The notes under the pieces are model-generated. The model made no database searches and was not told the origin of the DNA. It saw only the letters and a program-made list of their open reading frames with translations. Below are positions 1 through 64,000 of a stretch of 64,000 nucleotides of DNA, piece by piece. Each line of letters opens with the position of its first letter. Within the stretch, counting starts at the first letter, position 1. The stretch is from Astropecten irregularis (lineage: Eukaryota > Echinodermata > Asteroidea > Paxillosida > Astropectinidae). The stretch lies in NCBI GenBank assembly GCA_963971285.1, contig OZ020244.1, forward strand, positions 16,182,001 through 16,246,000. The letters run 5' to 3'. Made by a program: the position numbers and the translations under genes.

Positions 1-29
1 TTCGTCCATTTTACTTCCGCGTACTTAAA

Positions 30-366
30 GGTACAGTCTGTGCAGGATTGGTAACATACCCACACAGAAATGTTCACAGTTATAATGTCCACGTATAATT
101 TTTAGGGCATGAAGATGGTGCTGGTAGAAACATGCGGTTAAAATATGTATGCCTGAAATGCTGTATTTATCCAGAAAGTAGTAAAAACAAAGACCGAAAA
201 CAGTTTTGATCTTGGGGTAAGATCAAAACCATTCTTTATGGTTTTTCGCTAATTTCTCGTTACTCAGATTGAGCTCAAATTTTCACAAGGTTTATCATTT
301 CATGGTCATGCTGGATCATACAAAATGCATGTGAGTGCTGTTCTGTGACCATTATTATACCTTTAA
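30..366. repeat. Interspersed inverted-repeat element, family M2
   Basis: The block runs from an AAAGGTACAG end to a mirrored TATACCTTT end. It contains a core with 'gttttgatcttggggtaaga' and the phrase 'gctggatca', which recurs at about 5525-5775, 38745-39030 and 47272-47632 and, in reverse, at 14870-15055. No coding capacity is visible, so I infer a non-autonomous DNA element (MITE). It shares terminal style with family M1 (TTAA-type ends). Confidence 0.6.
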
Positions 367-519
367 CCATTGCTTTGCCATTGGCGTTAAATGTATTATC
401 CCTGAATGGGATGGTAGAATGTTTAAAGTATTCCTATGGGATCATTAATATAATTATATTGTTAATGCATTCTTCAGTACTTTGCTGATTATAAAGCCTT
501 TTTTACATCTTATAACCTG

Positions 520-1690
520 AAGTTTGAATCCCTCAGCAGCAATTGACATGTAATAATTTGAATATCCTATCAAGAGCACATACCAGCTCCAATTGGTTGA
601 AAGTGTACATAGTCAAAGGACAGACAGTAAAATATCCAACTCATTTTGTCATGATGACACAAAAGCCAAGATTGTAGGCCAATGGATTGTTTTTTTTAAA
701 TCGGGAGTGCCCCTTTAAGTTGACCTATAGTCATCGTTGATAATGCCCGTAGAGGCCTCATTATATGCAATCGTGCAAATAGAAATGCACTTGTCATTTC
801 ATTGTGTAGATTGCTTCTGATACAATACATGTAACTCACATTTACCACTTGGATGCTATAGCAGATTTTGGTGTGTGTGTGTGTGTATACCACTTGTATA
901 ACCTGTACCTTTGAGTAAATTAAGTTCTGAAAGGGTAAGTACTATAATAGAAATGACTTGCATCAAAGGATGAATAATTAGGCCTATATATTGTATGGAA
1001 TGTTTGATCATTCACAGCAGTAGGCATCCGAAACAAAAAAGACCGTATCGCAATCCACATTTTAATCCATTTTACTTCCGCGTTATGGATCCAGCAATTT
1101 TCACATCGAGACGGTCTTAAAAGTACACTTAATTTTGAAGCCTCTTTTTATATATTCTCCCCCATGAAATTGCTTATAATGTGAAGAGGGCCTGACGTTT
1201 CGATCCTAGCAAGATCTTTCTTAAAGTCTAAAGATCGTGCGAGAATTGAAACTTCAAACCAGTAGCTTATATTCAGGACAAAAAAGACCGTATCGCAATC
1301 CACATTTTAATCCATTTTACTTCCGCGTTATGGATCCAGCAATTTTCACATCGAGACGGTCCTTAAAGTACACTTAATTTTGAAGCCTCTTTTCATATAT
1401 TCTCCCCCATGAAATTGCTTATAGTGTGAAGAGGGCCTGACGTTTCGATCCTAGCAAGATCTTTCTTAAAGTCTAAAGATCGTGCGAGAATTGAAACTTC
1501 AAACCAGTAGCTTATATTCAGGACTTGTACAACTTTGCTGATCATGAAGGCCTCGTATAAGGACGTGTGTTTTCAATATGTGATTATTAATAGCATTTTA
1601 CCTCAGTTGAAAGTGTAGCCAAAGGATAGACAGTAAAGTATCAAACACATTATGTTGTGACGACGTAAAATTGATGTATATAAATTACGC
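520..1690. repeat. Diverged ~1-kb-spaced direct duplication
   Basis: The segment at about 590-660 ('gttgaaagtgtacatagtca', 'gacagacagtaaaatatc') is matched by about 1600-1665 with the same phrases slightly changed. This suggests that a local duplication or two copies of one element bracket the 245-bp tandem repeat between them. A CA/GT dinucleotide run lies at about 868-890. No gene is seen here. Confidence 0.4.
1033..1524. repeat. Tandem duplication, two ~245-bp units
   Basis: Two near-identical head-to-tail copies begin 'acaaaaaagaccgtatcgca' at 1033 and 1278, and both end in 'cttatattcagga'. Bases 1-25 ('cattttacttccgcg') resemble the start of a further partial copy. The few differences (for example tatata against catata, and one inserted c) indicate a recent duplication. 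No coding content is visible. Confidence 0.85.
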
Positions 1691-2099
1691 CAGTCCCTTG
1701 AGTTTTTGGAGGGTTGCATGTTGCCAACAAGGAAATAATATCCATATCTCATCAATGACGATAGGCAGACTATAATCTCAACCATTGTAAAATCTCACAA
1801 CTTTCGGCAAAATGTCCATTCCCAAAACTATTCTACCAGAATATACATTTGGTATCTCCACCTTTTCTGCACATGTACTTATGAAACAGTCTTTATTTCC
1901 AGAGAGAAACGAAATAAAATGGGAAGAATTTATTCTGACTGACGGTTAAAAGGAAAAAACTTGATCAGAGATGGAGATTTATGACAAAAATCTGAATTTA
2001 AATTTCACTCCTAGCGCCAAAATAAATGGTTTGACGTCGTACAGTACAAATCCAAGAAATAACTGTTATAAAAGCCATCATATAACTACTAAGGGAAAC

Positions 2100-2290
2100 T
2101 GTCTCAATTCTTAAGTCATTGAAAGGTGAACAAAGACAAATTGAATGGAGCGGAATTCGAACCGGCGACCTCCTGAACACCGTATACAGGCACCCTACCA
2201 ACTCAGCTATCCAGCCCTACGTTGGTGGTGTCCCTAATATAGTCAATTATCTTTGTTCATTTGACAGTCAGAAGCCATGAAACCATGCAC
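2100..2290 (-). mobile_element. tRNA-derived SINE
   Basis: Read on the minus strand, the segment has a Pol III A-box-like stretch (TAGCTGAGTTGGTAG) and, about 45 bases later, a B-box match (GGTTCGAATTC), with tRNA-like spacing. It is not a functional tRNA gene because the two acceptor-stem ends do not pair. A related copy at 25680-25862 shares the flanking phrases 'cagccctac', 'gtgtccctaa' and 'cagtcagaagccatgaaa', which defines a family. Confidence 0.65.
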
Positions 2291-2506
2291 AAAGATAAAC
2301 GAAAAGCCACAACAATTTGAAAATCGGCATTCAAAGGAAAAATCACTCCTTGTGTGCTATCGTTCGGCAAAAATTTGGGACAATTCACTCTCAGATGATG
2401 ACACAGGTCGACAGAAGATGATTCTCTCGACAAGTCAGTTAAAATAGGCTATCCGTTCATCTTTTAACAAGATGCATAAATTGTTCGATATGTTTCGCTC
2501 AACTCT

Positions 2507-2532
2507 TTTCTGGATTTCTCCATGTATTTCAG
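2507..2532 (+). promoter_or_regulatory. Probable splice acceptor before the LRR-Ig start
   Basis: A pyrimidine-rich run (tttctggatttctcc) followed by tgtatttcag ends immediately before the ATG at 2533. This suggests the 5' untranslated exon lies upstream and the first coding exon begins at the start codon itself. The upstream exon was not identified. Confidence 0.55.
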
Positions 2533-4797
2533 ATGAGGATGGGTTCGTTTATCCTGATCTTACTCCTGCTTGGAGCTATCTCTGAGATCACTCAATCCAC
2601 CAGCTGTCCTGCGCAGTGTGATTATGATCACGTGACATCAACAGCTAACTGTTCATCTCGTAATCTGGACTGTATCCCCAATAACTACCCAGACGCTCTC
2701 GTCATGGATCTAAGTCACAACAACATATCGCAGCTGGAACCAGGTGATTTCAATGGGAGTTTCACGATGGTACTTGAGCTGATTCTGGACTACAACAGCA
2801 TAGATGATGTGACGTCACTGATGACGTCAACCCAGATGGACAGCCTGAAGACACTTTCTGTGCAGCACAACCTCATTTCTCAAATTACGGAGATTTGTAG
2901 ACTCAGCTCCCTTGAGGAATTCTTGGTTGATTATAACCTGTTGACTGATGTAAGAGAACTCCCAATGTGTCCCTCTTTGAAAATGTTTTCTGCAGATTTC
3001 AATAGAATTTCCTCCTTACCGTTTTATTTTTTTTTTCGCTCGGTTTTACACCCCAAAATCAGCTTCCGGTTCAACCAACTGACGTCCGTTCGTTTTGGAA
3101 GAATCGGACGCAATTACCAGGATACTACAATATTATTGGACAATAATGAAATTGAGTATGTGGATATACATTATCGCAGTCAGAACATAGACGTTCTTTC
3201 CCTCAATCACAACAATCTCCAATACTTACGCGTTCTGCCAGTTCCCATTGAACTTAACATGGCCAGTAATAGATTACGGGATATCAGCAGATTTCGTTTG
3301 AGGGGAAATGAAGACAATTTCATGGAGAAACTAGACATAAGAAACAACTCCTTCGATGCCCTGATACAACCGGACTGGGCAGAAGGTCTACAGATCTTAT
3401 ACGCTGATGACAACATACTGGCCAACCTGTCCTCTATAACCCTGCAAGGATTTATCAACCTGACGGAGTTCCATGTAGCAAACAATCGTCTATTGTTCAT
3501 CTCTTCATCCGCTCTGAGTCAACTCGAGATGCTACGGTATCTGTATCTGGATGGGAATGCTTTGACGTCGCTGTTGGGTGGAATATTTCTCCACCAGGGA
3601 AACCTAGAGGAACTGTCCATCACCAACAACCAACTGTCTGTGCTCCATCCCACTGACTTCCTCGGTCTGACCTCACTCGAACGTCTTGACCTCTCCTGGA
3701 ATAGACTCATTCAAGTCAGCTCGCAGATGTTTCAGCAGATGCCTGCTATCACCATGATGGACCTCTCTGATAATAAACTTGAGGTCATTGATGTCGAAGA
3801 CTGTGACCTAACCAGCTTGAAGAACCTAAGTCTGGCAAAGAATTCAATCAATGACATCGGTGACATCGTAGCTCAGTGCAGGGACATGCAAATACTTGAT
3901 GTCAGCTTCAATAAGATCGAAATCGTTCCTAGTGAGTCACTTGCTGGAAAAAACAGAGCGCTATCAAGACTGGAACTAGAAGGCAACCCTCTTCAATGTG
4001 ACTGCAGACTGGCCGTGTTACGCGACTGGCTGCGCAACAATCCACCACACGTTCCTCCTCGATGCCAAGATCCTGCCCAGCACTCTGGAGCTGTGGTTAC
4101 AAACCTGGATATCTCTGACTTCCACTGCGTCTCGCCAAAGGTCACAACCACCATGAACAGTGTCCAGGTGGATATCGGTCAGACAGCGACTCTACCATGC
4201 ACAGCAACTGGTATACCTGCCCCAGACGTATCCTGGCTTGATCCCAACGGCAAAGTCATCCCTGTGGAATGGAATGGTAGATTTATCATTTCCCAAGACA
4301 AAACATTACATATTATTTCAGTGAATGAGTCAGACCAAGGAATGTACACGTGCCTTGCTCAAAATGCCCTTGGTGAGACAGACCAAGCTGTAGTGGAGCT
4401 TCAAGTCAACACTGACTCACAAAATAAAGAACCCGTCAGCTACATATCTCTGGCTGCGTCTGTTCTCCCCTCGGTGTTTGTCACACTTGTTGTCACCCTC
4501 ACGCTCGTTGTCTTGGTTATCTTTCTTCGTCGACGTTACACAAAGAGAAATGGAAGGAGTTCGGCAGCTCCAGGGCAACGCCCCCAGCTACAGGTTGCCT
4601 TCAGCAAACAGGCCACTCGCTCAGATGACAGATCTTACGTCACCGAAGTTGCTGGAGAGAGTGCTGCACCAAGCACCATACAGGCCGTGGAAGGTGCTTA
4701 CGAGAATCCAGTGAACGTGGAAAACCCTCCCCTATATCTTGAACCAATACGTAAACATAAAGATGACGCTTTATACGAGGCCATCGATGCAAATTGA
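2533..4797 (+). CDS. LRR-Ig transmembrane receptor-like protein
   Basis: This 754-residue type I membrane protein lies on one uninterrupted coding exon. Domains in order: signal peptide (about 1-22), cysteine LRRNT cap (CPAQC...C...C, about 24-45), roughly 15 leucine-rich repeats, LRRCT cap (NPLQCDC..., about 485-531), one I-set Ig domain (about 534-630, cysteines near 556 and 607, with the DQGMYTC motif), a membrane helix (about 637-665) and a basic stop-transfer RRR. The roughly 90-residue tail has three tyrosines in possible SH2-type settings (YENP, YLEP, YEAI). The ATG follows a good splice acceptor (tgtatttcag) directly, so a 5' UTR intron is likely. The LRR-Ig layout is used in metazoan adhesion, neural guidance and innate immune receptors. 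The exact orthologue cannot be named; ligand and function are unknown. Codon use and reading frame look intact. Confidence 0.9.
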   Translation: MRMGSFILILLLLGAISEITQSTSCPAQCDYDHVTSTANCSSRNLDCIPNNYPDALVMDLSHNNISQLEPGDFNGSFTMVLELILDYNSIDDVTSLMTSTQMDSLKTLSVQHNLISQITEICRLSSLEEFLVDYNLLTDVRELPMCPSLKMFSADFNRISSLPFYFFFRSVLHPKISFRFNQLTSVRFGRIGRNYQDTTILLDNNEIEYVDIHYRSQNIDVLSLNHNNLQYLRVLPVPIELNMASNRLRDISRFRLRGNEDNFMEKLDIRNNSFDALIQPDWAEGLQILYADDNILANLSSITLQGFINLTEFHVANNRLLFISSSALSQLEMLRYLYLDGNALTSLLGGIFLHQGNLEELSITNNQLSVLHPTDFLGLTSLERLDLSWNRLIQVSSQMFQQMPAITMMDLSDNKLEVIDVEDCDLTSLKNLSLAKNSINDIGDIVAQCRDMQILDVSFNKIEIVPSESLAGKNRALSRLELEGNPLQCDCRLAVLRDWLRNNPPHVPPRCQDPAQHSGAVVTNLDISDFHCVSPKVTTTMNSVQVDIGQTATLPCTATGIPAPDVSWLDPNGKVIPVEWNGRFIISQDKTLHIISVNESDQGMYTCLAQNALGETDQAVVELQVNTDSQNKEPVSYISLAASVLPSVFVTLVVTLTLVVLVIFLRRRYTKRNGRSSAAPGQRPQLQVAFSKQATRSDDRSYVTEVAGESAAPSTIQAVEGAYENPVNVENPPLYLEPIRKHKDDALYEAIDAN

Positions 4798-4825
4798 CTC
4801 CATTTGCCAATTACGTCAGGCTGAA

Positions 4826-5226
4826 AACAAGCCATGAATAGTTAATGGCTTGTCATGTCGTTCATTTTGACAGTCTATAATCAATAATAGTAATGGCTTG
4901 TCGTTCAATTTGACATTCTATAATCATTAATAGTTAATGGCTTGTCGTTCATTTTGACATTCTATAATCATTAATACTGTAGTTAATGTCTTGTCGTTCA
5001 TTTTGACATTCTATAATCATTAATAGTTAATGGCTTGTCGTTAATTTTGACATTTTATAATCATTAATAGTTAATGGCTTGTCGTTCATTTTGACATTCT
5101 ATAATCATTAATAGTTAATGGCTTGTCGTTCATTTTGACGTTCTATATAATCATTAATAGTTAATAGCTTGTCGTTCATTTTGACATTCTAAAATCATTA
5201 ATAGTTAATGGCTTGTCGTTCATTTT
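4826..5226. repeat. 44-bp minisatellite, about 9 units
   Basis: Tandem units of about 44 bases share 'ggcttgtcgttcattttgac' followed by 'attctataatcattaatagt'. There are nine copies with point changes and small indels. The array begins about 30 bases after the LRR-Ig stop codon, so it probably lies in that gene's 3' UTR. No AATAAA signal is visible before it. Confidence 0.9.
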
Positions 5227-5524
5227 TCCACTGTCGGCATATCAATTTAACAACCTGAGATATTTAACTGTGAAATACACGAGAAAATGTACGGTTTTCG
5301 AAACCTTTAAGAGGCTGGTGTGAAAAATCAAAGTTTGAGAAATACGAAAGTGTAATTGAAATTGTCCTGTCTTCTTTATTTGAGAAGATATTGAGATTGA
5401 AAGTTTGTGACAATTCTGCACTTTGGATCTCGCGCGTTTAAGTCATGCCTTGAAGTAGGGCTGTGAATGGCGACCAGGCTGAGAGACAGATTTTAAAAGA
5501 GAGCCATCTACAGCCCTATGTGTG

Positions 5525-5775
5525 GGGCTAGGTTATGAAGATGGTCCTGTTAGAAACATACCTTTAATGGTGGTGTATTTTTCCAGAAAACAGTTTCGAT
5601 CTCGGGGTAAGATCAAAACCATTCTTTATGTTTTATTTAAAAAAATGAAGTCGGGTTATTCCGTGACTCAGATGTCTGATTGAGCTCAAATTTCCACAGG
5701 TTTATTACTTCATGTGCATGCTGGATCAGACAAAGTGTGCGTGCTTCTTTTTTCCCATTGTTAGGAAATCCAGAT
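5525..5775. repeat. Partial M2 interspersed element
   Basis: It matches the 30-366 copy over 'atgaagatggtcctgttaga', 'tttcgatctcggggtaagat' and 'gctggatcagacaaa'. The right end is replaced by other sequence near 5760. Non-coding. Confidence 0.55.
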
Positions 5776-5832
5776 GGACCAAACTTTATAGACAAACGGG
5801 TTTTGGAAAACGAAGATCCCCAGAAACGAAAA

Positions 5833-5904
5833 AACAAAAACATTACTGATGACATTACAACTCTTTTTAAAGAGTTGTAATGTCATCAGTAATGGTTTTG
5901 TTTA
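5833..5904. repeat. Long perfect hairpin (35-bp arms)
   Basis: The arm 5833-5867 (containing cattactgatgacattaca) is repeated in reverse complement at 5870-5904 with almost no loop. Such a perfect short palindrome would form a strong stem in DNA or RNA. It is too short to be a coding element and is probably a collapsed fold-back remnant. Confidence 0.9.
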
Positions 5905-5905
5905 A

Positions 5906-6440
5906 CTTAAAAGTTTTTGAGAAAAAAAATATTAGGACGACACGAATTTGTCGCCCTAATGAGGTCTGTCGCCTAATATAGCTTTGTCTTTTCGTAAAAA
6001 CTGTTGTCCCATTTTTAGTGAAATACTTTTATTTATAAAGCACAAACAATTCCACTTACAAGTGATCAAATTAACAAAATAATTATTCCAATAGTCAGTA
6101 AATGGATTAAAATACGCAAACATTCATTATTACTAATAGCAATTGTATGACCAATATTCTAAAAGGATGGTATTTATTAAAAAAAAAATACAAGAATTTC
6201 AATAATAACCTTTAGAAGTTGTGTTATCATAATTAACTAGATCGTAAGGAAGATTATTGCCGCATAATCTGGAAACAATATTAAAATTATTTAAAAATGC
6301 ACGGTCCTCAAAATTACGTTTATTTTTGACATTATTTTATTAAGAGAAACTGCGACTTCATTAGCGTTCCTAGACCTAAAAACCCTCTTCGGCTTCGGAA
6401 TTTACCAATTTAACAATCTGTTTTAAATAATTATGATGCG
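5906..6440. other. Non-coding AT-rich stretch
   Basis: No open frame of note, no recognised repeat and no RNA gene is visible. It has poly-A and poly-T runs and low-complexity AT sequence. Confidence 0.5.
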
Positions 6441-6442
6441 TC

Positions 6443-6543
6443 ATACACGGGTTTACCCCTTGGCGGCCATCTTAGGTTTTTATCGCAACTTCAAAACGAG
6501 GCACTATCACGCATGTGCACTTTTAGAAGTGTAAACCCGTGTA
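6443..6543. repeat. Small MITE, family M6 (TACACGGGTTTAC ends)
   Basis: A roughly 100-bp block is bounded by TACACGGGTTTAC and its reverse complement GTAAACCCGTGTA. The interior reads 'gcggccatctta' and 'cttcaaaacgaggcac'. Two more copies stand side by side at 46551-46765. The terminal inverted repeats, short length and copy number fit a MITE. Confidence 0.75.
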
Positions 6544-6559
6544 TTGCCATAATCATTTT

Positions 6560-7510
6560 GTAGTTCAGAAACGATACTTTGAATTCAATGGGCGAATCGT
6601 AGGCAATAGTGCGCCTCCTAGAGTTTGCAACGCGTGGCATTATGTTTATGCAATGATGATGATGGGTGCACCCAAGTAAATAAACTCCCATAGACAACAG
6701 TGATAAATCCTCGAACTTCAAAAATCATTTAAAAATACATGTATACAGAACTCTCACAGCTGTTCAAGTTACACAGAAAAATGATGAGGAACATGTCACC
6801 TTTCATTTTCTTTTCATTTTATGGTAGGGTGACCATTGAATTTTTGAGATATACTCATTCTCAGCTGACCACCCCTAAAACAAGGTATGGATCACTCCAA
6901 TCAAAGAAGCCATTTTCAAAAAAACATCCCTCTGCAAAGCGGCTGAAATAGACCCACTTTCTCACCCAATTGCATCAAAAATGGTCACAAATGGAAGCCC
7001 AGAGTCCAGGCAGGAGGTCCAGTGCCATATTTCTTAAATCCTTCATTTTCATAGCTCTCACAACTCTCTTATTTAAAATATATTGAGTGCTTAACTTTTA
7101 TTCATGAGCTCGGCGGACGGATTTTGGCCCTATTTACTTGGGTGCACCCTGATGATGCACAGCATTAATTTATATAGCGCCCTCTGTGTAAACATATTCA
7201 AAGGCGCCGGCTGCATCAACAGTTATTTATCACTAAATTGCTGAAAAGGTAAGTTTTGAGGCCGGATTTGAAGCTTTCAAGTCCTATAATATTTCGGGAA
7301 GCAGGAGGGAGTGAATTCTAAAGCCGTGGAGCTACTGGTGAGAAGGCACCGTCACACGGTCCCCGTATGTCTTTAGTCTTGTCAATGGAACCTGGAGGAT
7401 GATCTTAGAGGCGCACTATTGTGAATCGTATTTTTTGCGGAATTTTCAACCAGAGCAAACTTCATCAGGGGACAATTTCATTACTACAGCTGCTTAAGCG
7501 CCAACATTTT
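6560..7510. other. Non-coding stretch with element debris
   Basis: No supported gene. Around 7160-7200 is 'tttatatagcgccctctg', a phrase also seen near 11362 ('tttatatagcgccctaat'), so it probably marks remains of another dispersed repeat. The duplicated 'acttgggtgcacc' / 'gggtgcacccaagta' words near 6665 and 7140 form a loose inverted pair. Confidence 0.4.
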
Positions 7511-7514
7511 GCTT

Positions 7515-7884
7515 AAAGGTAATATCATACTTTGGTTTTTGTCAAAGAAGTACAGATTCATGGGCAACAATATCAAGACAGATACAGTCACAGTAATCTG
7601 TGAAAAATTCAGTCCCATACGGTGCATACATTTTGAGAAAATCGTGAAAAACGGCCACAGTATTTCTTAAGTCTTTTCTCTTTTATTTTTGATCTTTTAA
7701 AAGATCAAAAACATTTTCGGTCGTTGTTTTACTTTTTTCTGGACAAATATACCATATCAGGCGGAACAATTTTAACTAGTTTCTACCAGCACCATCTTCA
7801 TACCCTGTAAGTTATACGTAAATTTGGGAACATTTCTAATTTGGTGTCTTACCAAAGTATGATACTATACTTTAAGTGCTATAT
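7515..7884. mobile_element. TTAA-type MITE, family M1, near full length
   Basis: About 370 bp, with one end 'ttaaaggtaatatcatac' and the other 'gtatgatactatacttt', making imperfect terminal inverted repeats around GGTARTATCATACTTTGG. The flanking TTAA suggests a TTAA target preference. The interior phrases 'gatcttttaaaagatc' and 'agattcatgggcaa' recur in more than ten copies across the window. No transposase is encoded, so mobility would need an enzyme from elsewhere. Confidence 0.8.
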
Positions 7885-8111
7885 AAATGTTATTCCATCG
7901 TTGTTTTCTATGTTTAATTGAGAATCCAACAAGAACATAAAATCAACCGAACTGGAAACGCATCGCCCCTGCGACGTGTTTGGTAAAATGGACTCTCAGG
8001 ACGCGTCGTACGTAGCTGAGACACATCGCAGAGTTGCGATAATTGGGCCTATCTGAGACGCCTCGCAAGTTAATGTAGTGTAATTTATAGCATGGATTTA
8101 AGAACAGACAT

Positions 8112-8578
8112 AGGGCCTTTTCGAAATGGAGGCTTAAGCCCACCGCACACTATACGATCCGACATTCCGACTAGGACCCGACTGGTTTTTGGAAGGATCG
8201 CAAAGCATTCTTGGAGTCTTAACCATGATTGTTCCCAGTAGCGGACCCACTCTGATGGCCAGTCGGCAAGATTAGACTGTCGAATCACGGTTAAGACTCC
8301 CAGAATGCTTTGCGATCCTTCCAAAAACCAGTCGGGTCGTAGTCGGATCGTATAGTGTGCGGTGGGCTCAGACTCCAGCTCTGACATCCATATGCTGAAA
8401 ATATAGGTTGTGGTTTTTCACTGAAGCTGGAGCTCTGTTTTCCTTTTCATACTAGAGAATCTACTTCAGAACCGCAGCCAAAAGTCTCTATTTTGATGAC
8501 CATTGTGTTAGAATGGATTCACGAAATGGAGCCGGAGCCCGGAAACGGAATCTGAGCCTCCGTTTCGAAAACGCCCTA
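8112..8578. mobile_element. M3 MITE interrupted by a 230-bp fold-back
   Basis: The outer element has ends 'agggccttttcgaaatggag' and 'ctccgtttcgaaaacgccct'. Its interior is rich in 'gagcc' words shared with copies at 13740-13999, 14282-14546, 46847-47044 and 50871-51100. Inside it, 8138-8367 is an independent near-perfect inverted repeat. Confidence 0.65.
8138..8367. mobile_element. Fold-back element with ~90-bp arms
   Basis: The left arm starts 'gcccaccgcacactatacga' and the right arm ends in its reverse complement, 'tcgtatagtgtgcggtgggc'. The arms also share 'ccttccaaaaaccagtcggg'. The arms cover most of the element with a short loop near 8240-8265. Non-coding. Confidence 0.85.
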
Positions 8579-8579
8579 A

Positions 8580-9250
8580 CAGACATGACGCCTGTGATGC
8601 GTGGGGTTGCTGTTCACGATGGATGATTTATTTATTCACCATAAGTTTACTCCCGAAGAAAGACCTAGTAATAAATTTATATCCAAAACCATTTATAATC
8701 AATAATACAATGAATACAGAGTACTTGTTTACATCAATTTATAACCTGAAAAACCCAAATAAAAGCCTCCATCTCATTTCCCAGTTACAGTCAAAGGTTG
8801 AGCTGAAAACTTACCAACCGATCCCCTTCTAAGGATTTAAAAGACATCCAAGACATCAAACGAAGGAATCTCTCACGGAGACATGTTACGGTACCACGCT
8901 GGCGGTAAACTTCCAGACAAGAGCTCACAAAGTAGGCCCGGTCACTCACTAGGCTACCATATTAATCCGCCTTCCTCCCAGAAACACAATAAAATACGGG
9001 TTACAGGGAGAGAAACATGATTTTGATACATGGAAATACGGTAATTAATATTTACATAGACTTTAGTAAACCACCCTTTCTTTGCAATAATTAAACTAAA
9101 TATTATTTCGGTGGTGTTTACAATCTAAAAAGTTGCACCCCATAACAATCTCTAGTCACATATAACTACGCGTCACTACTAAAGTGACAGAGCGCCCTCT
9201 ATAGACCAATGAAATCATTCAACAAATACAGCAAAATAATTGCCGTTCAC
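8580..9250. other. Non-coding stretch
   Basis: No gene, RNA or clear repeat family recognised. The frame at 8623-8832 has AT-driven composition and no domain. Confidence 0.45.
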
Positions 9251-9261
9251 CACATTAAGAA

Positions 9262-9375
9262 TAGTCTTATGAAATCGACTCCAGGGTGCGAACCCCGACG
9301 ATCGATCGTAACTCGAGTTACGAAAGATAACCAATCGTATCCCACATTAGGGCTGCAATACAATCATAGGGCCTA
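9262..9375 (-). repeat. SINE-like repeat abutting the BicD exon
   Basis: Reverse complement shares 'attgcagccctaatgtggga' and 'tacgattggttat' with 17330-17420. It also contains 'ggggttcgcaccctgg', which resembles a Pol III B box. I infer a tRNA-related SINE fragment. It lies directly downstream, in the minus orientation, of the Bicaudal-D exon. Confidence 0.45.
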
Positions 9376-9389
9376 CCGCCGATTGATAT

Positions 9390-9851
9390 CTGGGTCATCG
9401 CTAGCTTCTGCTGGATGGCCATGCGAAGCAGTGAGTTCATGGTCTTCTTCTCCTCTTCCGCGCTGGATAGCTGCCGCTGCATCTCACCCAGTTGGAACAC
9501 GAACTCGTCACAGCGTTTGTCATACTGGGCGCGGAGACTCGCAAATGTCGCAGCGTCCTCTTTGAGGGCCTTGAGTTCATCCTTCATCTTGATCATTGTC
9601 TCTGCGATGACGCACTTCTCATTCTCGCATTTGCTCTTCATATTTGCAAGTGCGACCCCTGCCGTTGTCTTATTGGATTTGAGGACAGTCCTCAGCGTTG
9701 TCACCTGCTCTCGTTTGGTCGCAAGAAGTGACTTGAGTTTTATCACCTCCTCGCGCAAGTCATCCGACATTTCAACCGATTGTTTCAGCTCCTCTCGATG
9801 TTTATGCTCCCAGGCTTCACACTCGGTGACTGAGGACTTCAACATTGAGTT
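9390..9851 (-). CDS. BICD: Bicaudal-D C-terminal coiled-coil exon (partial gene)
   Basis: The frame encodes about 150 residues of uninterrupted coiled coil. It contains the words [29 protein letters not shown] and [20 protein letters not shown], which I recognise as the conserved C-terminal third coiled coil of Bicaudal-D adaptors. That region binds Rab6 and other cargo, while the N-terminal coils recruit dynein-dynactin. On the minus strand a good acceptor (tttgtgttttag) precedes the exon at 9851. The 3' boundary is odd: homology stops at TQ (9390), where the next bases are ATATCAATC rather than GT; a GT occurs 14 bases on (GGCG|GTAGGC). Upstream exons would lie to the right and a final exon to the left; none was recognised in the window. 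It could be a live exon with an unusual donor or a truncated copy. Confidence 0.8.
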
Positions 9852-9935
9852 CTAAAACACAAAGAGAAATATAATACGTTATAAAGACGCATTACTCGTA
9901 CTTACGATTTGTATGTCGTACGCGCAACTTTATAT

Positions 9936-10310
9936 AAAGGTAATATCATACTTTGGTTTTTGTCGAGGATATACAGATTCATGGGCAAAAATATCTAGGA
10001 AAATACAGTAACAGTCATCTTTGAAAATCTCAGTCCCATACGGTGCTCACTTTTTGAGAAAACAGTGAAAAACGGCCACAGTCATTTCTTAAGTCTTTCC
10101 TCTTTTATTTTTTATCTTTAAAAGATCAAAAAATAATTTTGGTCACTGGTTTTACTATTTTCGGGATAAATACAGCATTTCAGGCAGAATTTTAACGGTA
10201 AGTTTCTACCATCACCATCTTTATACCCTGTAAGTTATAGGTAAATATGTGAATATTTCTGTGAAGATTTCTGTTTCGGTATAGACCTATATGCTACCGA
10301 AGTATGATAC
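9936..10310. mobile_element. TTAA-type MITE, family M1
   Basis: Starts 'aaaggtaatatcatactttg' and ends 'taccgaagtatgatac'. It carries the shared interior 'agattcatgggcaa', 'cagtcccatacggtgc' and 'atctttaaaagatc'. The TTAA flank on the left is altered to TATA. Confidence 0.8.
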
Positions 10311-10319
10311 TTATATGAT

Positions 10320-10500
10320 ACTTATACTTGTATGATACTTGGTGTTATACCGAGACAGAAATCTTCACAGACCTATAACTTTCAGGGTATAAAGATGGTG
10401 ATGGTAGAAACATACCGTTAAAATGTTCTGCCTGAAATGCTGTGTATTTATCGAGAGAAGAGTGAAACCAGTGACCAAAAAACAATGTTGATCTTTTAAA
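10320..10500. repeat. Partial M1 copy, opposite orientation
   Basis: Begins with the internal phrase 'accgagacagaaatcttcac' and runs through 'ataaagatggtgatggtaga' and 'tgttgatcttttaaagg'. It abuts the 9936-10310 copy head to head, forming an extended inverted pair. Confidence 0.6.
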
Positions 10501-10789
10501 GGTACTATCATACTTTGGTAGCATACCGAACTTACATAAATCTTCACAATAACTTACAGGGTACGAAGATGGTCACGGTAGAAACGTACCGTTACAATGG
10601 TTCCGCCTGAAATGCTGTGATATCGAGAAGAGTAAAACCAGTGACCAAAAACAATTTTGATCTTTTAAAGATAAAAACAAAACGGTGAAGGGACTGAAAA
10701 TTTCACAGATGACTGTCACTGTATCTTCCTTGATATTTTTGCCCATGAATCTGTATTTTTTTTTTACAAAAACCAAAGCATGATATAAG
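10498..10789. mobile_element. TTAA-type MITE, family M1
   Basis: Starts 'aaaggtactatcatactttg' and ends 'accaaagcatgatat'. The interior is shortened relative to the 7515 copy. Confidence 0.75.
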
Positions 10790-10838
10790 ACTAATAACTT
10801 GTAAGTATGAGATCGTACGTACGAGTAACGTACGACTT

Positions 10839-11222
10839 AAAGGTATAGTACATGTATCATACTTTGGTATCGTACCGAAACGGAAATTGTTCACAGATTT
10901 ACCTATAGGCCTACAACTTACAGGGTATAAAGATGGTGATGGTAGAAACATACTGTTAAAAATGTTTCTGCCTGAAATGCTGTATTCATCCAGAAAAGAG
11001 TAAAACCAATTACCAAAATTATGTTTGACCTTTTTAAGATCCAAAATAAAAGAGAAAAAGACTTAAGAAATACTGTGGCCGTTTTCACTGTTTTCTCAAA
11101 AAATGGGCAACGCAAGAGACTGAAGTTTTCACAGATTACTGTTTAAACTGTATCTTCCTTGATATTTTTGCCCACGAATCTGTATTTCTTTAACAAAACC
11201 CAAAGTATGATACTACCTTTAA
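10839..11222. mobile_element. TTAA-type MITE, family M1, full length
   Basis: Left flank 'cttaaaggtatag' and right end 'aaagtatgatactaccttta', each with TTAA at the edge. About 380 bp. This is a good reference copy for the family consensus. Confidence 0.8.
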
Positions 11223-11686
11223 AAAATAATAAAAAACTCCCGATTAGGAAGTACAATTTGGAAGAGGTGCTGGAGACGCTAAACAAGTATTTTTTTTAAA
11301 TATCGTTATCATTATTATTTATTATTATTAAAACAATGAAATTAATGATTTAGTATACAATATTTATATAGCGCCCTAATCCGAAAGGCTAACATAATCT
11401 AAAATGATAATGCAGATGCAAATTATTTTCCCAAACAATTTATAATAATTTATACAAAATAAAGTGTTCCCTTCAGATCAAAATGTTTTTTTTTTTTTTT
11501 TCAGTGAATTATTTTCAAAACTATTGAAAGAAAATAACAAAAACATCAAAAGATGCGCCCCTCTTCCGATGTAAGTGTTGGCCCCGCCCATCTCTCTTGC
11601 CAAAATCAATGAAAAATTAAATAACTCCGTATACGAAAATTATACGGAAATGATTGGTACTGGATGTGTGGATTTCAACTTTAAAG

Positions 11687-11709
11687 GTTAGGGTTAGGGT
11701 TAGGGTTAG
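11687..11709 (+). repeat. Interstitial telomeric repeat (TTAGGG)~4
   Basis: About four tandem TTAGGG units stand directly at the 5' edge of a truncated LINE. Metazoan telomeres use this hexamer. Four units in the interior of a contig are not a chromosome end. Confidence 0.9.
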
Positions 11710-12392
11710 AGCCAGACCTCATGAGGCCAATATCGATTATCCATTAAGATGTTTGCAATTAGGAATTCCTTTGTTGTCCAATAGACTACACTTTTTGTCA
11801 ATTTCATTTGTTGTTAAATGCTTGTATAATTTATTTGATGTTCATATTCACAGATACATTACCCTCAACTCTAGGCATTGTGACTCTGTTAAGTTTCTTC
11901 ATAAGGGGGGTCGGACCAACTGCTTGCACAATTCTCTTTTTGTTAGGTTTCCAAGATTATGGGACAGTCTTCCATCTAATGTTAAGGAACAAATTGTTTT
12001 TAATTTGCCTAAGTTTAGCAATATGCTACGAAATCATATTCTGTCTCCTGGTAAATCCATTGTATTTCCATCTTAAGTATATGCCTTCGCCATTAATTAA
12101 TGATTTATTGATTGACCTAGAGTAATTTATTTATTTGTCCACGTACATGTATAAATTGTTTATTTATTGCCTTTATTGTTTGTACATTTTGTTTACATGT
12201 AATGTTATGCATGGCATCATTTGGAGAGGCACTCGATTGTGATTTAATTCGCATTTGGCAATCCTTCAGGGGTGTTACCATGCACTGTTCTTCTACTGTT
12301 TGGTTTTGTTATTTTGTTAATTTTCCTGTTTGTATTGTGCCTTCTGTTGCTTGCCCTGAGAAATAATAAATGAAATGAAATGAAATGAAAGG
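11710..12392 (+). mobile_element. 5'-truncated LINE, 3' end fragment
   Basis: An open frame to 12076 encodes about 120 residues of the C-terminal tail found in Jockey/CR1-type reverse transcriptase polyproteins: a run of basic and aromatic residues, then FVRFPRLWDSLPSNV and LPKFSNMLRNHI. It is followed by a 3' untranslated tail ending in (ATGAA)n at about 12370-12390, the kind of short 3' microsatellite used by several LINE clades. The reverse transcriptase core is missing. Confidence 0.75.
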
Positions 12393-12394
12393 TT

Positions 12395-12990
12395 TACTGT
12401 AATCAAAATTGGGAAAGGGGTGAAAGTGCTGTAAAATTATTGCTTAATACATAATTAATTACTATAAATTTATGTTTCTTTAAGTGCTTACTTTTGACCA
12501 AAACGTTACAAAATCATACATGTATTTCACTACTTAAGCCTATCTAAAAGAGATCACCTTGTGCATTAAATGAGTGTGTGTCCTCAACATCTTTGACAAG
12601 TCCCCCCCCCCCCCCTCTTCCATGCTTGATCCACCCCCAAAGTGGGACCCCAAAGTGGCTATGTCCACTGCAAAATGATCCCAGATGAACACATGAAGCA
12701 AGACATTTGTGTTACAGAGAGGATTTACACCAGATTTGGTGTTGTGGAATGGAGAAATCTCATGTTCAAAATCTTAGCATGTTAATAAGCTATATGCTTT
12801 CCCATATAAAACTGTACAAAAAACATGGCCACCACCCAAGATGCGAACCCCTGCCATTTCGCAGAGGAGCAATATTTTTCAATGTTTTTTTCAAATAAGT
12901 GACCTTTGGAATATTCTGCTTCCCCTCAGTGTGGTATGGTGTCAAAATATGGATAATGTGTGCTCTTACAAGACACTGCTGCATGTTTAT
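12395..12990. other. Non-coding stretch with a poly-C run
   Basis: A run of about 15 cytosines at 12601-12615 and no supported gene. The segment 12825-12860 reads on the minus strand as 'ggggttcgcatc', a weak B-box-like word, possibly from a SINE remnant. Confidence 0.4.
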
Positions 12991-12998
12991 ATAACGGT

Positions 12999-13149
12999 AG
13001 TCTTGGTTCAAGACTGTAATGCTCGATAACGGACTCAGTCCTGCCAATGCGCCCTCTGCATGCGAGCAGCTGGGTTACATGAAGTCACAAGAGGGCGCAT
13101 TGGCAGGACTGAGTCCGTTATCAAGCATTACAGTCTTGGACCAAGACTA
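12999..13149. mobile_element. Fold-back element, ~59-bp arms
   Basis: The left arm (12999-13056) and right arm (13091-13149) are near-perfect reverse complements around 'gactcagtcctgccaatgcg'. The loop is about 35 bases. Non-coding, MITE-like. Confidence 0.9.
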
Positions 13150-13299
13150 TGTCATATGCGACGAAACATAATATTATTTTTGGAAAGTGTCAGATGAGTC
13201 CTCATATCCCATTATGTAGCACAGCTTTCTCCTTAATAATAATATAATTATATTACATGTATTTGCAATTCATTGTCAGCATTTATGTGAACATTTTCG

Positions 13300-13673
13300 T
13301 TGCCTTTTTTTGTTATTACATTAGCTGACCAGAATTTCTGTTCCGTTCGTTCATTCATGTTTTGTTATGTTGTGTTATCTCTTTGTCATGTCGCCGGTTC
13401 TTGTCTGTATGTCATGTATGTCCAAAGGCTGTTCCCTATAAGTCCCGGCTTCCCCAAGATGACACCCTCCATATTTATTTATTCCATTATGCCTCTGCTA
13501 TTGTTCTTGTTCATTATTCTGGTCTTGTTTGACCCATGTCGTATATTAATCTATACACATATATATATTCTGCCTTAAATTAATTTCTTGGAATGTATTA
13601 CACTTTCTTGTGCTTATTTTGCCTTGTATCTTTTAAAAGTATGGAAATAAAATGTGAATTGAATTGAATTGAG
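13300..13673 (+). mobile_element. LINE 3' UTR fragment with (AATTG)n tail
   Basis: The segment ends 'gtatggaaataaaatgtg' followed by a short (AATTG)n run at 13656-13673. The same 'gtatggaaataaatgt' ending occurs on the minus strand in the LINE at 44668-45990. The upstream 92-residue open frame has no domain and is probably untranslated 3' sequence. Confidence 0.5.
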
Positions 13674-13739
13674 ATGATAAATTACTATAGGACCTACCAC
13701 TGCCACGTGCCCCTTTCCTGCCACGTTTATTCCCAATGT

Positions 13740-13999
13740 GCCTACCAGAATATGCCTCAGGCTTAGGCTCCGGCTCAGGCTCCGGCTCCGGTACCATTTC
13801 GCAGTGGATCAATTCTAAAATAACGGGTATCAAAATAGAGGCTTTTGACTGCTGCTCGGAAGTAAATTCTCCGGTTTGAAAAGGAAAACAGAAGCTTCAG
13901 CTTCAATGTAAAACCACAACCTATAGAGTTTCAGCATATTTTATTATGGATGACGGAACCGGAGCCTGAGCCATAGCCTCCATTTCGAAAAGGCCCTAG
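13740..13999. repeat. M3 MITE copy (Pro-Glu word-rich)
   Basis: Contains tandem 'ggctccggctcaggctccgg' words and ends 'ctccatttcgaaaaggccct'. The repeated hexamers read as PEPEPE on one strand, but this is a repeat artefact and not a protein. Confidence 0.6.
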
Positions 14000-14076
14000 G
14001 CCATGATAGACGCACTCGCCGTACAGTGCAGATTTCCTGATTAATTATGCAAACCAGCCCAGCACTGACCTCTCAA

Positions 14077-14228
14077 AGGGCCTGTTTGTTTAATGCAAAG
14101 GATCACAGATTCTGCGGATCCGGATCCCATTTTAGCGTACCCTGCATTGGACGTGGATCCCTAAATTATAAAAAAAAAATTTAATCAAATTAAGATATGG
14201 GATCCTTTGCATTAAACAAACAGGCCCT
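14077..14228. mobile_element. Fold-back element, AGGGCCTGTTTGTTTAATGC ends
   Basis: Left end 'agggcctgtttgtttaatgc' at 14077 is matched by its reverse complement ending at 14228, followed inward by 'aaaggatc'. About 150 bp with a degenerate centre. It lies between two M3 copies. Confidence 0.85.
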
Positions 14229-14281
14229 AAGAGTTAACCAATCAGAGGGAAATCTACTATTGTACCGTTTGGCGAGTGCGT

Positions 14282-14546
14282 CTATGGGCGTTTACGAAAC
14301 GGCGGATTATAGGCTCGGGCTCAGGCTCCAGCTCTTTCATCCATATACTGCAAATATAGGTTGTGGTTTTTCATTGAAGCTGAAGTTGTGTTTTCCTTTT
14401 CAAACCGGCAAATCTACTTCAGAACAGCAGCCAAAAGCCTCTATTTAATGATACCCGTTATTTCAGAATGGGTTTACGGAATGGAACCGGAGCCTGAGAC
14501 GGAGCCTGAGACGGAGCCTGAGCCTCCGTTTCGTAAACGCCCTATC
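14282..14546. mobile_element. M3 MITE, complete copy
   Basis: Ends 'gggcgtttacgaaacggcgg' and 'ctccgtttcgtaaacgccc' form 20-bp terminal inverted repeats. The interior carries 'gagcctgagacg' tandem words. This copy best defines both ends of the family. Confidence 0.8.
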
Positions 14547-14869
14547 ACGTAAATAGCTGCTGCCGCGCGGACGCGCGGAATTGACCAATCAACATCCTCC
14601 GTCCCGATCGTGAGGGAAATGTTCTAAAAACAGACATGATTGGCTGATTGGCTAAGATTGGCTATCAGACGTTTGTACGTATAGTGAAACGGAGTAGAAT
14701 GGGTGATACTCAGACTAACGGAATACTAGAAAAAAGAAAGAAAAAACAAACAATATCAAGTCAGCATTGTAGCTGCGTCTTATAGCTAAAATGACCCGTT
14801 AAAGATATATTACATGACTGGTAAAGGTGACAGAACAGCACTCACAGAATGTACATAAAATAATACATC

Positions 14870-15135
14870 GGACATCCGAGTCACGAGAAAATAGCTAAAA
14901 CTTGACTCAGTATTTCTTATAAAAGATTAAGAATGGTTTTGATCTTACCCCGAGATCAAAACTGTTTTCGGTTGTTGTTTTACTGATATATCTGGATGCA
15001 CCATTTCAAGCGGAAATATTTTAACGGCATGTTTCTACCAGCACCATCTTAAAGATAGTGTCATACTTTGGTAATGAACCAAAACAGAAATGTTCACAGA
15101 TTTACGTATAACTTACAGGGTATGAAGAACAGAAA
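14870..15135. repeat. M2 copy (reverse) joined to an M1 fragment
   Basis: The first part carries 'gatcttaccccgagatcaaa', the reverse complement of the M2 core. At 15049 'ttaaagatagtgtcatactt' begins a truncated M1 copy that stops near 15135. Confidence 0.55.
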
Positions 15136-15139
15136 TCAG

Positions 15140-15795
15140 AATTTACGTGTAACCCCCTTTTTCTTCCAGCCGCCCCCATCCCCAAATAAAAAAGAATAAA
15201 AACCAACATATAAAGAGTGAAAGAGGCTCAAAAAGAGAAGAAAAAAGAACACAGACAAAATAAATTCGCCAGTTCACGTAACCTGCTAGCTTTGATTGCC
15301 CCGAAATGCATCCGTCGCTACAGATTTTTTATATTTTATCCCTCCCCCTTTCCACCTTTGGACAATCCTGGATCCGCTCATGGTTTTGTACATGAGTTTA
15401 GCACTTTTTATAGTTTTACAGTCTATGAGAAAACCCAAATATGTCTAAGAACTGAGACGACTAGGATGAAATTCAATCTGTGCCCGTGTGCCGAGACGGT
15501 CAAAAACCTGCGCTACCTGAATACAGACACTAGGGGTGATATCATCAAGGAAGACTGATTGAATTTACCTCAGAAATTTGATCCAAAATTTCTTATAATG
15601 GGCTGCCCCCCCCCCCCCCCCGGCCCAAAGAACCATGTCTAGTCAGTGAAATGAAGACAGGAAAAGATTTCCATTTTAGATTTGGGAATCAGACAGTGTA
15701 TCAGAGATATCTAGGGGGCTGAAAAAGGAGGGTCTGTAGATTTAGACATGCAATTTGCCTTTAAGGGGAGTGTTGAATAAGCAACAGGGCCTGGA
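15140..15795. other. Non-coding stretch with a poly-C run
   Basis: A run of 14-16 cytosines at about 15606-15621. An open frame of 113 codons (15217-15558) has no recognisable domain and biased Lys/Arg-rich start; I do not call it a gene. Confidence 0.4.
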
Positions 15796-15798
15796 AAT

Positions 15799-16098
15799 TA
15801 AAGGTAGTATCATACCAAAACAGAAATGTTCACAGATTTACGTATAACTTACAGGGTATGAAGATGGTGGTGGTAGATTACTTCCCTTTAAAATTTTTCC
15901 GCCCGAAATGGTGTATTTATCCAGAAATTAGTAAAACAACGACCGATAATCTTTTTGATCTTTTAAAGATCAAAAATAAAAGAGAAAAGACTTCAGAAAT
16001 ACAGTGGCTGTTTTTCACTGTTTTCTCAAAAAGTGGGCACCGTATTGGACTGAAATTTTCACAGATTTCTTTGATAAAACATTTATGATATTACCTTT
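15799..16098. mobile_element. TTAA-type MITE, family M1
   Basis: Left edge 'attaaaggtagtatcat' and right edge 'tatgatattacctttt'. It contains 'gatcttttaaagatcaaaaa' and 'gtgggcaccgtattgg'. Slightly shortened near the right end. Confidence 0.8.
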
Positions 16099-16311
16099 TA
16101 GTTATACGTAAATCAGTGAAAATCTGTCAGTTCCGTGACACCATTTTTTTCTGAGCTACCAGGCGATTTTACCCCATAATTTCCCTCCAAAATCAAAGCC
16201 CTGCTCTCTTTTTACAAATTTGACTTATTTAGGGTGAGTTAATTTACTGAAGAAGCTATTTTTATCTGAAAAATAATCCTAATGTCCAGGAACCCCATTA
16301 CATCCGTTCAC

Positions 16312-17063
16312 AAGCTGAGATGGAACCAATTCACAAGCTGAGATGGGACCAATTCACAAGCCGAGATGGAACCATTTCACAAGCTGAGATGGAACCAATT
16401 CACAAGCCGAGATGGAACCAATGCACAAGATGAGATGGAACCAATTCACAAGCTGAGATGGAACCAATTCACAAGCTGAAATGCAACCAATTCACAAGCT
16501 GAGATGCAACCAATTCACAAGCTGAGATGCAACCAATTCACAAGCTGAGATGCAACCAATTCACAAGCTGAGATGGACTCAATTGACAAGCTGGGATGGA
16601 ACCAATTCACAAGCTGAGATGGAACCAATTCACAAGCTGGGATGGAACCAATTCACAAGCTGAGATGGAACCAATTCACAAGCTGAGATGGAACCAATTT
16701 ACAAGCTGGGATGGAACAAATTCACAAGCTGAGATGGAACAAATTCACAAGCCGAGTCGGAACCAATTCACAAGCTGAGATGGAACCAATTCACAAGCTG
16801 AGATGGAACAAATTCACAAGCTGAGATGGAACCAATCCACAAGCTGAGATGGAACAAATTCACTAGCTGAGATGAAACCAATTCACAAGCTGAGATGGAA
16901 CCAATTCACAAGCTGAGATGGAACCAATTCACAAGCTGAGATTCATCCAATTCACAAACCGAGATGGAACCAATTCACAAGCTGAGATGCAACCAATTCA
17001 CAAGCTGAGATGGAACCAATTCAAAAGCTGAGATGGAACCAAATCACGAGCTGACATGGAACA
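16312..17063. repeat. 23-bp minisatellite, about 33 units
   Basis: Tandem units based on 'caattcacaagctgagatgg' plus 'aac', 23 bases long, with scattered substitutions such as gagatgc and gggatgg that cluster in neighbouring units. Because 23 is not a multiple of three the translation cycles through all frames, so the short open frames inside are meaningless. Confidence 0.95.
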
Positions 17064-17329
17064 GCCCATAAATACCTACGTGACTGTGTTCGTGACTGTG
17101 TATATCACCCATCAATACATAATTAAATTTATACTGTTTGCAGTAATCTTTGAGCTTAAGGAGGTCCTGGCCTTGTCCCCTTCCATCATAAAGAATAAAT
17201 GATATTTCCAATGTCAAATGAATATATATTTATGTCATAATGCAATTAGTTACCATGGAAAAGGATCAAAACAACTATGTCCTGGGGGTAGATTTCGACA
17301 AAGTCATCGCAACCTGCTATCAATCAACA

Positions 17330-17420
17330 GTTATGGTGCATTGCAGCCCTACGTGGGATACGATTGGTTATGTCCTTCGTAACTCGATCGTAAGGCTTCG
17401 TGAAATCGACCACTTGACTA
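17330..17420 (+). repeat. SINE-like repeat fragment
   Basis: Shares 'cattgcagccctacgtggga' and 'tacgattggttatgt' with the reverse complement of 9262-9375. No full tRNA-like structure is visible in this copy. Confidence 0.4.
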
Positions 17421-17785
17421 AATATATCGGCTACATCTAATGCTGCGTTTAATTGGGTTTTGTTTAATAAATCCTCCATGTAATATTTATGTTCTTGTTG
17501 AAAGCCGTAGAGCTTGTAGATACGGTTGGGTTTCGCACTCCAGTATAGGCCTTTTTCACAAAGCAATAGGAACTGTATATAGAAGGTATATGAGTTTATG
17601 TTCAGTATGCAGTCTGTGAAAAGCAGTTATTTTCACTGGATGGTAAGAGATGTCTACTTGCTTGTGTTTGTGCTAATGATGTGCAGGTTCCAGTATGCCC
17701 ATTGTGGATATAAAGGTGTGTAGTTTCCCAGTTACTATTATGTATATTATGCCCATACTAAGGCTTTTTGTTGAACATTTTGTGT

Positions 17786-18512
17786 AAAGGTAGTATCATT
17801 CTTTGGTAAGAAACCAAAACAGAAATGTTTACAGATTTACGTATAACTTTCAGGGTATGAAGACGTACCGTTAAAATCATTCCGCGTGAAATGGTGTATT
17901 TATCCAGAAATTAGTAAAACGACGACCGAAAATCTTGTTGATCTTTTAAAAGATCAAAAATAAAAGAGAAAAGACTTTAATGGAGGGTACAGAATTGGTA
18001 AGACAAAATACACTTCATAATCACAGATTCACATAAAACTTACACAGTATAATGGTAATGATAGGAGAAAACATCCCATGAAATGTTTTTGTCTGAAATG
18101 CCTTATTCGTTGAGAAATAAATGAAACTATTTTCCGATTGGAATAAATCGCTTCGAAGCATTTTATTCATTCGTTGAAATTTGTACAGTATTCCGTACAC
18201 GGGTTTTTACTATTTTCTCGTGACCCAGATGGCTGATTGACCTCAAAGTTCTACAGGTTTTTCAGTTAAGGTATATGATGGATTACATAATGTGCTTTCA
18301 CTGTCAGCAACGGTTTTGTCGCAAACACCAGTTCTGTACCATCCCATTTAAGAAATACTATAGCCGCTTTCACGATTTTCTAAAAAAAGTGGGCACCGTA
18401 TGGGACTGAAATTTTAACAGATGACTGTATTTGACTGTATCTTCCTTGATATTTCTGCCCATGAATCTGTATTTCTTTGACAAAAACCAAAGTATGATAT
18501 TACCTTTAAAGG
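17786..18512. mobile_element. M1 MITE interrupted by another TTAA MITE
   Basis: The left part 17786-17988 runs to 'gaaaagactt'. The M1 sequence resumes at about 18349 with 'aagaaatactatagccgc' and ends 'aaagtatgatattaccttta'. The intervening block begins 'tggagggtacagaattggt' and ends 'ccagttctgtaccatccca', which are inverted repeats of each other, and is bordered by TTAA on both sides. The uninterrupted consensus has a single TTAA at this point. Confidence 0.8.
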
Positions 18513-18519
18513 CATGTTG

Positions 18520-19058
18520 GATTGGTAAATGTGACAGAACAGCTGCAAACTGTTCATAATTTGATTTGTCATAGAATAAAAACAGACCTGTGAAATTCTC
18601 AGTTCGTGTAATCATCGAAAACTGTAGAAAACTGAGGAAAATGCTCAAGGGATATTTTCAAATCAATTCACATGAGTTTTGATCTCACCCCGAGATCAAA
18701 AATTCATTCATCCGATAGCGACTATTGCGGCCGACTGATATTATGCATAATCCACGCGCGCGATGTATAAAACAAAACTTGAGAGATCAACTGGCACAAT
18801 TCGGCTTCTGTACAACAACCACCGTACTGCGCATGTCTTAGGCCGCGTTCCGCCGTCTGCAGTCAATGGCTATTGGCTGCTATAGGTACGTGCGTAATTT
18901 GCAGCCGCAGCCAGAGAATTGGGACACGGGCTTACTTCCAGGTGCATTTTGGTCGTGTATCCTGTCTCAATGAGAGTGTTTACTAGCTACAGCTTGGAGG
19001 AGAACAATCTATTCATGACAATAGTGTTTTTTCACCACGCCAAGTAAGTAAGGTTATG
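18520..19058. other. Non-coding stretch, partial M2-like sequence
   Basis: The first 200 bases carry M2-style words ('gatctcaccccgagatcaaa'). The rest holds a short CG-rich patch (18750-18765) and no recognisable gene. Confidence 0.4.
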
Positions 19059-19062
19059 AATG

Positions 19063-19970
19063 TGTGGGAGAATGAAGGAGTGATAAGATGGATAATCAAT
19101 GTTTGTTAATGGGCAATTCCAGCGTAACGGACATGACAATTACACAGTTTTTGCCTTATTCAGAGGATCACAACGTAGGATTGGCAGTTTGCAAACAATT
19201 TTAATTAGGCTTATCAGACACATTTAAGTATCAGTGACATATGTAGTAAATTTAATGTAATTTCATTGAACAGTTGTAGAGAAAATGCACTTCTTGTGAC
19301 CGTAACGGACATGACACTAAGTTGTCATGTCCGTTACGGTCACAAGAAGTGCATTTTCTCTACAACTGTTCAATGAAATTACATAAAATTTACTACATAT
19401 GTCACTGATACTTAAATGTGTCTGATAAGCCTAATTAAAATTGTTTGCAAACTGCCAATCCTACTTTATGATCCTCTGAATAAGGCAAAAACTGTGTAAT
19501 TGTCATGTCCGTTACGCTGGAATTGCCCTAATGTCAACACTCACCCACTTAAATATCCTGGTATGGAACGGCAATACGAACGGGCGATCCGCTAGTAGCG
19601 AGTGGTAGTCGATCCATACAGTGCGTACACATACGCACAGCGTTCAATGGGGCGAACTCAGTTACGACGGTCTGCTGGGGCGAATTGCCCGACCACACAC
19701 GTGCGTGGGTTCGAGACCGAGAATTCCTCTTTACTTAAGAGTCAGTTAATAATTAACCGTCACTGCACGGTTCACGATAAACACGAAGATAAAACAATTC
19801 TCCTCAAATGGGAAGAGTAACAAATGATGCGCGAAAACTCGCGAAAACGAGTTGATGAACAAAACTCCGTAGCAACCGTGTGCAACGAAACAATATGGCG
19901 GAAGGGAAGTCATTAACATATTGAGTTTCGTGCTGCTTTGCGTGACCTTTGTAGGTCAAGGGTCACTACA
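19063..19970 (-). repeat. 3' LTR (carrying a palindromic insertion)
   Basis: Matches the 24205-24695 LTR except for a 418-bp insertion at 19111-19528 and about half a dozen base changes or small indels (for example caacgaaac against caacaaaac). On the plus strand it also contains GGTTCGAGACC, an exact B-box match. Confidence 0.95.
19111..19528. mobile_element. 418-bp near-perfect palindromic element in the LTR
   Basis: The left arm beginning 'gggcaattccagcgtaacgg' is mirrored by the right arm ending 'ccgttacgctggaattgccc'. The arms of about 205 bp are nearly identical and meet around 'acactaagttgtcatgtccg'. A 4-bp duplication TAAT flanks it (19107-19110, 19529-19532), and the other LTR has a single TAAT at that point. 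No coding sequence. Confidence 0.95.
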
Positions 19971-19983
19971 TTAGCCCCCTCCT
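19971..19983 (-). promoter_or_regulatory. Polypurine tract
   Basis: On the minus strand AGGAGGGGGCTAA immediately precedes the 3' LTR start. This is the normal location and composition for plus-strand priming in LTR elements. Confidence 0.75.
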
Positions 19984-20039
19984 AGATGGTGAGGACATAC
20001 AAAAAAGGATGAACCATCGATGGTTGGATAGCCGGAAAT

Positions 20040-23003
20040 TCAGTCAATGTTGATGAACTCCACATAGCGTTTGGGGAAGAAGACATGACGACCAGAGCGG
20101 GTTGTCTTTGCAACAGGAGGCGATGAAGGTGGTGCTGAAGGTGGAGGAGGTGGTGCAGGTGACGGTGTGGATGTGGTCATCCTCGTAGATGGAGGGATGA
20201 TGGTGGGTTGGGCATCAGTTGAGCTGAAGGTGGCGGGACTACTGTCAGATTTGTCATCCAGATATGCTACCTTGAGGCGATCAATGCTGACCCGTTCGCG
20301 CTTGTTGGCGATGGACAGAGTGAAGAACTTGTCGTTGCGGCTGAGGACGGGGAAGGGCCCGTTGTATGGTGGTTGGAGGGGTTTGCGGACAGCATCACAG
20401 CGAACATAAACATGAGTGCATGTGTGAAGGTCCTTGGGCACACGGGCAGCCGTGGATGTGACTCGACGTGGCGAGGCTGGTGAAAGCTGCGACATGTGAT
20501 CAGTGAGGCGGTCCACGAACAACTCAAGATCCAAAAGGGGCGTATCGGAAGATGGAGAGACGAACTGACCAGGGAGGCGCAAGGTAGTACCAAACACCAG
20601 TTCAGCTGGAGAGCATCCCATGTCAGATTTGATGGTGGAGCGAATACCCAGTAGAGTAATGGGGAGGTATTCTATCCATCGAGAAGGGTCAAGATGGGAC
20701 TTCAGCGATGCTTTGAGCTGTCGATGGAAACGCTCTACGATGCCATTGCATTGTGGGTGATAAGACGTCGTTCGCGTGCGAGTAGCGTCAAGAAGTTTGG
20801 TGAGATTGCTGAACAGTGCAGATTCGAACTGACGTCCTCTGTCCGTGGTGATAGTGGCTGGGGCTCCGAATACGGAAACCCATCTGTCAACGAAAGCCTT
20901 GGCTACAGTCTCTGCAGTGATGTCACTGATGGGTATTGCCTCTGGCCATCGTGTGAAGCGATCAATGCAGGTGAGAAGGTATGAAAGGCCATTAGATGTA
21001 GGGAGTGGCCCAACGAGGTCGATGTGGACATGTTGGAAACGGGCGTCTGGTGTGCGGAAGGTGCCAAGTTGAGCTTTGGTATGACGATGGACCTTTGAGC
21101 GTTGGCATGAAGAACATGTCCGAGCCCAATGGTGGATATCGCGTTTGACACCTGGCCATACATAGCGAGCTGTGATGAGCTTCTCCGTGGCTCTGGCGCC
21201 TGGGTGAGATAACCCATGAATGGCATGGAACACCTTGCGTCGATGCTTGGCAGGGATGACTGGACGTGGGTTGTCTGTCGAGATGTCACAAAGGATGGTG
21301 CCATCAGCTGTGGGAAGGGGGAAGCTCTTGAGAATTAGGCTCGAAGTAGCTTGTTGCAAACCTGCAATCTCGTCATCCCCAACCTGGTCAGCGGCAATCT
21401 GGGCAAAGTCGATCGTGTCGTCGAATATGGCACCGATGTCAGGGCGGGACAGTGCGTCCGCAACAACATTGTCAGTGCCAGCGATGTGACGGATGTCCGA
21501 TGTGAACTGTGAGATGAAATCCAAGTGGCGGATCTCACGAGGAGAGTGTCTGTCTGGCTTGGAATGCAGAGCACGGGTAAGCGGCTTGTGGTCGGTGAAG
21601 ATGCAGAAACGACGTCCCTCAAGCATGTGCCGGAAGTGTCGAATGGCAAGGTACACCGCAAGCAACTCGCGGCCGAAGGTACTGTATCTGGACTCAGCTG
21701 CCGTGAGCTTCCTGGAGAAGAATGCGATGGGTTGATACTCCCCTGGGTTGCCCTGCTGGAGCACTCCGCCGACGGCTGTGTCAGACGCATCGACGACAAG
21801 GCTCAACGGTAAGTCCACGTTTGGATGGACAAGGAGGGTAGTGCTTGACAGAGCATGCTTGATGTCGTCGAAGGCCTGCTGGTGAACAGGTGTCCAGTCA
21901 AGAGGCTTGCGAGGTGTGCTGTCGGGAGCCGCAAGAAGGTCATTCAACGGGGCGAGGATGCGAGCACAGTGAGGGATGAATCTCCTGTAGAAATTGACCA
22001 GGCCGATGAAACCGCGCAACTTCTTGGTCGAAGTTGGACGAGGAAAACCGTTGATGGCTGAGACCTTATCGGCGAGTGGGCGGATGCCATGCTGGTCAAC
22101 GTGATGTCCCAAGAATTGAAGCTGGGGTACGCCAAAGATGCACTTACTTGGGTTGATCACAACGCCATAGCATTGCAACCTGTCAAAGAGAAGACGGAGA
22201 TGCTGCTCGTGCTCTTCGAGCGATGTGCTGGCGACAAGGATGTCATCCATGTACACGTACACGAATGTGAGGCCACGGACGACCATGTCCATGAAACGTT
22301 GAAAAGTCTGGGCCGCATTACGCAAACCAAAAGGCATGCGTACAAATTCGTACAGACCGAATGGTGTGACGATGGCGGTCTTGTGAATGTCGGCCGGGTC
22401 GACTGGAACTTGGTGGTATGCACGAACTAAGTCGATCTTGCTGAAAACTGAGCAACCAGCCAAATTAGATGCAAAGTCCTGCAAGTGGGCGATGGGATAG
22501 CGATCCGGAACTGTGACGCGGTTGAGAGCTCGGTAGTCCCAACACGGACGCCAATCACCAGGGGTCTTTTTGGGGACCATGTGGAGAGGACTGGACCAGT
22601 TGCTGTCTGACGGCCGAATGATACCCAAATCCAACATGTGATTGAATTCGTCCTTTGCGATGGCTAGGCGGTCAGGGGCAAGACGGCGAGGTCTGGCTGT
22701 CACAGGTGGGCCAGTCGTAACGATGCAGTGGGTGATATCATGGCGAATGGGTGCATTTGCGGATGGTGTTTGAGTGAGTTGTGGAAAGTCTTTAAGGAGC
22801 AAATGATATGGTGACTCACCGGTGGGCTGGAATAAGACCGGGCTGACAGGTGTGTCTGGAGCAGCAATTCCTGAGACTGACATGCTGGTGGTGGTGTCAA
22901 TAACCTGCGTCTGAAAACATCTACGAGAAGACCGTAGTGATGGAGGAAGTCGGCGCCCAATATCGGTGTAGGTGTATCCGCCAGAAAGAAAACCCAGCGA
23001 CAT
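20040..23003 (-). CDS. Gypsy Pol: reverse transcriptase, RNase H, integrase
   Basis: This open frame of up to 987 codons is intact from the RT through the integrase C-terminus. RT spans about residues 110-290, with the YMDDIL active site near 251. RNase H spans about 370-490, with the TDHKPL word near 467 and NVVADALSR following. The integrase has an HHCC zinc region (about 592-635, [10 protein letters not shown] and CSSCQRS) and core acidic residues in HIDLVGP (near 657), [10 protein letters not shown] (near 719) and GIVERFHRQ (near 754). It ends in a proline-rich tail. The first ~30 residues are out-of-frame protease sequence, so the annotated ATG is not biological; translation would come from the gag-pro frame. 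Product acts in cytoplasmic reverse transcription and nuclear integration. No internal stop is seen. Confidence 0.93.
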
Positions 23004-23326
23004 GTACGTCTGAGGCCAATGTCGAATGTCACAGATCGTTGACCGTAAGTGGGTATGCTTGTACCGTTGGCAGCCTGCAGAGTGAAGGAGGACGGGTGTT
23101 TCCGGTCGACTGAGCTGGGTGGGCAGATGCTGACAGCTGCCCCCGTGTCTACCAGGAATTTCCGTCTATTGTGAGGATCATAGATGAAGAACAGGCGGCC
23201 AGGTTTGGTACCAGGAGGAAGTGCCGCAGCTATCCCCTGGTGGACTCGTTTCCCGGCTGAGCGGCATAGGAGCATGGTGGAACACATTTGAGGGCCTCGG
23301 CACCATAGCGGTGGTGATACCAACAC
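22910..23326 (-). pseudogene. Gypsy aspartic protease, shifted frame
   Basis: The frame encodes the retropepsin core: [10 protein letters not shown], with the catalytic DTG near 23148, and [11 protein letters not shown] downstream. It continues for about 70 out-of-frame codons past the true junction. The RT frame picks up near 22905, which implies a one-base indel. Upstream it is also one frame away from Gag; that shift could be programmed or a lesion. Confidence 0.8.
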
Positions 23327-24082
23327 TCGGTCGAAGATGCAGCAGCAGCAGCAGGAGGGGTCGGTGCACGGTCTTTGTTGGTCGGGCGTGGACGACTACG
23401 GCTTTGGCTGCGAGCTCTTGACAGGCGTTTGAGTTGGGCCTGCATGGAGTTGACCTGCGTTGCTAGGTGGGCAAGTTGGTCGCGAAGTGCCTCGAGATCG
23501 CTAGATGGAGGTGGAGTAGCGCTGGTTGGGGTCACCGCGTTGATAGCCGGAGGCACGTAGACTTCCAGGATGCGGTCTGCAAGGGAGGCTAACTGGTCCA
23601 GGGGGACCGTGTCACGGGAGGAGGCAAGCACAAGTTGAGCGTTTGCGGGAAGGCGTTGGAGAAATAACTGCTTGAAGATCCCCTATTCTAGCTTCCTTTC
23701 GCCCAGGAGTTGACGCATACGGCGCAGCAACTGTGAGGGCTTCCTATCCCCGAGCTCCTCCTCGGTGAGTAGCAGCTGAAGGCGCTTCTGCTCAGAGGCA
23801 GAAGTGCTTCCTTAAGCTTCTGGTAGGGGTTTTCTGCAGGGGGCTGATGACCAAATCCCGTACCTCCTGGATGATCTCAGGCTGGACTGAAGCAAGGATA
23901 TGGGAGAACTTTGTGTCCTCACGATGGATGCCTCGAGTGTGGAATTGAGCCTCTGCTTGGGCGAACCAAATCAAGGGGTCGGCTGGCCAAAAAGGTGGCA
24001 GTTTGAGGGAGAGAGCCCCTATCTGTGGCTTGTCTGCAAGATTTGGAGCAGCCGCAGCCGCCGGAACGGCAGCTTGTTCCAT
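23230..24082 (-). pseudogene. Gypsy gag, disrupted
   Basis: Gag starts at 24082 with an Ala-rich N-terminus and the word KLPPFWPADPLIWFAQAEAQF, typical of Gypsy capsids. The frame is lost twice between about 23850 and 23805 (one near a C run, one near 'cttctgcctctg'). A TAG stop then interrupts it at 23683-23685 before the last stretch, which carries the CHCC box (CWYH...C...C, about 23284-23332). These lesions make the copy non-autonomous. Confidence 0.85.
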
Positions 24083-24184
24083 TGTGAATGATCACAGATG
24101 ACAGGGACAATGCTGGCAACTGTAGAAATGGCCGCGAAATGTGACCGTGAAGCTCAAAATGTCGGCGAAATACGGCGCAAAAGT

Positions 24185-24202
24185 TCAATGTCTGGGTCAC
24201 CA
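24185..24202 (-). promoter_or_regulatory. Primer-binding site, tRNA-Trp type
   Basis: Two bases inside the 5' LTR the minus strand reads TGGTGACCCAGACATT. From memory the tRNA-Trp complement is TGGTGACCCCGACGT, so the match is good with two differences. CsRn1-type elements are known to use tRNA-Trp. Confidence 0.75.
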
Positions 24203-24204
24203 AT

Positions 24205-24695
24205 TGTGGGAGAATGAAGGAGTGATAAGATGGATAATCAATGTTTGTTAATGTCAACACTCACCCACTTAAATATCCTGGTATTGAACGGCAATACGAA
24301 CGGGTGATCCGCTATTAGCGAGTGGTAGTCGATCCATACAGTGCGTACACATACGCACAGCGTTCAATGGGGCGAACTCAGTTACGACGGTCTGCTGGGG
24401 CGAATTGCCCGACCACACACGTGCGTGGGTTCGAGACCGAGAATTCCTCTTTACTTAAGAGTCAGTTAATAATTAACCGTCACTGCACGGTTCACGATAA
24501 ACACGAAGATAAAACAATTCTCCTCAAATGGGAAGAGTAACAAATTATGCGCGAAAACTCGCGAAAAGGTTGAAAGTTGATGAACAAAACTCCGTAGCAA
24601 CCGTGTGCAACAAAACAATATGGCGGAAGGGAAGTCATTAACATATTGAGTTTCGTGCTGCTTTGCGTGACCTTTGTAGGTCAAGGGTCACTACA
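24205..24695 (-). repeat. 5' LTR, 491 bp
   Basis: Uninterrupted LTR with TG...CA ends. It differs from the other LTR by only about seven changes, so the insertion is fairly young on the neutral clock. Confidence 0.95.
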
Positions 24696-24699
24696 AATG

Positions 24700-25675
24700 C
24701 TTTATGAAATAAAAATGTTTGTTTTTGTGTATATTTCAGTGAGTAGTGCGAGGTACATATAAACCAGCGTCTGTTGCGATTGCCATAATATGTTTGAAGA
24801 GGATTTCGGTTAACAAATAATTTGATGTAAAGGCTAACGTTATGAACTTGGGTACGTAGGCCTATTGTGACAATGACTAACTTATGCTTCCTGAGTAATG
24901 TCTTGTTATGTTGTTGTGGTTCAGTGTATATGAACATGGTCATGCTATAGCTATGGTCAGTTTGGATTATTGCCTATGTGGGATCTTGTATAGTTTTGCC
25001 TCAATTGGAATCTATCCATCCATGGGGGGTCTAGCCATTCATTTATGTCATAAATTAAACATGGATGATAACAATTAACGTTAATTCAATAATTATTTTA
25101 TTAATTAATGTTCAGTATAATCATTGTCATGGAGAAATGACTCCTCATTAATTTAGGACGTCTACATATTTACTTATTTTTCCTTTTTTTTTACATAAAC
25201 ATTATATCCTTCATACCTGTACATTATTGTGCTGTAGCACACTTTTTGACTGTTGGGTTTATAACCAGTGGCTACTTATCTCACTTGTGTTTGAATCATA
25301 TTCAACATTTTATGTAAATTGAAGGATTTTTAGTCAATGGTTTATATTTCTGTTATTGATTTGTTTGATTGAGTCTGTCAATGCTAATATTCTTAATAAG
25401 ATAATTATGAAAATCATGATGAATTCTTGTACTTTTTTGCACTTGTCCAGTACACAAAAGTTATTCTTTTTGTTCTGATTATGTATTGGTGTTTTGAAGT
25501 AAAATCTGCATTTTATACTATACTTGGACATTTATGTCACTTGTGTATGTCACTTGAACAGCATTTCAGTATAGAGGAAATCAAACAGTGTCTTTGTACA
25601 GTAACTTGTTAACAAAAATTATGAAAAACCTTGAACAAGGTAGTATATGAATATGATTTGAAATAAACAACTACG
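24700..25675. other. Non-coding AT-rich stretch
   Basis: No supported gene or RNA. It may include the 5' untranslated part of the following Helentron, but no terminus could be recognised. Confidence 0.4.
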
Positions 25676-25679
25676 CAAG

Positions 25680-25862
25680 GCCTCTGAAGTTGACGGGAAT
25701 TGCTCAAGTCAAGAAGACCAAAGAAACCTGATTGAAGGAGGACTTGAACCTGCAACCTCCCGGTTACTGAACCAGCACTCGACTGACCTGCATTTTCCAG
25801 CCCTACATTTGGCAGTGTCCTAAATTGTACTTTTTTGGTTTTCAGTCAGAAGCTATGAAAGC
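25680..25862 (-). mobile_element. tRNA-derived SINE
   Basis: Reverse complement has GGTTCAAGTCC (B-box match) preceded by 'agtcgagtgctggttcagta', giving tRNA-like spacing. It shares 'cagccctaca', 'gtgtcctaaat' and 'cagtcagaagctatgaaa' with the SINE at 2100-2290. Confidence 0.65.
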
Positions 25863-26245
25863 AGACATTACTGTATGCTGCTATATCCGAAGGATCAATT
25901 TAATAATTGTAGCAACAAAACTTCAGGAATCTCCCGAAGGGGTCTGGCTTATTTTGTATCAAAACACTTTCAAATAAACCAGAACGGGAACTGACATTAA
26001 TTGATATTCAGAAAACCGAAAACACTGATTGAAGTCATTTAAAACAGAAGAACAAATCACTGACTGAAGCAGTTGAACCTGAAAAACATGAATGATTAAA
26101 AATAATATAAAAGACAACCCTCAATGAATGGGCCATCTTGCTACAGTGTAAGTAGTGTGGGTAAGAAAAACATCCCTTTAATGTGTTGTCTGTCTATTGA
26201 TGTTAAATGTTTGTGTTTTTCTTTTTGATTTGTTTTCAGGACAAA

Positions 26246-28737
26246 ATGCCAAAGTACCAACGAGCCAAGACGATGAAGGATGGGATGGGGATCTGGAGGA
26301 TGAGGAAGCCAGTTCGTGGAGCGTCTGTTTTCTCTCACACTTACATGTTTGTTGCTGACTTCTCTAGCCTTTCTTTTCTCAGCTCTTGTGTTTCTCACTC
26401 TATTTCTGTCTATTCCTCTTTCCTTTCCTTTCCCACTCAAGTCCACACTGGGCTTGTGACTCAAGCACTCTTGCTTGAGGACGTTGTTGAGAACCAGGCA
26501 CCAGTGCATGCTATCAGCAACAGCCATAAAGAGAAGTTGAATAATAAGAAGTTGAATAATAGTCATGGTTTAAAAAGCTATCGTCATGGTTTAAAGAGTT
26601 TTTGTCATGGTTATAAGAAATATGTTGAAAGAATGAGTTACATGGAACGTGAGATAACCCATGAGACGAACGGTGAGGTGAAGTTTGAGACGAGTCATAA
26701 GACATGCCATGAGGAAGGATGTAAGAGTCATGAAAGCAGTCGTGAGGTAAGCAGTCATGAGGTAAGCGGTCATGAGGTAAGCAGTCATGAGGTAAGCAGT
26801 CATGAGGTAAGCAGTCATGGGGTAAGCAGTCATGAGGTAAGCAGTCATGAGGTAAGCAGTCATGAGGTAAGCAATCATGAGGTAAGCAATCATGAGGTAA
26901 GCAGCTGTGGAATGATGCATATGATGGGCTGTGAGAAGAGATGTAAGTTAAGGTTTAGAAGAAGTCATGATAAGAGTCATATGAGAAGATTCAGGAGAGG
27001 TCAGGATAAGTGTAAGAAACTGGTGAGAGGTGTATTCACAATACCATTGAAGCAGAAGTGTCCTCGTACATTGAAGAGACAAGTGATAGCAACATGTACA
27101 TGTTCATATAGTTGGAAGTGCCGTCAACATAGAAATCGAAAGACTCGAACGTGCCAAACAACTGGATACACGGTTCCAAAGCGAGTAAGAATGACAAGAA
27201 AGGCCAGGAAACATGTAATGTATAATTACAGAAGAAATGGGAAATCAATTGAGCAGCGTATGTCAAAGGAGGACATGCAAATACATGAAGAATTAAGGAA
27301 ATCTACATGTTGTCATACAAGAAGATGTATTAGCAAAGTCATCCATATGAGACAGACTGTAAACAGAAAGAGAGGACGGGGCAATGTCTGTGAAATTTCC
27401 AAAGGAGGCAACAAGAGAATTAAGACCTGTGAAGTGACAAAAGAGAAAGTCAAGGAACTGCAAACAGAAAATGATAATGCAAATGTGTGTTGGCTTTGTG
27501 ATAAAAGTGATGGGTGTGGCAAAAGGACGATACAATGTGATAAATGTTGTGTGTGGTTTCATACTATTTGCACTGGTATTTTGGATGTAAACGAACACTT
27601 GATTGGTAAGACATTCACTTGGGTTTGTTGTAAATGTGGACATAGTAATTACTGTGACGCTTTGTTTCATAATTTTGGTATTTGTACAGATGAGAATCAG
27701 TTTGACATGCCGTACAGTGCAGTTGACCAGTACTCAGGTGGACCTCTTGATCAAATGTCTGACAAGGAGAACAGAAGACACAATACACCAAGGACAGGAA
27801 ATGGGTATGTTAAACGAAGTACTGGTGAACGGTCAATAAGACAACAGAGTGGTGGTTACTTCTTAAGAAAGAGAAAATCAAATTCATCTCCTAATAATTC
27901 AAGTCAAGATGAGAAACCTACTACTAATCAAACACAGCCTAGAGAGTCTCCCAAAAAGTGTGCAAGACGTCGCAATAACAAATCCCTTCCCCACACTAAT
28001 GACACTAGCAAATCAGAAAAAATGCAATCTAATGATGTGGTAAAGCCTTCTAAGATACAGTGTTGTCAGACAGTGAATAGTAGACAAGTTGATCAATCTA
28101 TTGTTGCACAAGGCAGCTGTCATCAAGGAGATATACGGTTTGGAAGAAATATTGAAAAGCAATGTGTAGCCATGTCCTTGAGTGCAATTATGAAAAGCCA
28201 GACCAAATGTATGAATAATTGGGGAAGGAATGACATGGACAATGTGCTTAACACTGGCAATGAACTGTATGGATTTTTGCAGCAAAGTTCAACAATGAAT
28301 AATGATTATCTGCTTATTAATGAATTACCAACTGATTTGAATGTATATAAAAACAACTTTAGCATGATTTATGCGGAACCTGTAGTAGGAACATTCAATG
28401 AACAGGATTCAACTTTGGCAGAGGTCAACATGATTTCACTGAAACCAGCTATAGAACAATCAATTCAGAAATATGAAGCTTGTTTCATATGTTTTCATGG
28501 AAACACTTTTGCAGTGATTTTTCAAGATGGAATTTATTATGTATTTGATTCACATTCCAGAAATGTTCATGGCCAGCAAGTTCAAGATAGGACAAGCATT
28601 TTGCTCCGTTCATCAACATGGCAAGGTGTGTACAGGTATTGTACTGAACTTGGACATTCTATGAATCTGTCTGATAGTGAGCAATTTAAATTTACAGGTG
28701 TTAATATTTGCATTAGCCATGACAACAGTATATGTGT
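26246..28737 (+). CDS. Helentron ORF: PHD finger plus C76-like protease domain
   Basis: The frame is open from 26207; I prefer the ATG at 26246 because tttgttttcag lies just before it and may be an intron acceptor. Features in order: an imperfect SSHEV pentapeptide array (26735-26905), a long basic, cysteine-rich region without known domain, a C4HC3 PHD finger (27484-27645, CWLCDKSD...CDKCCVWFHTIC...CCKC), a low-complexity basic stretch, then a domain (28105-28700) with HQGDIRFG, KQCVAMSLSAI and VFDSHSRN. The Cys and the DSH pair match the layout of the C76/UL36-type deubiquitinase fold, also seen in several animal transposons. This assignment is by motif only. Frame is lost near 28735, where the OTU frame continues. 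Confidence 0.75.
26735..26905 (+). repeat. 15-bp tandem repeat encoding SSHEV
   Basis: About a dozen units of 'gaggtaagcagtcat' in phase with the reading frame, so each adds one SSHEV pentapeptide. Every unit contains GAG|GTAAGC, a strong splice-donor consensus. The opposite strand is also open over the array, but only because the unit length is a multiple of three. Confidence 0.9.
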
Positions 28738-29703
28738 AGTGATGAACACATTGACAGTTCTAACAGTGCTTGCACCAGTAGTTGTACACACGGTGTAGAA
28801 ACTCATTGTTTAAATGAGACAGTGGGAACGAATAATGCCGTAAACAATAAAGGAAATGATGGGGTTGAAGAAGAAACTGCACACAGTGTTTTGTTTGATG
28901 ATGTAAATGCCACTGGTTTTGATCAGGAATTAAGTAATGGTGACAAGAGTGATAATGATTTAGAAATAATACAAGTTACTGAACCAGTTGCTTTGAACTT
29001 TTTGCCACTAGCTAAAGAAAGGAAGATTACATTGTGTCAAAAATTTGGTGTGAGCAAAGTATGTTTGAATACTGATGAGATTTCCACAAGATGTGAGAAC
29101 ATGGGAAGACCTGACACTGTAAGGAAGATTAGAGGTGATGGGAACTGTTTCTTTAGAGCCATTTCTTGTGCTATATCAGGAACTGAAGAAAATCGTAGAC
29201 ATGTTAGAACTCTTACTATTAACCATTTGCTGAAGTATGCTGAAAAATTTAGGTGTTTTTTAAGAGAAGGTTTTTGTACAGTGGAAGATTATGTGGTTAG
29301 GCAGAGGTTGTTTCATAATGGTACATGGGCCACAGAGGTAGAAATCATAGCAATGGTTGACATGTTGGGTGTTGATTTATACACGTATAGTGAGGCAAAT
29401 AAGTGGTATTTGTTTTCTCGTTCATTCAGCAATACCGAGAGATTGTCAGATTGTGGAATTTATTTGTATCATAAAAATGAAGTTCACTATGATTTAGTTG
29501 TGAATGTTCATGAACTTGTTTCAAGTTATCCAGGTGATGTAGAAAGCTGTTGTAACAGAGATTTGTTGTCTGAAGGTACTTGTATGGACTCACTCAGTAA
29601 TGTTCATGTAAATCAAAGTAACAATAGATGTGAAGATATGGAAACGCATTCTCAGCCTAAGAGAAAGAGACGTAAACGTGTTAATGTGGCATTGAAACGG
29701 AAA
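28738..29703 (+). CDS. Helentron OTU cysteine protease segment
   Basis: The open frame carries an OTU fold. Catalytic loop DGNCFFRAIS lies at about 29134-29163 and the C-terminal histidine in NEVHYDLVV at about 29485. OTU enzymes cleave ubiquitin or ubiquitin-like chains, and an OTU domain N-terminal to Rep is a recurrent Helentron feature. The segment follows the C76-like domain after a frameshift near 28735. It ends at an in-frame TAA (29704-29706), beyond which the same frame stays open in lysine-rich sequence, so the stop is a lesion and not the true end. Confidence 0.85.
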
Positions 29704-29706
29704 TAA

Positions 29707-30420
29707 AAGAGAGATAAAGAAAGAGAAACATACAATAAAACAAGAAATACAAACATTGTTGATGAGAAAAGTGCATACAAGGAAAAGAAAAATTATGCTA
29801 AAAGACAGAAATATGCTAATTGTAAAGAGTTCAGAGTAAGTGTACTTGAATACGACAGGAACAAATATGCAGAAAATGGTGTTCAAAAAAGGAAATTGTT
29901 AAAGGAGAAGTATCACAAAGATAGTGTGTATAGAGAAAGAAAGCTTAACCATGACAAAACTAAGTATCGCAAAGATAGTGTACGCAGAGAAACTAAGATT
30001 AACACAGAAAAAAAAAGTATAAAAAGGATAGAGTACACAGAGAAAGAAAAATTAAGAGTGGAAAAAAGAAGTATGGCGAAGATAGTGTACACAGAGAAAG
30101 AAAACTTAATTGTGATAAAACTAAGTATCACAAAGAAAGTGTACATAGACAAAGAAAAGTTGATAGAGAAAAAAAGAAGGATCGCAAGGATAGTGTCCAT
30201 AGGCAAGAAAAATTCAATCATACCAAAGCCAGGTATTATGAAGATGCTGTATATAGGCAGAAAACAATTAACCGTGCAAAAACCTCATCAACAACAAAAT
30301 ATCATAGTAATCAAGTATACAGAAATGCTGTGATTAACTCCATAAAGAAAAGGTATTGGAGTAATCATGTATATAAAGCAAATTTGATAAAAAAAATTGA
30401 AATGCAAGTAACGCCAAGAT
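29707..30420 (+). pseudogene. Helentron charged repeat region (KYxxDSVHREKKLN type)
   Basis: About 12 imperfect 14-15-residue repeats of the form K-Y-x-x-D-S-V-x-R-E-x-K are spread over two frames. The frame changes at a run of nine adenines (30008-30016), after which the shifted frame reads the same kind of repeat. A second frame change lies near 30415. Such Lys/Arg/Asp/Tyr repeats often precede the Rep domain in animal Helitrons; their role is unknown. Confidence 0.7.
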
Positions 30421-30859
30421 GCAAATTATCGTAAGAAAATAAAGCAGAGGGTTTTAAGAGAAAGACGTATAAAATCTCAACAAGCAAGGAACATGAGGAA
30501 TGTTATCAGAAATTGGAGGAATGAAGTGTCAACTGGACCTGAGTATGTTTGTGCAGTTTGTTGCAAACTTTTGTTTAAGAAACAAGTTATTAGATGCAAT
30601 AAAGAAATATACAGCAAGATAAGTTGTATATCTGACAAATATTTACATAAATGTCTATGTACAAAACAGTGTGGAAATTAATGTCTTGTATCAAAATCTA
30701 GCAGGTCTAGATTATGGATATGTTACACATGTCATAGGACATTACTACAGAAAAAAGTACCTGTAGAAGCATGTACCAATAATTTGGAATTGCTAGACAT
30801 TCCACAAGAATTGGATTGTTTGAATATATTAGAGGAACATCTCATTGCAATTAATATAC
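30421..30859 (+). pseudogene. Helentron zinc-finger region before Rep
   Basis: Reads through EYVCAVCCKLLFKK, then CLCTKQC and WICYTCHRTL, a set of CxxC pairs typical of the region N-terminal to Helitron Rep. A TAA stop at 30679-30681 interrupts it. The downstream LEEHLIAINI word is cut by the solo LTR, and its continuation starts immediately after the LTR. Confidence 0.75.
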
Positions 30860-32418
30860 TGTTGCGTACCTGACCATCGAGGTTTGACTAAACTACAGAC
30901 ACGCAAATAATATATGTAATACGGAAGACAGTAACTTCGTGACAAAATATGACTGAGTTGGTTTATTAACATTCTCTATCTGTAATCACAGAACATGACA
31001 AATATAAGCACATGGACAGAGTATACGGGATTGTATACGGTGAAATCTTAAACAGTTTACACTGGAGAGCCGGTAAATCTCAGCATAGCTAACCCAACGT
31101 AACGCATCTCAGATAGCCGCACATACATTCGGGTACACGTGGTACGTACTTGGCATGGTACGGGGATACCAATAACCCAGAACGCAGGGAAGTATATGGG
31201 GGTATACTTTACAACATGCAAGCCAATGCTAACGATCGGAGGCACAACACAGCATTGCTTGTAGACCAATAGACACGACGAGGCACTGTTCTTTTGGAAT
31301 AACGTACGGTACGGGTATTGCTAGCTTTGATCGGAACCGGTGCTCATCAGCGAATGAACATCGAGTCTTAGGATCAGCTCGACATAGGGTGCATTCGTTT
31401 AGCTTTCCCGGGTCAGCCCTTACTGGGAATGGTCGTGCTATACTGCACAAAACAAGCGAGAGAATGGGGACGAGGTTGACTGGTGTCGACCCGGGGGAGC
31501 TAAACGAATGCACCCTTATATCGAGAATCCTGGACCTAAGAATGAATAAAACATAAGGAAGAATATACACCTTAGCCAATGGGAAAGCAGCAAGGTGAAG
31601 TATCCATAGCCTAAGGCGGTAGGAACGTTTGCAAAAGCATGGCGGGACGTGTGCAAAAGCATGGCGGGATGTGTGCAAACGTATGCATAAGCATGTACGG
31701 ACAGTGTGCAAAGGATGGCGGGACAGGTGCAAACGTGTGTCGCGGGATATGTGCAAAAGCAGGTCACACAACAACTTCTATCTCCTTATTTGGCACAACT
31801 TCGCGCTAGAAGCTCTGATTGACAACTAGGTATACGGGGCGTGTTCAGGAGACAAGTAGCATTCGATGTACACATAATCTGGCTCTGTGTACAAAGCATT
31901 GCAGGGGCTTGCGTGCAGGCATGCAGCATCAAGGGTGGTCAACGAGAGTGCACTGGGGAACTTAGCAGGTCAGACACGGTGACTGTAGGCGGTCGCCTAT
32001 CGGAGCCTTCACGGCCAACCACTTCGGGAGCGAAGTGGTGAACTCCGAGAGAAATGTGAGCAAAATAGACTAAGTCCCAGAGAGCACTTTCGTCGTGGAG
32101 CTAGGGGGAGGGGCTCTGCGTGATCGCTCGCTGTGGCTCTGAATTATGCATAACGCAGCATCAGCTTCTGGGGCATATTGCATATATGCAAGATATGGCG
32201 CAATCTCGGACGATCGTGTCACGCGGCATTGCAAGAGTCTTGAGGGCCAGAAATAGCTTAGCTTAGCAATTACACTGATCAGTTCTTGGTCAATACATAT
32301 AGTCAATAGCATAAAATAGATAATCAATGGGAAATGATCACGTGTACAGCAAGGACACAATTCTAGAGGGCGCTAGTGCTTCGGTGTTCCGAAATCGGTC
32401 CAGGCAAGGTTCGCAACA
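30860..32418 (-). mobile_element. Solo LTR, 1559 bp, inserted in the Helentron
   Basis: Bounded by TGTTGCGTACC and GGTTCGCAACA (TG...CA, short imperfect inverted ends) and by a 4-bp duplication ATAC (30856-30859 and 32419-32422). Taking it out with one ATAC restores the flanking reading frame. In the minus orientation there is a TATAAG word near 31520 and an AATAAA signal near 30967, as expected for promoter and polyadenylation parts of an LTR. It contains 'gcgggacgtgtgcaaa' tandem words near 31630-31760 and no coding sequence. Its parent family was not found in the window. Confidence 0.85.
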
Positions 32419-33506
32419 ATACCATTCATGAAAATGGTAGCATTGCCGAAAGGTGGACAGAATTCTGTACATGGTCCTGTTGTATGTGTACCATCTAACA
32501 TTACAGATACAGTGACAGCATTGCCAAGATGCAGAAATGAAAATCAGTTAATTCGAATCAAGTTAAAGAGAAAATTAACTTACAAAGGATATTATCAATA
32601 TCAATTTGTGACCAAGGAACATGTGGAAACTGCATTAAGCTATCTTAAGCTGAACAATGCATTTTATAAAGATATTGAAATCAATTGTGATTGGAATGAT
32701 CCCCTGTTAGATGAGGAACATGATGAGGAACATGAAGATGAAATGGCAAATGAATCTGATGAATCAAATGTAAGTGATGAAGAAACAGATGAGGATCGTT
32801 TGTGTGGTATTCCACTTGATACATATGCTTACAGCCTATAGATATTGGACAAGAAGTGCTTGATCAATACTTTGATGATGTATTTTGTGTTGCACCTTGT
32901 GAAGGAAACAATCCAGTTAGAGTGTTAATGGAGAAAGGTAATGAGGCCAAATGTTTTCCAGCATTATTCCCTGAAGGCTCACCTATATTTGATGATAAAC
33001 GTGATGGAAAGCTGACGCGCCTCAGATATTTTCATAATAGGTTGATGAATGCAGGTAACAGATTTGCCAAATGTACTCAGTATATCTTTTATGCCCAGTG
33101 TTTATCAGAAATTGAAAAGGTGATGTCTGGTGTATCAATTGCTATGCGTCAAAGTTCAGGCAAAATGCATTGTAGTCAGAATGTTAATTCTGGCATGATT
33201 AAGAATAGAGATCATTTAAATGATATTTTACAGTCTGATAGTGGGTATACATTTTTAAAACCAATAAGAGGTACACCGTCATATTGGCAATCAACTCAGA
33301 GAGATGTCATGGCTATAATTAGACAACTTGGAATACCAACATGGTTTTGCTCATTTTCTGCAGCTGATATGAGATGGCCTGAAGTTATTAATACAATATT
33401 GAGACAACAAGGGGATTCCAGGAAAATTGAAGATTTGGATTGGAATGATAAGTGTACAGTATTGAGAAGCAATCCAGTGACTGTTGCTAGAATGTTTGAG
33501 AATTGA
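32419..33506 (+). pseudogene. Helentron Rep N-terminal region
   Basis: Begins in frame with the pre-LTR sequence (PFMKMVALPKGGQN word) and covers the Helitron-like N domain, with [11 protein letters not shown] and [14 protein letters not shown] as family-typical words. Frame changes near 32835, and a TGA (33504-33506) stands where related elements usually have arginine, consistent with a CGA to TGA transition. Confidence 0.85.
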
Positions 33507-34186
33507 TTTCATACATTTTTGAAAGATGTTATAATGTCTAGTGCAGAACCCATTGGGAGAGTCAAGGACTATTTTTACCGAGTAGAATTTCAGCAAAGAG
33601 GATCTCCACACACACATTGTTTGTTTTGGATTGAGAATGCTCCCAAATTGGAAACAGATGATGATGCTGATGTAATAAAATTCATTGACAAATATATCAG
33701 TTGCAAGTTACCAACTCAGGAAGAAGATGAGGAATTGAATGAAATAATCAGTCATGTACAGCAGCATAGTAGGAAACATACCAAGTCTTGTAAGAAGAAG
33801 GGTTCTGAATGTAGATTTAATTTTCCAAGACCCCCATCTAATAGAACATTTATTGCCAGTTGTGATCCAGCTGATGAATGTAATGATAAAGATAGTGATG
33901 ATGATGGATATAATCATGAAGAAAGTACACCCAATTAGTAATAATGAAGAGAAACGTACAGCAGCCAAGGAATTATTGCAATCAGTATGGAATGCAATCC
34001 AAGATGAGAAGAATCAACACATGTCAACATCTGAATTATTTCAAAGCATTAATATTACACAGACTGATTTTGAGAAGGCCAATGATGTTTTGAGCAGGAA
34101 ACCTACTATTGTTTTAAAGAGAGAGCCTCAAGATGTATGGGTGAATCTGTATAATCCTGATTTAATAAGAGCCTGCATGGAATGCT
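33507..34186 (+). pseudogene. Helentron Rep HUH nuclease core
   Basis: Contains [15 protein letters not shown] with the metal-binding His-x-His pair at 33609-33617, the hallmark of HUH replication initiators. Frame shifts occur near 33915 and again near 34155, after which the last frame begins at 34190. Confidence 0.88.
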
Positions 34187-34189
34187 AAC

Positions 34190-35932
34190 ATGGATATTCA
34201 ATACATCAGTGATGCATATGCCTGTGCAGCTTATGTAGTATCGTACATGTCAAAGTCAGAACGAGAATTGGGACAGTTATTAGGACGTGCACAGAGCGAG
34301 GCCAAAAAGGGGAATTTAGATGCTAGACAGAGTATGAAGGAAATTGGATGTGTGTATTTACACAATAGAGAATTATCAGCTCGAGAAGCAGTGTTTCGTG
34401 TTTGTGGTCTGAGGTTGAAAGAGGGTTCTAGAAAAGTGGAGTTTATACCTGTAGGTGAAAATCCTGTACGAATGAGTTTGCCATTGAGTGTAATTCAGAG
34501 CAAATGTGAAGATGAGGATGATATTTTCATGACTAACAAAGTTGAGCGTTATAAAGCAAGGCCGGATAGTGATGAATTTAATGGCGTGTGTCTGGCAAAA
34601 TTTTGCTCAGAGTACAGAATTATTTATAATGGAGATACATGTAATATATCAAGACATTCACCAGCGTATGCATTGAAACATGGTCTGGGTCACATACAGA
34701 AACGTACAAGAACTGAACCAGCAGTCATAAGATACCCAAGGTTTTCACTGACTAAATATCCAGAGAAATATTACCACAGTATATTACAATTGTTTCTTCC
34801 ATATCGTGTTGATGCTCAACTGAAGCCACCACAGTTTGATAATTATGAACAGTTTTATAAGAATGGTTCAGTTTGTCTAAATAACCAAATGAAATCTGTA
34901 AGTGTTGTTGTTGAAAGTAATCGGTCTAAATATGAGAAGAATGCTGAGGCTCTTGAAGCAGCTAAACAATATGTAGAAAAACATGGTATGCAGGAAGGTG
35001 CATGGGCTTTGATTTCCCCAATATCTGAGCAGGAAAGACTTGAATTTGAAGCAGAACGTGAGCCAGTATTACCAGAAGATGATGATTTGGATATTCCTGA
35101 CCTACAATCTGACAAGAAAGACAAAGTGTGTAATATTGAGCCACATTCATTGAAAATATCAAAGCAAGATGCACTAAGTTTACTGAGGTCATTGAATGCA
35201 CAGCAAAGAGAAGTGTTTAATAAGATTCGAGACTGGTGTTTACAGAAGGTACAAGGCAAAAACCCTGAACCATTTCATGTATTTATCACTGGTGGAGCTG
35301 GAACTGGGAAAAGTCATTTGGTTAAATCAATACATTATGAAGCAACAAGAATTTTCACAAGAATGGTTCATAATCCTGATAATGTGTCTGTAATGGTAAC
35401 TGCACCTACTGGAGTTGCAGCTTTTAATATCAATGGAAGCACAATTCACAGTGCGTTGTCAATCCCTACTGATGCACGTTTGCCATATCAACCTCTAGGT
35501 GAGGAAAAATTTAATACTTTGAGGAATGAATTGCAAGATCTTCAAATTGTTATTATTGATGAAATATCAATGGTTGATCATAAAATGATGTGTTACATTC
35601 ATGGACGTCTGCGTCAGATTAAGCAAACACGTGACCTCAAACCATTTGGTAAAGTGAGCATTTTAGCTGTTGGTGATTTTTATCAATTGCCTCCAGTCAA
35701 AGGGAAATCATTGTATCAGAGATATATTACAGTAGATCTGTGGAATGATTGTTTTAAGAAAGTAGAGTTGAGAGAAATTATGAGACAAAAGGATGATATG
35801 CAATTTGCTGAAACTTTGAATCGAATACGTGTCAGAGCTAAGCAGGATAAGTTATTGGATGAAGATGCAGCAATGTTACAATCACTGGAAACTGGAGAAG
35901 AGTGGGATGATGCGTTACATATATTTCCATGA
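34190..35932 (+). CDS. Helentron Rep C-terminus and PIF1-type helicase
   Basis: This 580-codon frame starts inside Rep with DAYACAAYVVSYMSKSE, where the paired tyrosines (about 34231 and 34243) are candidates for the nucleophiles that nick and join DNA. After a linker it enters an SF1B helicase with Walker A GGAGTGKSH (35291-35317), Walker B VIIDEISMVDH (about 35545-35580) and motif III AVGDFYQLPP (about 35667). The helicase would unwind the displaced strand during rolling-circle transposition. It stops at TGA (35930-35932), but the same frame continues with helicase sequence, so the stop is a lesion. Confidence 0.9.
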   Translation: MDIQYISDAYACAAYVVSYMSKSERELGQLLGRAQSEAKKGNLDARQSMKEIGCVYLHNRELSAREAVFRVCGLRLKEGSRKVEFIPVGENPVRMSLPLSVIQSKCEDEDDIFMTNKVERYKARPDSDEFNGVCLAKFCSEYRIIYNGDTCNISRHSPAYALKHGLGHIQKRTRTEPAVIRYPRFSLTKYPEKYYHSILQLFLPYRVDAQLKPPQFDNYEQFYKNGSVCLNNQMKSVSVVVESNRSKYEKNAEALEAAKQYVEKHGMQEGAWALISPISEQERLEFEAEREPVLPEDDDLDIPDLQSDKKDKVCNIEPHSLKISKQDALSLLRSLNAQQREVFNKIRDWCLQKVQGKNPEPFHVFITGGAGTGKSHLVKSIHYEATRIFTRMVHNPDNVSVMVTAPTGVAAFNINGSTIHSALSIPTDARLPYQPLGEEKFNTLRNELQDLQIVIIDEISMVDHKMMCYIHGRLRQIKQTRDLKPFGKVSILAVGDFYQLPPVKGKSLYQRYITVDLWNDCFKKVELREIMRQKDDMQFAETLNRIRVRAKQDKLLDEDAAMLQSLETGEEWDDALHIFP

Positions 35933-36610
35933 AATAAACAGGTTGATGAATACAATAGAAAGATACTGTTTGCAAAGTGCACTGATTATTTCTGTATTTT
36001 AGCAAATGATTTTCAGAAAGATTCCAGTAAAAAGACAAGCCAAGTGAAAATACCGAAGAAATCAATGCAGACTACTTTGCCTGAAGCATTATGGCTAGGT
36101 ACTGGTGCTAGAGTAATGCTGTCTAAACATATTGATGTTTCTGATGGACTTGTTAATGGAGTACTTGGAACTGTTTGTGAAATCATTCTGTCACATGATG
36201 AATCTACCCCTGAATATATTCATATTGTATTTGATAGCGAAAGTGTTGTATCCAAAGTGAAAAGGAAAAGTGCAACAAATGATGGATTTATTAGAATTGA
36301 AAGGGAAGAAGAACATATAAGCAAACAGTGGATAAGGCGACAATTTCCATTGAAATTAGCTTGGGCCTGTACAGTTCATAAAGTACAAGGAGTGACTACA
36401 GACAGAGCAGTGGTATGTCTTGAACGGACATTTTCAGCAGGTCAAGCATATGTTGCATTAAGCAGAGTAACATCTCTAAATGGACTTGTGATTGAAGGGT
36501 TTAATGAAAAGTTTCTTTATTGCAATAAAATGGTGAAGGATTCTTTGAATAATATGATGCAATTTATTGAAGAACCTGATGTAAGAACACTACCATCAAA
36601 TGATGCATAA
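35933..36610 (+). CDS. Helentron helicase C-terminal part
   Basis: In frame with the preceding segment after the TGA. It carries ARVMLSKHIDVSDGLVNG, WACTVHKVQGVT and GQAYVALSRVTS, the conserved motifs IV-VI of PIF1-like helicases. An ATG at 36044 could not restore the activity because Walker A and B lie before the stop. Confidence 0.85.
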   Translation, partial: NKQVDEYNRKILFAKCTDYFCILANDFQKDSSKKTSQVKIPKKSMQTTLPEALWLGTGARVMLSKHIDVSDGLVNGVLGTVCEIILSHDESTPEYIHIVFDSESVVSKVKRKSATNDGFIRIEREEEHISKQWIRRQFPLKLAWACTVHKVQGVTTDRAVVCLERTFSAGQAYVALSRVTSLNGLVIEGFNEKFLYCNKMVKDSLNNMMQFIEEPDVRTLPSNDA

Positions 36611-37244
36611 TATCCAAGGATTGAAAGAACACTTTAAAGACTTGGAATGTAATATTGATATGATGTCAGCAGATTTCATTTGTCTGACGGAAACATGGAG
36701 TGAGAATGAGTTTGACTGTGAGACAGAATTAAATGATTTCAAATGCTATCATAACATCAGAGGTGCTTCATATAATAATTCATGCAGTGTTACTCACATG
36801 TAAAGCAAACAATGTCATGGAGGTGTTGCTGTGTATGGTAGAAGGAACAAGACATTCAGTAGACTGATCTTACCTGTACACAACTTGGAGTATATTGCAA
36901 TACAAGTTATTTGTGAAATGTCATATTCTTTGGTAACAATTTATCGTCCAGCATCATATTCCATGATTGAGTTTATTGCCAATGTGAAAGATGTACTTAA
37001 TGAACTTCATAAAGTATCTAACAGATGTATTGTAATGGGTGATTTTAATGAAGATATTTTGAAACAGCATTCACAGATTGAGAAAATAATGTGTGAGCAT
37101 GGATATAAACAATGTGTGACAGATGCAACAACAGAGAATGGGACATTGATTGATCATGTATATGTAAGAAATATAGAATCAGTATGTGCAACTGTAATTC
37201 CTACTTATTACAGTTATCATGAAGGTGTATGTATCAATATGTGA
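36600..37244 (+). pseudogene. Helentron EEP (apurinic-like) endonuclease
   Basis: Reads HNIQGL, FICLTETW, VMGDFNED and LIDHVYV, the conserved blocks of the exonuclease-endonuclease-phosphatase fold. In the last block, where related enzymes have S-D-H, this copy has S-Y-H, which would remove the catalytic aspartate. The frame is interrupted by a stop near 36801 and is offset from the helicase. The domain at the C-terminus of Rep-helicase is the feature that separates Helentrons from canonical Helitrons. Confidence 0.82.
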
Positions 37245-37250
37245 AATTTT

Positions 37251-38740
37251 GTATAAGTTGTTGTACACATCAATTAATTATTATCTGACGATGGAAATAT
37301 CATGTACATGACCTTCTTGGCATTTATCACAAATGTGACATGCATTCTGATGAGTTAGATTTGAGTTGAACATGCAATTTAAGAAAGACATGATTTACTG
37401 TTTCTTTTAAAGATATACATGATTACAGGTATTTACAAATGCCTGAATGAAATGAGGATAATTGTTAGCATAATGAATGTAATTTAAAAGGAATGTGCAC
37501 AATATGATCAGTAGTTTCTTGTGTCGTTTTTATTGCCATTGTCATTTTAATTTATTGATTGTGTGAATCAAGTATTAGCATGCTTTACCGTTACTATAGT
37601 CTGGTGTGCGAAATGGTGGTCGTTTCAAAAAGAGAGTAGATGCATGTTTCAACTGTAACCAAATGTTTCCTGCATACTTCTATACAGAATGCATATACCG
37701 AGTTCCAGCAAGCAGTAGACTAGCTACCAGTCCTTACGTTGTTGTCGTTGTGTTTCACTTGTTTGAATCGAGTCCTTGACGTATATATACCAAACAACAT
37801 ACATGTACTTATATATGATCCCAAACCCAGGAACGGTGCGGTATTGCCATAGCTATAGGGTACATTGAAAGTTATCAGAGACATAGAGCACACCAGTGGT
37901 ATGACGTCACCTGATACACAACAACATAACTGGGTCTTGACCAATGAGATTCAAGTATATGAATTCGAGTCGTAACAATCGTTTTCTGTCTTGAACCGAT
38001 AAACTACTTTTCTGCCTGAGTTACTCTCTTGGAATATGATAATACACATTGTAAATATCATGCAAATAGATATGGAAAGGCTGGTTAAAACAACATCAGT
38101 ATACCTCGTAATGGAGCACTGTGGTCTTCTATCACAATCAAAATGCTAAACAGTACCACTGGCAAGGACTTTATTGTCCCTTTGTAAAACCATTGTTCTC
38201 CCATTTTAATGGCAATATAGATCGTGATCAATTAAATGAAGTCGGCACGATCGTGTGTAACTCATATTCAGTTTCTGTGTTTATTCAATATACATGTAGC
38301 TCCTGTGTGTGTGCGCATTATGCTTCATAAGCCAATCAACAAATTGAGGTTTTGTGCACAATGGCTTCGTGTTGAGGGAGACGTGTTTCGAATTAAGTAA
38401 CAAGCTATAGACAATGGATCCATCTTTTACAAAACAGCATCGGATTCGTGTAAGCCACGATGACGCCACCATCGTCAGGTTAAATTGCGCTTAATGTCGC
38501 CAATAATAAAAAAAAAAATACAGCCCCATTGTATATTATGAGAAAGTTCTTATATGCCCTATAAACGAGGATTTCTATTTGTTTCATTTTTTGAACAATC
38601 GTTATACTCCATCTTTAAGTTCGCCTATCTGAAACCAAAATCTGAATTGGGTCGACCTACCGTCGCTCCTAATCTTCGGCGCGACGCTGCAACGCCTGTC
38701 TGAAACAGAGGTTAGAAACTAAAAAAAAAAAACGAAGGAT
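37251..38740. other. Non-coding stretch, possible Helentron 3' region
   Basis: No gene, RNA or clear repeat is recognised. Somewhere here the Helentron should end with a short hairpin, but I could not place it with confidence. Confidence 0.4.
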
Positions 38741-38744
38741 GGGT

Positions 38745-39030
38745 GGTAAGTTACCCAAACAGAAGTGTTCACAGATTTACGTATAACTTTCAGGGTATGA
38801 AGATGGTGCTGGTAGAAACACCGTTAAAATAGTTTCTCCTGAAATGGTGTAATTATCCAGAGATTAGTCAAACAAAGACCGCAAAACAGTTTTGATCTCG
38901 GGGTAAGATAAAAACTTAATTATTGTTACTCAGATGTCCGATTGAACTCAAATTGTCACAGGTTTATTATTTCATGCACATATTGGATCAGAGAAAGTAT
39001 GAGTGCTGTTCTGTGACCTTTACAAATCAT
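38745..39030. repeat. M2 interspersed element next to the P450 exon
   Basis: Carries 'aagatggtgctggtagaaac', 'gttttgatctcggggtaaga' and 'gatcagagaaagtatgagtg'. It ends about 35 bases before the P450 exon acceptor. Confidence 0.55.
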
Positions 39031-39065
39031 GGTAGTTCCATTTCAAATCATCATTATTTTGTCAG

Positions 39066-39330
39066 GTATTGTGCGTTCGTCCGGGCCGGTTTTGGTGGAG
39101 ACACGCCGATTTGCAATGACCGTACTAAGAGGCCTTGGAGTTGGCAAGTCAAGCTTCGAGCAGAATATCTCCACGGAAGCAGAATGCCTGGTGGAGGAAC
39201 TGAAGGGATATAAGGGCAGTGCGTTTGATCCCTAACACATATTTGGCAATGCCGTGTCTAATATCATTTGCTCGGTGGTGTTCGGCAAACGGTTCAATTA
39301 CAGCGATGTCGCCTTCAAACGTCTTTAGTT
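39066..39330 (+). pseudogene. P450 exon, C-helix to F-helix region
   Basis: Acceptor ttttgtcag precedes the exon. It encodes GIVRSSGPV, TRRFAMTVLRGLGVGKSS and AECLVEEL, then after an in-frame TAA (39233-39235) GNAVSNIICSVVFGKRF. The C-helix WxxxR tryptophan is not seen, with VLVETRRF in its place. The giant inverted repeat begins at the exon's right edge. Confidence 0.85.
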
Positions 39331-42300
39331 GGAGAGCTAGCTGGGTTTTAATCATAATGTTGAGTACAAAAGGTTTGAGTGCATATTTCTATTGGATTTA
39401 ATGTACGAATGAGAGAATGGGGCGTCTTAAGTTGCACACCCCTGGGCTTTGGGCCCCCTGGGGCACCAAAGTTGCCCCAAATATCGATTTATTCAAACTT
39501 TTGAGTACAACCAAAATTCCTTTTGCAAATGATCATTTAGTGACCCCTGACAACAAATCCACAATTTAAGACATGATTTTTCCTGGGGTTTGTAGATAAG
39601 ACGGGGGTGTTTGTAGATAATATGGGGGTTTTGTACATAAGGCATGGGGTGTTTGGACCCATTGGGTCCTTCAAAATTGAACTTATAAAAAAAAGTCTGT
39701 ACATCAATTTTGATTACAGCTATGGATAAAACATAACTCTAGATAAATAAAAATGCAATTTAAGACATACAAATGTTTCGGGTTTCTAATTAAGACCATA
39801 ACTAATTAACGGCCAATTAGCGATTTTTTCACACTTTTGAGTACAACCAAAATTCCTTTTGCAAATGATCATTTAGTGACCTCTGACAACAAATACACAA
39901 TTTAAGACACGATTTTTCCTGGGGTTTGTAGATAAGATGGGGGTGTTTGTAGATAATAATGAGGTGTTTGTACATAAGATGGGGTGTTTGGACCCAGGGT
40001 ATATTAGGACCTTAAAATTGAAGAGTCTAAACATCAATTTCGATTACAGCTATGGATAAAACATAACTCCACATGAATAAAAATGTAAGTTGAGACATAC
40101 AAATGTTTGGGGTTTCTAATTAAGATCATCACTAATTAATGGCAAATTAGCGATTTATTCACACTTTTGTGTACAACCATGATTCCTTTTGCAAATGATT
40201 ATTTAGTGACCTCTGACAACAAATCCACAATTTAAGACATGATTTTTCCTGGGGATTGTAGATAAGACACCATATAAAAGTTGCATCACAGCACTGATTT
40301 ACTCACAATATGGGTAATTATGTATGTATACACATGCAACGCATTGAACGCAAACGGTAATTTGATGGTATTTCGGGAATATGCCGCGAAATGATAAGTG
40401 CCACGCAAGAGAAAATGGTCCAGTCTTTACCCGCACAAAATAATCTTTGATAAGTTGTGCTATTTATTCCCCCTCTAAAAAAAAAAGACGGAAAGTGGAA
40501 ACTTGTGTCTGAGACTGAAGACCGCTGGATAACGATTCTCAAATCTGCGATGCCGCCCTGAAACAAACTATGAAGTATGAAATATCCAAGTACCGTCCCG
40601 TGATCGAATATGGAGGTTCAAAAGTGGACATCTACTTTTCTATCTCCAAGAGGGACTTTTCTCCTCTCAAATTTGGAATGGAGCAGGTATTTCATCATTA
40701 AAGCTGCTGGATAATTTGCAGAACAAAGCACTTAACATTTTCAGGATTGATGAGCCTCTCAAGTTTGGCATTGTTCCACTGAGTTACAGGAGAAATGTTT
40801 CATTACTTTGTGTTTTTTACCGTCATTTCTTCCTGAAACCATCCATTGAGCTAGCTGATATTTTACCCCCTTGTGCACCTAGTCTGAGAGCGATACAGTG
40901 ATCTTCACTGACTAGACATCTATACTGTGTACGTATTCCTAGATCAAAAACAGAGCTCCATCTCAACTCCTACATACCAAGGACAAGTCGAATGTGGAAT
41001 GTCTGCTTTTCCTGCCTCTGCAGATGTGTCTGCCTTTAAGACAAAAGTGAATGCTTTCCTCATCGGTCAGATGTTTTAAACCATTTTTTTATCTCTTCAG
41101 TTCTATTTTAGCTGTTTATCTGGTGGTCTTGGATTAGTTAGGGTAGCTTAATGGCTGCCTATAGGAGATTGTGACCTGCGAATTTGACAGCCTACGGGGC
41201 CTAGTCAGGTTGCGTTTTTTATTTTTCCTGGTAGGGCGTAGTGATATAGGCTTACCAACACCATGACCACCGAATGAATCATGTTCTTTTTATGCTGTTC
41301 TTTTGCTCCACTTTTCAGATTTGTATTGCAACTTGCTTCAAGCATTATGCTTTGGGCCACTTTTCATCTTTAGTGATGTTTTCATCAGGTCCCAGAATCC
41401 AAGTAAAAGAAAAACAAAGTAGCAAAAACACAGATCGAACGCTTTTGCAAAATGCGCTTTTCTGTACCTTTCTGTTAACAGAAAAAGCAGATGACACGTT
41501 TTGGTAAAATGCAGTTTTCTGCTTTTAGCTACCAGAAAAGTAAGTGTTATTTTTCATCCGAAACTGGCGGTACAAAAGTAGACATCTGCATTTTCACTTT
41601 TCTCACTACCAGTACCAATAAAGCAGATAGGACGTTTTTGATAAATCCACTTTTTTTTTGTCTGCTTTCCAATAAAGCAGATTGAACGCTTGTGCAGTGG
41701 TTCAAAAGTGGCCATCTGCTTTTTCTGCTAGCAGAATCGTAGAAATGAACGTTTTGGATAGATCCACTTTTCTGCTTCTTCCAACAGGACAAAATGTAGG
41801 TTCGTTCACAACTTTTAATCATTCTCACACAGGAAATACAGATAAGCTTCAGAACTTTAAAAGCGACGTTTGTTTTTGAATGGAAGTATTTTGGGGTTAT
41901 AATATGGAAGGCAGAAACTTCTCAATTGGGCCCCTTCTAAGGGCCACTTTTAAACCACTGGCCCACAAGCGTTCAATCTGCTTACTTGAAAAGCAGAAAG
42001 GCAAAAAAAATAGATTTGCCAAAACGTGTCATCTGCTTTTCTGTTAACAGAAAGGTATTGAAAAGCGCATTTTGCAAAAGTGTTCGATTTCTTTTTATGC
42101 TACTTGGAGAGGAAAAAAGTAGATGTCCACTTTTGAACCTCCATATTCGATCACGGGACGGTACTTGGATACTTCATACTTCATAGTTTGTTTCAGGGCG
42201 GCGTCACAGATTTGAGAATTGTTATCCAGCGGTCTTCAGTCTCAGACGTCTTCAGAGTCTCAGAAAGTTTCCACTTTCCTTTTTTTTTTTGAGGGGGGGG

Positions 42301-43463
42301 GGGACAAATAGCACAACTTATCAAAGATTATTTTGTGCGGGTAAAGACTTGATCATTTTCTCTTGCGTGGCACTTATCATTTCGCGGCATTTTCCCGAAA
42401 TACCATCAAATTACCGTTTGCGTTCAATGCGTTGCATGTGTATACATACATAATTACCCACAATGGGAGTAAATCAGTGCTGTGATGCAACTTTTATATG
42501 GTGTCTTATCTACAATCCCCAGGAAAAATCATGTCTTAAATTGTGGATTTGTTGTCAGAGGTCACTAAATAATCATTTGCAAAAGGAAGTATGGTTGTAC
42601 ACAATAGTGTGAATAAATCGCTAATTTGCCATTAATTAGTGATGATCTTAATTAGAAACCCCAAACATTATTTTGTATGTCTTAAATAAATGTTTTTATT
42701 CATGTGGAGTTATGTTTTATCCATAGCTGTAATCGAAATTGATGTGCAGCCTCTTTTTTTATAAGTTCAATTTTAAGGTCCTAATATACCCTGGGTCCAA
42801 ACACCCCATCTTATATACAAACACCCCATTATTATCTACAAACACCCCCATCTTATCTACAAACCCCAGGAAAAATCATGTCTTAAATTGTGTATTTGTT
42901 GTCAGAGGTCACTAAATGATCATTTGCTAAATGAATTTTGGTTGTACTCAAAAGTGTGAATAAATCGCTAATTGGCCGTTAATTAGTTATGGTCTTAATT
43001 AGAAACCCCAGACATTTGTATGTCTTAAATTGCATTTTTATTCATCTAGAGTTATGTTTTATCCATAGCTGTAATCAAAATTGATGTACAGACTCTTTTT
43101 TATAAGTTTAATTTTGAAGGACCCAATGAGTCCAAACACCCCATGCCTTATGTACAAAACCCCCATATTATCTACAAACACCCCCGTCTTATCTACAAAC
43201 CCCAGGAAAAATCATGTCTTAAATTGTGGATTTGTTGTCAGGGGTCACTAAATGATCATTTGCAAAAGGAATTTTTGTTGTACTCAAAAGTTTGAATAAA
43301 TCGATATTTGGGGCAACTTTGGTGCCCCAGGGGGCCCAAAGCCCAGGGGTGTGCAACTTAAGACGCCCCATTCTCTCATTCGTACATTAAATCCAATAGA
43401 AATATGCACTCAAACCTTTTGTACTCAACATTATGATTAAAACCCAGCTAGCTCTCCAACTAC
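39331..43463. mobile_element. Giant inverted-repeat (fold-back) element
   Basis: The left end GTTGGAGAGCTAGCTGGG is mirrored exactly by the right end CCCAGCTAGCTCTCCAAC. The arms stay closely matched for about 1.5 kb; for example 'caaagttgccccaaatatcg' pairs with 'cgatatttggggcaactttg' and 'gtaccgtcccgtgatcgaat' with 'attcgatcacgggacggtac'. The centre lies near 41830. Each arm contains three ~340-bp direct repeats with 'gggtgtttgtagataa' words. TA dinucleotides flank it. No transposase is encoded. A LINE fragment interrupts the left arm. Confidence 0.9.
40656..41394 (+). mobile_element. LINE fragment nested in the left arm
   Basis: This block has no partner in the right arm. It encodes pieces of a LINE C-terminal tail: LQNKALNIFRIDEPLKFG, then LSYRRNVSLLCVFYRHFF, and IPRTSRMWN in another frame. 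The 6-bp word TCCAAG borders both sides (about 40650-40655 and 41395-41400), as expected for a target duplication. Confidence 0.7.
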
Positions 43464-44007
43464 TTCTGAAGGCTTTATCAGACAACGCTCAGGGTTCAGG
43501 CTTTGGTGGCATAATTATTTGAACTCTCTCCCTTGTTTCTCAAGTTGAAGATGTTCCGTTTATGAAACGCTACATCGCTACTGTGGAAAAGTTCTACAGT
43601 GAGATCGTTCGTCTGGTAGGAGTACACGAGCATGATGTCGACTACCCTCGGGATATTATCGATGTCTTCTATCGTGAGATGCAAATCAAAGAGCAGCAAG
43701 GTGTTCAGTCGCTGGCCTTGCAGCCTGAGAACATATACCTTATTGTGTCCGAATTGTTCGGTGCTGGATCCGAGACTACCGCCACTACTCTCCGTTGGGG
43801 CATGCTGTATATGATGGCACATCCTGAGATACTGGCTCGCGTTCAGCAAGAGTTGGATCAAGCCACAAGCCGCAATCGTCTCCCAAGGATTTCAGACAAG
43901 CCTGATCTACCTTACACCGAGGCGGTGATCTGTGATATCCAGCGCATGGGGACCATCACTCCAGTAGCAGTACCTCACATGTCCTCCGAGGATACCGTAG
44001 TTAACGG
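43464..44007 (+). pseudogene. P450 exon with I-helix and K-helix
   Basis: Opens with LKALSDN in the frame of the previous exon when the insertion is ignored, then meets TGA near 43514. From about 43546 it reads VEDVPFMKRYIATVEKF, YPRDIIDV, the oxygen-binding LFGAGSETTATTLRW and YTEAVICDIQRMG. The last block is the K helix, where the invariant Glu of ExxR is Asp. A donor (CGG|GTAATT) closes the exon. A polypyrimidine acceptor-like stretch (cttgtttctcaag) ends at 43545 and might mark an older splice site. Confidence 0.88.
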
Positions 44008-44029
44008 GTAATTAAATGTTATAATTGAT

Positions 44030-44350
44030 AACAAACCAAAACAGAAATGTTAACAGATTTACGTATAACTTACAGAGTATAAAGACGTTAATGGTAGAAA
44101 CATACTGTGAAAATTATTTCTGCCTGAAATGCTGTATTTACCAACACCAAATTATCAAACCAAACACCAAAACATTTTTTATCTTGGCGAGTTAAAAAAT
44201 GAGACAGCTATTCCCACACAATTGGCATAAAAATTGGTTTTTCGTCTTTCCTTTTTTACTGTTTCCAATGATCAATTGAGCTGAAAATGTTACAGGTTTG
44301 TTTTTATTCCAAGACAAATCAAATTATGAGCAGCCTGCAGCTATTCCGTC
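44030..44350. repeat. Partial M1 and M2 sequences in the P450 intron
   Basis: 44030-44195 matches M1 interior words ('cagaaatgttaacagattta', 'tgcctgaaatgctgtattta'). 44280-44350 resembles the M2 tail ('gttacaggttt', 'ccgtcacctttac'). Confidence 0.5.
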
Positions 44351-44432
44351 ACCTTTACCAGTGTTGTACAATGTACATGCCCTATAAAGTTGGAACAATC
44401 TTTTCTTCATACATTTGTTTGTATAATCCGGC

Positions 44433-46123
44433 ATTAAAGGTAGTATCATACTTTGGTAAAAATCGAAAACAGAAATGTTCACAGATTTACGTATAACTTA
44501 CAGGGTATGAAGATGGTGGTGGTAGAAACAGGCGTTAACATTTTTCCGCCCGAAATGGTGTATTTATCCAGAAATTAGTAAAACAACGACCGGAAATCTT
44601 TTTGATCTTTTAAAAGATCAAAAATAAAAGAGAAAAGACTTAAGAAATACTGTGGCTGTTATTCACTGTTCAGTATTCAGTATTCAATCAACATTTATTT
44701 CCATACCATGCTAAGAAAGAATACAACATCAACAAGTACATATGTAGGTTTACAAAATTTACATAGCAGTAATCATGTTGGAAGCGAAAAAATAACGTTG
44801 GTACGGAGGCATCTTCTAGAAGCCGAGGCTTGTGGCGAGATGCCTAGGACAGACATACACAGAACAATAACAAGACAAGAACAAGACATTCACACAAACA
44901 CACTGACGGTTGGACCGGGACAGAACCTGAACAGTAAGCTATACTTCTGAACTACAAAAGTAATAAGAATACAAATAAGAAGCAAGCTATGCAAGATACT
45001 TGGAAATAAGAGCTTTTTTGTAGGCTCGTTTGAATCTACCCACAGAAGAGAGCGACCTGACAGAATCGTCAATGGCATTCCAGAGACAAGGCCCACTGAA
45101 ACGAAGTGTATTTAATGAATATGAAGTGCGAGTATATGGTACGTATAGATGTGCTTTGTTGCGAGAGCTAGTGGGATACCCATGAGTGTCACGAATTGAA
45201 GTGAAAAATGAAGAAAAGGATGAAGGTAATAAGTTATTAGTAAATTTGTACATAAAGATGCCCGTGTGGAGTTTATTAATTTCTGGAAGTGCTAGAGTAT
45301 GTAATTGGTGAAAAAGGGGTGCAGTATGCTCCCGAGGGTGTGAGTATATGTGCAGATCCTAATAGCTCTTTTTTGGGCGGTGATAAGTAAATGGAGTTTG
45401 TTATTGGAAGCGCGTGCCCATACGATATTACAATAGTTGAGATAGGGAAGAATTAGAGAGTTATATAACAAGATTAATGATTTCGAAGGAAGAAATGTAC
45501 GAAGCTTAGAAATGACACCAGTGTTGCGTGAAATTGTTTTAGTGATAGAGGAGATGTGGTCAGACCAAGATAATTTGTCATCGATGATCGTGCCTAAAAA
45601 GTTAAGAGAGTGGACTTTGGTGATAGGAAGATTATCAATTTGGAGAAAAGGTGTGCTTGAGAGGATTTGCTGAAGAGCATGAATTTGGTTTTACTGTGAT
45701 TGAGAGAAAGTTTGTTGGCTTTGAACCAGGAAGAGACTTTGATCAGCTCGGTATTCATGATGTTTAAGGAGGTATGTATATTGGAGTCAGAGTAGGTAAT
45801 GGTTGTGTCGTCAGCAAAAAGGGTGAATGAAAGATGGGAAGAGGAAACATTCAAGTCGTTGATGTTTAACATTAAAAGAAGAGGACCAAGAATTGAACCT
45901 TGTGGAACACCGTGTTGAATTTCTTGGCTTGAAGAATTAACGTTTTTGAAAGAGGTGTACTGTTGCCTGTTGGTGATATATGATTTTGTTCTCTCAAAAG
46001 GTGGGCACCGTATGGGACTGACATTTTCACAGATGACTGTTACTGTATCTGTCTTCATATTTTTTTTCCATGAATATGTATTTCTTTGATAAAAACCAAA
46101 GTATGATTTTACCTTTAAAACAA
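44433..46123. mobile_element. M1 MITE split by a LINE
   Basis: Left end 'ttaaaggtagtatcatactt' runs normally to 'gctgttattcactgtt' at about 44667. The element resumes at about 45990 with 'tctcaaaaggtgggcaccgt' and ends 'aaagtatgattttaccttta'. TTAA-like edges are present on both sides. Confidence 0.85.
44668..45990 (-). mobile_element. 5'-truncated non-LTR retrotransposon
   Basis: The minus strand encodes the second half of a reverse transcriptase: HGVPQGSILGPLL (motif B region), SFTLFADDTTI (catalytic FADD) and LSLNHSKTKFMLF. It also encodes the C-terminal tail with RTSYSLNTLRFSGPCLWN. The palm begins just inside the 5' break, and the endonuclease and ORF1 are gone. It ends 'ggtatggaaataaatgttga' and a short TTGAATACTGAATACTGAA tail. 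One frame change separates the two coding blocks. Clade is Jockey-like by appearance; not proven. Confidence 0.85.
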
Positions 46124-46207
46124 CCAACATTTTAGGGCAATCCAAGACATGCATTGGACAAAAAAATAAAAATAAAATGCCTCTTTTTATTATTATTCTT
46201 TGTTAAG

Positions 46208-46365
46208 CTACAATATTTCGAAGGGTACAATGGTAGTATCCAATCTATGGCACAACCATTACGACCCTTCGGTGTGGGACGAGCCTGACAAGTTTCGCCC
46301 GGAGAGATTCCGGATCAAAGACGGGAAGTTTCAACCCCGTGAGGAGCTGATACCCTTTGGCATTG
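46208..46365 (+). CDS. P450 exon with the PERF region
   Basis: Acceptor ctttgttaag; the exon encodes NISKGTMVVSNLWHNHYD, WDEPDKFRPERF and ELIPFGIG before the donor ATTG|GTAAGT. FRPERF is the conserved PERF-type motif, and the exon ends inside the heme loop. No lesion in this exon. Confidence 0.93.
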
Positions 46366-46550
46366 GTAAGTGGTGCTCACTCCAAAACGCCACAATGTCT
46401 CTATACTAACACAATGAAATTGAAAAGAAAATTGTCCCTCCGTTCCCAAGCAGGCATTTAAAAGCTCCGGTGCTCCGGTGCGCCACCATGAGTTTGCAAC
46501 GCATTAGCCAATTTGTTGACAAACTAATCATCTCTGCACATGCGCAGTTT

Positions 46551-46765
46551 GTCGACAAAAATACACGGGTTTACACTTCCAAAAAAGCGCATGCGTGATA
46601 GTGCCCCGTTTTGAAGTCGCGATTCAAACTGCCGAAGTGTAAACCCGTGTATTGTCTTCGACAATGGACGGGCTTACACTTAGAAAAGTGCGCATGCGTG
46701 GAAGTGCCTCGTTTTGAAGTTGCGATCAAAATCCAAGATGGCCGCCGAAGTGTAAACCCGTGTAT
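46551..46765. mobile_element. Two adjacent M6 MITE copies
   Basis: Two ~100-bp units each carry TACACGGGTTTACACTT-type ends and 'gcgcatgcgtg', 'cgttttgaagt'. They are arranged head to tail with about 15 bases between. They match 6443-6543 in reverse. Confidence 0.75.
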
Positions 46766-46846
46766 TAAATCCGCGCATTATGATTGGCCAACGCGTTACA
46801 AACTCATGGTGGCGCACTATTGTGAATCACCCGTGTTGATCACATG

Positions 46847-47044
46847 GCGTTTACGAAACGGAGGCTCCGGCTCCATTTCGTGAATCCATTATTAGCTGCG
46901 GTTCGGAAGTAGATTCTCTTGTTTGAAAAGGAAAACAGAGCTTCAGATTTTTCAATGAAAATCTACAACCTATATTTTCAGCATGGATGTCAGAGCTGAA
47001 TCCTGAGCCCGAGCCTGAGCCTAAGCCTCTGTTTCGTAAATGCA
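46847..47044. mobile_element. M3 MITE copy
   Basis: Ends 'ggcgtttacgaaacggaggc' and 'gcctctgtttcgtaaatgc', interior 'gcctgagcctaagcc'. It lies in the last P450 intron. Confidence 0.75.
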
Positions 47045-47271
47045 CACAATCTCGCTTGATGAAATGATATGGTTGTCTCTCTTCACTCGAACTACATGTA
47101 TATCGTTCCATGTTTGCTTTTATTATACCAACCAATTATTCAGCTCCAAATGGAGCACTTCAAACTAAGTTCTTAGAGTCTACATTATTTTGACGACTGC
47201 TTCAAGAATACTAGTTTCTGTATTTGGATTTAAATACAATTTCATGTGATAATTTGCTGATGGCTGTTTCA

Positions 47272-47632
47272 AGGTGTAGTACTTGATTGGTAACATACCC
47301 AAACAGAACTGTTCACAGATTTACATATAACTATCAGGGTATATGAAGATGGTGATGCATACCGTTAAAATATTTCCGCCTTAAATGATGTATTTATCCA
47401 GAAATTAGTCAAACAAAGACCGAAAACAGTTTTGATCTCGGGGTAAGTTTAAAACCATCCTTTATGTTTTATAAGAAAAGTTTAAGTCCGGTTTTCACTA
47501 TTGTCTCGTGACTCAGATGTCCGATTGGGTTCAAATTTTGACAGGTTTATCATTTCATGTAGATGCTGGATCAGACAAAGTGTTGTTCTGTGACCTTTTT
47601 ATACCGATCATGTATTATACCTTTAAACCCCT
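47272..47632. repeat. M2 interspersed element
   Basis: Runs from 'gtagtacttgattggtaaca' to 'gttctgtgacctttttatac' with the usual 'gttttgatctcggggtaag' core. In the last P450 intron. Confidence 0.6.
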
Positions 47633-47727
47633 TTTTAGCACAAAATTCAAAACCCTATTATTGCAATATTAGTGTTTCTTATAATGCTTATAAACTGAAA
47701 TTTGTTTTGTCAAAAACCCAATTCCAG

Positions 47728-47909
47728 GTCGCCGTGTCTGTATTGGTGAACATCTGGCTAAGATGGAGCTCTTTATCGTCTTCAGCTACCTCCTGTATCA
47801 TTTCACCATCAAGAAGCCCAAAGATGCTCCACCTTTAACATTGAAAGGAAAGAATGGGATTTTAAATTCACCAGTGAAATTTGAAATGTGTGCCATTCCA
47901 AGGGAGTGA
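47728..47909 (+). CDS. P450 last exon with the heme-binding cysteine
   Basis: Acceptor caattccag. Opens RRVCIGEHLAKMELF, which completes the F-x-x-G-x-R-x-C-x-G signature begun in the previous exon and supplies the heme thiolate cysteine. It ends at TGA 47907-47909 after KFEMCAIPRE. Length and end position are normal for CYP2 proteins. Confidence 0.93.
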
Positions 47910-47924
47910 GTACGCCCAGACGGC

Positions 47925-48248
47925 AATTCGAGCCCACGGTTTTGAATGGCGCCCTCTTTTGATTAAAACAAGAAAATGTGGTGGTGTCAGTATATTGTTT
48001 TGTACACCGCCAATCATCTTTTATTGAAATCTGGGAAGCGAAAAGCTAATCATGAGCAAAAGACCGGTGGGGAAATCTGGGACATGTTGTCCATGCTGAA
48101 TATTCTTCTAAGTTCATGTTCCTTTCAGGAATAAACCACACATCACGTACCGAGCTGGAGTTGTAGTGCATTTAGATCGATAAAAACCACTGCAGCTTCT
48201 TGTTTTAATTAAAAGAGGGCGCCATTCAAAACCGTGTGCTCGGATTAC
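47925..48248. mobile_element. Fold-back element in the P450 3' UTR
   Basis: 'cacggttttgaatggcgccc' and the following 'tcttttgattaaaacaag' on the left are mirrored on the right by 'cttgttttaattaaaagagg' and 'gcgccattcaaaaccgtg'. Arms are about 45 bp and the whole about 325 bp. It starts only about 16 bases after the P450 stop. Confidence 0.85.
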
Positions 48249-48554
48249 TATGTGGCTTTGTCCCAGCTTTGTGTCAAAAGTATACAAGAAGACGAACATT
48301 ACATAATAGTGTTCCTACTGTTTTATTATGGGAATTAACAATTTCTTGATTTTTTTTTCAACAAAGATGACAAGATTGCTAAAGAGAGCATTATTTGACC
48401 GTTCTTCAAATTGCTTATACATTCGTATCAAATGGGAATAATCATCTAGACATGTTGTTATCAATTAAACTTAGAATCATGTAATAAACTCTCAAAAATG
48501 TCTACAACTCAAGTTTGAGAGATGATATCTTTTATGTTCCTGATCTATGAACGA

Positions 48555-48885
48555 TAAAACTGGTATCAATGGAAAGCTTCATTATTCCTCTTTACAATGA
48601 TGTGTCATCTGTTGTGATTATGTAATCATCATGAATGTTAATTTCTCCTGAATAAGTCAGAAGTGAACTGTTGTAAAATGCAAATGAGAATACACTATGT
48701 TTGGACCGTGCTTTCTCGCATCAGTGCATCAACACCATTCAAACAATGAATTTTGCAACATTTCATTTTTGACATTGCGGCACATTTTATCAGGACTGTA
48801 CATTCCACGATAACGTTATCATAACAAATGACACATCATTGTAAAGAGGAATAATCACGCTTTCCAATGATACCATATTCACATA
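48555..48885. repeat. Inverted repeat, ~55-bp arms
   Basis: 'tattcctctttacaatgatg' on the left pairs with 'catcattgtaaagaggaata' on the right, and the neighbours 'tgtcatctgttgtgat' and 'atcataacaaatgaca' also pair. The outer words 'caagtttgagagatg' (48510) and 'ctcaaacttgagttg' (48916) may extend the arms. Confidence 0.75.
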
Positions 48886-49259
48886 TGATGATTGAGCAAT
48901 AAGAAATGTATTACCCCTCAAACTTGAGTTGCAAAACTTTTTCTGAGGAGTTTTACTTTACTTGCATATACAAGACGAAATAGTATTATGTAGAATTAGA
49001 ATGTATTCACGTCAGTTTCTCTTTATTTTAACCATTTGTGATATTTTCGCTTTCGTTTCAAAAAGTAGGCCTATATTAAAGGTAATTTCATAGTTTGTGA
49101 GCAAAATTACCAATTCTCGCCAATTTAAAAGTAATTCACTTTACCGTATCGATAATAATGTAGCCCTTCATGTGAATGCTCAAGACAACTTTTACATACA
49201 TGTATAATAATTCAATCATTATTTTAGTTTAGAAAAAAATCCTTTATTGCTTAGTCAAC

Positions 49260-49804
49260 TATACGGAGCTCTAGAGGTGCCATCCGACTTGTTGAGATTC
49301 TGAGAAAAGTATGTTGGGATGCATATGACGACATAATTACGGGCAAGATGTCGACATCCTGAGATTATTTATCACGGGATGACGACATCCTAAAATCAAG
49401 ATGACGACATCCTGAGATAATTTATTACGGGATGACGACATTCTGAAATCAAGATGACGACATCCTGAGATAATATATCACGGGATGACGACACCCTGAG
49501 ATAATTTATCATGGGATGACGACATCCTGAGATAATTTATCACGGGATGACGACATCCTAAAATCAAGATGACGACATCCTGAGATAATTTATCACGGGA
49601 TGACGACATCCTGAGATAATTTATCATGGGATGACGACATCCTAAAATCAAGATGTCAAGATCATTATCTTGAATAATCATCCTGTGATATTAAATCATT
49701 TCAGGATGTCGTCATCTTGCACGTAATAATCATGTCGTCATTGCATCCCGAGATAATTTATGTCAGGATCTCAACATGTCGGATGGCACCTCTAGAGCTC
49801 CGTA
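49260..49804. mobile_element. Fold-back element with internal minisatellite
   Basis: Terminal inverted repeats TACGGAGCTCTAGAGGTGCC and its complement, about 27 bp, bound the element. The word GTCAAC stands outside each end within a likely 8-bp target duplication (GTCAACTA against GTCAACAA). The interior is a run of 'gggatgacgacatcctgaga' plus 'taatttatcac' units (about 49330-49640), with a partly inverted stretch (49690-49760). Confidence 0.85.
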
Positions 49805-50155
49805 GTCAACAAACAGGTTACAAAATTTATTTTAATGACACTAAAGTATACTTAGCGAATTAACGTGCGCGCGAGTAGAAGTGATCTCATGTTTACATTT
49901 GTTTTATTCTTTCAACAAAGGTGACAAGAAAGACCGCTTTTTTGACATTTTTCAAATTGCTTGTAAATTCGTGTAAACAAGTAATCATCATGTGCACATT
50001 TTATATCAATTAACCATAGGAATTATGAAATACTTTGATAGTTGCATATACGAGACATTGCGGAATAGTGTATAGAATTAGAATGTATTCACGTCAGTTT
50101 ATCTTTATTTCTAATGTTTTAACCATTTTAGCTTTCATTTGAAATCTTATGTGAA

Positions 50156-50513
50156 AGGTAATATCATACTTTGGTTTTTGTGAAAGAAAAGCAGATTCAT
50201 GGGCAAAAATATCAAGAAAGATACAGTAATAGTCGTCTGATCGAATCAGTCCCAGTCCCATACGATGCCCACGTCTTGAGAAAACTGAAAAACGCCCACA
50301 AAATTTTAAAATCTTATCACAGGACTTTTGATCTTTCGAAGATCAAAACTGTTTTTGGCCATTGGCTTTACTCTTCTGGGTAAATACAACATTTCAGGCA
50401 GAAAGAAATAACTGTATGTTTCTACCATCACCATCTTTATACCTTGTAAGTTATAGGTAAATCTGTGAAGGTTTCTGTTTCGGTATTACACCAAAGCATG
50501 ATACCTTTAAAGT
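50156..50513. mobile_element. TTAA-type MITE, family M1
   Basis: Ends 'aaaggtaatatcatactttg' and 'caaagcatgatacctttaaa', with the family's 'agattcatgggcaa' interior. Confidence 0.8.
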
Positions 50514-50870
50514 TTGTCAATTCTCAATTGGCAATACTCTCGCCAATTTAAAACTAATGTTTCAATTCAATTTAACTTTAATAATAATGTAGCACTTTTG
50601 AACGCTAAAGACAATTGGCATTACAGTAAATTCAATCACCGTTTAGTTCAACCAGTTCTTTTATAGCTAGACTAATCAACAAATAATTTGAGTCTTTAAA
50701 CTTTAACTAATAACAAGTAACGAATAACAAGTTCTGTATACTCAATAAATAAACATGCGCGCAAGTAGAAAATGGGCCTATGTATGTGTACCATCCTTGG
50801 TTTTTGCTCTGGTATCAACCATTTTACAAAACTACACCGGCCAGAGATGGCTAGTTCATCTACTGACTAT

Positions 50871-51100
50871 GGGCGCTCACGAAACGGAGGCCCAGGCTCC
50901 GGCTCTATTTCGTTAATCGGTATTCTAAGATAATCGGTAATAGAGGGTTTTGGCTGCGGTTTTGAAGTCGATTTTAAAAACCACAACCAGGCAGAAAGAA
51001 ATAACTGTATTATTAAAGATAAAGATTTTCAGCCTGAGCCTGAGCCTCGGAGCTCGCACCTGCGCCTGAGCCTAAGCCTGAGCCTGAGCCTGAGCCATCA
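50871..51100. repeat. M3 MITE copy, right end degenerate
   Basis: Begins 'gggcgctcacgaaacggagg' and carries 'cctgagcctgagcctcgg' and further 'cctgagcctaagcc' words. The right terminal repeat is not visible. It includes a short stretch of M1-like sequence ('aggcagaaagaaataactgt'). Confidence 0.6.
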
Positions 51101-51272
51101 AAGGCGAGCCATCAAAGCCAGGCATAATTTTAGAAGTATCTTATCATAATTACTGCGCTTGTCAAAAGTTAAGTTTTGGGCCAATTTTACGGCCCTGCTG
51201 AACACACAATTTGCTAACCATGAAATTTCTGTCTTAATAAAAGCGTATAAGGACCTCACATCCCTCAGTTCC

Positions 51273-51326
51273 ACTAGCCTGCTCAAGTCATCATCAGGAG
51301 ACTGATGATGACTTGAGCAGGCTAGT
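51273..51326. repeat. Perfect 26-bp-arm hairpin
   Basis: 'actagcctgctcaagtcatc' plus 'atcag' is followed after a couple of bases by its exact reverse complement. The remarkable precision suggests recent origin or constraint. Confidence 0.92.
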
Positions 51327-51539
51327 CGAAAAGTTGATATACACCTTATGCATAATTATGACAAGTGCGACGAAATAAGAAATGCGAAAGTACGAACGAG
51401 TCTTACTGCAAACCGATCCACATAAAAGCAAGTTAACAACCAAATGTCCATGTTGTGTATCACTTGTGATTGTTCTTTGGCTGTTGTTAACTGACCATGA
51501 ATATCAAAATAATGGAATTTCAATGGTGGTTTGTTTTAT

Positions 51540-51600
51540 TGAGCAGGACATTTTGTGCTAAGCATTTTTTGTGCTTAACAGCTCCATGGAATTGGCCCCA
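51540..51600. repeat. M5 MITE fragment
   Basis: Contains 'tgtgctaagcattttttgtg' and ends 'agctccatggaattggcccc', one terminus of the family best seen at 55988-56242. Confidence 0.55.
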
Positions 51601-52031
51601 TGCAGCTCATATTTTTTGTCATGCGACACGACATTCGTTTTTCATCGCTGAATTGCCAATAGAGGGCAGCAGGCACATTGCCACACATTTTGTGCTGGGC
51701 CTAGACTGGTTTCCAGTTCCTACTTTTTGACACGACTCGACTCAACAACGACATCTGACTTGAGGCAAGTCTACTAACCACTATTATGGCTCAGTCAGCA
51801 GCATACCTGCATCCAGAGCACGGAGGAGGAGTACCTTGATTTCATTGATTGCTTATATATCTTCATGTGCAAGATGTGACGGCACAGCACATAAGGAGCT
51901 TAGGCTGGTAAGGGAGGTACGGAGAAACCTAACACACTTGAAGAATTCGATTTTACGGTGGCTTTAAAAGGACGTACACCAGTTTGAAAGTGTCTTTTGA
52001 AACATGCATGATCACATCAACACATAAAGAA

Positions 52032-52406
52032 CAGGCGCGGTTCTACCGGGGGGGAAGGGGGGAGGTTGGTTGGTGGGCCCAACAATTTTGTCTAATACCT
52101 CCACCCCCCCCCCACCCCCCCCCCCCCCCCCCAAAAAAAAAAAAGAACAGAAAAAAAAAATACTGGATCTTTTCAGTTATTCAGCGCCTATTACATAAAA
52201 AAAACGCGTTGTGTAGGCTATAGGTGCATGTTTTTCGACCCCTAATAAGACATAGCAGAAGAAAGTGTAAGAAGAACGGTCTAGCCCCTCAAAAAATATT
52301 GGGTCTTCTTGCCCCCCCCCCCCCCCCCCCCCCAAAAAAAATAATAATAAATAAATAAATGGCTCTTCTAGCCCCCCAAAAAATATTGGCTCAAGAACCG
52401 CACCTG
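52032..52406. mobile_element. MITE with homopolymer G/C/A interior
   Basis: Terminal repeats CAGGCGCGGTTCT and AGAACCGCACCTG enclose long G, C and A runs. The sister copy at 56276-56621 has the same ends and the shared interior 'tgtttttcgacccctaataa'. The open frames reading poly-Gly or poly-Pro are artefacts. Confidence 0.8.
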
Positions 52407-52837
52407 ACAAAGAAGATTAGCAAATCATAAAATACTTTCGTTTCTAAACAGAAACGGTGACCGATTTTAATTGGAACAACGAGCGGCGTGTAGATAACCG
52501 GATGGAAAGTACTATATACCGACACGGTTTTGCAGACTGAGCTGTTATGTAACTAATCACCTCCGCCGAGGGCCCAACGTTTCGAGGCCTACGTAACAAG
52601 TCGTCCTAAGAGGTAGACCCATGCTGTCAATCATGATCGAACGTCTTGATGAGGGAGTTGATATGCGCGGAGCTGAGCGAAAACTATGTGGCAAGAGTTT
52701 TTTATGTGTAAAGATACCTGCACGGCGCACCTCCTTTAAAATAAATTTTCAACAAAGAAACTCGTTCTGTGGATAGGATCAGTTTAACAATCAAATTGGT
52801 TGATTTGATTTGATTTGATTCAAGTGAATTTTACTTT

Positions 52838-53205
52838 TAATGGCATTATCATACTTTGGTTTTTGTCAAAGAAATGCAGATTCATGAGCAAACATATCAA
52901 GAAAGATACAGAAACAGTCATCTGTGAAGTTTTCAGTCCCATGCGGTGCACACCTTTTTGAGAAAACAGTGAAAACGGCCACGTGTTTCCAATTTCCAAA
53001 GCCTTTCCACCGTTATTTTTTATCTTTAAAAGATCTAAATTGTTTTTGGTAATTACTTTTACTTTTATCTGGATAAATACAGCATTATTTTCTGGCAGCA
53101 AAAGTTTGACGGTATGCTCTACCATCACCATCGTTATACCGTGAAGTTATATAGGTAAATCTGCATGTGAAGATTTCTGTTTCGGTATACCGAAGTATGA
53201 TACAG
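52838..53205. mobile_element. TTAA-type MITE, family M1
   Basis: Ends 'tggcattatcatactttggt' and 'taccgaagtatgataca', with a standard interior. A (GATTT)n microsatellite stands just before it at about 52800-52820, possibly a LINE tail. Confidence 0.75.
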
Positions 53206-53778
53206 TAGCTAGCCTACATTTAAGAAAATATTTGTAAATTTATACAAGATAATTATTCTCTTATGATTAAAAGCTTAGCCTTTTAAAACCTTTTCAGAAA
53301 GCAAGGCCTTATAATTTCTCGGTCACCCGAGTCCGTTCATCATAAAAATGTAATTGCAAACTCTTCACGGATGGAAGGCTACTACTATCGGTGACCATTG
53401 TGTTGTTTGCCGAGCCCATCGTTACGGTTGAATGGACAGTAACTTCGTCTGCAGAAACTATACGTGCAACTTGTGAATGAATTGAACAAAAAAACTCAGT
53501 GTGTGTTTGCAAAACCATGGAGTTAAATACAATCCTACACGACAAGGTTCAGACTTTAACACACCCCCTATAGATTCATTGTGCATTGCATACAATGAAC
53601 ACGTATAACCTACCTGTCCACCATCATTGCCGGTGAATTTATATCACAACAAGTTAGGGTTTGAGTGTTGCTCAGAAGTTTCAGAAATTCCCATTGGCTA
53701 TTGTACATTAATACAATCTCATGTAGTACATTGTGTATTACATTATACTGGAGTACAAAACTTGCACCCATGCCCCCT

Positions 53779-53823
53779 ATGGGAAACAGTGCTTCTGCTA
53801 AGAAGAAGAAAAACAACAGCCAG
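53779..53823 (+). CDS. Candidate first coding exon, N-myristoylated protein
   Basis: The exon would encode 15 residues, MGNSASAKKKKNNSQ, followed by CAG|GTAAAA, a fair splice donor. MGNxxS plus lysines fits an N-myristoylation signal with a basic membrane-binding patch. The length and MGN-x-x-x-AKK look recall exon 1 of the cAMP-dependent protein kinase catalytic subunit, but the rest of such a gene is not in view, so I leave it unnamed. Reading can continue to a second donor (AAC|GTACGT at 53977), giving 66 residues of Ser/Gln/Lys-rich sequence. An in-frame ATG lies three codons upstream (53770). Confidence 0.4.
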
Positions 53824-54030
53824 GTAAAATCAGCCCAGGGAAACGTTGCACCCACGGCAGGAAATACCGAGAAGAAACCCAGCGGCCAGCCTTCATCATC
53901 ATCATCAAATCATCATCAAACAACAAGCAAGATGTCTGGCGAAAAAGGACAGTCAAATGATGCAGAAGCAAGAAACGTACGTAAAATCTGTCTTATTAAA
54001 AAAAAAAAAAAGGCGGTTAGTGTCGGCTTA

Positions 54031-54118
54031 AAGGTAGTATCATACTTTTTTGGTAGCATACCGAAACAGACATTTTTCACAGATTTACCTACAGCTTACA
54101 CTGGGTAGATGGTGATAG
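54031..54118. repeat. M1 MITE fragment
   Basis: 'cttaaaggtagtatcatact' then 'cataccgaaacagacatttt' and 'cacagatttacctacagctt'. Truncated after about 90 bases. Confidence 0.6.
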
Positions 54119-54138
54119 AAACATTTAACATTGTTACC

Positions 54139-54570
54139 GATGCGTACGCCATGCGTACAGGGAGGGGGGAGGGGGGGTTCAGGCCAATGCGTACCGTACG
54201 CAACGAAAAAATTGCATAGCACTTTCTCGCGAAAAGAGAGGTAAAAAACGTGAAAAAAGCACCGGGATTGTTTTGATTGTTCCTTTTTGTCTTATTCAAC
54301 ATGATAAAGAATAGTCAAATCCATCTGTAAATGTAAAAACCTGTTAAACTTTAGTCATTCGTGTCAGAATTTGAAAGTGACGTCCCAATAACGGTACTGG
54401 CCCGGATTACGGTGACATTTTAATTATGCTAAAGGAAGGGACCACGATAAGTGAAAAGCCTAATGTGGAATGCGTATGCGTACAGGGGGGGAGGGGGGGT
54501 TGGGACCAATGCGTACGCCATGCGTACAGAGGGGGAGGGGGGTCCAAAAAATCGGCATTTCGTGCGTACG
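54139..54570. repeat. G-rich repeats with 'gcgtacgccatgcgtacag'
   Basis: The phrase 'tgcgtacgccatgcgtacag' followed by a G-rich tract occurs at about 54141 and 54511, with a variant at 54471. The G runs (for example gggaggggggaggggggg) could form quadruplexes on the plus strand. Confidence 0.6.
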
Positions 54571-54825
54571 TACTTTATGGACGGCCCTTTCCACAAAATA
54601 GACATTGCAGCTTGCTAAAATAATTATAAGAGGACATCACAACTGTTCAGCATAATATTTAGGCCTAGGTGGGTTAGTTTACTGTAGAAGCCATGTCTGA
54701 AGATAATCCTTGTGGACTAAAGCACACTAACCCCGTAAAAAAGTACACAGAGAAATCATAGACTCATACGATGATCATGCATTTGTGTACATGAAATCCG
54801 TAGATGGTATTAATTTTGCTGCCTT

Positions 54826-55172
54826 AAAGGTACTCCAAAACAGAAATCTTCACAGATTTACTTATAACTTTCAGGGTATAACGATGGTGATGGTAGAAAC
54901 ATACCGTTAAAAATCAAGTTCCGCCTGAAATGCTGTATTTATCACGAAAGGAGTAAAATCAGAGACCCAAATTATTTTTTGATCTTTTAAAGATAAAAAA
55001 AAAGAGAAAAGACTTGAGAAATACTGTGGTAATTTTTCACCGTTTTCTCAAAAAGTGGGCACCGTATGGGACTAAAATTTTCACGGATAACTGTTACTGT
55101 ATCCTCCTTGATATTTTTGCCCATGAATCTTTATTTCTTTGACAAAAAAACGTATGAAAAGTATGAAATTAC
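54826..55172. mobile_element. TTAA-type MITE, family M1
   Basis: Left edge 'ccttaaaggtactcc' and interior 'ttcaccgttttctcaaaaag' and 'gtgggcaccgtatgggac'. The right end 'gtatgaaattaccgttaa' is degenerate. Confidence 0.7.
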
Positions 55173-55639
55173 CGTTAATTCCCTATGGGGTAGTCATGCA
55201 TGCTCACATACAATTTTTTTTTCTAACCAGTTAATTTTTTTTCTCCCAACATATTACCTAAGAATTGAATATCAGTCATAACCAAGGCTATTGAAGCTGT
55301 GTGGGCCATTTTATTTGGTGATTAAATTCCCGTTTCAGAAATTTCTTTTCTCAATTCTGCCGTGTAAATCCCTAAAAGGGAAACAAGGACAATACGATTT
55401 CAAATGAAAGTAGTCACTCTGATTTTAGGATGCAATCCTTTGCAAAAATACCCAAATCCATGCAATGGAAGATATGAATGAAATTTCGATCTACTTGACC
55501 AAATTAATGTATTTCACTCTAAAATGTCTGGTTCCCATTTCCATACGCTGGGGATGAAATATTTTACACACACACAATCAGAGTGAATCAATGTGTTCAC
55601 TCTTTTGATACAAGAGTGATTTATCCGTGCATTGGGCCA

Positions 55640-55770
55640 ATTTCATAGAGCTGCTAAGCACAAAAGAATGCTTAGCACAAATAAGTCTTGCCCAATAAAA
55701 CAAACCACCTTTAAAATATTTCATTTGATATTCATCGTCAGCGAACTCTAAAAACCATTCATAAGTGAAA
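55640..55770. repeat. M5 MITE fragment
   Basis: Begins 'gggccaatttcatagagctg' and carries 'ctaagcacaaaagaatgc' and 'gcccaataaaacaaaccacc'. Confidence 0.6.
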
Positions 55771-55987
55771 ATACAACACATGGACATTTTGGTTGTTAAT
55801 CCTGTTTTTTATTAAGACAGAAATTTCATGGTTAGCAATTTTTTGTGATAACAGGCCGTAAAATTAGCCCATTGTCAACGTAAAAATCAAAAGGGTTACA
55901 AGCAGAGTGCGTTTTTGAATAAATGGCTGCTGCTGCATTGTAAAGAAAAACACGTCAAAACTCACTTTTCAGATATGCTACCCCAAG

Positions 55988-56242
55988 TTTATCAGGGGCC
56001 AATTTTATAGAGCTGCTTAGCACAAAAAAATTGCTAAGCACAAAAATAGCTTGCCCAATAAAACAAACCACCATTGAAATTTCCACTTGATATTCATGGT
56101 CAGCGAACAACAGCTAAAGAACAAAGAATTGCAAGTGATACACAACACACAGAAAGTTTAGTTGCTAATCCTGTTTTAAAGAAGACATCAATTTCATGCT
56201 TAGCGATTTTTTTGTGCTAAGGAGCTCTATGAAATTGGCCCC
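55988..56242. mobile_element. M5 MITE, complete copy
   Basis: Ends 'gccaattttatagagctgct' and 'gagctctatgaaattggccc' are mirror images; the interior has 'ttgctaagcacaaaaatagc'. About 255 bp, non-coding. Fragments at 51540-51600 and 55640-55770 belong to the same family. Confidence 0.8.
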
Positions 56243-56275
56243 AGAATGTATCCATTATTATTTAACTCTTAGAGG

Positions 56276-56568
56276 CAGGCGCGGTCATTCTACGGGGGGG
56301 GGGGGGGGCTGGGGGGGAGGGGCTGTAGCCCCCCAAAAAGTTTGTCTAGCCCCCAAAAAAAATGCAAGTAAAAACAAATTTTCTTGAAAATACTGGATTT
56401 TTTCCGTTATTAAGCGCCAATTACATAAAAAAACGTGTTGTGTGGCCTATAATGTGCATGTTTTTCGACCCCTAATAAGACATAGCAGAAGCGAGTGTTA
56501 GAAGAACCCAAAATATTGGGTTTTCTAGCCCCCCCCCAAAAAAAAAAAAAATAATGGCTCTTCTAGCC

Positions 56569-56599
<31 letters not shown>

Positions 56600-56621
56600 A
56601 AACAATCCAGAACCGCGCCTG
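56276..56621. mobile_element. MITE with homopolymer G/C/A interior, second copy
   Basis: Same CAGGCGCGGT and AGAACCGCGCCTG termini as 52032-52406. It holds runs of at least 10 G, up to 20 C and 13 A. It begins about 34 bases after an M5 copy ends. Confidence 0.8.
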
Positions 56622-57134
56622 CTTAGAGGACATTATAGTGCAGTATAGACCACGACGACGTTTCCCAGACAAATCGTGCAATAATCTGTTTTAGTTCCTA
56701 ATAGTGTCCATTCAGAGTATCCGTAGTTGTATTACTGTGGCAATGCATGTGTGCTGCATATTGACACAGTGTACTATGTGCAGTGCATGCTGCTTGTGTA
56801 GCCTTATCCTTACATTATTACAACAAAAACTAGACTAAGGCCACCAAAATTTACATATTCAAGAGAGGTTCCTGGTTAGAGGTGGTCTGTCAGTTGTCTA
56901 CCGGTGCTAGACTCACAAGGAAGTACCTCGTTGATATTTCTACACTCCTGGTGCATGGTTTGAGCTCCAGAAACATCGTCAATATTCTGATACTAGTGGA
57001 CTGATAACTTCATTCAGCCATTCATTATCACTTGACTTGTTTATTGGCATTTACTGTGTAACACATTGACACTTCATTGCACACGGTGACTAGGCACAAA
57101 TTCTTGGTGGGCCTGCAATATTCTAGACACAACC

Positions 57135-57158
57135 ATGGCTGCTAACAACGGAACTGAG
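57135..57158 (+). CDS. Candidate short first coding exon (MAANNGTE)
   Basis: The ATG sits in a strong initiation context (caaccATGG), and after eight codons comes a good donor, GAG|GTAGGT. A weak acceptor (atattctag) lies just before, so it could also be an internal exon start. Phase 0 agrees with the candidate exon at 59302-59427. The protein is not recognised. Confidence 0.35.
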
Positions 57159-57159
57159 G

Positions 57160-58165
57160 TAGGTATTTTATGTCTTTTGGTGATTTATGAATTAATTGAA
57201 TTGAGTTACTGATGTGAATTGTGATGTTGCGATTGGTGTAACTTACAAATTACAAATGAACTTAGGGGGCCTAAAAATAAAATAACCTACCCTCATAATA
57301 CCTGCATGGATTTAATTTTGGAATTGTGTATATTTTGCCAGTACCGTCATGCATTCTTCTCGTTGGCGATGCTAGCCTTCTTTATCTAAATAAATTAGGT
57401 GTTTTTTTTGCTGGAGGTACGTTCATAGGCCCTACTACAAATTAGCCAATGGGAAAGGCAAAATAGCATTTGTGGGAAGATTGCCGGTGCTGGCAAAATA
57501 TACGTGTACTGCCTTTAGTTTGATTAAATATTAATATTATTAGACCCTACTTTTAATTTTGCACTGGAGGAATGCAAAATGCTTTAATTATAGCCTTTGA
57601 GCCATATTGTAAACAGGTTGCTTGCAGGCTGTGTACAAAGCCGATTCACTAAAGTCGTATTTTGCGATCATCGCTAGTTATCAGTCATATGAGATAGGCC
57701 CACTAGTTACTTTGTGATTGATTCTCCGTTTAGCAATGGATTTGGGCTTTAGCGATGATCGCAAAACGTTACTCCGGGTCTCCGCTAGCAAAATCGGCCC
57801 TTGGAGTGGAACCGAAAAGGGGGATGGGTGCTTGAAAATAAAACGCAGTGGCTATCGTTACGGCAGCCATAATGTGATTCCCATTTTCTATCGTTACGGC
57901 ACTACAAAATGTGCGATAACATGTCCGATTGAACCACAAAGCTGACACGCGTTCGGCTGGCCATGTAACCTTGATAATTTTCTGTTCTGTAGTTACGGCA
58001 CTGCGCAATGCGATTGAGAACGATGCAGCTGGCTGGCTGACCTGTTTTATTGCACAATGTTTTCTATCAACGGCAGAGTTGCCGATAATTCGCCGATAAT
58101 CCACTGATTGCCACTGTCTCTTGGCCACACGTCCAACCTCAACCAAAAGGCCGGAATGAAAGACC
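57160..58165. other. Intron-like stretch with a weak inverted repeat
   Basis: Two copies of the 'gcgatcatcgcta' / 'tagcgatgatcgcaaaa' word (about 57663 and 57750) are inverted to each other. 'ggcagccataatgtg' and 'ctatcgttacggc' words recur near 57860-57905. No gene supported. Confidence 0.4.
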
Positions 58166-58169
58166 TGTC

Positions 58170-58805
58170 AGTGCGGTACATTGCCTGAACAGGAAACATT
58201 TGGTTTGTCTCCAGATCAGGCAACACATTTCCAAAACAGGAAACAAGTCACAAAAATCATATTTTGCTCATAATTTGTTAACCACATATATAAAAAATGA
58301 TTTTGAAGGTGAATGACTTTTGAAGAGACTCATTAAATAAAATAATGAATGAATTATTTCATATTTTTAAGTTTACATATATTTTTTTCATCAAAGAAAA
58401 TTTCAAATTCTCATATTTTCAGTCTGCAACATATAACGACTTAGACGCTTTGTGAAATTATTCAGTCATTCATTAGGCAAAAATACCATATTGTTGTTTC
58501 ATCGTTATATATTGCAAAAAAAAGATATAGATCATTAATGATTGCATGTTAAAACAGTCTGACAAAAAGAAACAAAATGTTTCCAGAACAGGAAACATTC
58601 TTATTTTACATCATGGATGTTTCCTGTTTTGGAAGCCCTGTAGTATGTCTCCAATTTTGGAGACATCCAATTTGTTACCTGTTCTGGAAACAGTGTACGG
58701 TGTCTCCGATTCTGGAGACACTACAATAGTTTCCTGATTTGGGAACATTGTTGATGTTACCATATCTGGAGTCATCTGATTGTTTCTATTTTTGGAAACA
58801 CAAAT
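58170..58805. repeat. Array of short palindromic words, block 1
   Basis: About ten imperfect palindromes of the form GTNTCC-N5/6-GGANAC (for example 'tgtctccaattttggagaca', 'tgtctccgattctggagaca') or half-sites 'aacaggaaaca' are spaced 10-30 bases apart. Individual palindromes differ in centre and flanks. See the second block at 59560-60085. Confidence 0.75.
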
Positions 58806-59301
58806 GTCATTTTAAAGCATTGGAATTTAAATTCAATAAAACAAGTTGTGGTTAAAAAACAGAGACATGAGTAGCACAGAATATTATCCGACATTGTCCA
58901 ATGATATCACCTCCTGTGGTTGTTGGCAACAACGTGTCACTAATGGTCAACGCACCAATCTAACTTGAAGCTCACATTGTTTGAGAAGTAACTCACATTT
59001 TCATACAGGTAATTAAAACTTGATCCTGCCAGGATCATACATAAAATGAAGGTAAGTTTGCGGTGACACCATGTAATCTCTTCTGTGAGAGTGTGTGGTT
59101 CTGAGAAAAACCGTAGGTATTAACTCGACGTTCCGAACAGTGTGCTCTGTTCGTCCTCAGGAGAATGACTGATCATACATGTACATAACTACATGTCAGG
59201 TACTCCTAACTCCAAGTATTCTAAGATACCTTAATATGTTTATCATTCATTTCTTCATTCTCTAACACATGTACTCCTTGTATACAAAATATACATTTCA
59301 G

Positions 59302-59427
59302 GACTTTGCAAAAACTATTAATGACAACCTTCCAGTGTTATCTGGTTATGATATCATTACCCCTCACATGGTCACTTCATGGAAGGAAAGTCAACAATCC
59401 GTGGTTGTTATGCCTAATTCTGCTCCT
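59302..59427 (+). CDS. Candidate internal coding exon (42 codons)
   Basis: A good acceptor (tatacatttcag) opens a frame of 42 codons containing NDNLPVLSGYDIITPHMV, with GTAAAT as a possible donor at 59428. Read on without splicing the frame closes at TGA 59440-59442. Its phase fits the eight-codon exon at 57135. GYDIITP is loosely like the start of ADAM-type propeptides, but no signal peptide precedes it, so I give no function. It interrupts the two palindrome blocks. Confidence 0.35.
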
Positions 59428-59559
59428 GTAAATATTCACTGATGATCAGATTTGATTTAAATCATGAATTTAAATCAATGGAAAATATCTCTTAAAAATA
59501 AATCTGTATTTTCAAATCTAATTGCAACTACATGTATCTGTTCAGTCTGGTACATTTCC

Positions 59560-60085
59560 CATTGAGGAAACGCTTCATTTTGTTTCCAAATTTGAAGACA
59601 TTTTCCCATAACAGGAAACAAATCAGTTGAAATCACTCAATCAATATAAAATAGTTTGATATGAGAACGAAAGTACAGTATTATGATGAACAATTTCATG
59701 TGTGACATTAAAAAGGGGAAGAAACTTTTATGTATAATGTCTGTTGTTTTTAGCAAAGACAATTTCAAATGGATTTATCTCAAGACTGTCAGACTTCACC
59801 ACCAATGCATTTTGAGGAAATATTAACTTACAAAATCAATTTTATTAGAAATACATGTATGTATTCACCAAATATCCCAAGCAAAGGATAGTAACAAACT
59901 TGTTTCTTGAATAGGGACACATTTTCACTGCATTTGCAATGTTGCCTATTTAGGAGACATTGTCACTAAACGTGTCCAGTTTTGGAGACATATTTAAATG
60001 TTTCCTGAAATGGAAACATTGATAAGCCTGGTTAAGGCTGTGTCCTGTTCAGGAAACATACTTCATATTTTGGAGACATTGTTTT
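59560..60085. repeat. Array of short palindromic words, block 2
   Basis: About eight further words of the same design, including 'gtttcctgaaatggaaac', 'gtgtccagttttggagaca' and 'gtgtcctgttcaggaaaca'. Together with block 1 they flank the candidate exon at 59302-59427. Confidence 0.7.
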
Positions 60086-62115
60086 CATCTTTGTACAATA
60101 TGTAAATTGAATGTTGCTCAACAAATTTTCAAAGATTTTTACAGGTCACACACTGACACACATCACCAGGGCACTTTGCAATGAAACACCTGAAAAAATC
60201 CCGAATGTAGTAAATGCATGGCACATCCAAATGTCCCCTGCAGTATGCACGTTCAACCATATAGGACTAGTACAGGTTTATTATTCCTCCATTGTTCAAT
60301 GTCTGAGGTATAATGTACGAAATACGTGTACCTAATAGCGTGCAAGGCTATTACACACTAAATACTCTGGTTGAGTTCAGAGATATATTTATTGAAGAAT
60401 ACACATGATGATGAGTATACAGTGCGATGCTCTGAGTTTAAAAACCCAAGTACAATATGCTCGGGAACACGTGGCACAAGAAAAGCAATGTTGCTTTCAG
60501 TTTCATGATGACTAGCAGTAAGACTGAGCTATGAGAAACATACCCTCAGCAGGCTTTTTATAACATATACTGCTCAAGGCATAAAACAATTGAAAGAAGT
60601 TGATTTCCATGGAATGATTCATACTAGTCAGAAGTTACAGTAATACTAAGAATCAAGTCAATGGACAGCTGAGTCACTCAGGGTCACTGGTCACTAGTGG
60701 TCAGCCTGGTGTCAATCAATGTCAGGAATTGTGACAACAATTGTTCTTGGAAATGAGGATGGAAATAAGGATTAATCATTTCTTAGCACTGTCTACATGT
60801 GGCGAGACAATTACATGATGTATGATGAAATAAGGTGTAGGTCAAAATTAGTGAATACAGGTTATTCAGTTACATGTAGGCCATATAGTATTAGACAAAA
60901 AATGGATTTTTATCATTACATTGAATAGTAGAAATAATACTGATGAAAGGATTATAATGTGTACCGGTAAACAGTTTTTATCAGTCCAGAATATGAAATT
61001 AATGAACTGTCTGTTTCACGATAATAAACTGCTACATACCCACATGCCGTTAAATTAGGATGCACAGTTTCACTGATACATCTGGAAAACAAGACATGCA
61101 TTATTCAAGTGTATTCATCTAAAGTACAACATTTTAAATTTCTATGAGTGCATAATGCACTGTAAAAATTGTGTAGCCTACATGTACGTTGATGTGAACT
61201 GAATATTGTTTCAGTGTAATTTCAGATAAACAACCAGAAGAAAAATGTTAATGCCAAGTACAAGTCTACATACATGTGCACTCATATACAAAACCAAGTA
61301 CATGTATGTAGGTCTGTCACACTGTATTGTATGCTTTCCTTCAAAATTCACAATTTTTACAACTTAGGCGCTACTACATGTGTACCGCGACAGCCATTTT
61401 TGTGTTGTGTAAGGTGAATGTGGAGCATGATCATTGATCAACCCATAGAGGAAGGAACAACCCATGTCAAAATTTGGAATCTTGAGTGTAATGTACACAC
61501 GGCATGGCGGACCCGTGAAAAATAACACATAGGCCTAATGAGTAATTAATGGGCATTCTCAAGCCATCAGGGTCCATTTTCATATTAGATAATTAATATT
61601 AACATCTTATCAGTGTCATTGAAAATGGATGGAGTCTGACCCATTAATGGTATTGTGTGTGTTAAAACTAAGTCAAGCTATACTAGGAATTTCTATGATA
61701 GGATTTAACATCAAACACTTGTTAAATTCTGGCCAGCCTGGTGATTAGGCTGACCTTGCTTTAGCCACCTAGTAGCCAATTTATCTTTGTCACCATCAGC
61801 TATGTGTACAGATAGTACATGTGTGCATGTGGGTGCACTTGCTTGCGAATTATGTAGAACTTTCTGAACAAAGTTTCTTGCAAGTTGTAGCATGGCATGC
61901 AACCACAGGAATGTACACAGTCCTTATTGTGGGATTTCTCCTGTGCACAAGCAATGGGAATAATGTCAAACCATTGTATTACATGCAGTAGATTCCAAAT
62001 CAGTGGTTTATTCATTTATTGCAACACCTGAGTGACCTGACATGATTTTGTGTATGAAAAATGAAAAAAATGTATCCAGAAAATGTAAAATATTTTAATG
62101 AAAAAAGAGGGAACA
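60086..62115. other. Non-coding stretch
   Basis: No gene is supported. A frame at 60144-60276 is bounded by an acceptor-like tttttacag and a donor-like CAG|GTTTAT and could be an exon, but its phase does not fit the exon at 59302 and no domain is visible. Confidence 0.4.
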
Positions 62116-62120
62116 AAAAC

Positions 62121-62508
62121 TTAAAGGCATTGCATACGTTTGGTAATGACTCTGAAAATTTATGGCAATAAAAACTTACTTGGTGAGAAGTACAGCGGCT
62201 TTGGATAGTATAAATAATGCATATTGAGAAACGTTCAATTCGAAGTACCACGGTTATGGAAAAATATGTCACTTTTTATCTCCAAAAATTATGAATCTGA
62301 GAAGCGTTATGGCCGTAACGCTTCTCAGCTATTGACTAACTGTTCTCTGGCGTGAAATAACCGCTCTAGTTTGTCGCCAAAATCTCAAAAACGCTACCAC
62401 CTTTTGAATTGAAACTTTCACAGGTTAGTTTTATGGTATATATATTCAATTATATTGGTTTGAAACAAACAGTAGGCTCAAATTACCAAAAGTATGCAAT
62501 CCCTTTAA
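62121..62508. mobile_element. TTAA-flanked MITE, family M7
   Basis: Starts 'ttaaaggcattgcatacgtt' and ends 'aaagtatgcaatccctttaa', inverted repeats of about 27 bp including the TTAA. It has the same end style as M1 (TTAAAGG...ATAC...TTTGGTA) but an unrelated interior. A near-perfect hairpin 'gagaagcgttatggccgtaacgcttctc' word lies at its centre (about 62299-62326). Confidence 0.85.
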
Positions 62509-62894
62509 CTCAAAACTTGAAAACTAGGGTTCATCAAAAATGATCAGAATCAAAGACAATTTTGGTACTAGTTCAACTTGAAAGCAACAGGCAAATAAAA
62601 TTTATTTATTTATTTATTCATCTCATCCAACAGCAGAGTAACCGCCAATTACAGGGAGAGGTAAAATCAAAATAATTATGGACAAGGAAATCATAACCAA
62701 GTGTAAAAAAAATAACAAAACCAACGACAGAATTGGTTGAATAAAAAATGCAGTAACTTTTAAATCAGAACCATCAGAACCAATTTATGAACTGAAAAAC
62801 TCCACTCTCTCAATCCCTGCCATCACAGCTCTGTCCTGTCTGTGGGCAAGGCTCTTATCTTGTATGTCTTTGGAGGTAGACATTTTTCTATTTC

Positions 62895-63020
62895 TACCTC
62901 CATGGTATAACCATAGAGCTAGGAACAGACTAGCTCTATGGTATAACCATGGAGCTAGGAAGCTCCATGGTATAACAAAAATGCCGCTGTTATGTAAGAC
63001 CATGTGGTAAGACCATAGAG
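62895..63020. repeat. Cluster of CTCTATGGTATAACCATAGAG palindromes
   Basis: Three to four tandem copies of a near-perfect palindrome with the centre 'atggtataaccat' and flanking 'gagctagg' occur within about 125 bases (first near 62899, second near 62931, third near 62964, half-site near 63007). Confidence 0.8.
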
Positions 63021-63069
63021 CTAGGATGGAGTACTGTAAGACAAGGGACACACCAAGCCAAACCACTGA

Positions 63070-64000
63070 GCCATGGGTAATTGGTAGCTATAAGATAAAC
63101 AATGTTTAGGGATCAACTTCACCAGTCAAAGTTTTTACTATTAAGTACAGTAGCACTAGCAGAATGAAACAAATTTTATTTCCCACACTACCCATTCTCA
63201 ATGTGTAGAACTGGAAGATCGAGGATTATAATTATATTAGATAATAATCTAAAACCTGAAATGACCTTTACGATAAACAGTTGAATTTACAAGGAAAAAA
63301 ATATATGGCTCTCAATACTTTATCATCCCATCCATCTCAGCACATACACATCGTACTGACTCCAGCCTTCAGGATCATACAAAATGTATTATGATAACTT
63401 TCTCATGCCTAAAATAAGTTTAAGATAACGAGCAGAATTTACTGATTCTTTCATGGGTCCTAATAGTAATAATGATTATCCCTGCTGTCCCCTTTCATCT
63501 AATCTTGATAGGACTGCTTTATGTCGTCACTCTGTTACATTGGTGTAGATCGGAAATTCCATTACTTGGAAATAATTCACACTCTTAAAAATAAAATCAG
63601 TTTGCCAAAGTCTCTATTATTTTTAACATCTAAGGCCTTTAGGCTACCATGTACATGTAGTCTTTTCTTTTTCTTTTAGGTACCGAAAAGAGGTACTAGG
63701 CCTACATTGTAAAACTAGTTTACTTGTAATATTAATGATCTTTCTCAGTGAACACCGTGAACAGAACTTAGTCTTTCTTGTCTTGTATTTTTTGGTATCC
63801 ACCATTGTCCACAGTATTACTGGTAACTTTGGTTGGCTAAAATTATTATTGGCTTTCAGCATCAGCAAAAAGCCTTTACCTTTGTTCTGTTTTTTTTTTC
63901 CAGATTCTTATTGTCATTTGAAAGACTTTGCACAGGGGCATTAATTGTCGGTCCCACTTTGATCACATTTAAATTATAAACAGTTGATGTTTTAAAACCA
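63070..64000. other. Non-coding stretch at the right edge
   Basis: No gene, RNA or repeat family is recognised. Acceptor-like pyrimidine tracts ending in AG near 63680 and 63903 are not followed by convincing coding sequence. Confidence 0.4.

Follow-up and report, generated by a model that had tools for sequence, protein, structure and literature searches.

The 64,000-nucleotide window, the whole stretch of DNA that was analysed, carries the decayed remains of an autonomous Helentron; in its intact relatives, deubiquitinases would probably protect the transposition complex and an exchanged PHD finger would probably tether it to histones. The plus strand of the window holds, in order, a PHD finger, a C76-like domain (VTD), an OTU domain, charged repeats, DUF6570, an HUH Rep nuclease, a PIF1-type helicase and an EEP endonuclease. 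The preliminary description had placed all the parts it named in one plus-strand run; they are indeed present and in order, but the window copy is not one frame. Nine separate open pieces of its coding region were profile-scanned, and decay was evident from split frames, two inserts and truncated ends. The features of the copy are as follows.

18698..19062, plus strand: 5' non-coding piece of the element, separated by the nested insert; collinear with sister copies at 88-98% identity
19063..24695, minus strand: nested insert, not in sister copies (gap in the alignment of copies)
24696..26245, plus strand: 5' non-coding part of the element (alignment of copies; TTTTCAG end in sister copies)
26246..27487, plus strand: N-terminal protein segment carrying SSHEV repeats (tandem repeat of 15 bases at 26734-26904)
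27488..27637 (about), plus strand: PHD finger, Cys4-His-Cys3 (PF00628, E 0.0012, under Pfam's cut-off)
28115..28588, plus strand: deubiquitinase domain of the VTD / C76-like (Herpes_teg_N) type, containing QC and FDSH (PF04843, E 5.5e-12)
29131..29475, plus strand: OTU deubiquitinase-like domain, DGNC ... NEVHYD (PF02338, E 4.3e-9)
29706..30434 (about), plus strand: Lys/Arg/Glu-rich charged repeats with a unit of about 54 bases
30860..32418, no strand assigned: second insert, not in sister copies (alignment of copies)
32419..32691, plus strand: DUF6570 fragment (PF20209, E 1.5e-12)
33030..33623, plus strand: Helitron_like_N / HUH Rep nuclease with HTHCLFW, split by a stop (PF14214, E 2.4e-18 and 3.6e-10)
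35192..36181, plus strand: helicase of PIF1 type including a 2B domain, interrupted by a stop (PF05970, E 1.4e-29 for the PIF1 part at 35192-35803; PF21530, E 6.5e-6)
36600..37211 (about), plus strand: EEP (AP-type) endonuclease with one internal stop (row C1:16218600-16219211)
37245..37421, plus strand: 3' flank to the end of collinear homology with sister copies (alignment of copies)

Collinear homology to the sister copies spans 18698-37421 in the alignment of copies. Beyond its end the sister copies continue with kilobases of further non-coding repeats, and shorter, weaker matches to them were located at 38744-39053 and 44024-44670, within the flank repeats. An ATG stands at 26246, directly preceded in six sister copies by a splice-acceptor-like TTTTCAG site, while 37244 is the final base of a stop codon found at the same place in the intact copies. 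The nested insert contains a minus-strand, retrotransposon-like frame at 20040-23165, which by eye resembled Ty3/gypsy.

In intact sister copies all eight modules, from PHD to EEP, lie in a single frame of about 2,900-3,700 codons. Ten copies were fetched as the best helicase matches, not as a random sample; the PHD-to-EEP frame was open in eight of them and was kept from the ATG in seven, since c28_6.6 has a stop within the N-terminal repeats. The coding content bore out the assignment to Helentrons. Rep and PIF1-type helicase, split in the window copy, form one protein in intact copies, and the EEP was found in the Rep's frame in 102 of 150 Rep rows (94 of 95 once frames shorter than 2,900 aa are set aside). 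The EEP of copy L014 matched Pfam with E 8.7e-8, and the last open piece of the window matched PF03372 with E 4.2e-4, under Pfam's cut-off. The element is multicopy and dispersed: the 143 distinct Rep loci counted, a minimum, are spread over 25 contigs. A short palindrome was noted by eye in the 3' repeat units, and long repeats occur on both sides of the element.

The accessory domains might have been passengers, or might have belonged to a host gene hit by Helentron insertion. This was judged extremely improbable, because 95 of the 102 Rep matches whose frame runs into an EEP (476-Mb genome, no length cut) hold PHD, VTD and OTU in that same frame, which effectively rules out a host-gene origin of PHD and VTD in the present genome. 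The PHD and both protease domains thus belong to the element, as had been proposed. In five further rows all three lay nearby in another frame. The only point in favour of a host gene or passengers was a pair of copies with an incomplete domain set: C15:20599029, open from VTD to EEP with no PHD match, and C9:3360354, open from OTU to EEP with no VTD match. Both have shorter frames that appear partly broken, and the refuting conditions named in the preliminary description (intact copies lacking the PHD or the C76-like part, or a separate host gene) yielded no refutation. Within 12 kb upstream of the 102 rows, PHD was matched in 101, VTD in 101 and OTU in 102. All 95 frames that reach 2,900 aa carried the three domains; this cut favours long frames and would overlook shorter Helitrons lacking accessory domains, and the count was repeated without it. 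Among the 143 distinct Helitron_like_N loci, a PHD match lay within 12 kb upstream in 134 and a VTD match in 130. Broken copies with PHD and OTU and no VTD match were C9:3360354, C14:14082471 and C29:4543172.

Signs of purifying selection on PHD, VTD and OTU also speak against a passenger role. The dN/dS values (8 copies, 28 pairs pooled) were 0.24 for VTD, 0.25 for OTU and 0.34 for PHD, compared with 0.10 for Rep, 0.16 for helicase, 0.31 for EEP and 0.49 and 0.97 for two linkers, the former being the PHD-VTD linker.

Both protease domains are predicted, from their conserved residues, to be active-looking deubiquitinases. The VTD of sister copy L013 gave as best PDB match 8ADD (E 7.6e-7), the solved zebrafish Helitron deubiquitinase. 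The Cys of the VTD, its Asp-x-His motif and a Glu corresponding in the alignment to 8ADD E377 were invariant in ten sequences (the window, two sister copies and seven copies of other PHD groups). The OTU of L013 matched OTUD5 3tmo (E 8.2e-13), and DGNC and His were kept in ten sequences; in copy c30 the motif was present with no Pfam match at E 0.05. A single-sequence AlphaFold2 model of the window VTD reached a mean pLDDT of 30.7, too low to be of value. A search of viral contigs for VTD relatives yielded 23 pattern-matching stretches, none of them a relative by tblastn.

The frame of intact relatives encodes a single protein, some 3,200 residues long, that joins all modules. By analogy with the family, the C-terminal Rep, helicase and endonuclease would carry out rolling-circle transposition. 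VTD and OTU would most likely remove ubiquitin either from the protein that the element encodes or, where it leaves or inserts, from chromatin and repair factors, and the complex would thereby be spared from the proteasome. The PHD would most likely tether the protein to histone tails. Viral papain-like proteases are both polyprotein proteases and deubiquitinases, and it is conceivable, though quite unlikely, that the present proteases mainly process their own giant protein in the same way. Consistent with this, all domains occur in one giant frame, and Q[STC]GGYxLR is kept between PHD and VTD in nine of ten sequences in a linker that is otherwise variable; cleavage of Rep, helicase and endonuclease by the OTU was suggested earlier in a passage of PMC4067079. 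However, the residues before GG (QQS/T) are unlike LRGG, L041 has no such motif, and when LRGG-like self-cleavage sites were sought in copy c15_21.50, LR preceded none of the six GG sites. Moreover, zebrafish VTDs act on ubiquitin (PMC9741609).

A PHD fold is supported for the zinc finger, which may read chromatin. On single sequences the PHD stayed under Pfam's cut-off. When the PHDs of ten copies were combined into one profile, 56 distinct PDB sequences matched at E <= 0.01 (best E 1.9e-6), with MLL1 PHD3 and BPTF as leading matches. There is a real though minor chance that this finger is a structural or protein-binding zinc module without histone reading, and that the host is contacted via the deubiquitinases only. 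Of the four residues of the BPTF aromatic cage, a single one lined up, the Trp that precedes the ligand His, with the first position falling outside the alignment. The residues at the cage positions are mostly non-aromatic, and at the covered positions no aromatic cage of the H3K4me3-reading kind was seen beyond this Trp. Ligand spacing varies (the second pair is C-x-C in place of C-x2-C in L038 and L039), and constraint on the PHD is the weakest of the three accessory domains. On the other hand, the eight Cys4-His-Cys3 ligands persist in ten sequences whose PHDs are 40-61% identical, the Trp is retained in eight of these, and the nearest solved relatives include histone H3 readers. Tethering to histones remains the favoured role of the PHD.

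One copy, L038, is a PHD chimera and shows an exchange of the PHD between lineages. Its bases 178-417 are 75% identical to L039 and have no match to four window-family copies, whereas bases 446-2601 are 79-90% identical to those four. Identity patterns suggest exchange in further copies: among 57 intact copies whose Rep matches the query at 89% identity or higher, the PHD was at most 50% identical in 29. Such differences beside a near-identical Rep could instead reflect rapid diversification, for which the fast-varying PHD-VTD linker and the divergent VTD of L039 (59% to the window) can be cited; because of the latter, L039 shows no sharp PHD border. The two-sided affinity of L038 makes this alternative unlikely. 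A more far-reaching proposal, put forward tentatively and with more doubt than trust, is that the PHD is an exchangeable targeting head that lineages swap by recombination, keeping the transposition machinery while the two deubiquitinases guard the complex. If so, the chromatin entered or evaded could shift quickly. The genome offers 95 uninterrupted multi-domain Helentron frames from several lineages and at least one natural PHD chimera; with these, two open questions become testable, namely the function of deubiquitinases in rolling-circle transposons and the possible steering of insertion sites by a histone-reader module.

The combination of C76-like domain and OTU, thought in the preliminary description not to be commonly described, is ruled out as new, as passages of PMC9741609 report 121 VTD-containing Helitrons also with OTU (Erven et al. 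2022), together with deubiquitinase activity and a crystal structure of zebrafish VTDs. The built-in, exchanged PHD is apparently the new part; neither a PHD built into Helentrons nor PHD exchange was found in the literature searched. The VTD-containing Helentrons of that paper, such as zebrafish DrT2, which has an OTU and one active VTD, and DrT1, which has two VTDs, resemble the present element in having VTD and OTU in the RepHel frame and a C-terminal AP endonuclease, and their VTD catalytic residues align (8ADD). They differ in that PHD has no occurrence in the main text of PMC9741609, whose figures and supplements may hold an unlabelled zinc finger. Rep/Hel/EEP with OTU is likewise described in passages of PMC4067079 (the DINE-1/Helentron paper), PMC6431247 (a giant transposon review) and PMC5148889 (Fusarium Helitrons), but PHD does not occur in their main texts, nor VTD in those passages. 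These sources also note tandem clusters, and a chromatin-type SET domain in a Phytophthora proto-Helentron.

Pleurotus HELPO1.3 carries a UL36 tegument-type domain on a Helitron, but the passages of PMC4289320 describe the UL36-domain gene as a separate captured gene, and PHD and OTU are absent from its main text. Ginger1 DNA transposons, as covered in passages of PMC2836005, have OTU or Ulp1 isopeptidase on the transposase, and in Ginger1-9_HM a PHD is fused to it; in contrast to the present element, the transposase is Gypsy-integrase-like, with no rolling circle, and a protein has OTU or Ulp1, never both. The large tegument proteins of herpesviruses, with their C76 peptidases, belong to the same VTD fold family, but in a viral tegument context and with a weaker match than 8ADD. 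The next PDB sequence matches to the L013 VTD after 8ADD were 6w2d and 6ppb.

The frames at 26207-37244 of the window were found to encode, in this order, PHD, Herpes_teg_N (the C76-like deubiquitinase domain, VTD), OTU, charged repeats, DUF6570, Helitron_like_N (the HUH nuclease, Rep), PIF1 and EEP. All the domains named in the preliminary description were thus present, in the order it had stated. The window copy is decayed and was scanned as nine open pieces. Its collinear homology with the sister copies, the other copies of this Helentron in the genome, spans 18698 to 37421. Two inserts were located:

19063-24695, nested insert with a minus-strand retrotransposon-like frame of 1041 aa
30860-32418, second insert, within the window copy

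The G+C content is raised to 0.54-0.55 in the middle of the first insert (20001-24000). In the sister copies, a splice-acceptor-like sequence stands directly before the ATG equivalent to 26246.

In order to establish whether PHD, VTD and OTU belong to the element, DNA probes for the helicase, C76 and PHD were searched against the genome, giving 40 scored matches each from 146, 141 and 47 candidates, respectively. With the helicase as bait, intact copies were recovered as proposed: 8 of the 10 copies fetched, which were the best helicase matches, kept a single frame open all the way from PHD to EEP (3,153-3,327 codons). In copy c28_6.6 the frame is closed by a stop inside the N-terminal repeats. 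Genome-wide domain searches yielded 134 matches for VTD (139 of 139 candidates scored), 147 for PHD (150 of 169), 150 for Rep (150 of 160), 150 for EEP (150 of 288) and at least 150 for OTU (150 of 177), of which 150 were used; the matches were joined by genome position. Among the 150 Rep matches, from 150 of 160 candidates scored, 95 lay in frames of 2,913-3,714 aa. These contained PHD, VTD and OTU in every case and EEP in 94. Since a length cut favours frames with extra domains, co-occurrence was recounted without it. EEP was then in the same frame for 102 Rep matches, and 95 of these frames also carried PHD, VTD and OTU. In five of the other seven cases the three domains lay within 12 kb without all sharing a frame. 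Of the remaining two, C15:20599029 had VTD and OTU in frame and no PHD match; at C9:3360354, OTU was in frame, PHD lay in a different one and VTD was not matched. Four of the 134 VTD matches had no Rep within 9 kb downstream, and four had no PHD within 3 kb upstream. The union of these domains is real, has good support and is largely of a known kind.

The general Pfam model Helitron_like_N gave 149 matches across the genome (150 of 154 candidates scored), corresponding to 143 distinct loci; 148 of the matches lay within 1.2 kb of a Rep match. In the 12 kb upstream, PHD was detected at 134 loci and VTD at 130. The eight loci lacking both had frames of at most 566 aa, and therefore, among scored candidates, no open Rep-to-EEP Helitron frame devoid of both PHD and VTD was found. 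In a decayed lineage close to C1:11.62 Mb (Rep 46%, OTU 37% identity), neither PHD nor VTD was matched.

Most non-viral VTDs are described as residing in Helitrons of the Helentron subclass, and deubiquitinase activity has been demonstrated for zebrafish VTDs (Erven et al. 2022, PMC9741609). The same source reports 121 VTD Helitrons that also carry OTU, so the earlier view that a C76-like domain and OTU are not commonly described in one element does not hold. PHD does not occur in its main text. Within the open-licence literature searched on Helitrons and Helentrons, no record or passage was found that names a PHD in a Helentron, and the passages on Helentron and OTU in a bivalve transposon survey (PMC10294476) held nothing bearing on this question. 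Ginger1 transposons are described as joining PHD and a ubiquitin-type protease to a different transposase (PMC2836005); a combination of this kind is therefore not a new idea. We found no published account, in these searches, of a single frame in which PHD is fused to two deubiquitinases, of the near-universal presence of this fusion in the open Helitron frames of this genome, or of the exchange of PHD.

This exchange was suggested by the identities to the query. Rep was at least 89% identical in 57 of the 95 long frames, which split by PHD identity into 28 at 76% or more and 29 at 50% or less. In the other 38 (Rep up to 83%), PHD never exceeded 50%. The PHD-to-OTU stretch was compared in seven copies of other PHD groups (L038-L044). 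Bases 178-417 of L038, its PHD part, were 75% identical to L039. Against four copies of the window family they returned no match, while bases 446-2601 were 79-90% identical to those four. L038 shows a border between its PHD part and the rest. Beyond its PHD, the L038 protein continues with a second stretch, of window type. At C27:3074101 and C16:9859004, as judged from the search matches, the same combination recurs, with a window-like VTD (95-96% DNA) and a PHD of 41% identity. The VTD of L039 is divergent as well (59% identity), so a border in that copy, if any, lies further on.

Pooled pairwise dN/dS in eight copies was 0.10 for Rep, 0.16 for helicase, 0.19 for DUF6570, 0.24 for VTD, 0.25 for OTU, 0.31 for EEP and 0.34 for PHD; it was 0.63 for the N-terminal repeats, 0.55 for the charged repeats and 0.49 and 0.97 for linkers. 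These values are indications, because the copies are not independent. The best match of a sister-copy VTD was 8ADD, the zebrafish Helitron VTD structure (E 7.6e-7), followed by herpesvirus tegument proteins. Ten VTD sequences were compared, and the Cys, the Asp-x-His and the ELP-motif Glu were invariant in all of them; seven came from copies of other PHD groups, whose VTDs are 50-92% identical to that of the window. By counting along the alignment, this Glu corresponds to E377 of 8ADD, the mutation of which is reported to strongly reduce chain cleavage and abolish RLRGG-AMC cleavage (PMC9741609). The adjacent D376 is not kept. OTU matched OTUD5 (E 8.2e-13), and its DGNC and His were kept in ten sequences. 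A Q[STC]GGYxLR motif was observed between PHD and VTD in 9 of 10 sequences (L038-L044, c15_21.50, c30_8.22, c1_11.2), in a poorly alignable linker.

At E ≤ 0.01 the PHD profile matched 56 different PDB sequences, with MLL1 PHD3 and BPTF at the top. Of the BPTF aromatic-cage residues covered by the alignment, only the Trp lines up with the element PHD. The chromatin role proposed in the preliminary description is hypothetical.

The copies cluster in the genome. The 143 loci form 39 adjacent pairs less than 60 kb apart (34 pairs oriented alike, 5 oppositely), against an average of 2.6 and a maximum of 9 in 1,000 trials of random placement. Seven copies lie in one orientation within 180 kb on C11, with repeats between the units in the stretch examined. 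Helitron tandem arrays are known and have been attributed to missed termination (PMC4067079). The 6-13.6 Mb region of C1 holds 33 of the 143 loci, just 6 of them in frames of 2,900 aa or longer; such frames occur at 9 of 37 loci on all of C1 versus 86 of 106 elsewhere. The region may be one of low recombination or silenced.

Elsewhere in the window, a 784-aa single-frame protein at 2443-4797 resembles by eye a membrane protein of the leucine-rich-repeat plus immunoglobulin type, and may be a host gene. Tandem repeats with units of 23 and about 53 bases lie at 16307-17062 and 49344-49655, respectively. A large inverted repeat at 39326-43462, with 697-base arms that are 98% complementary and 2743 bases apart, contains tandem units of 330-350 bases.
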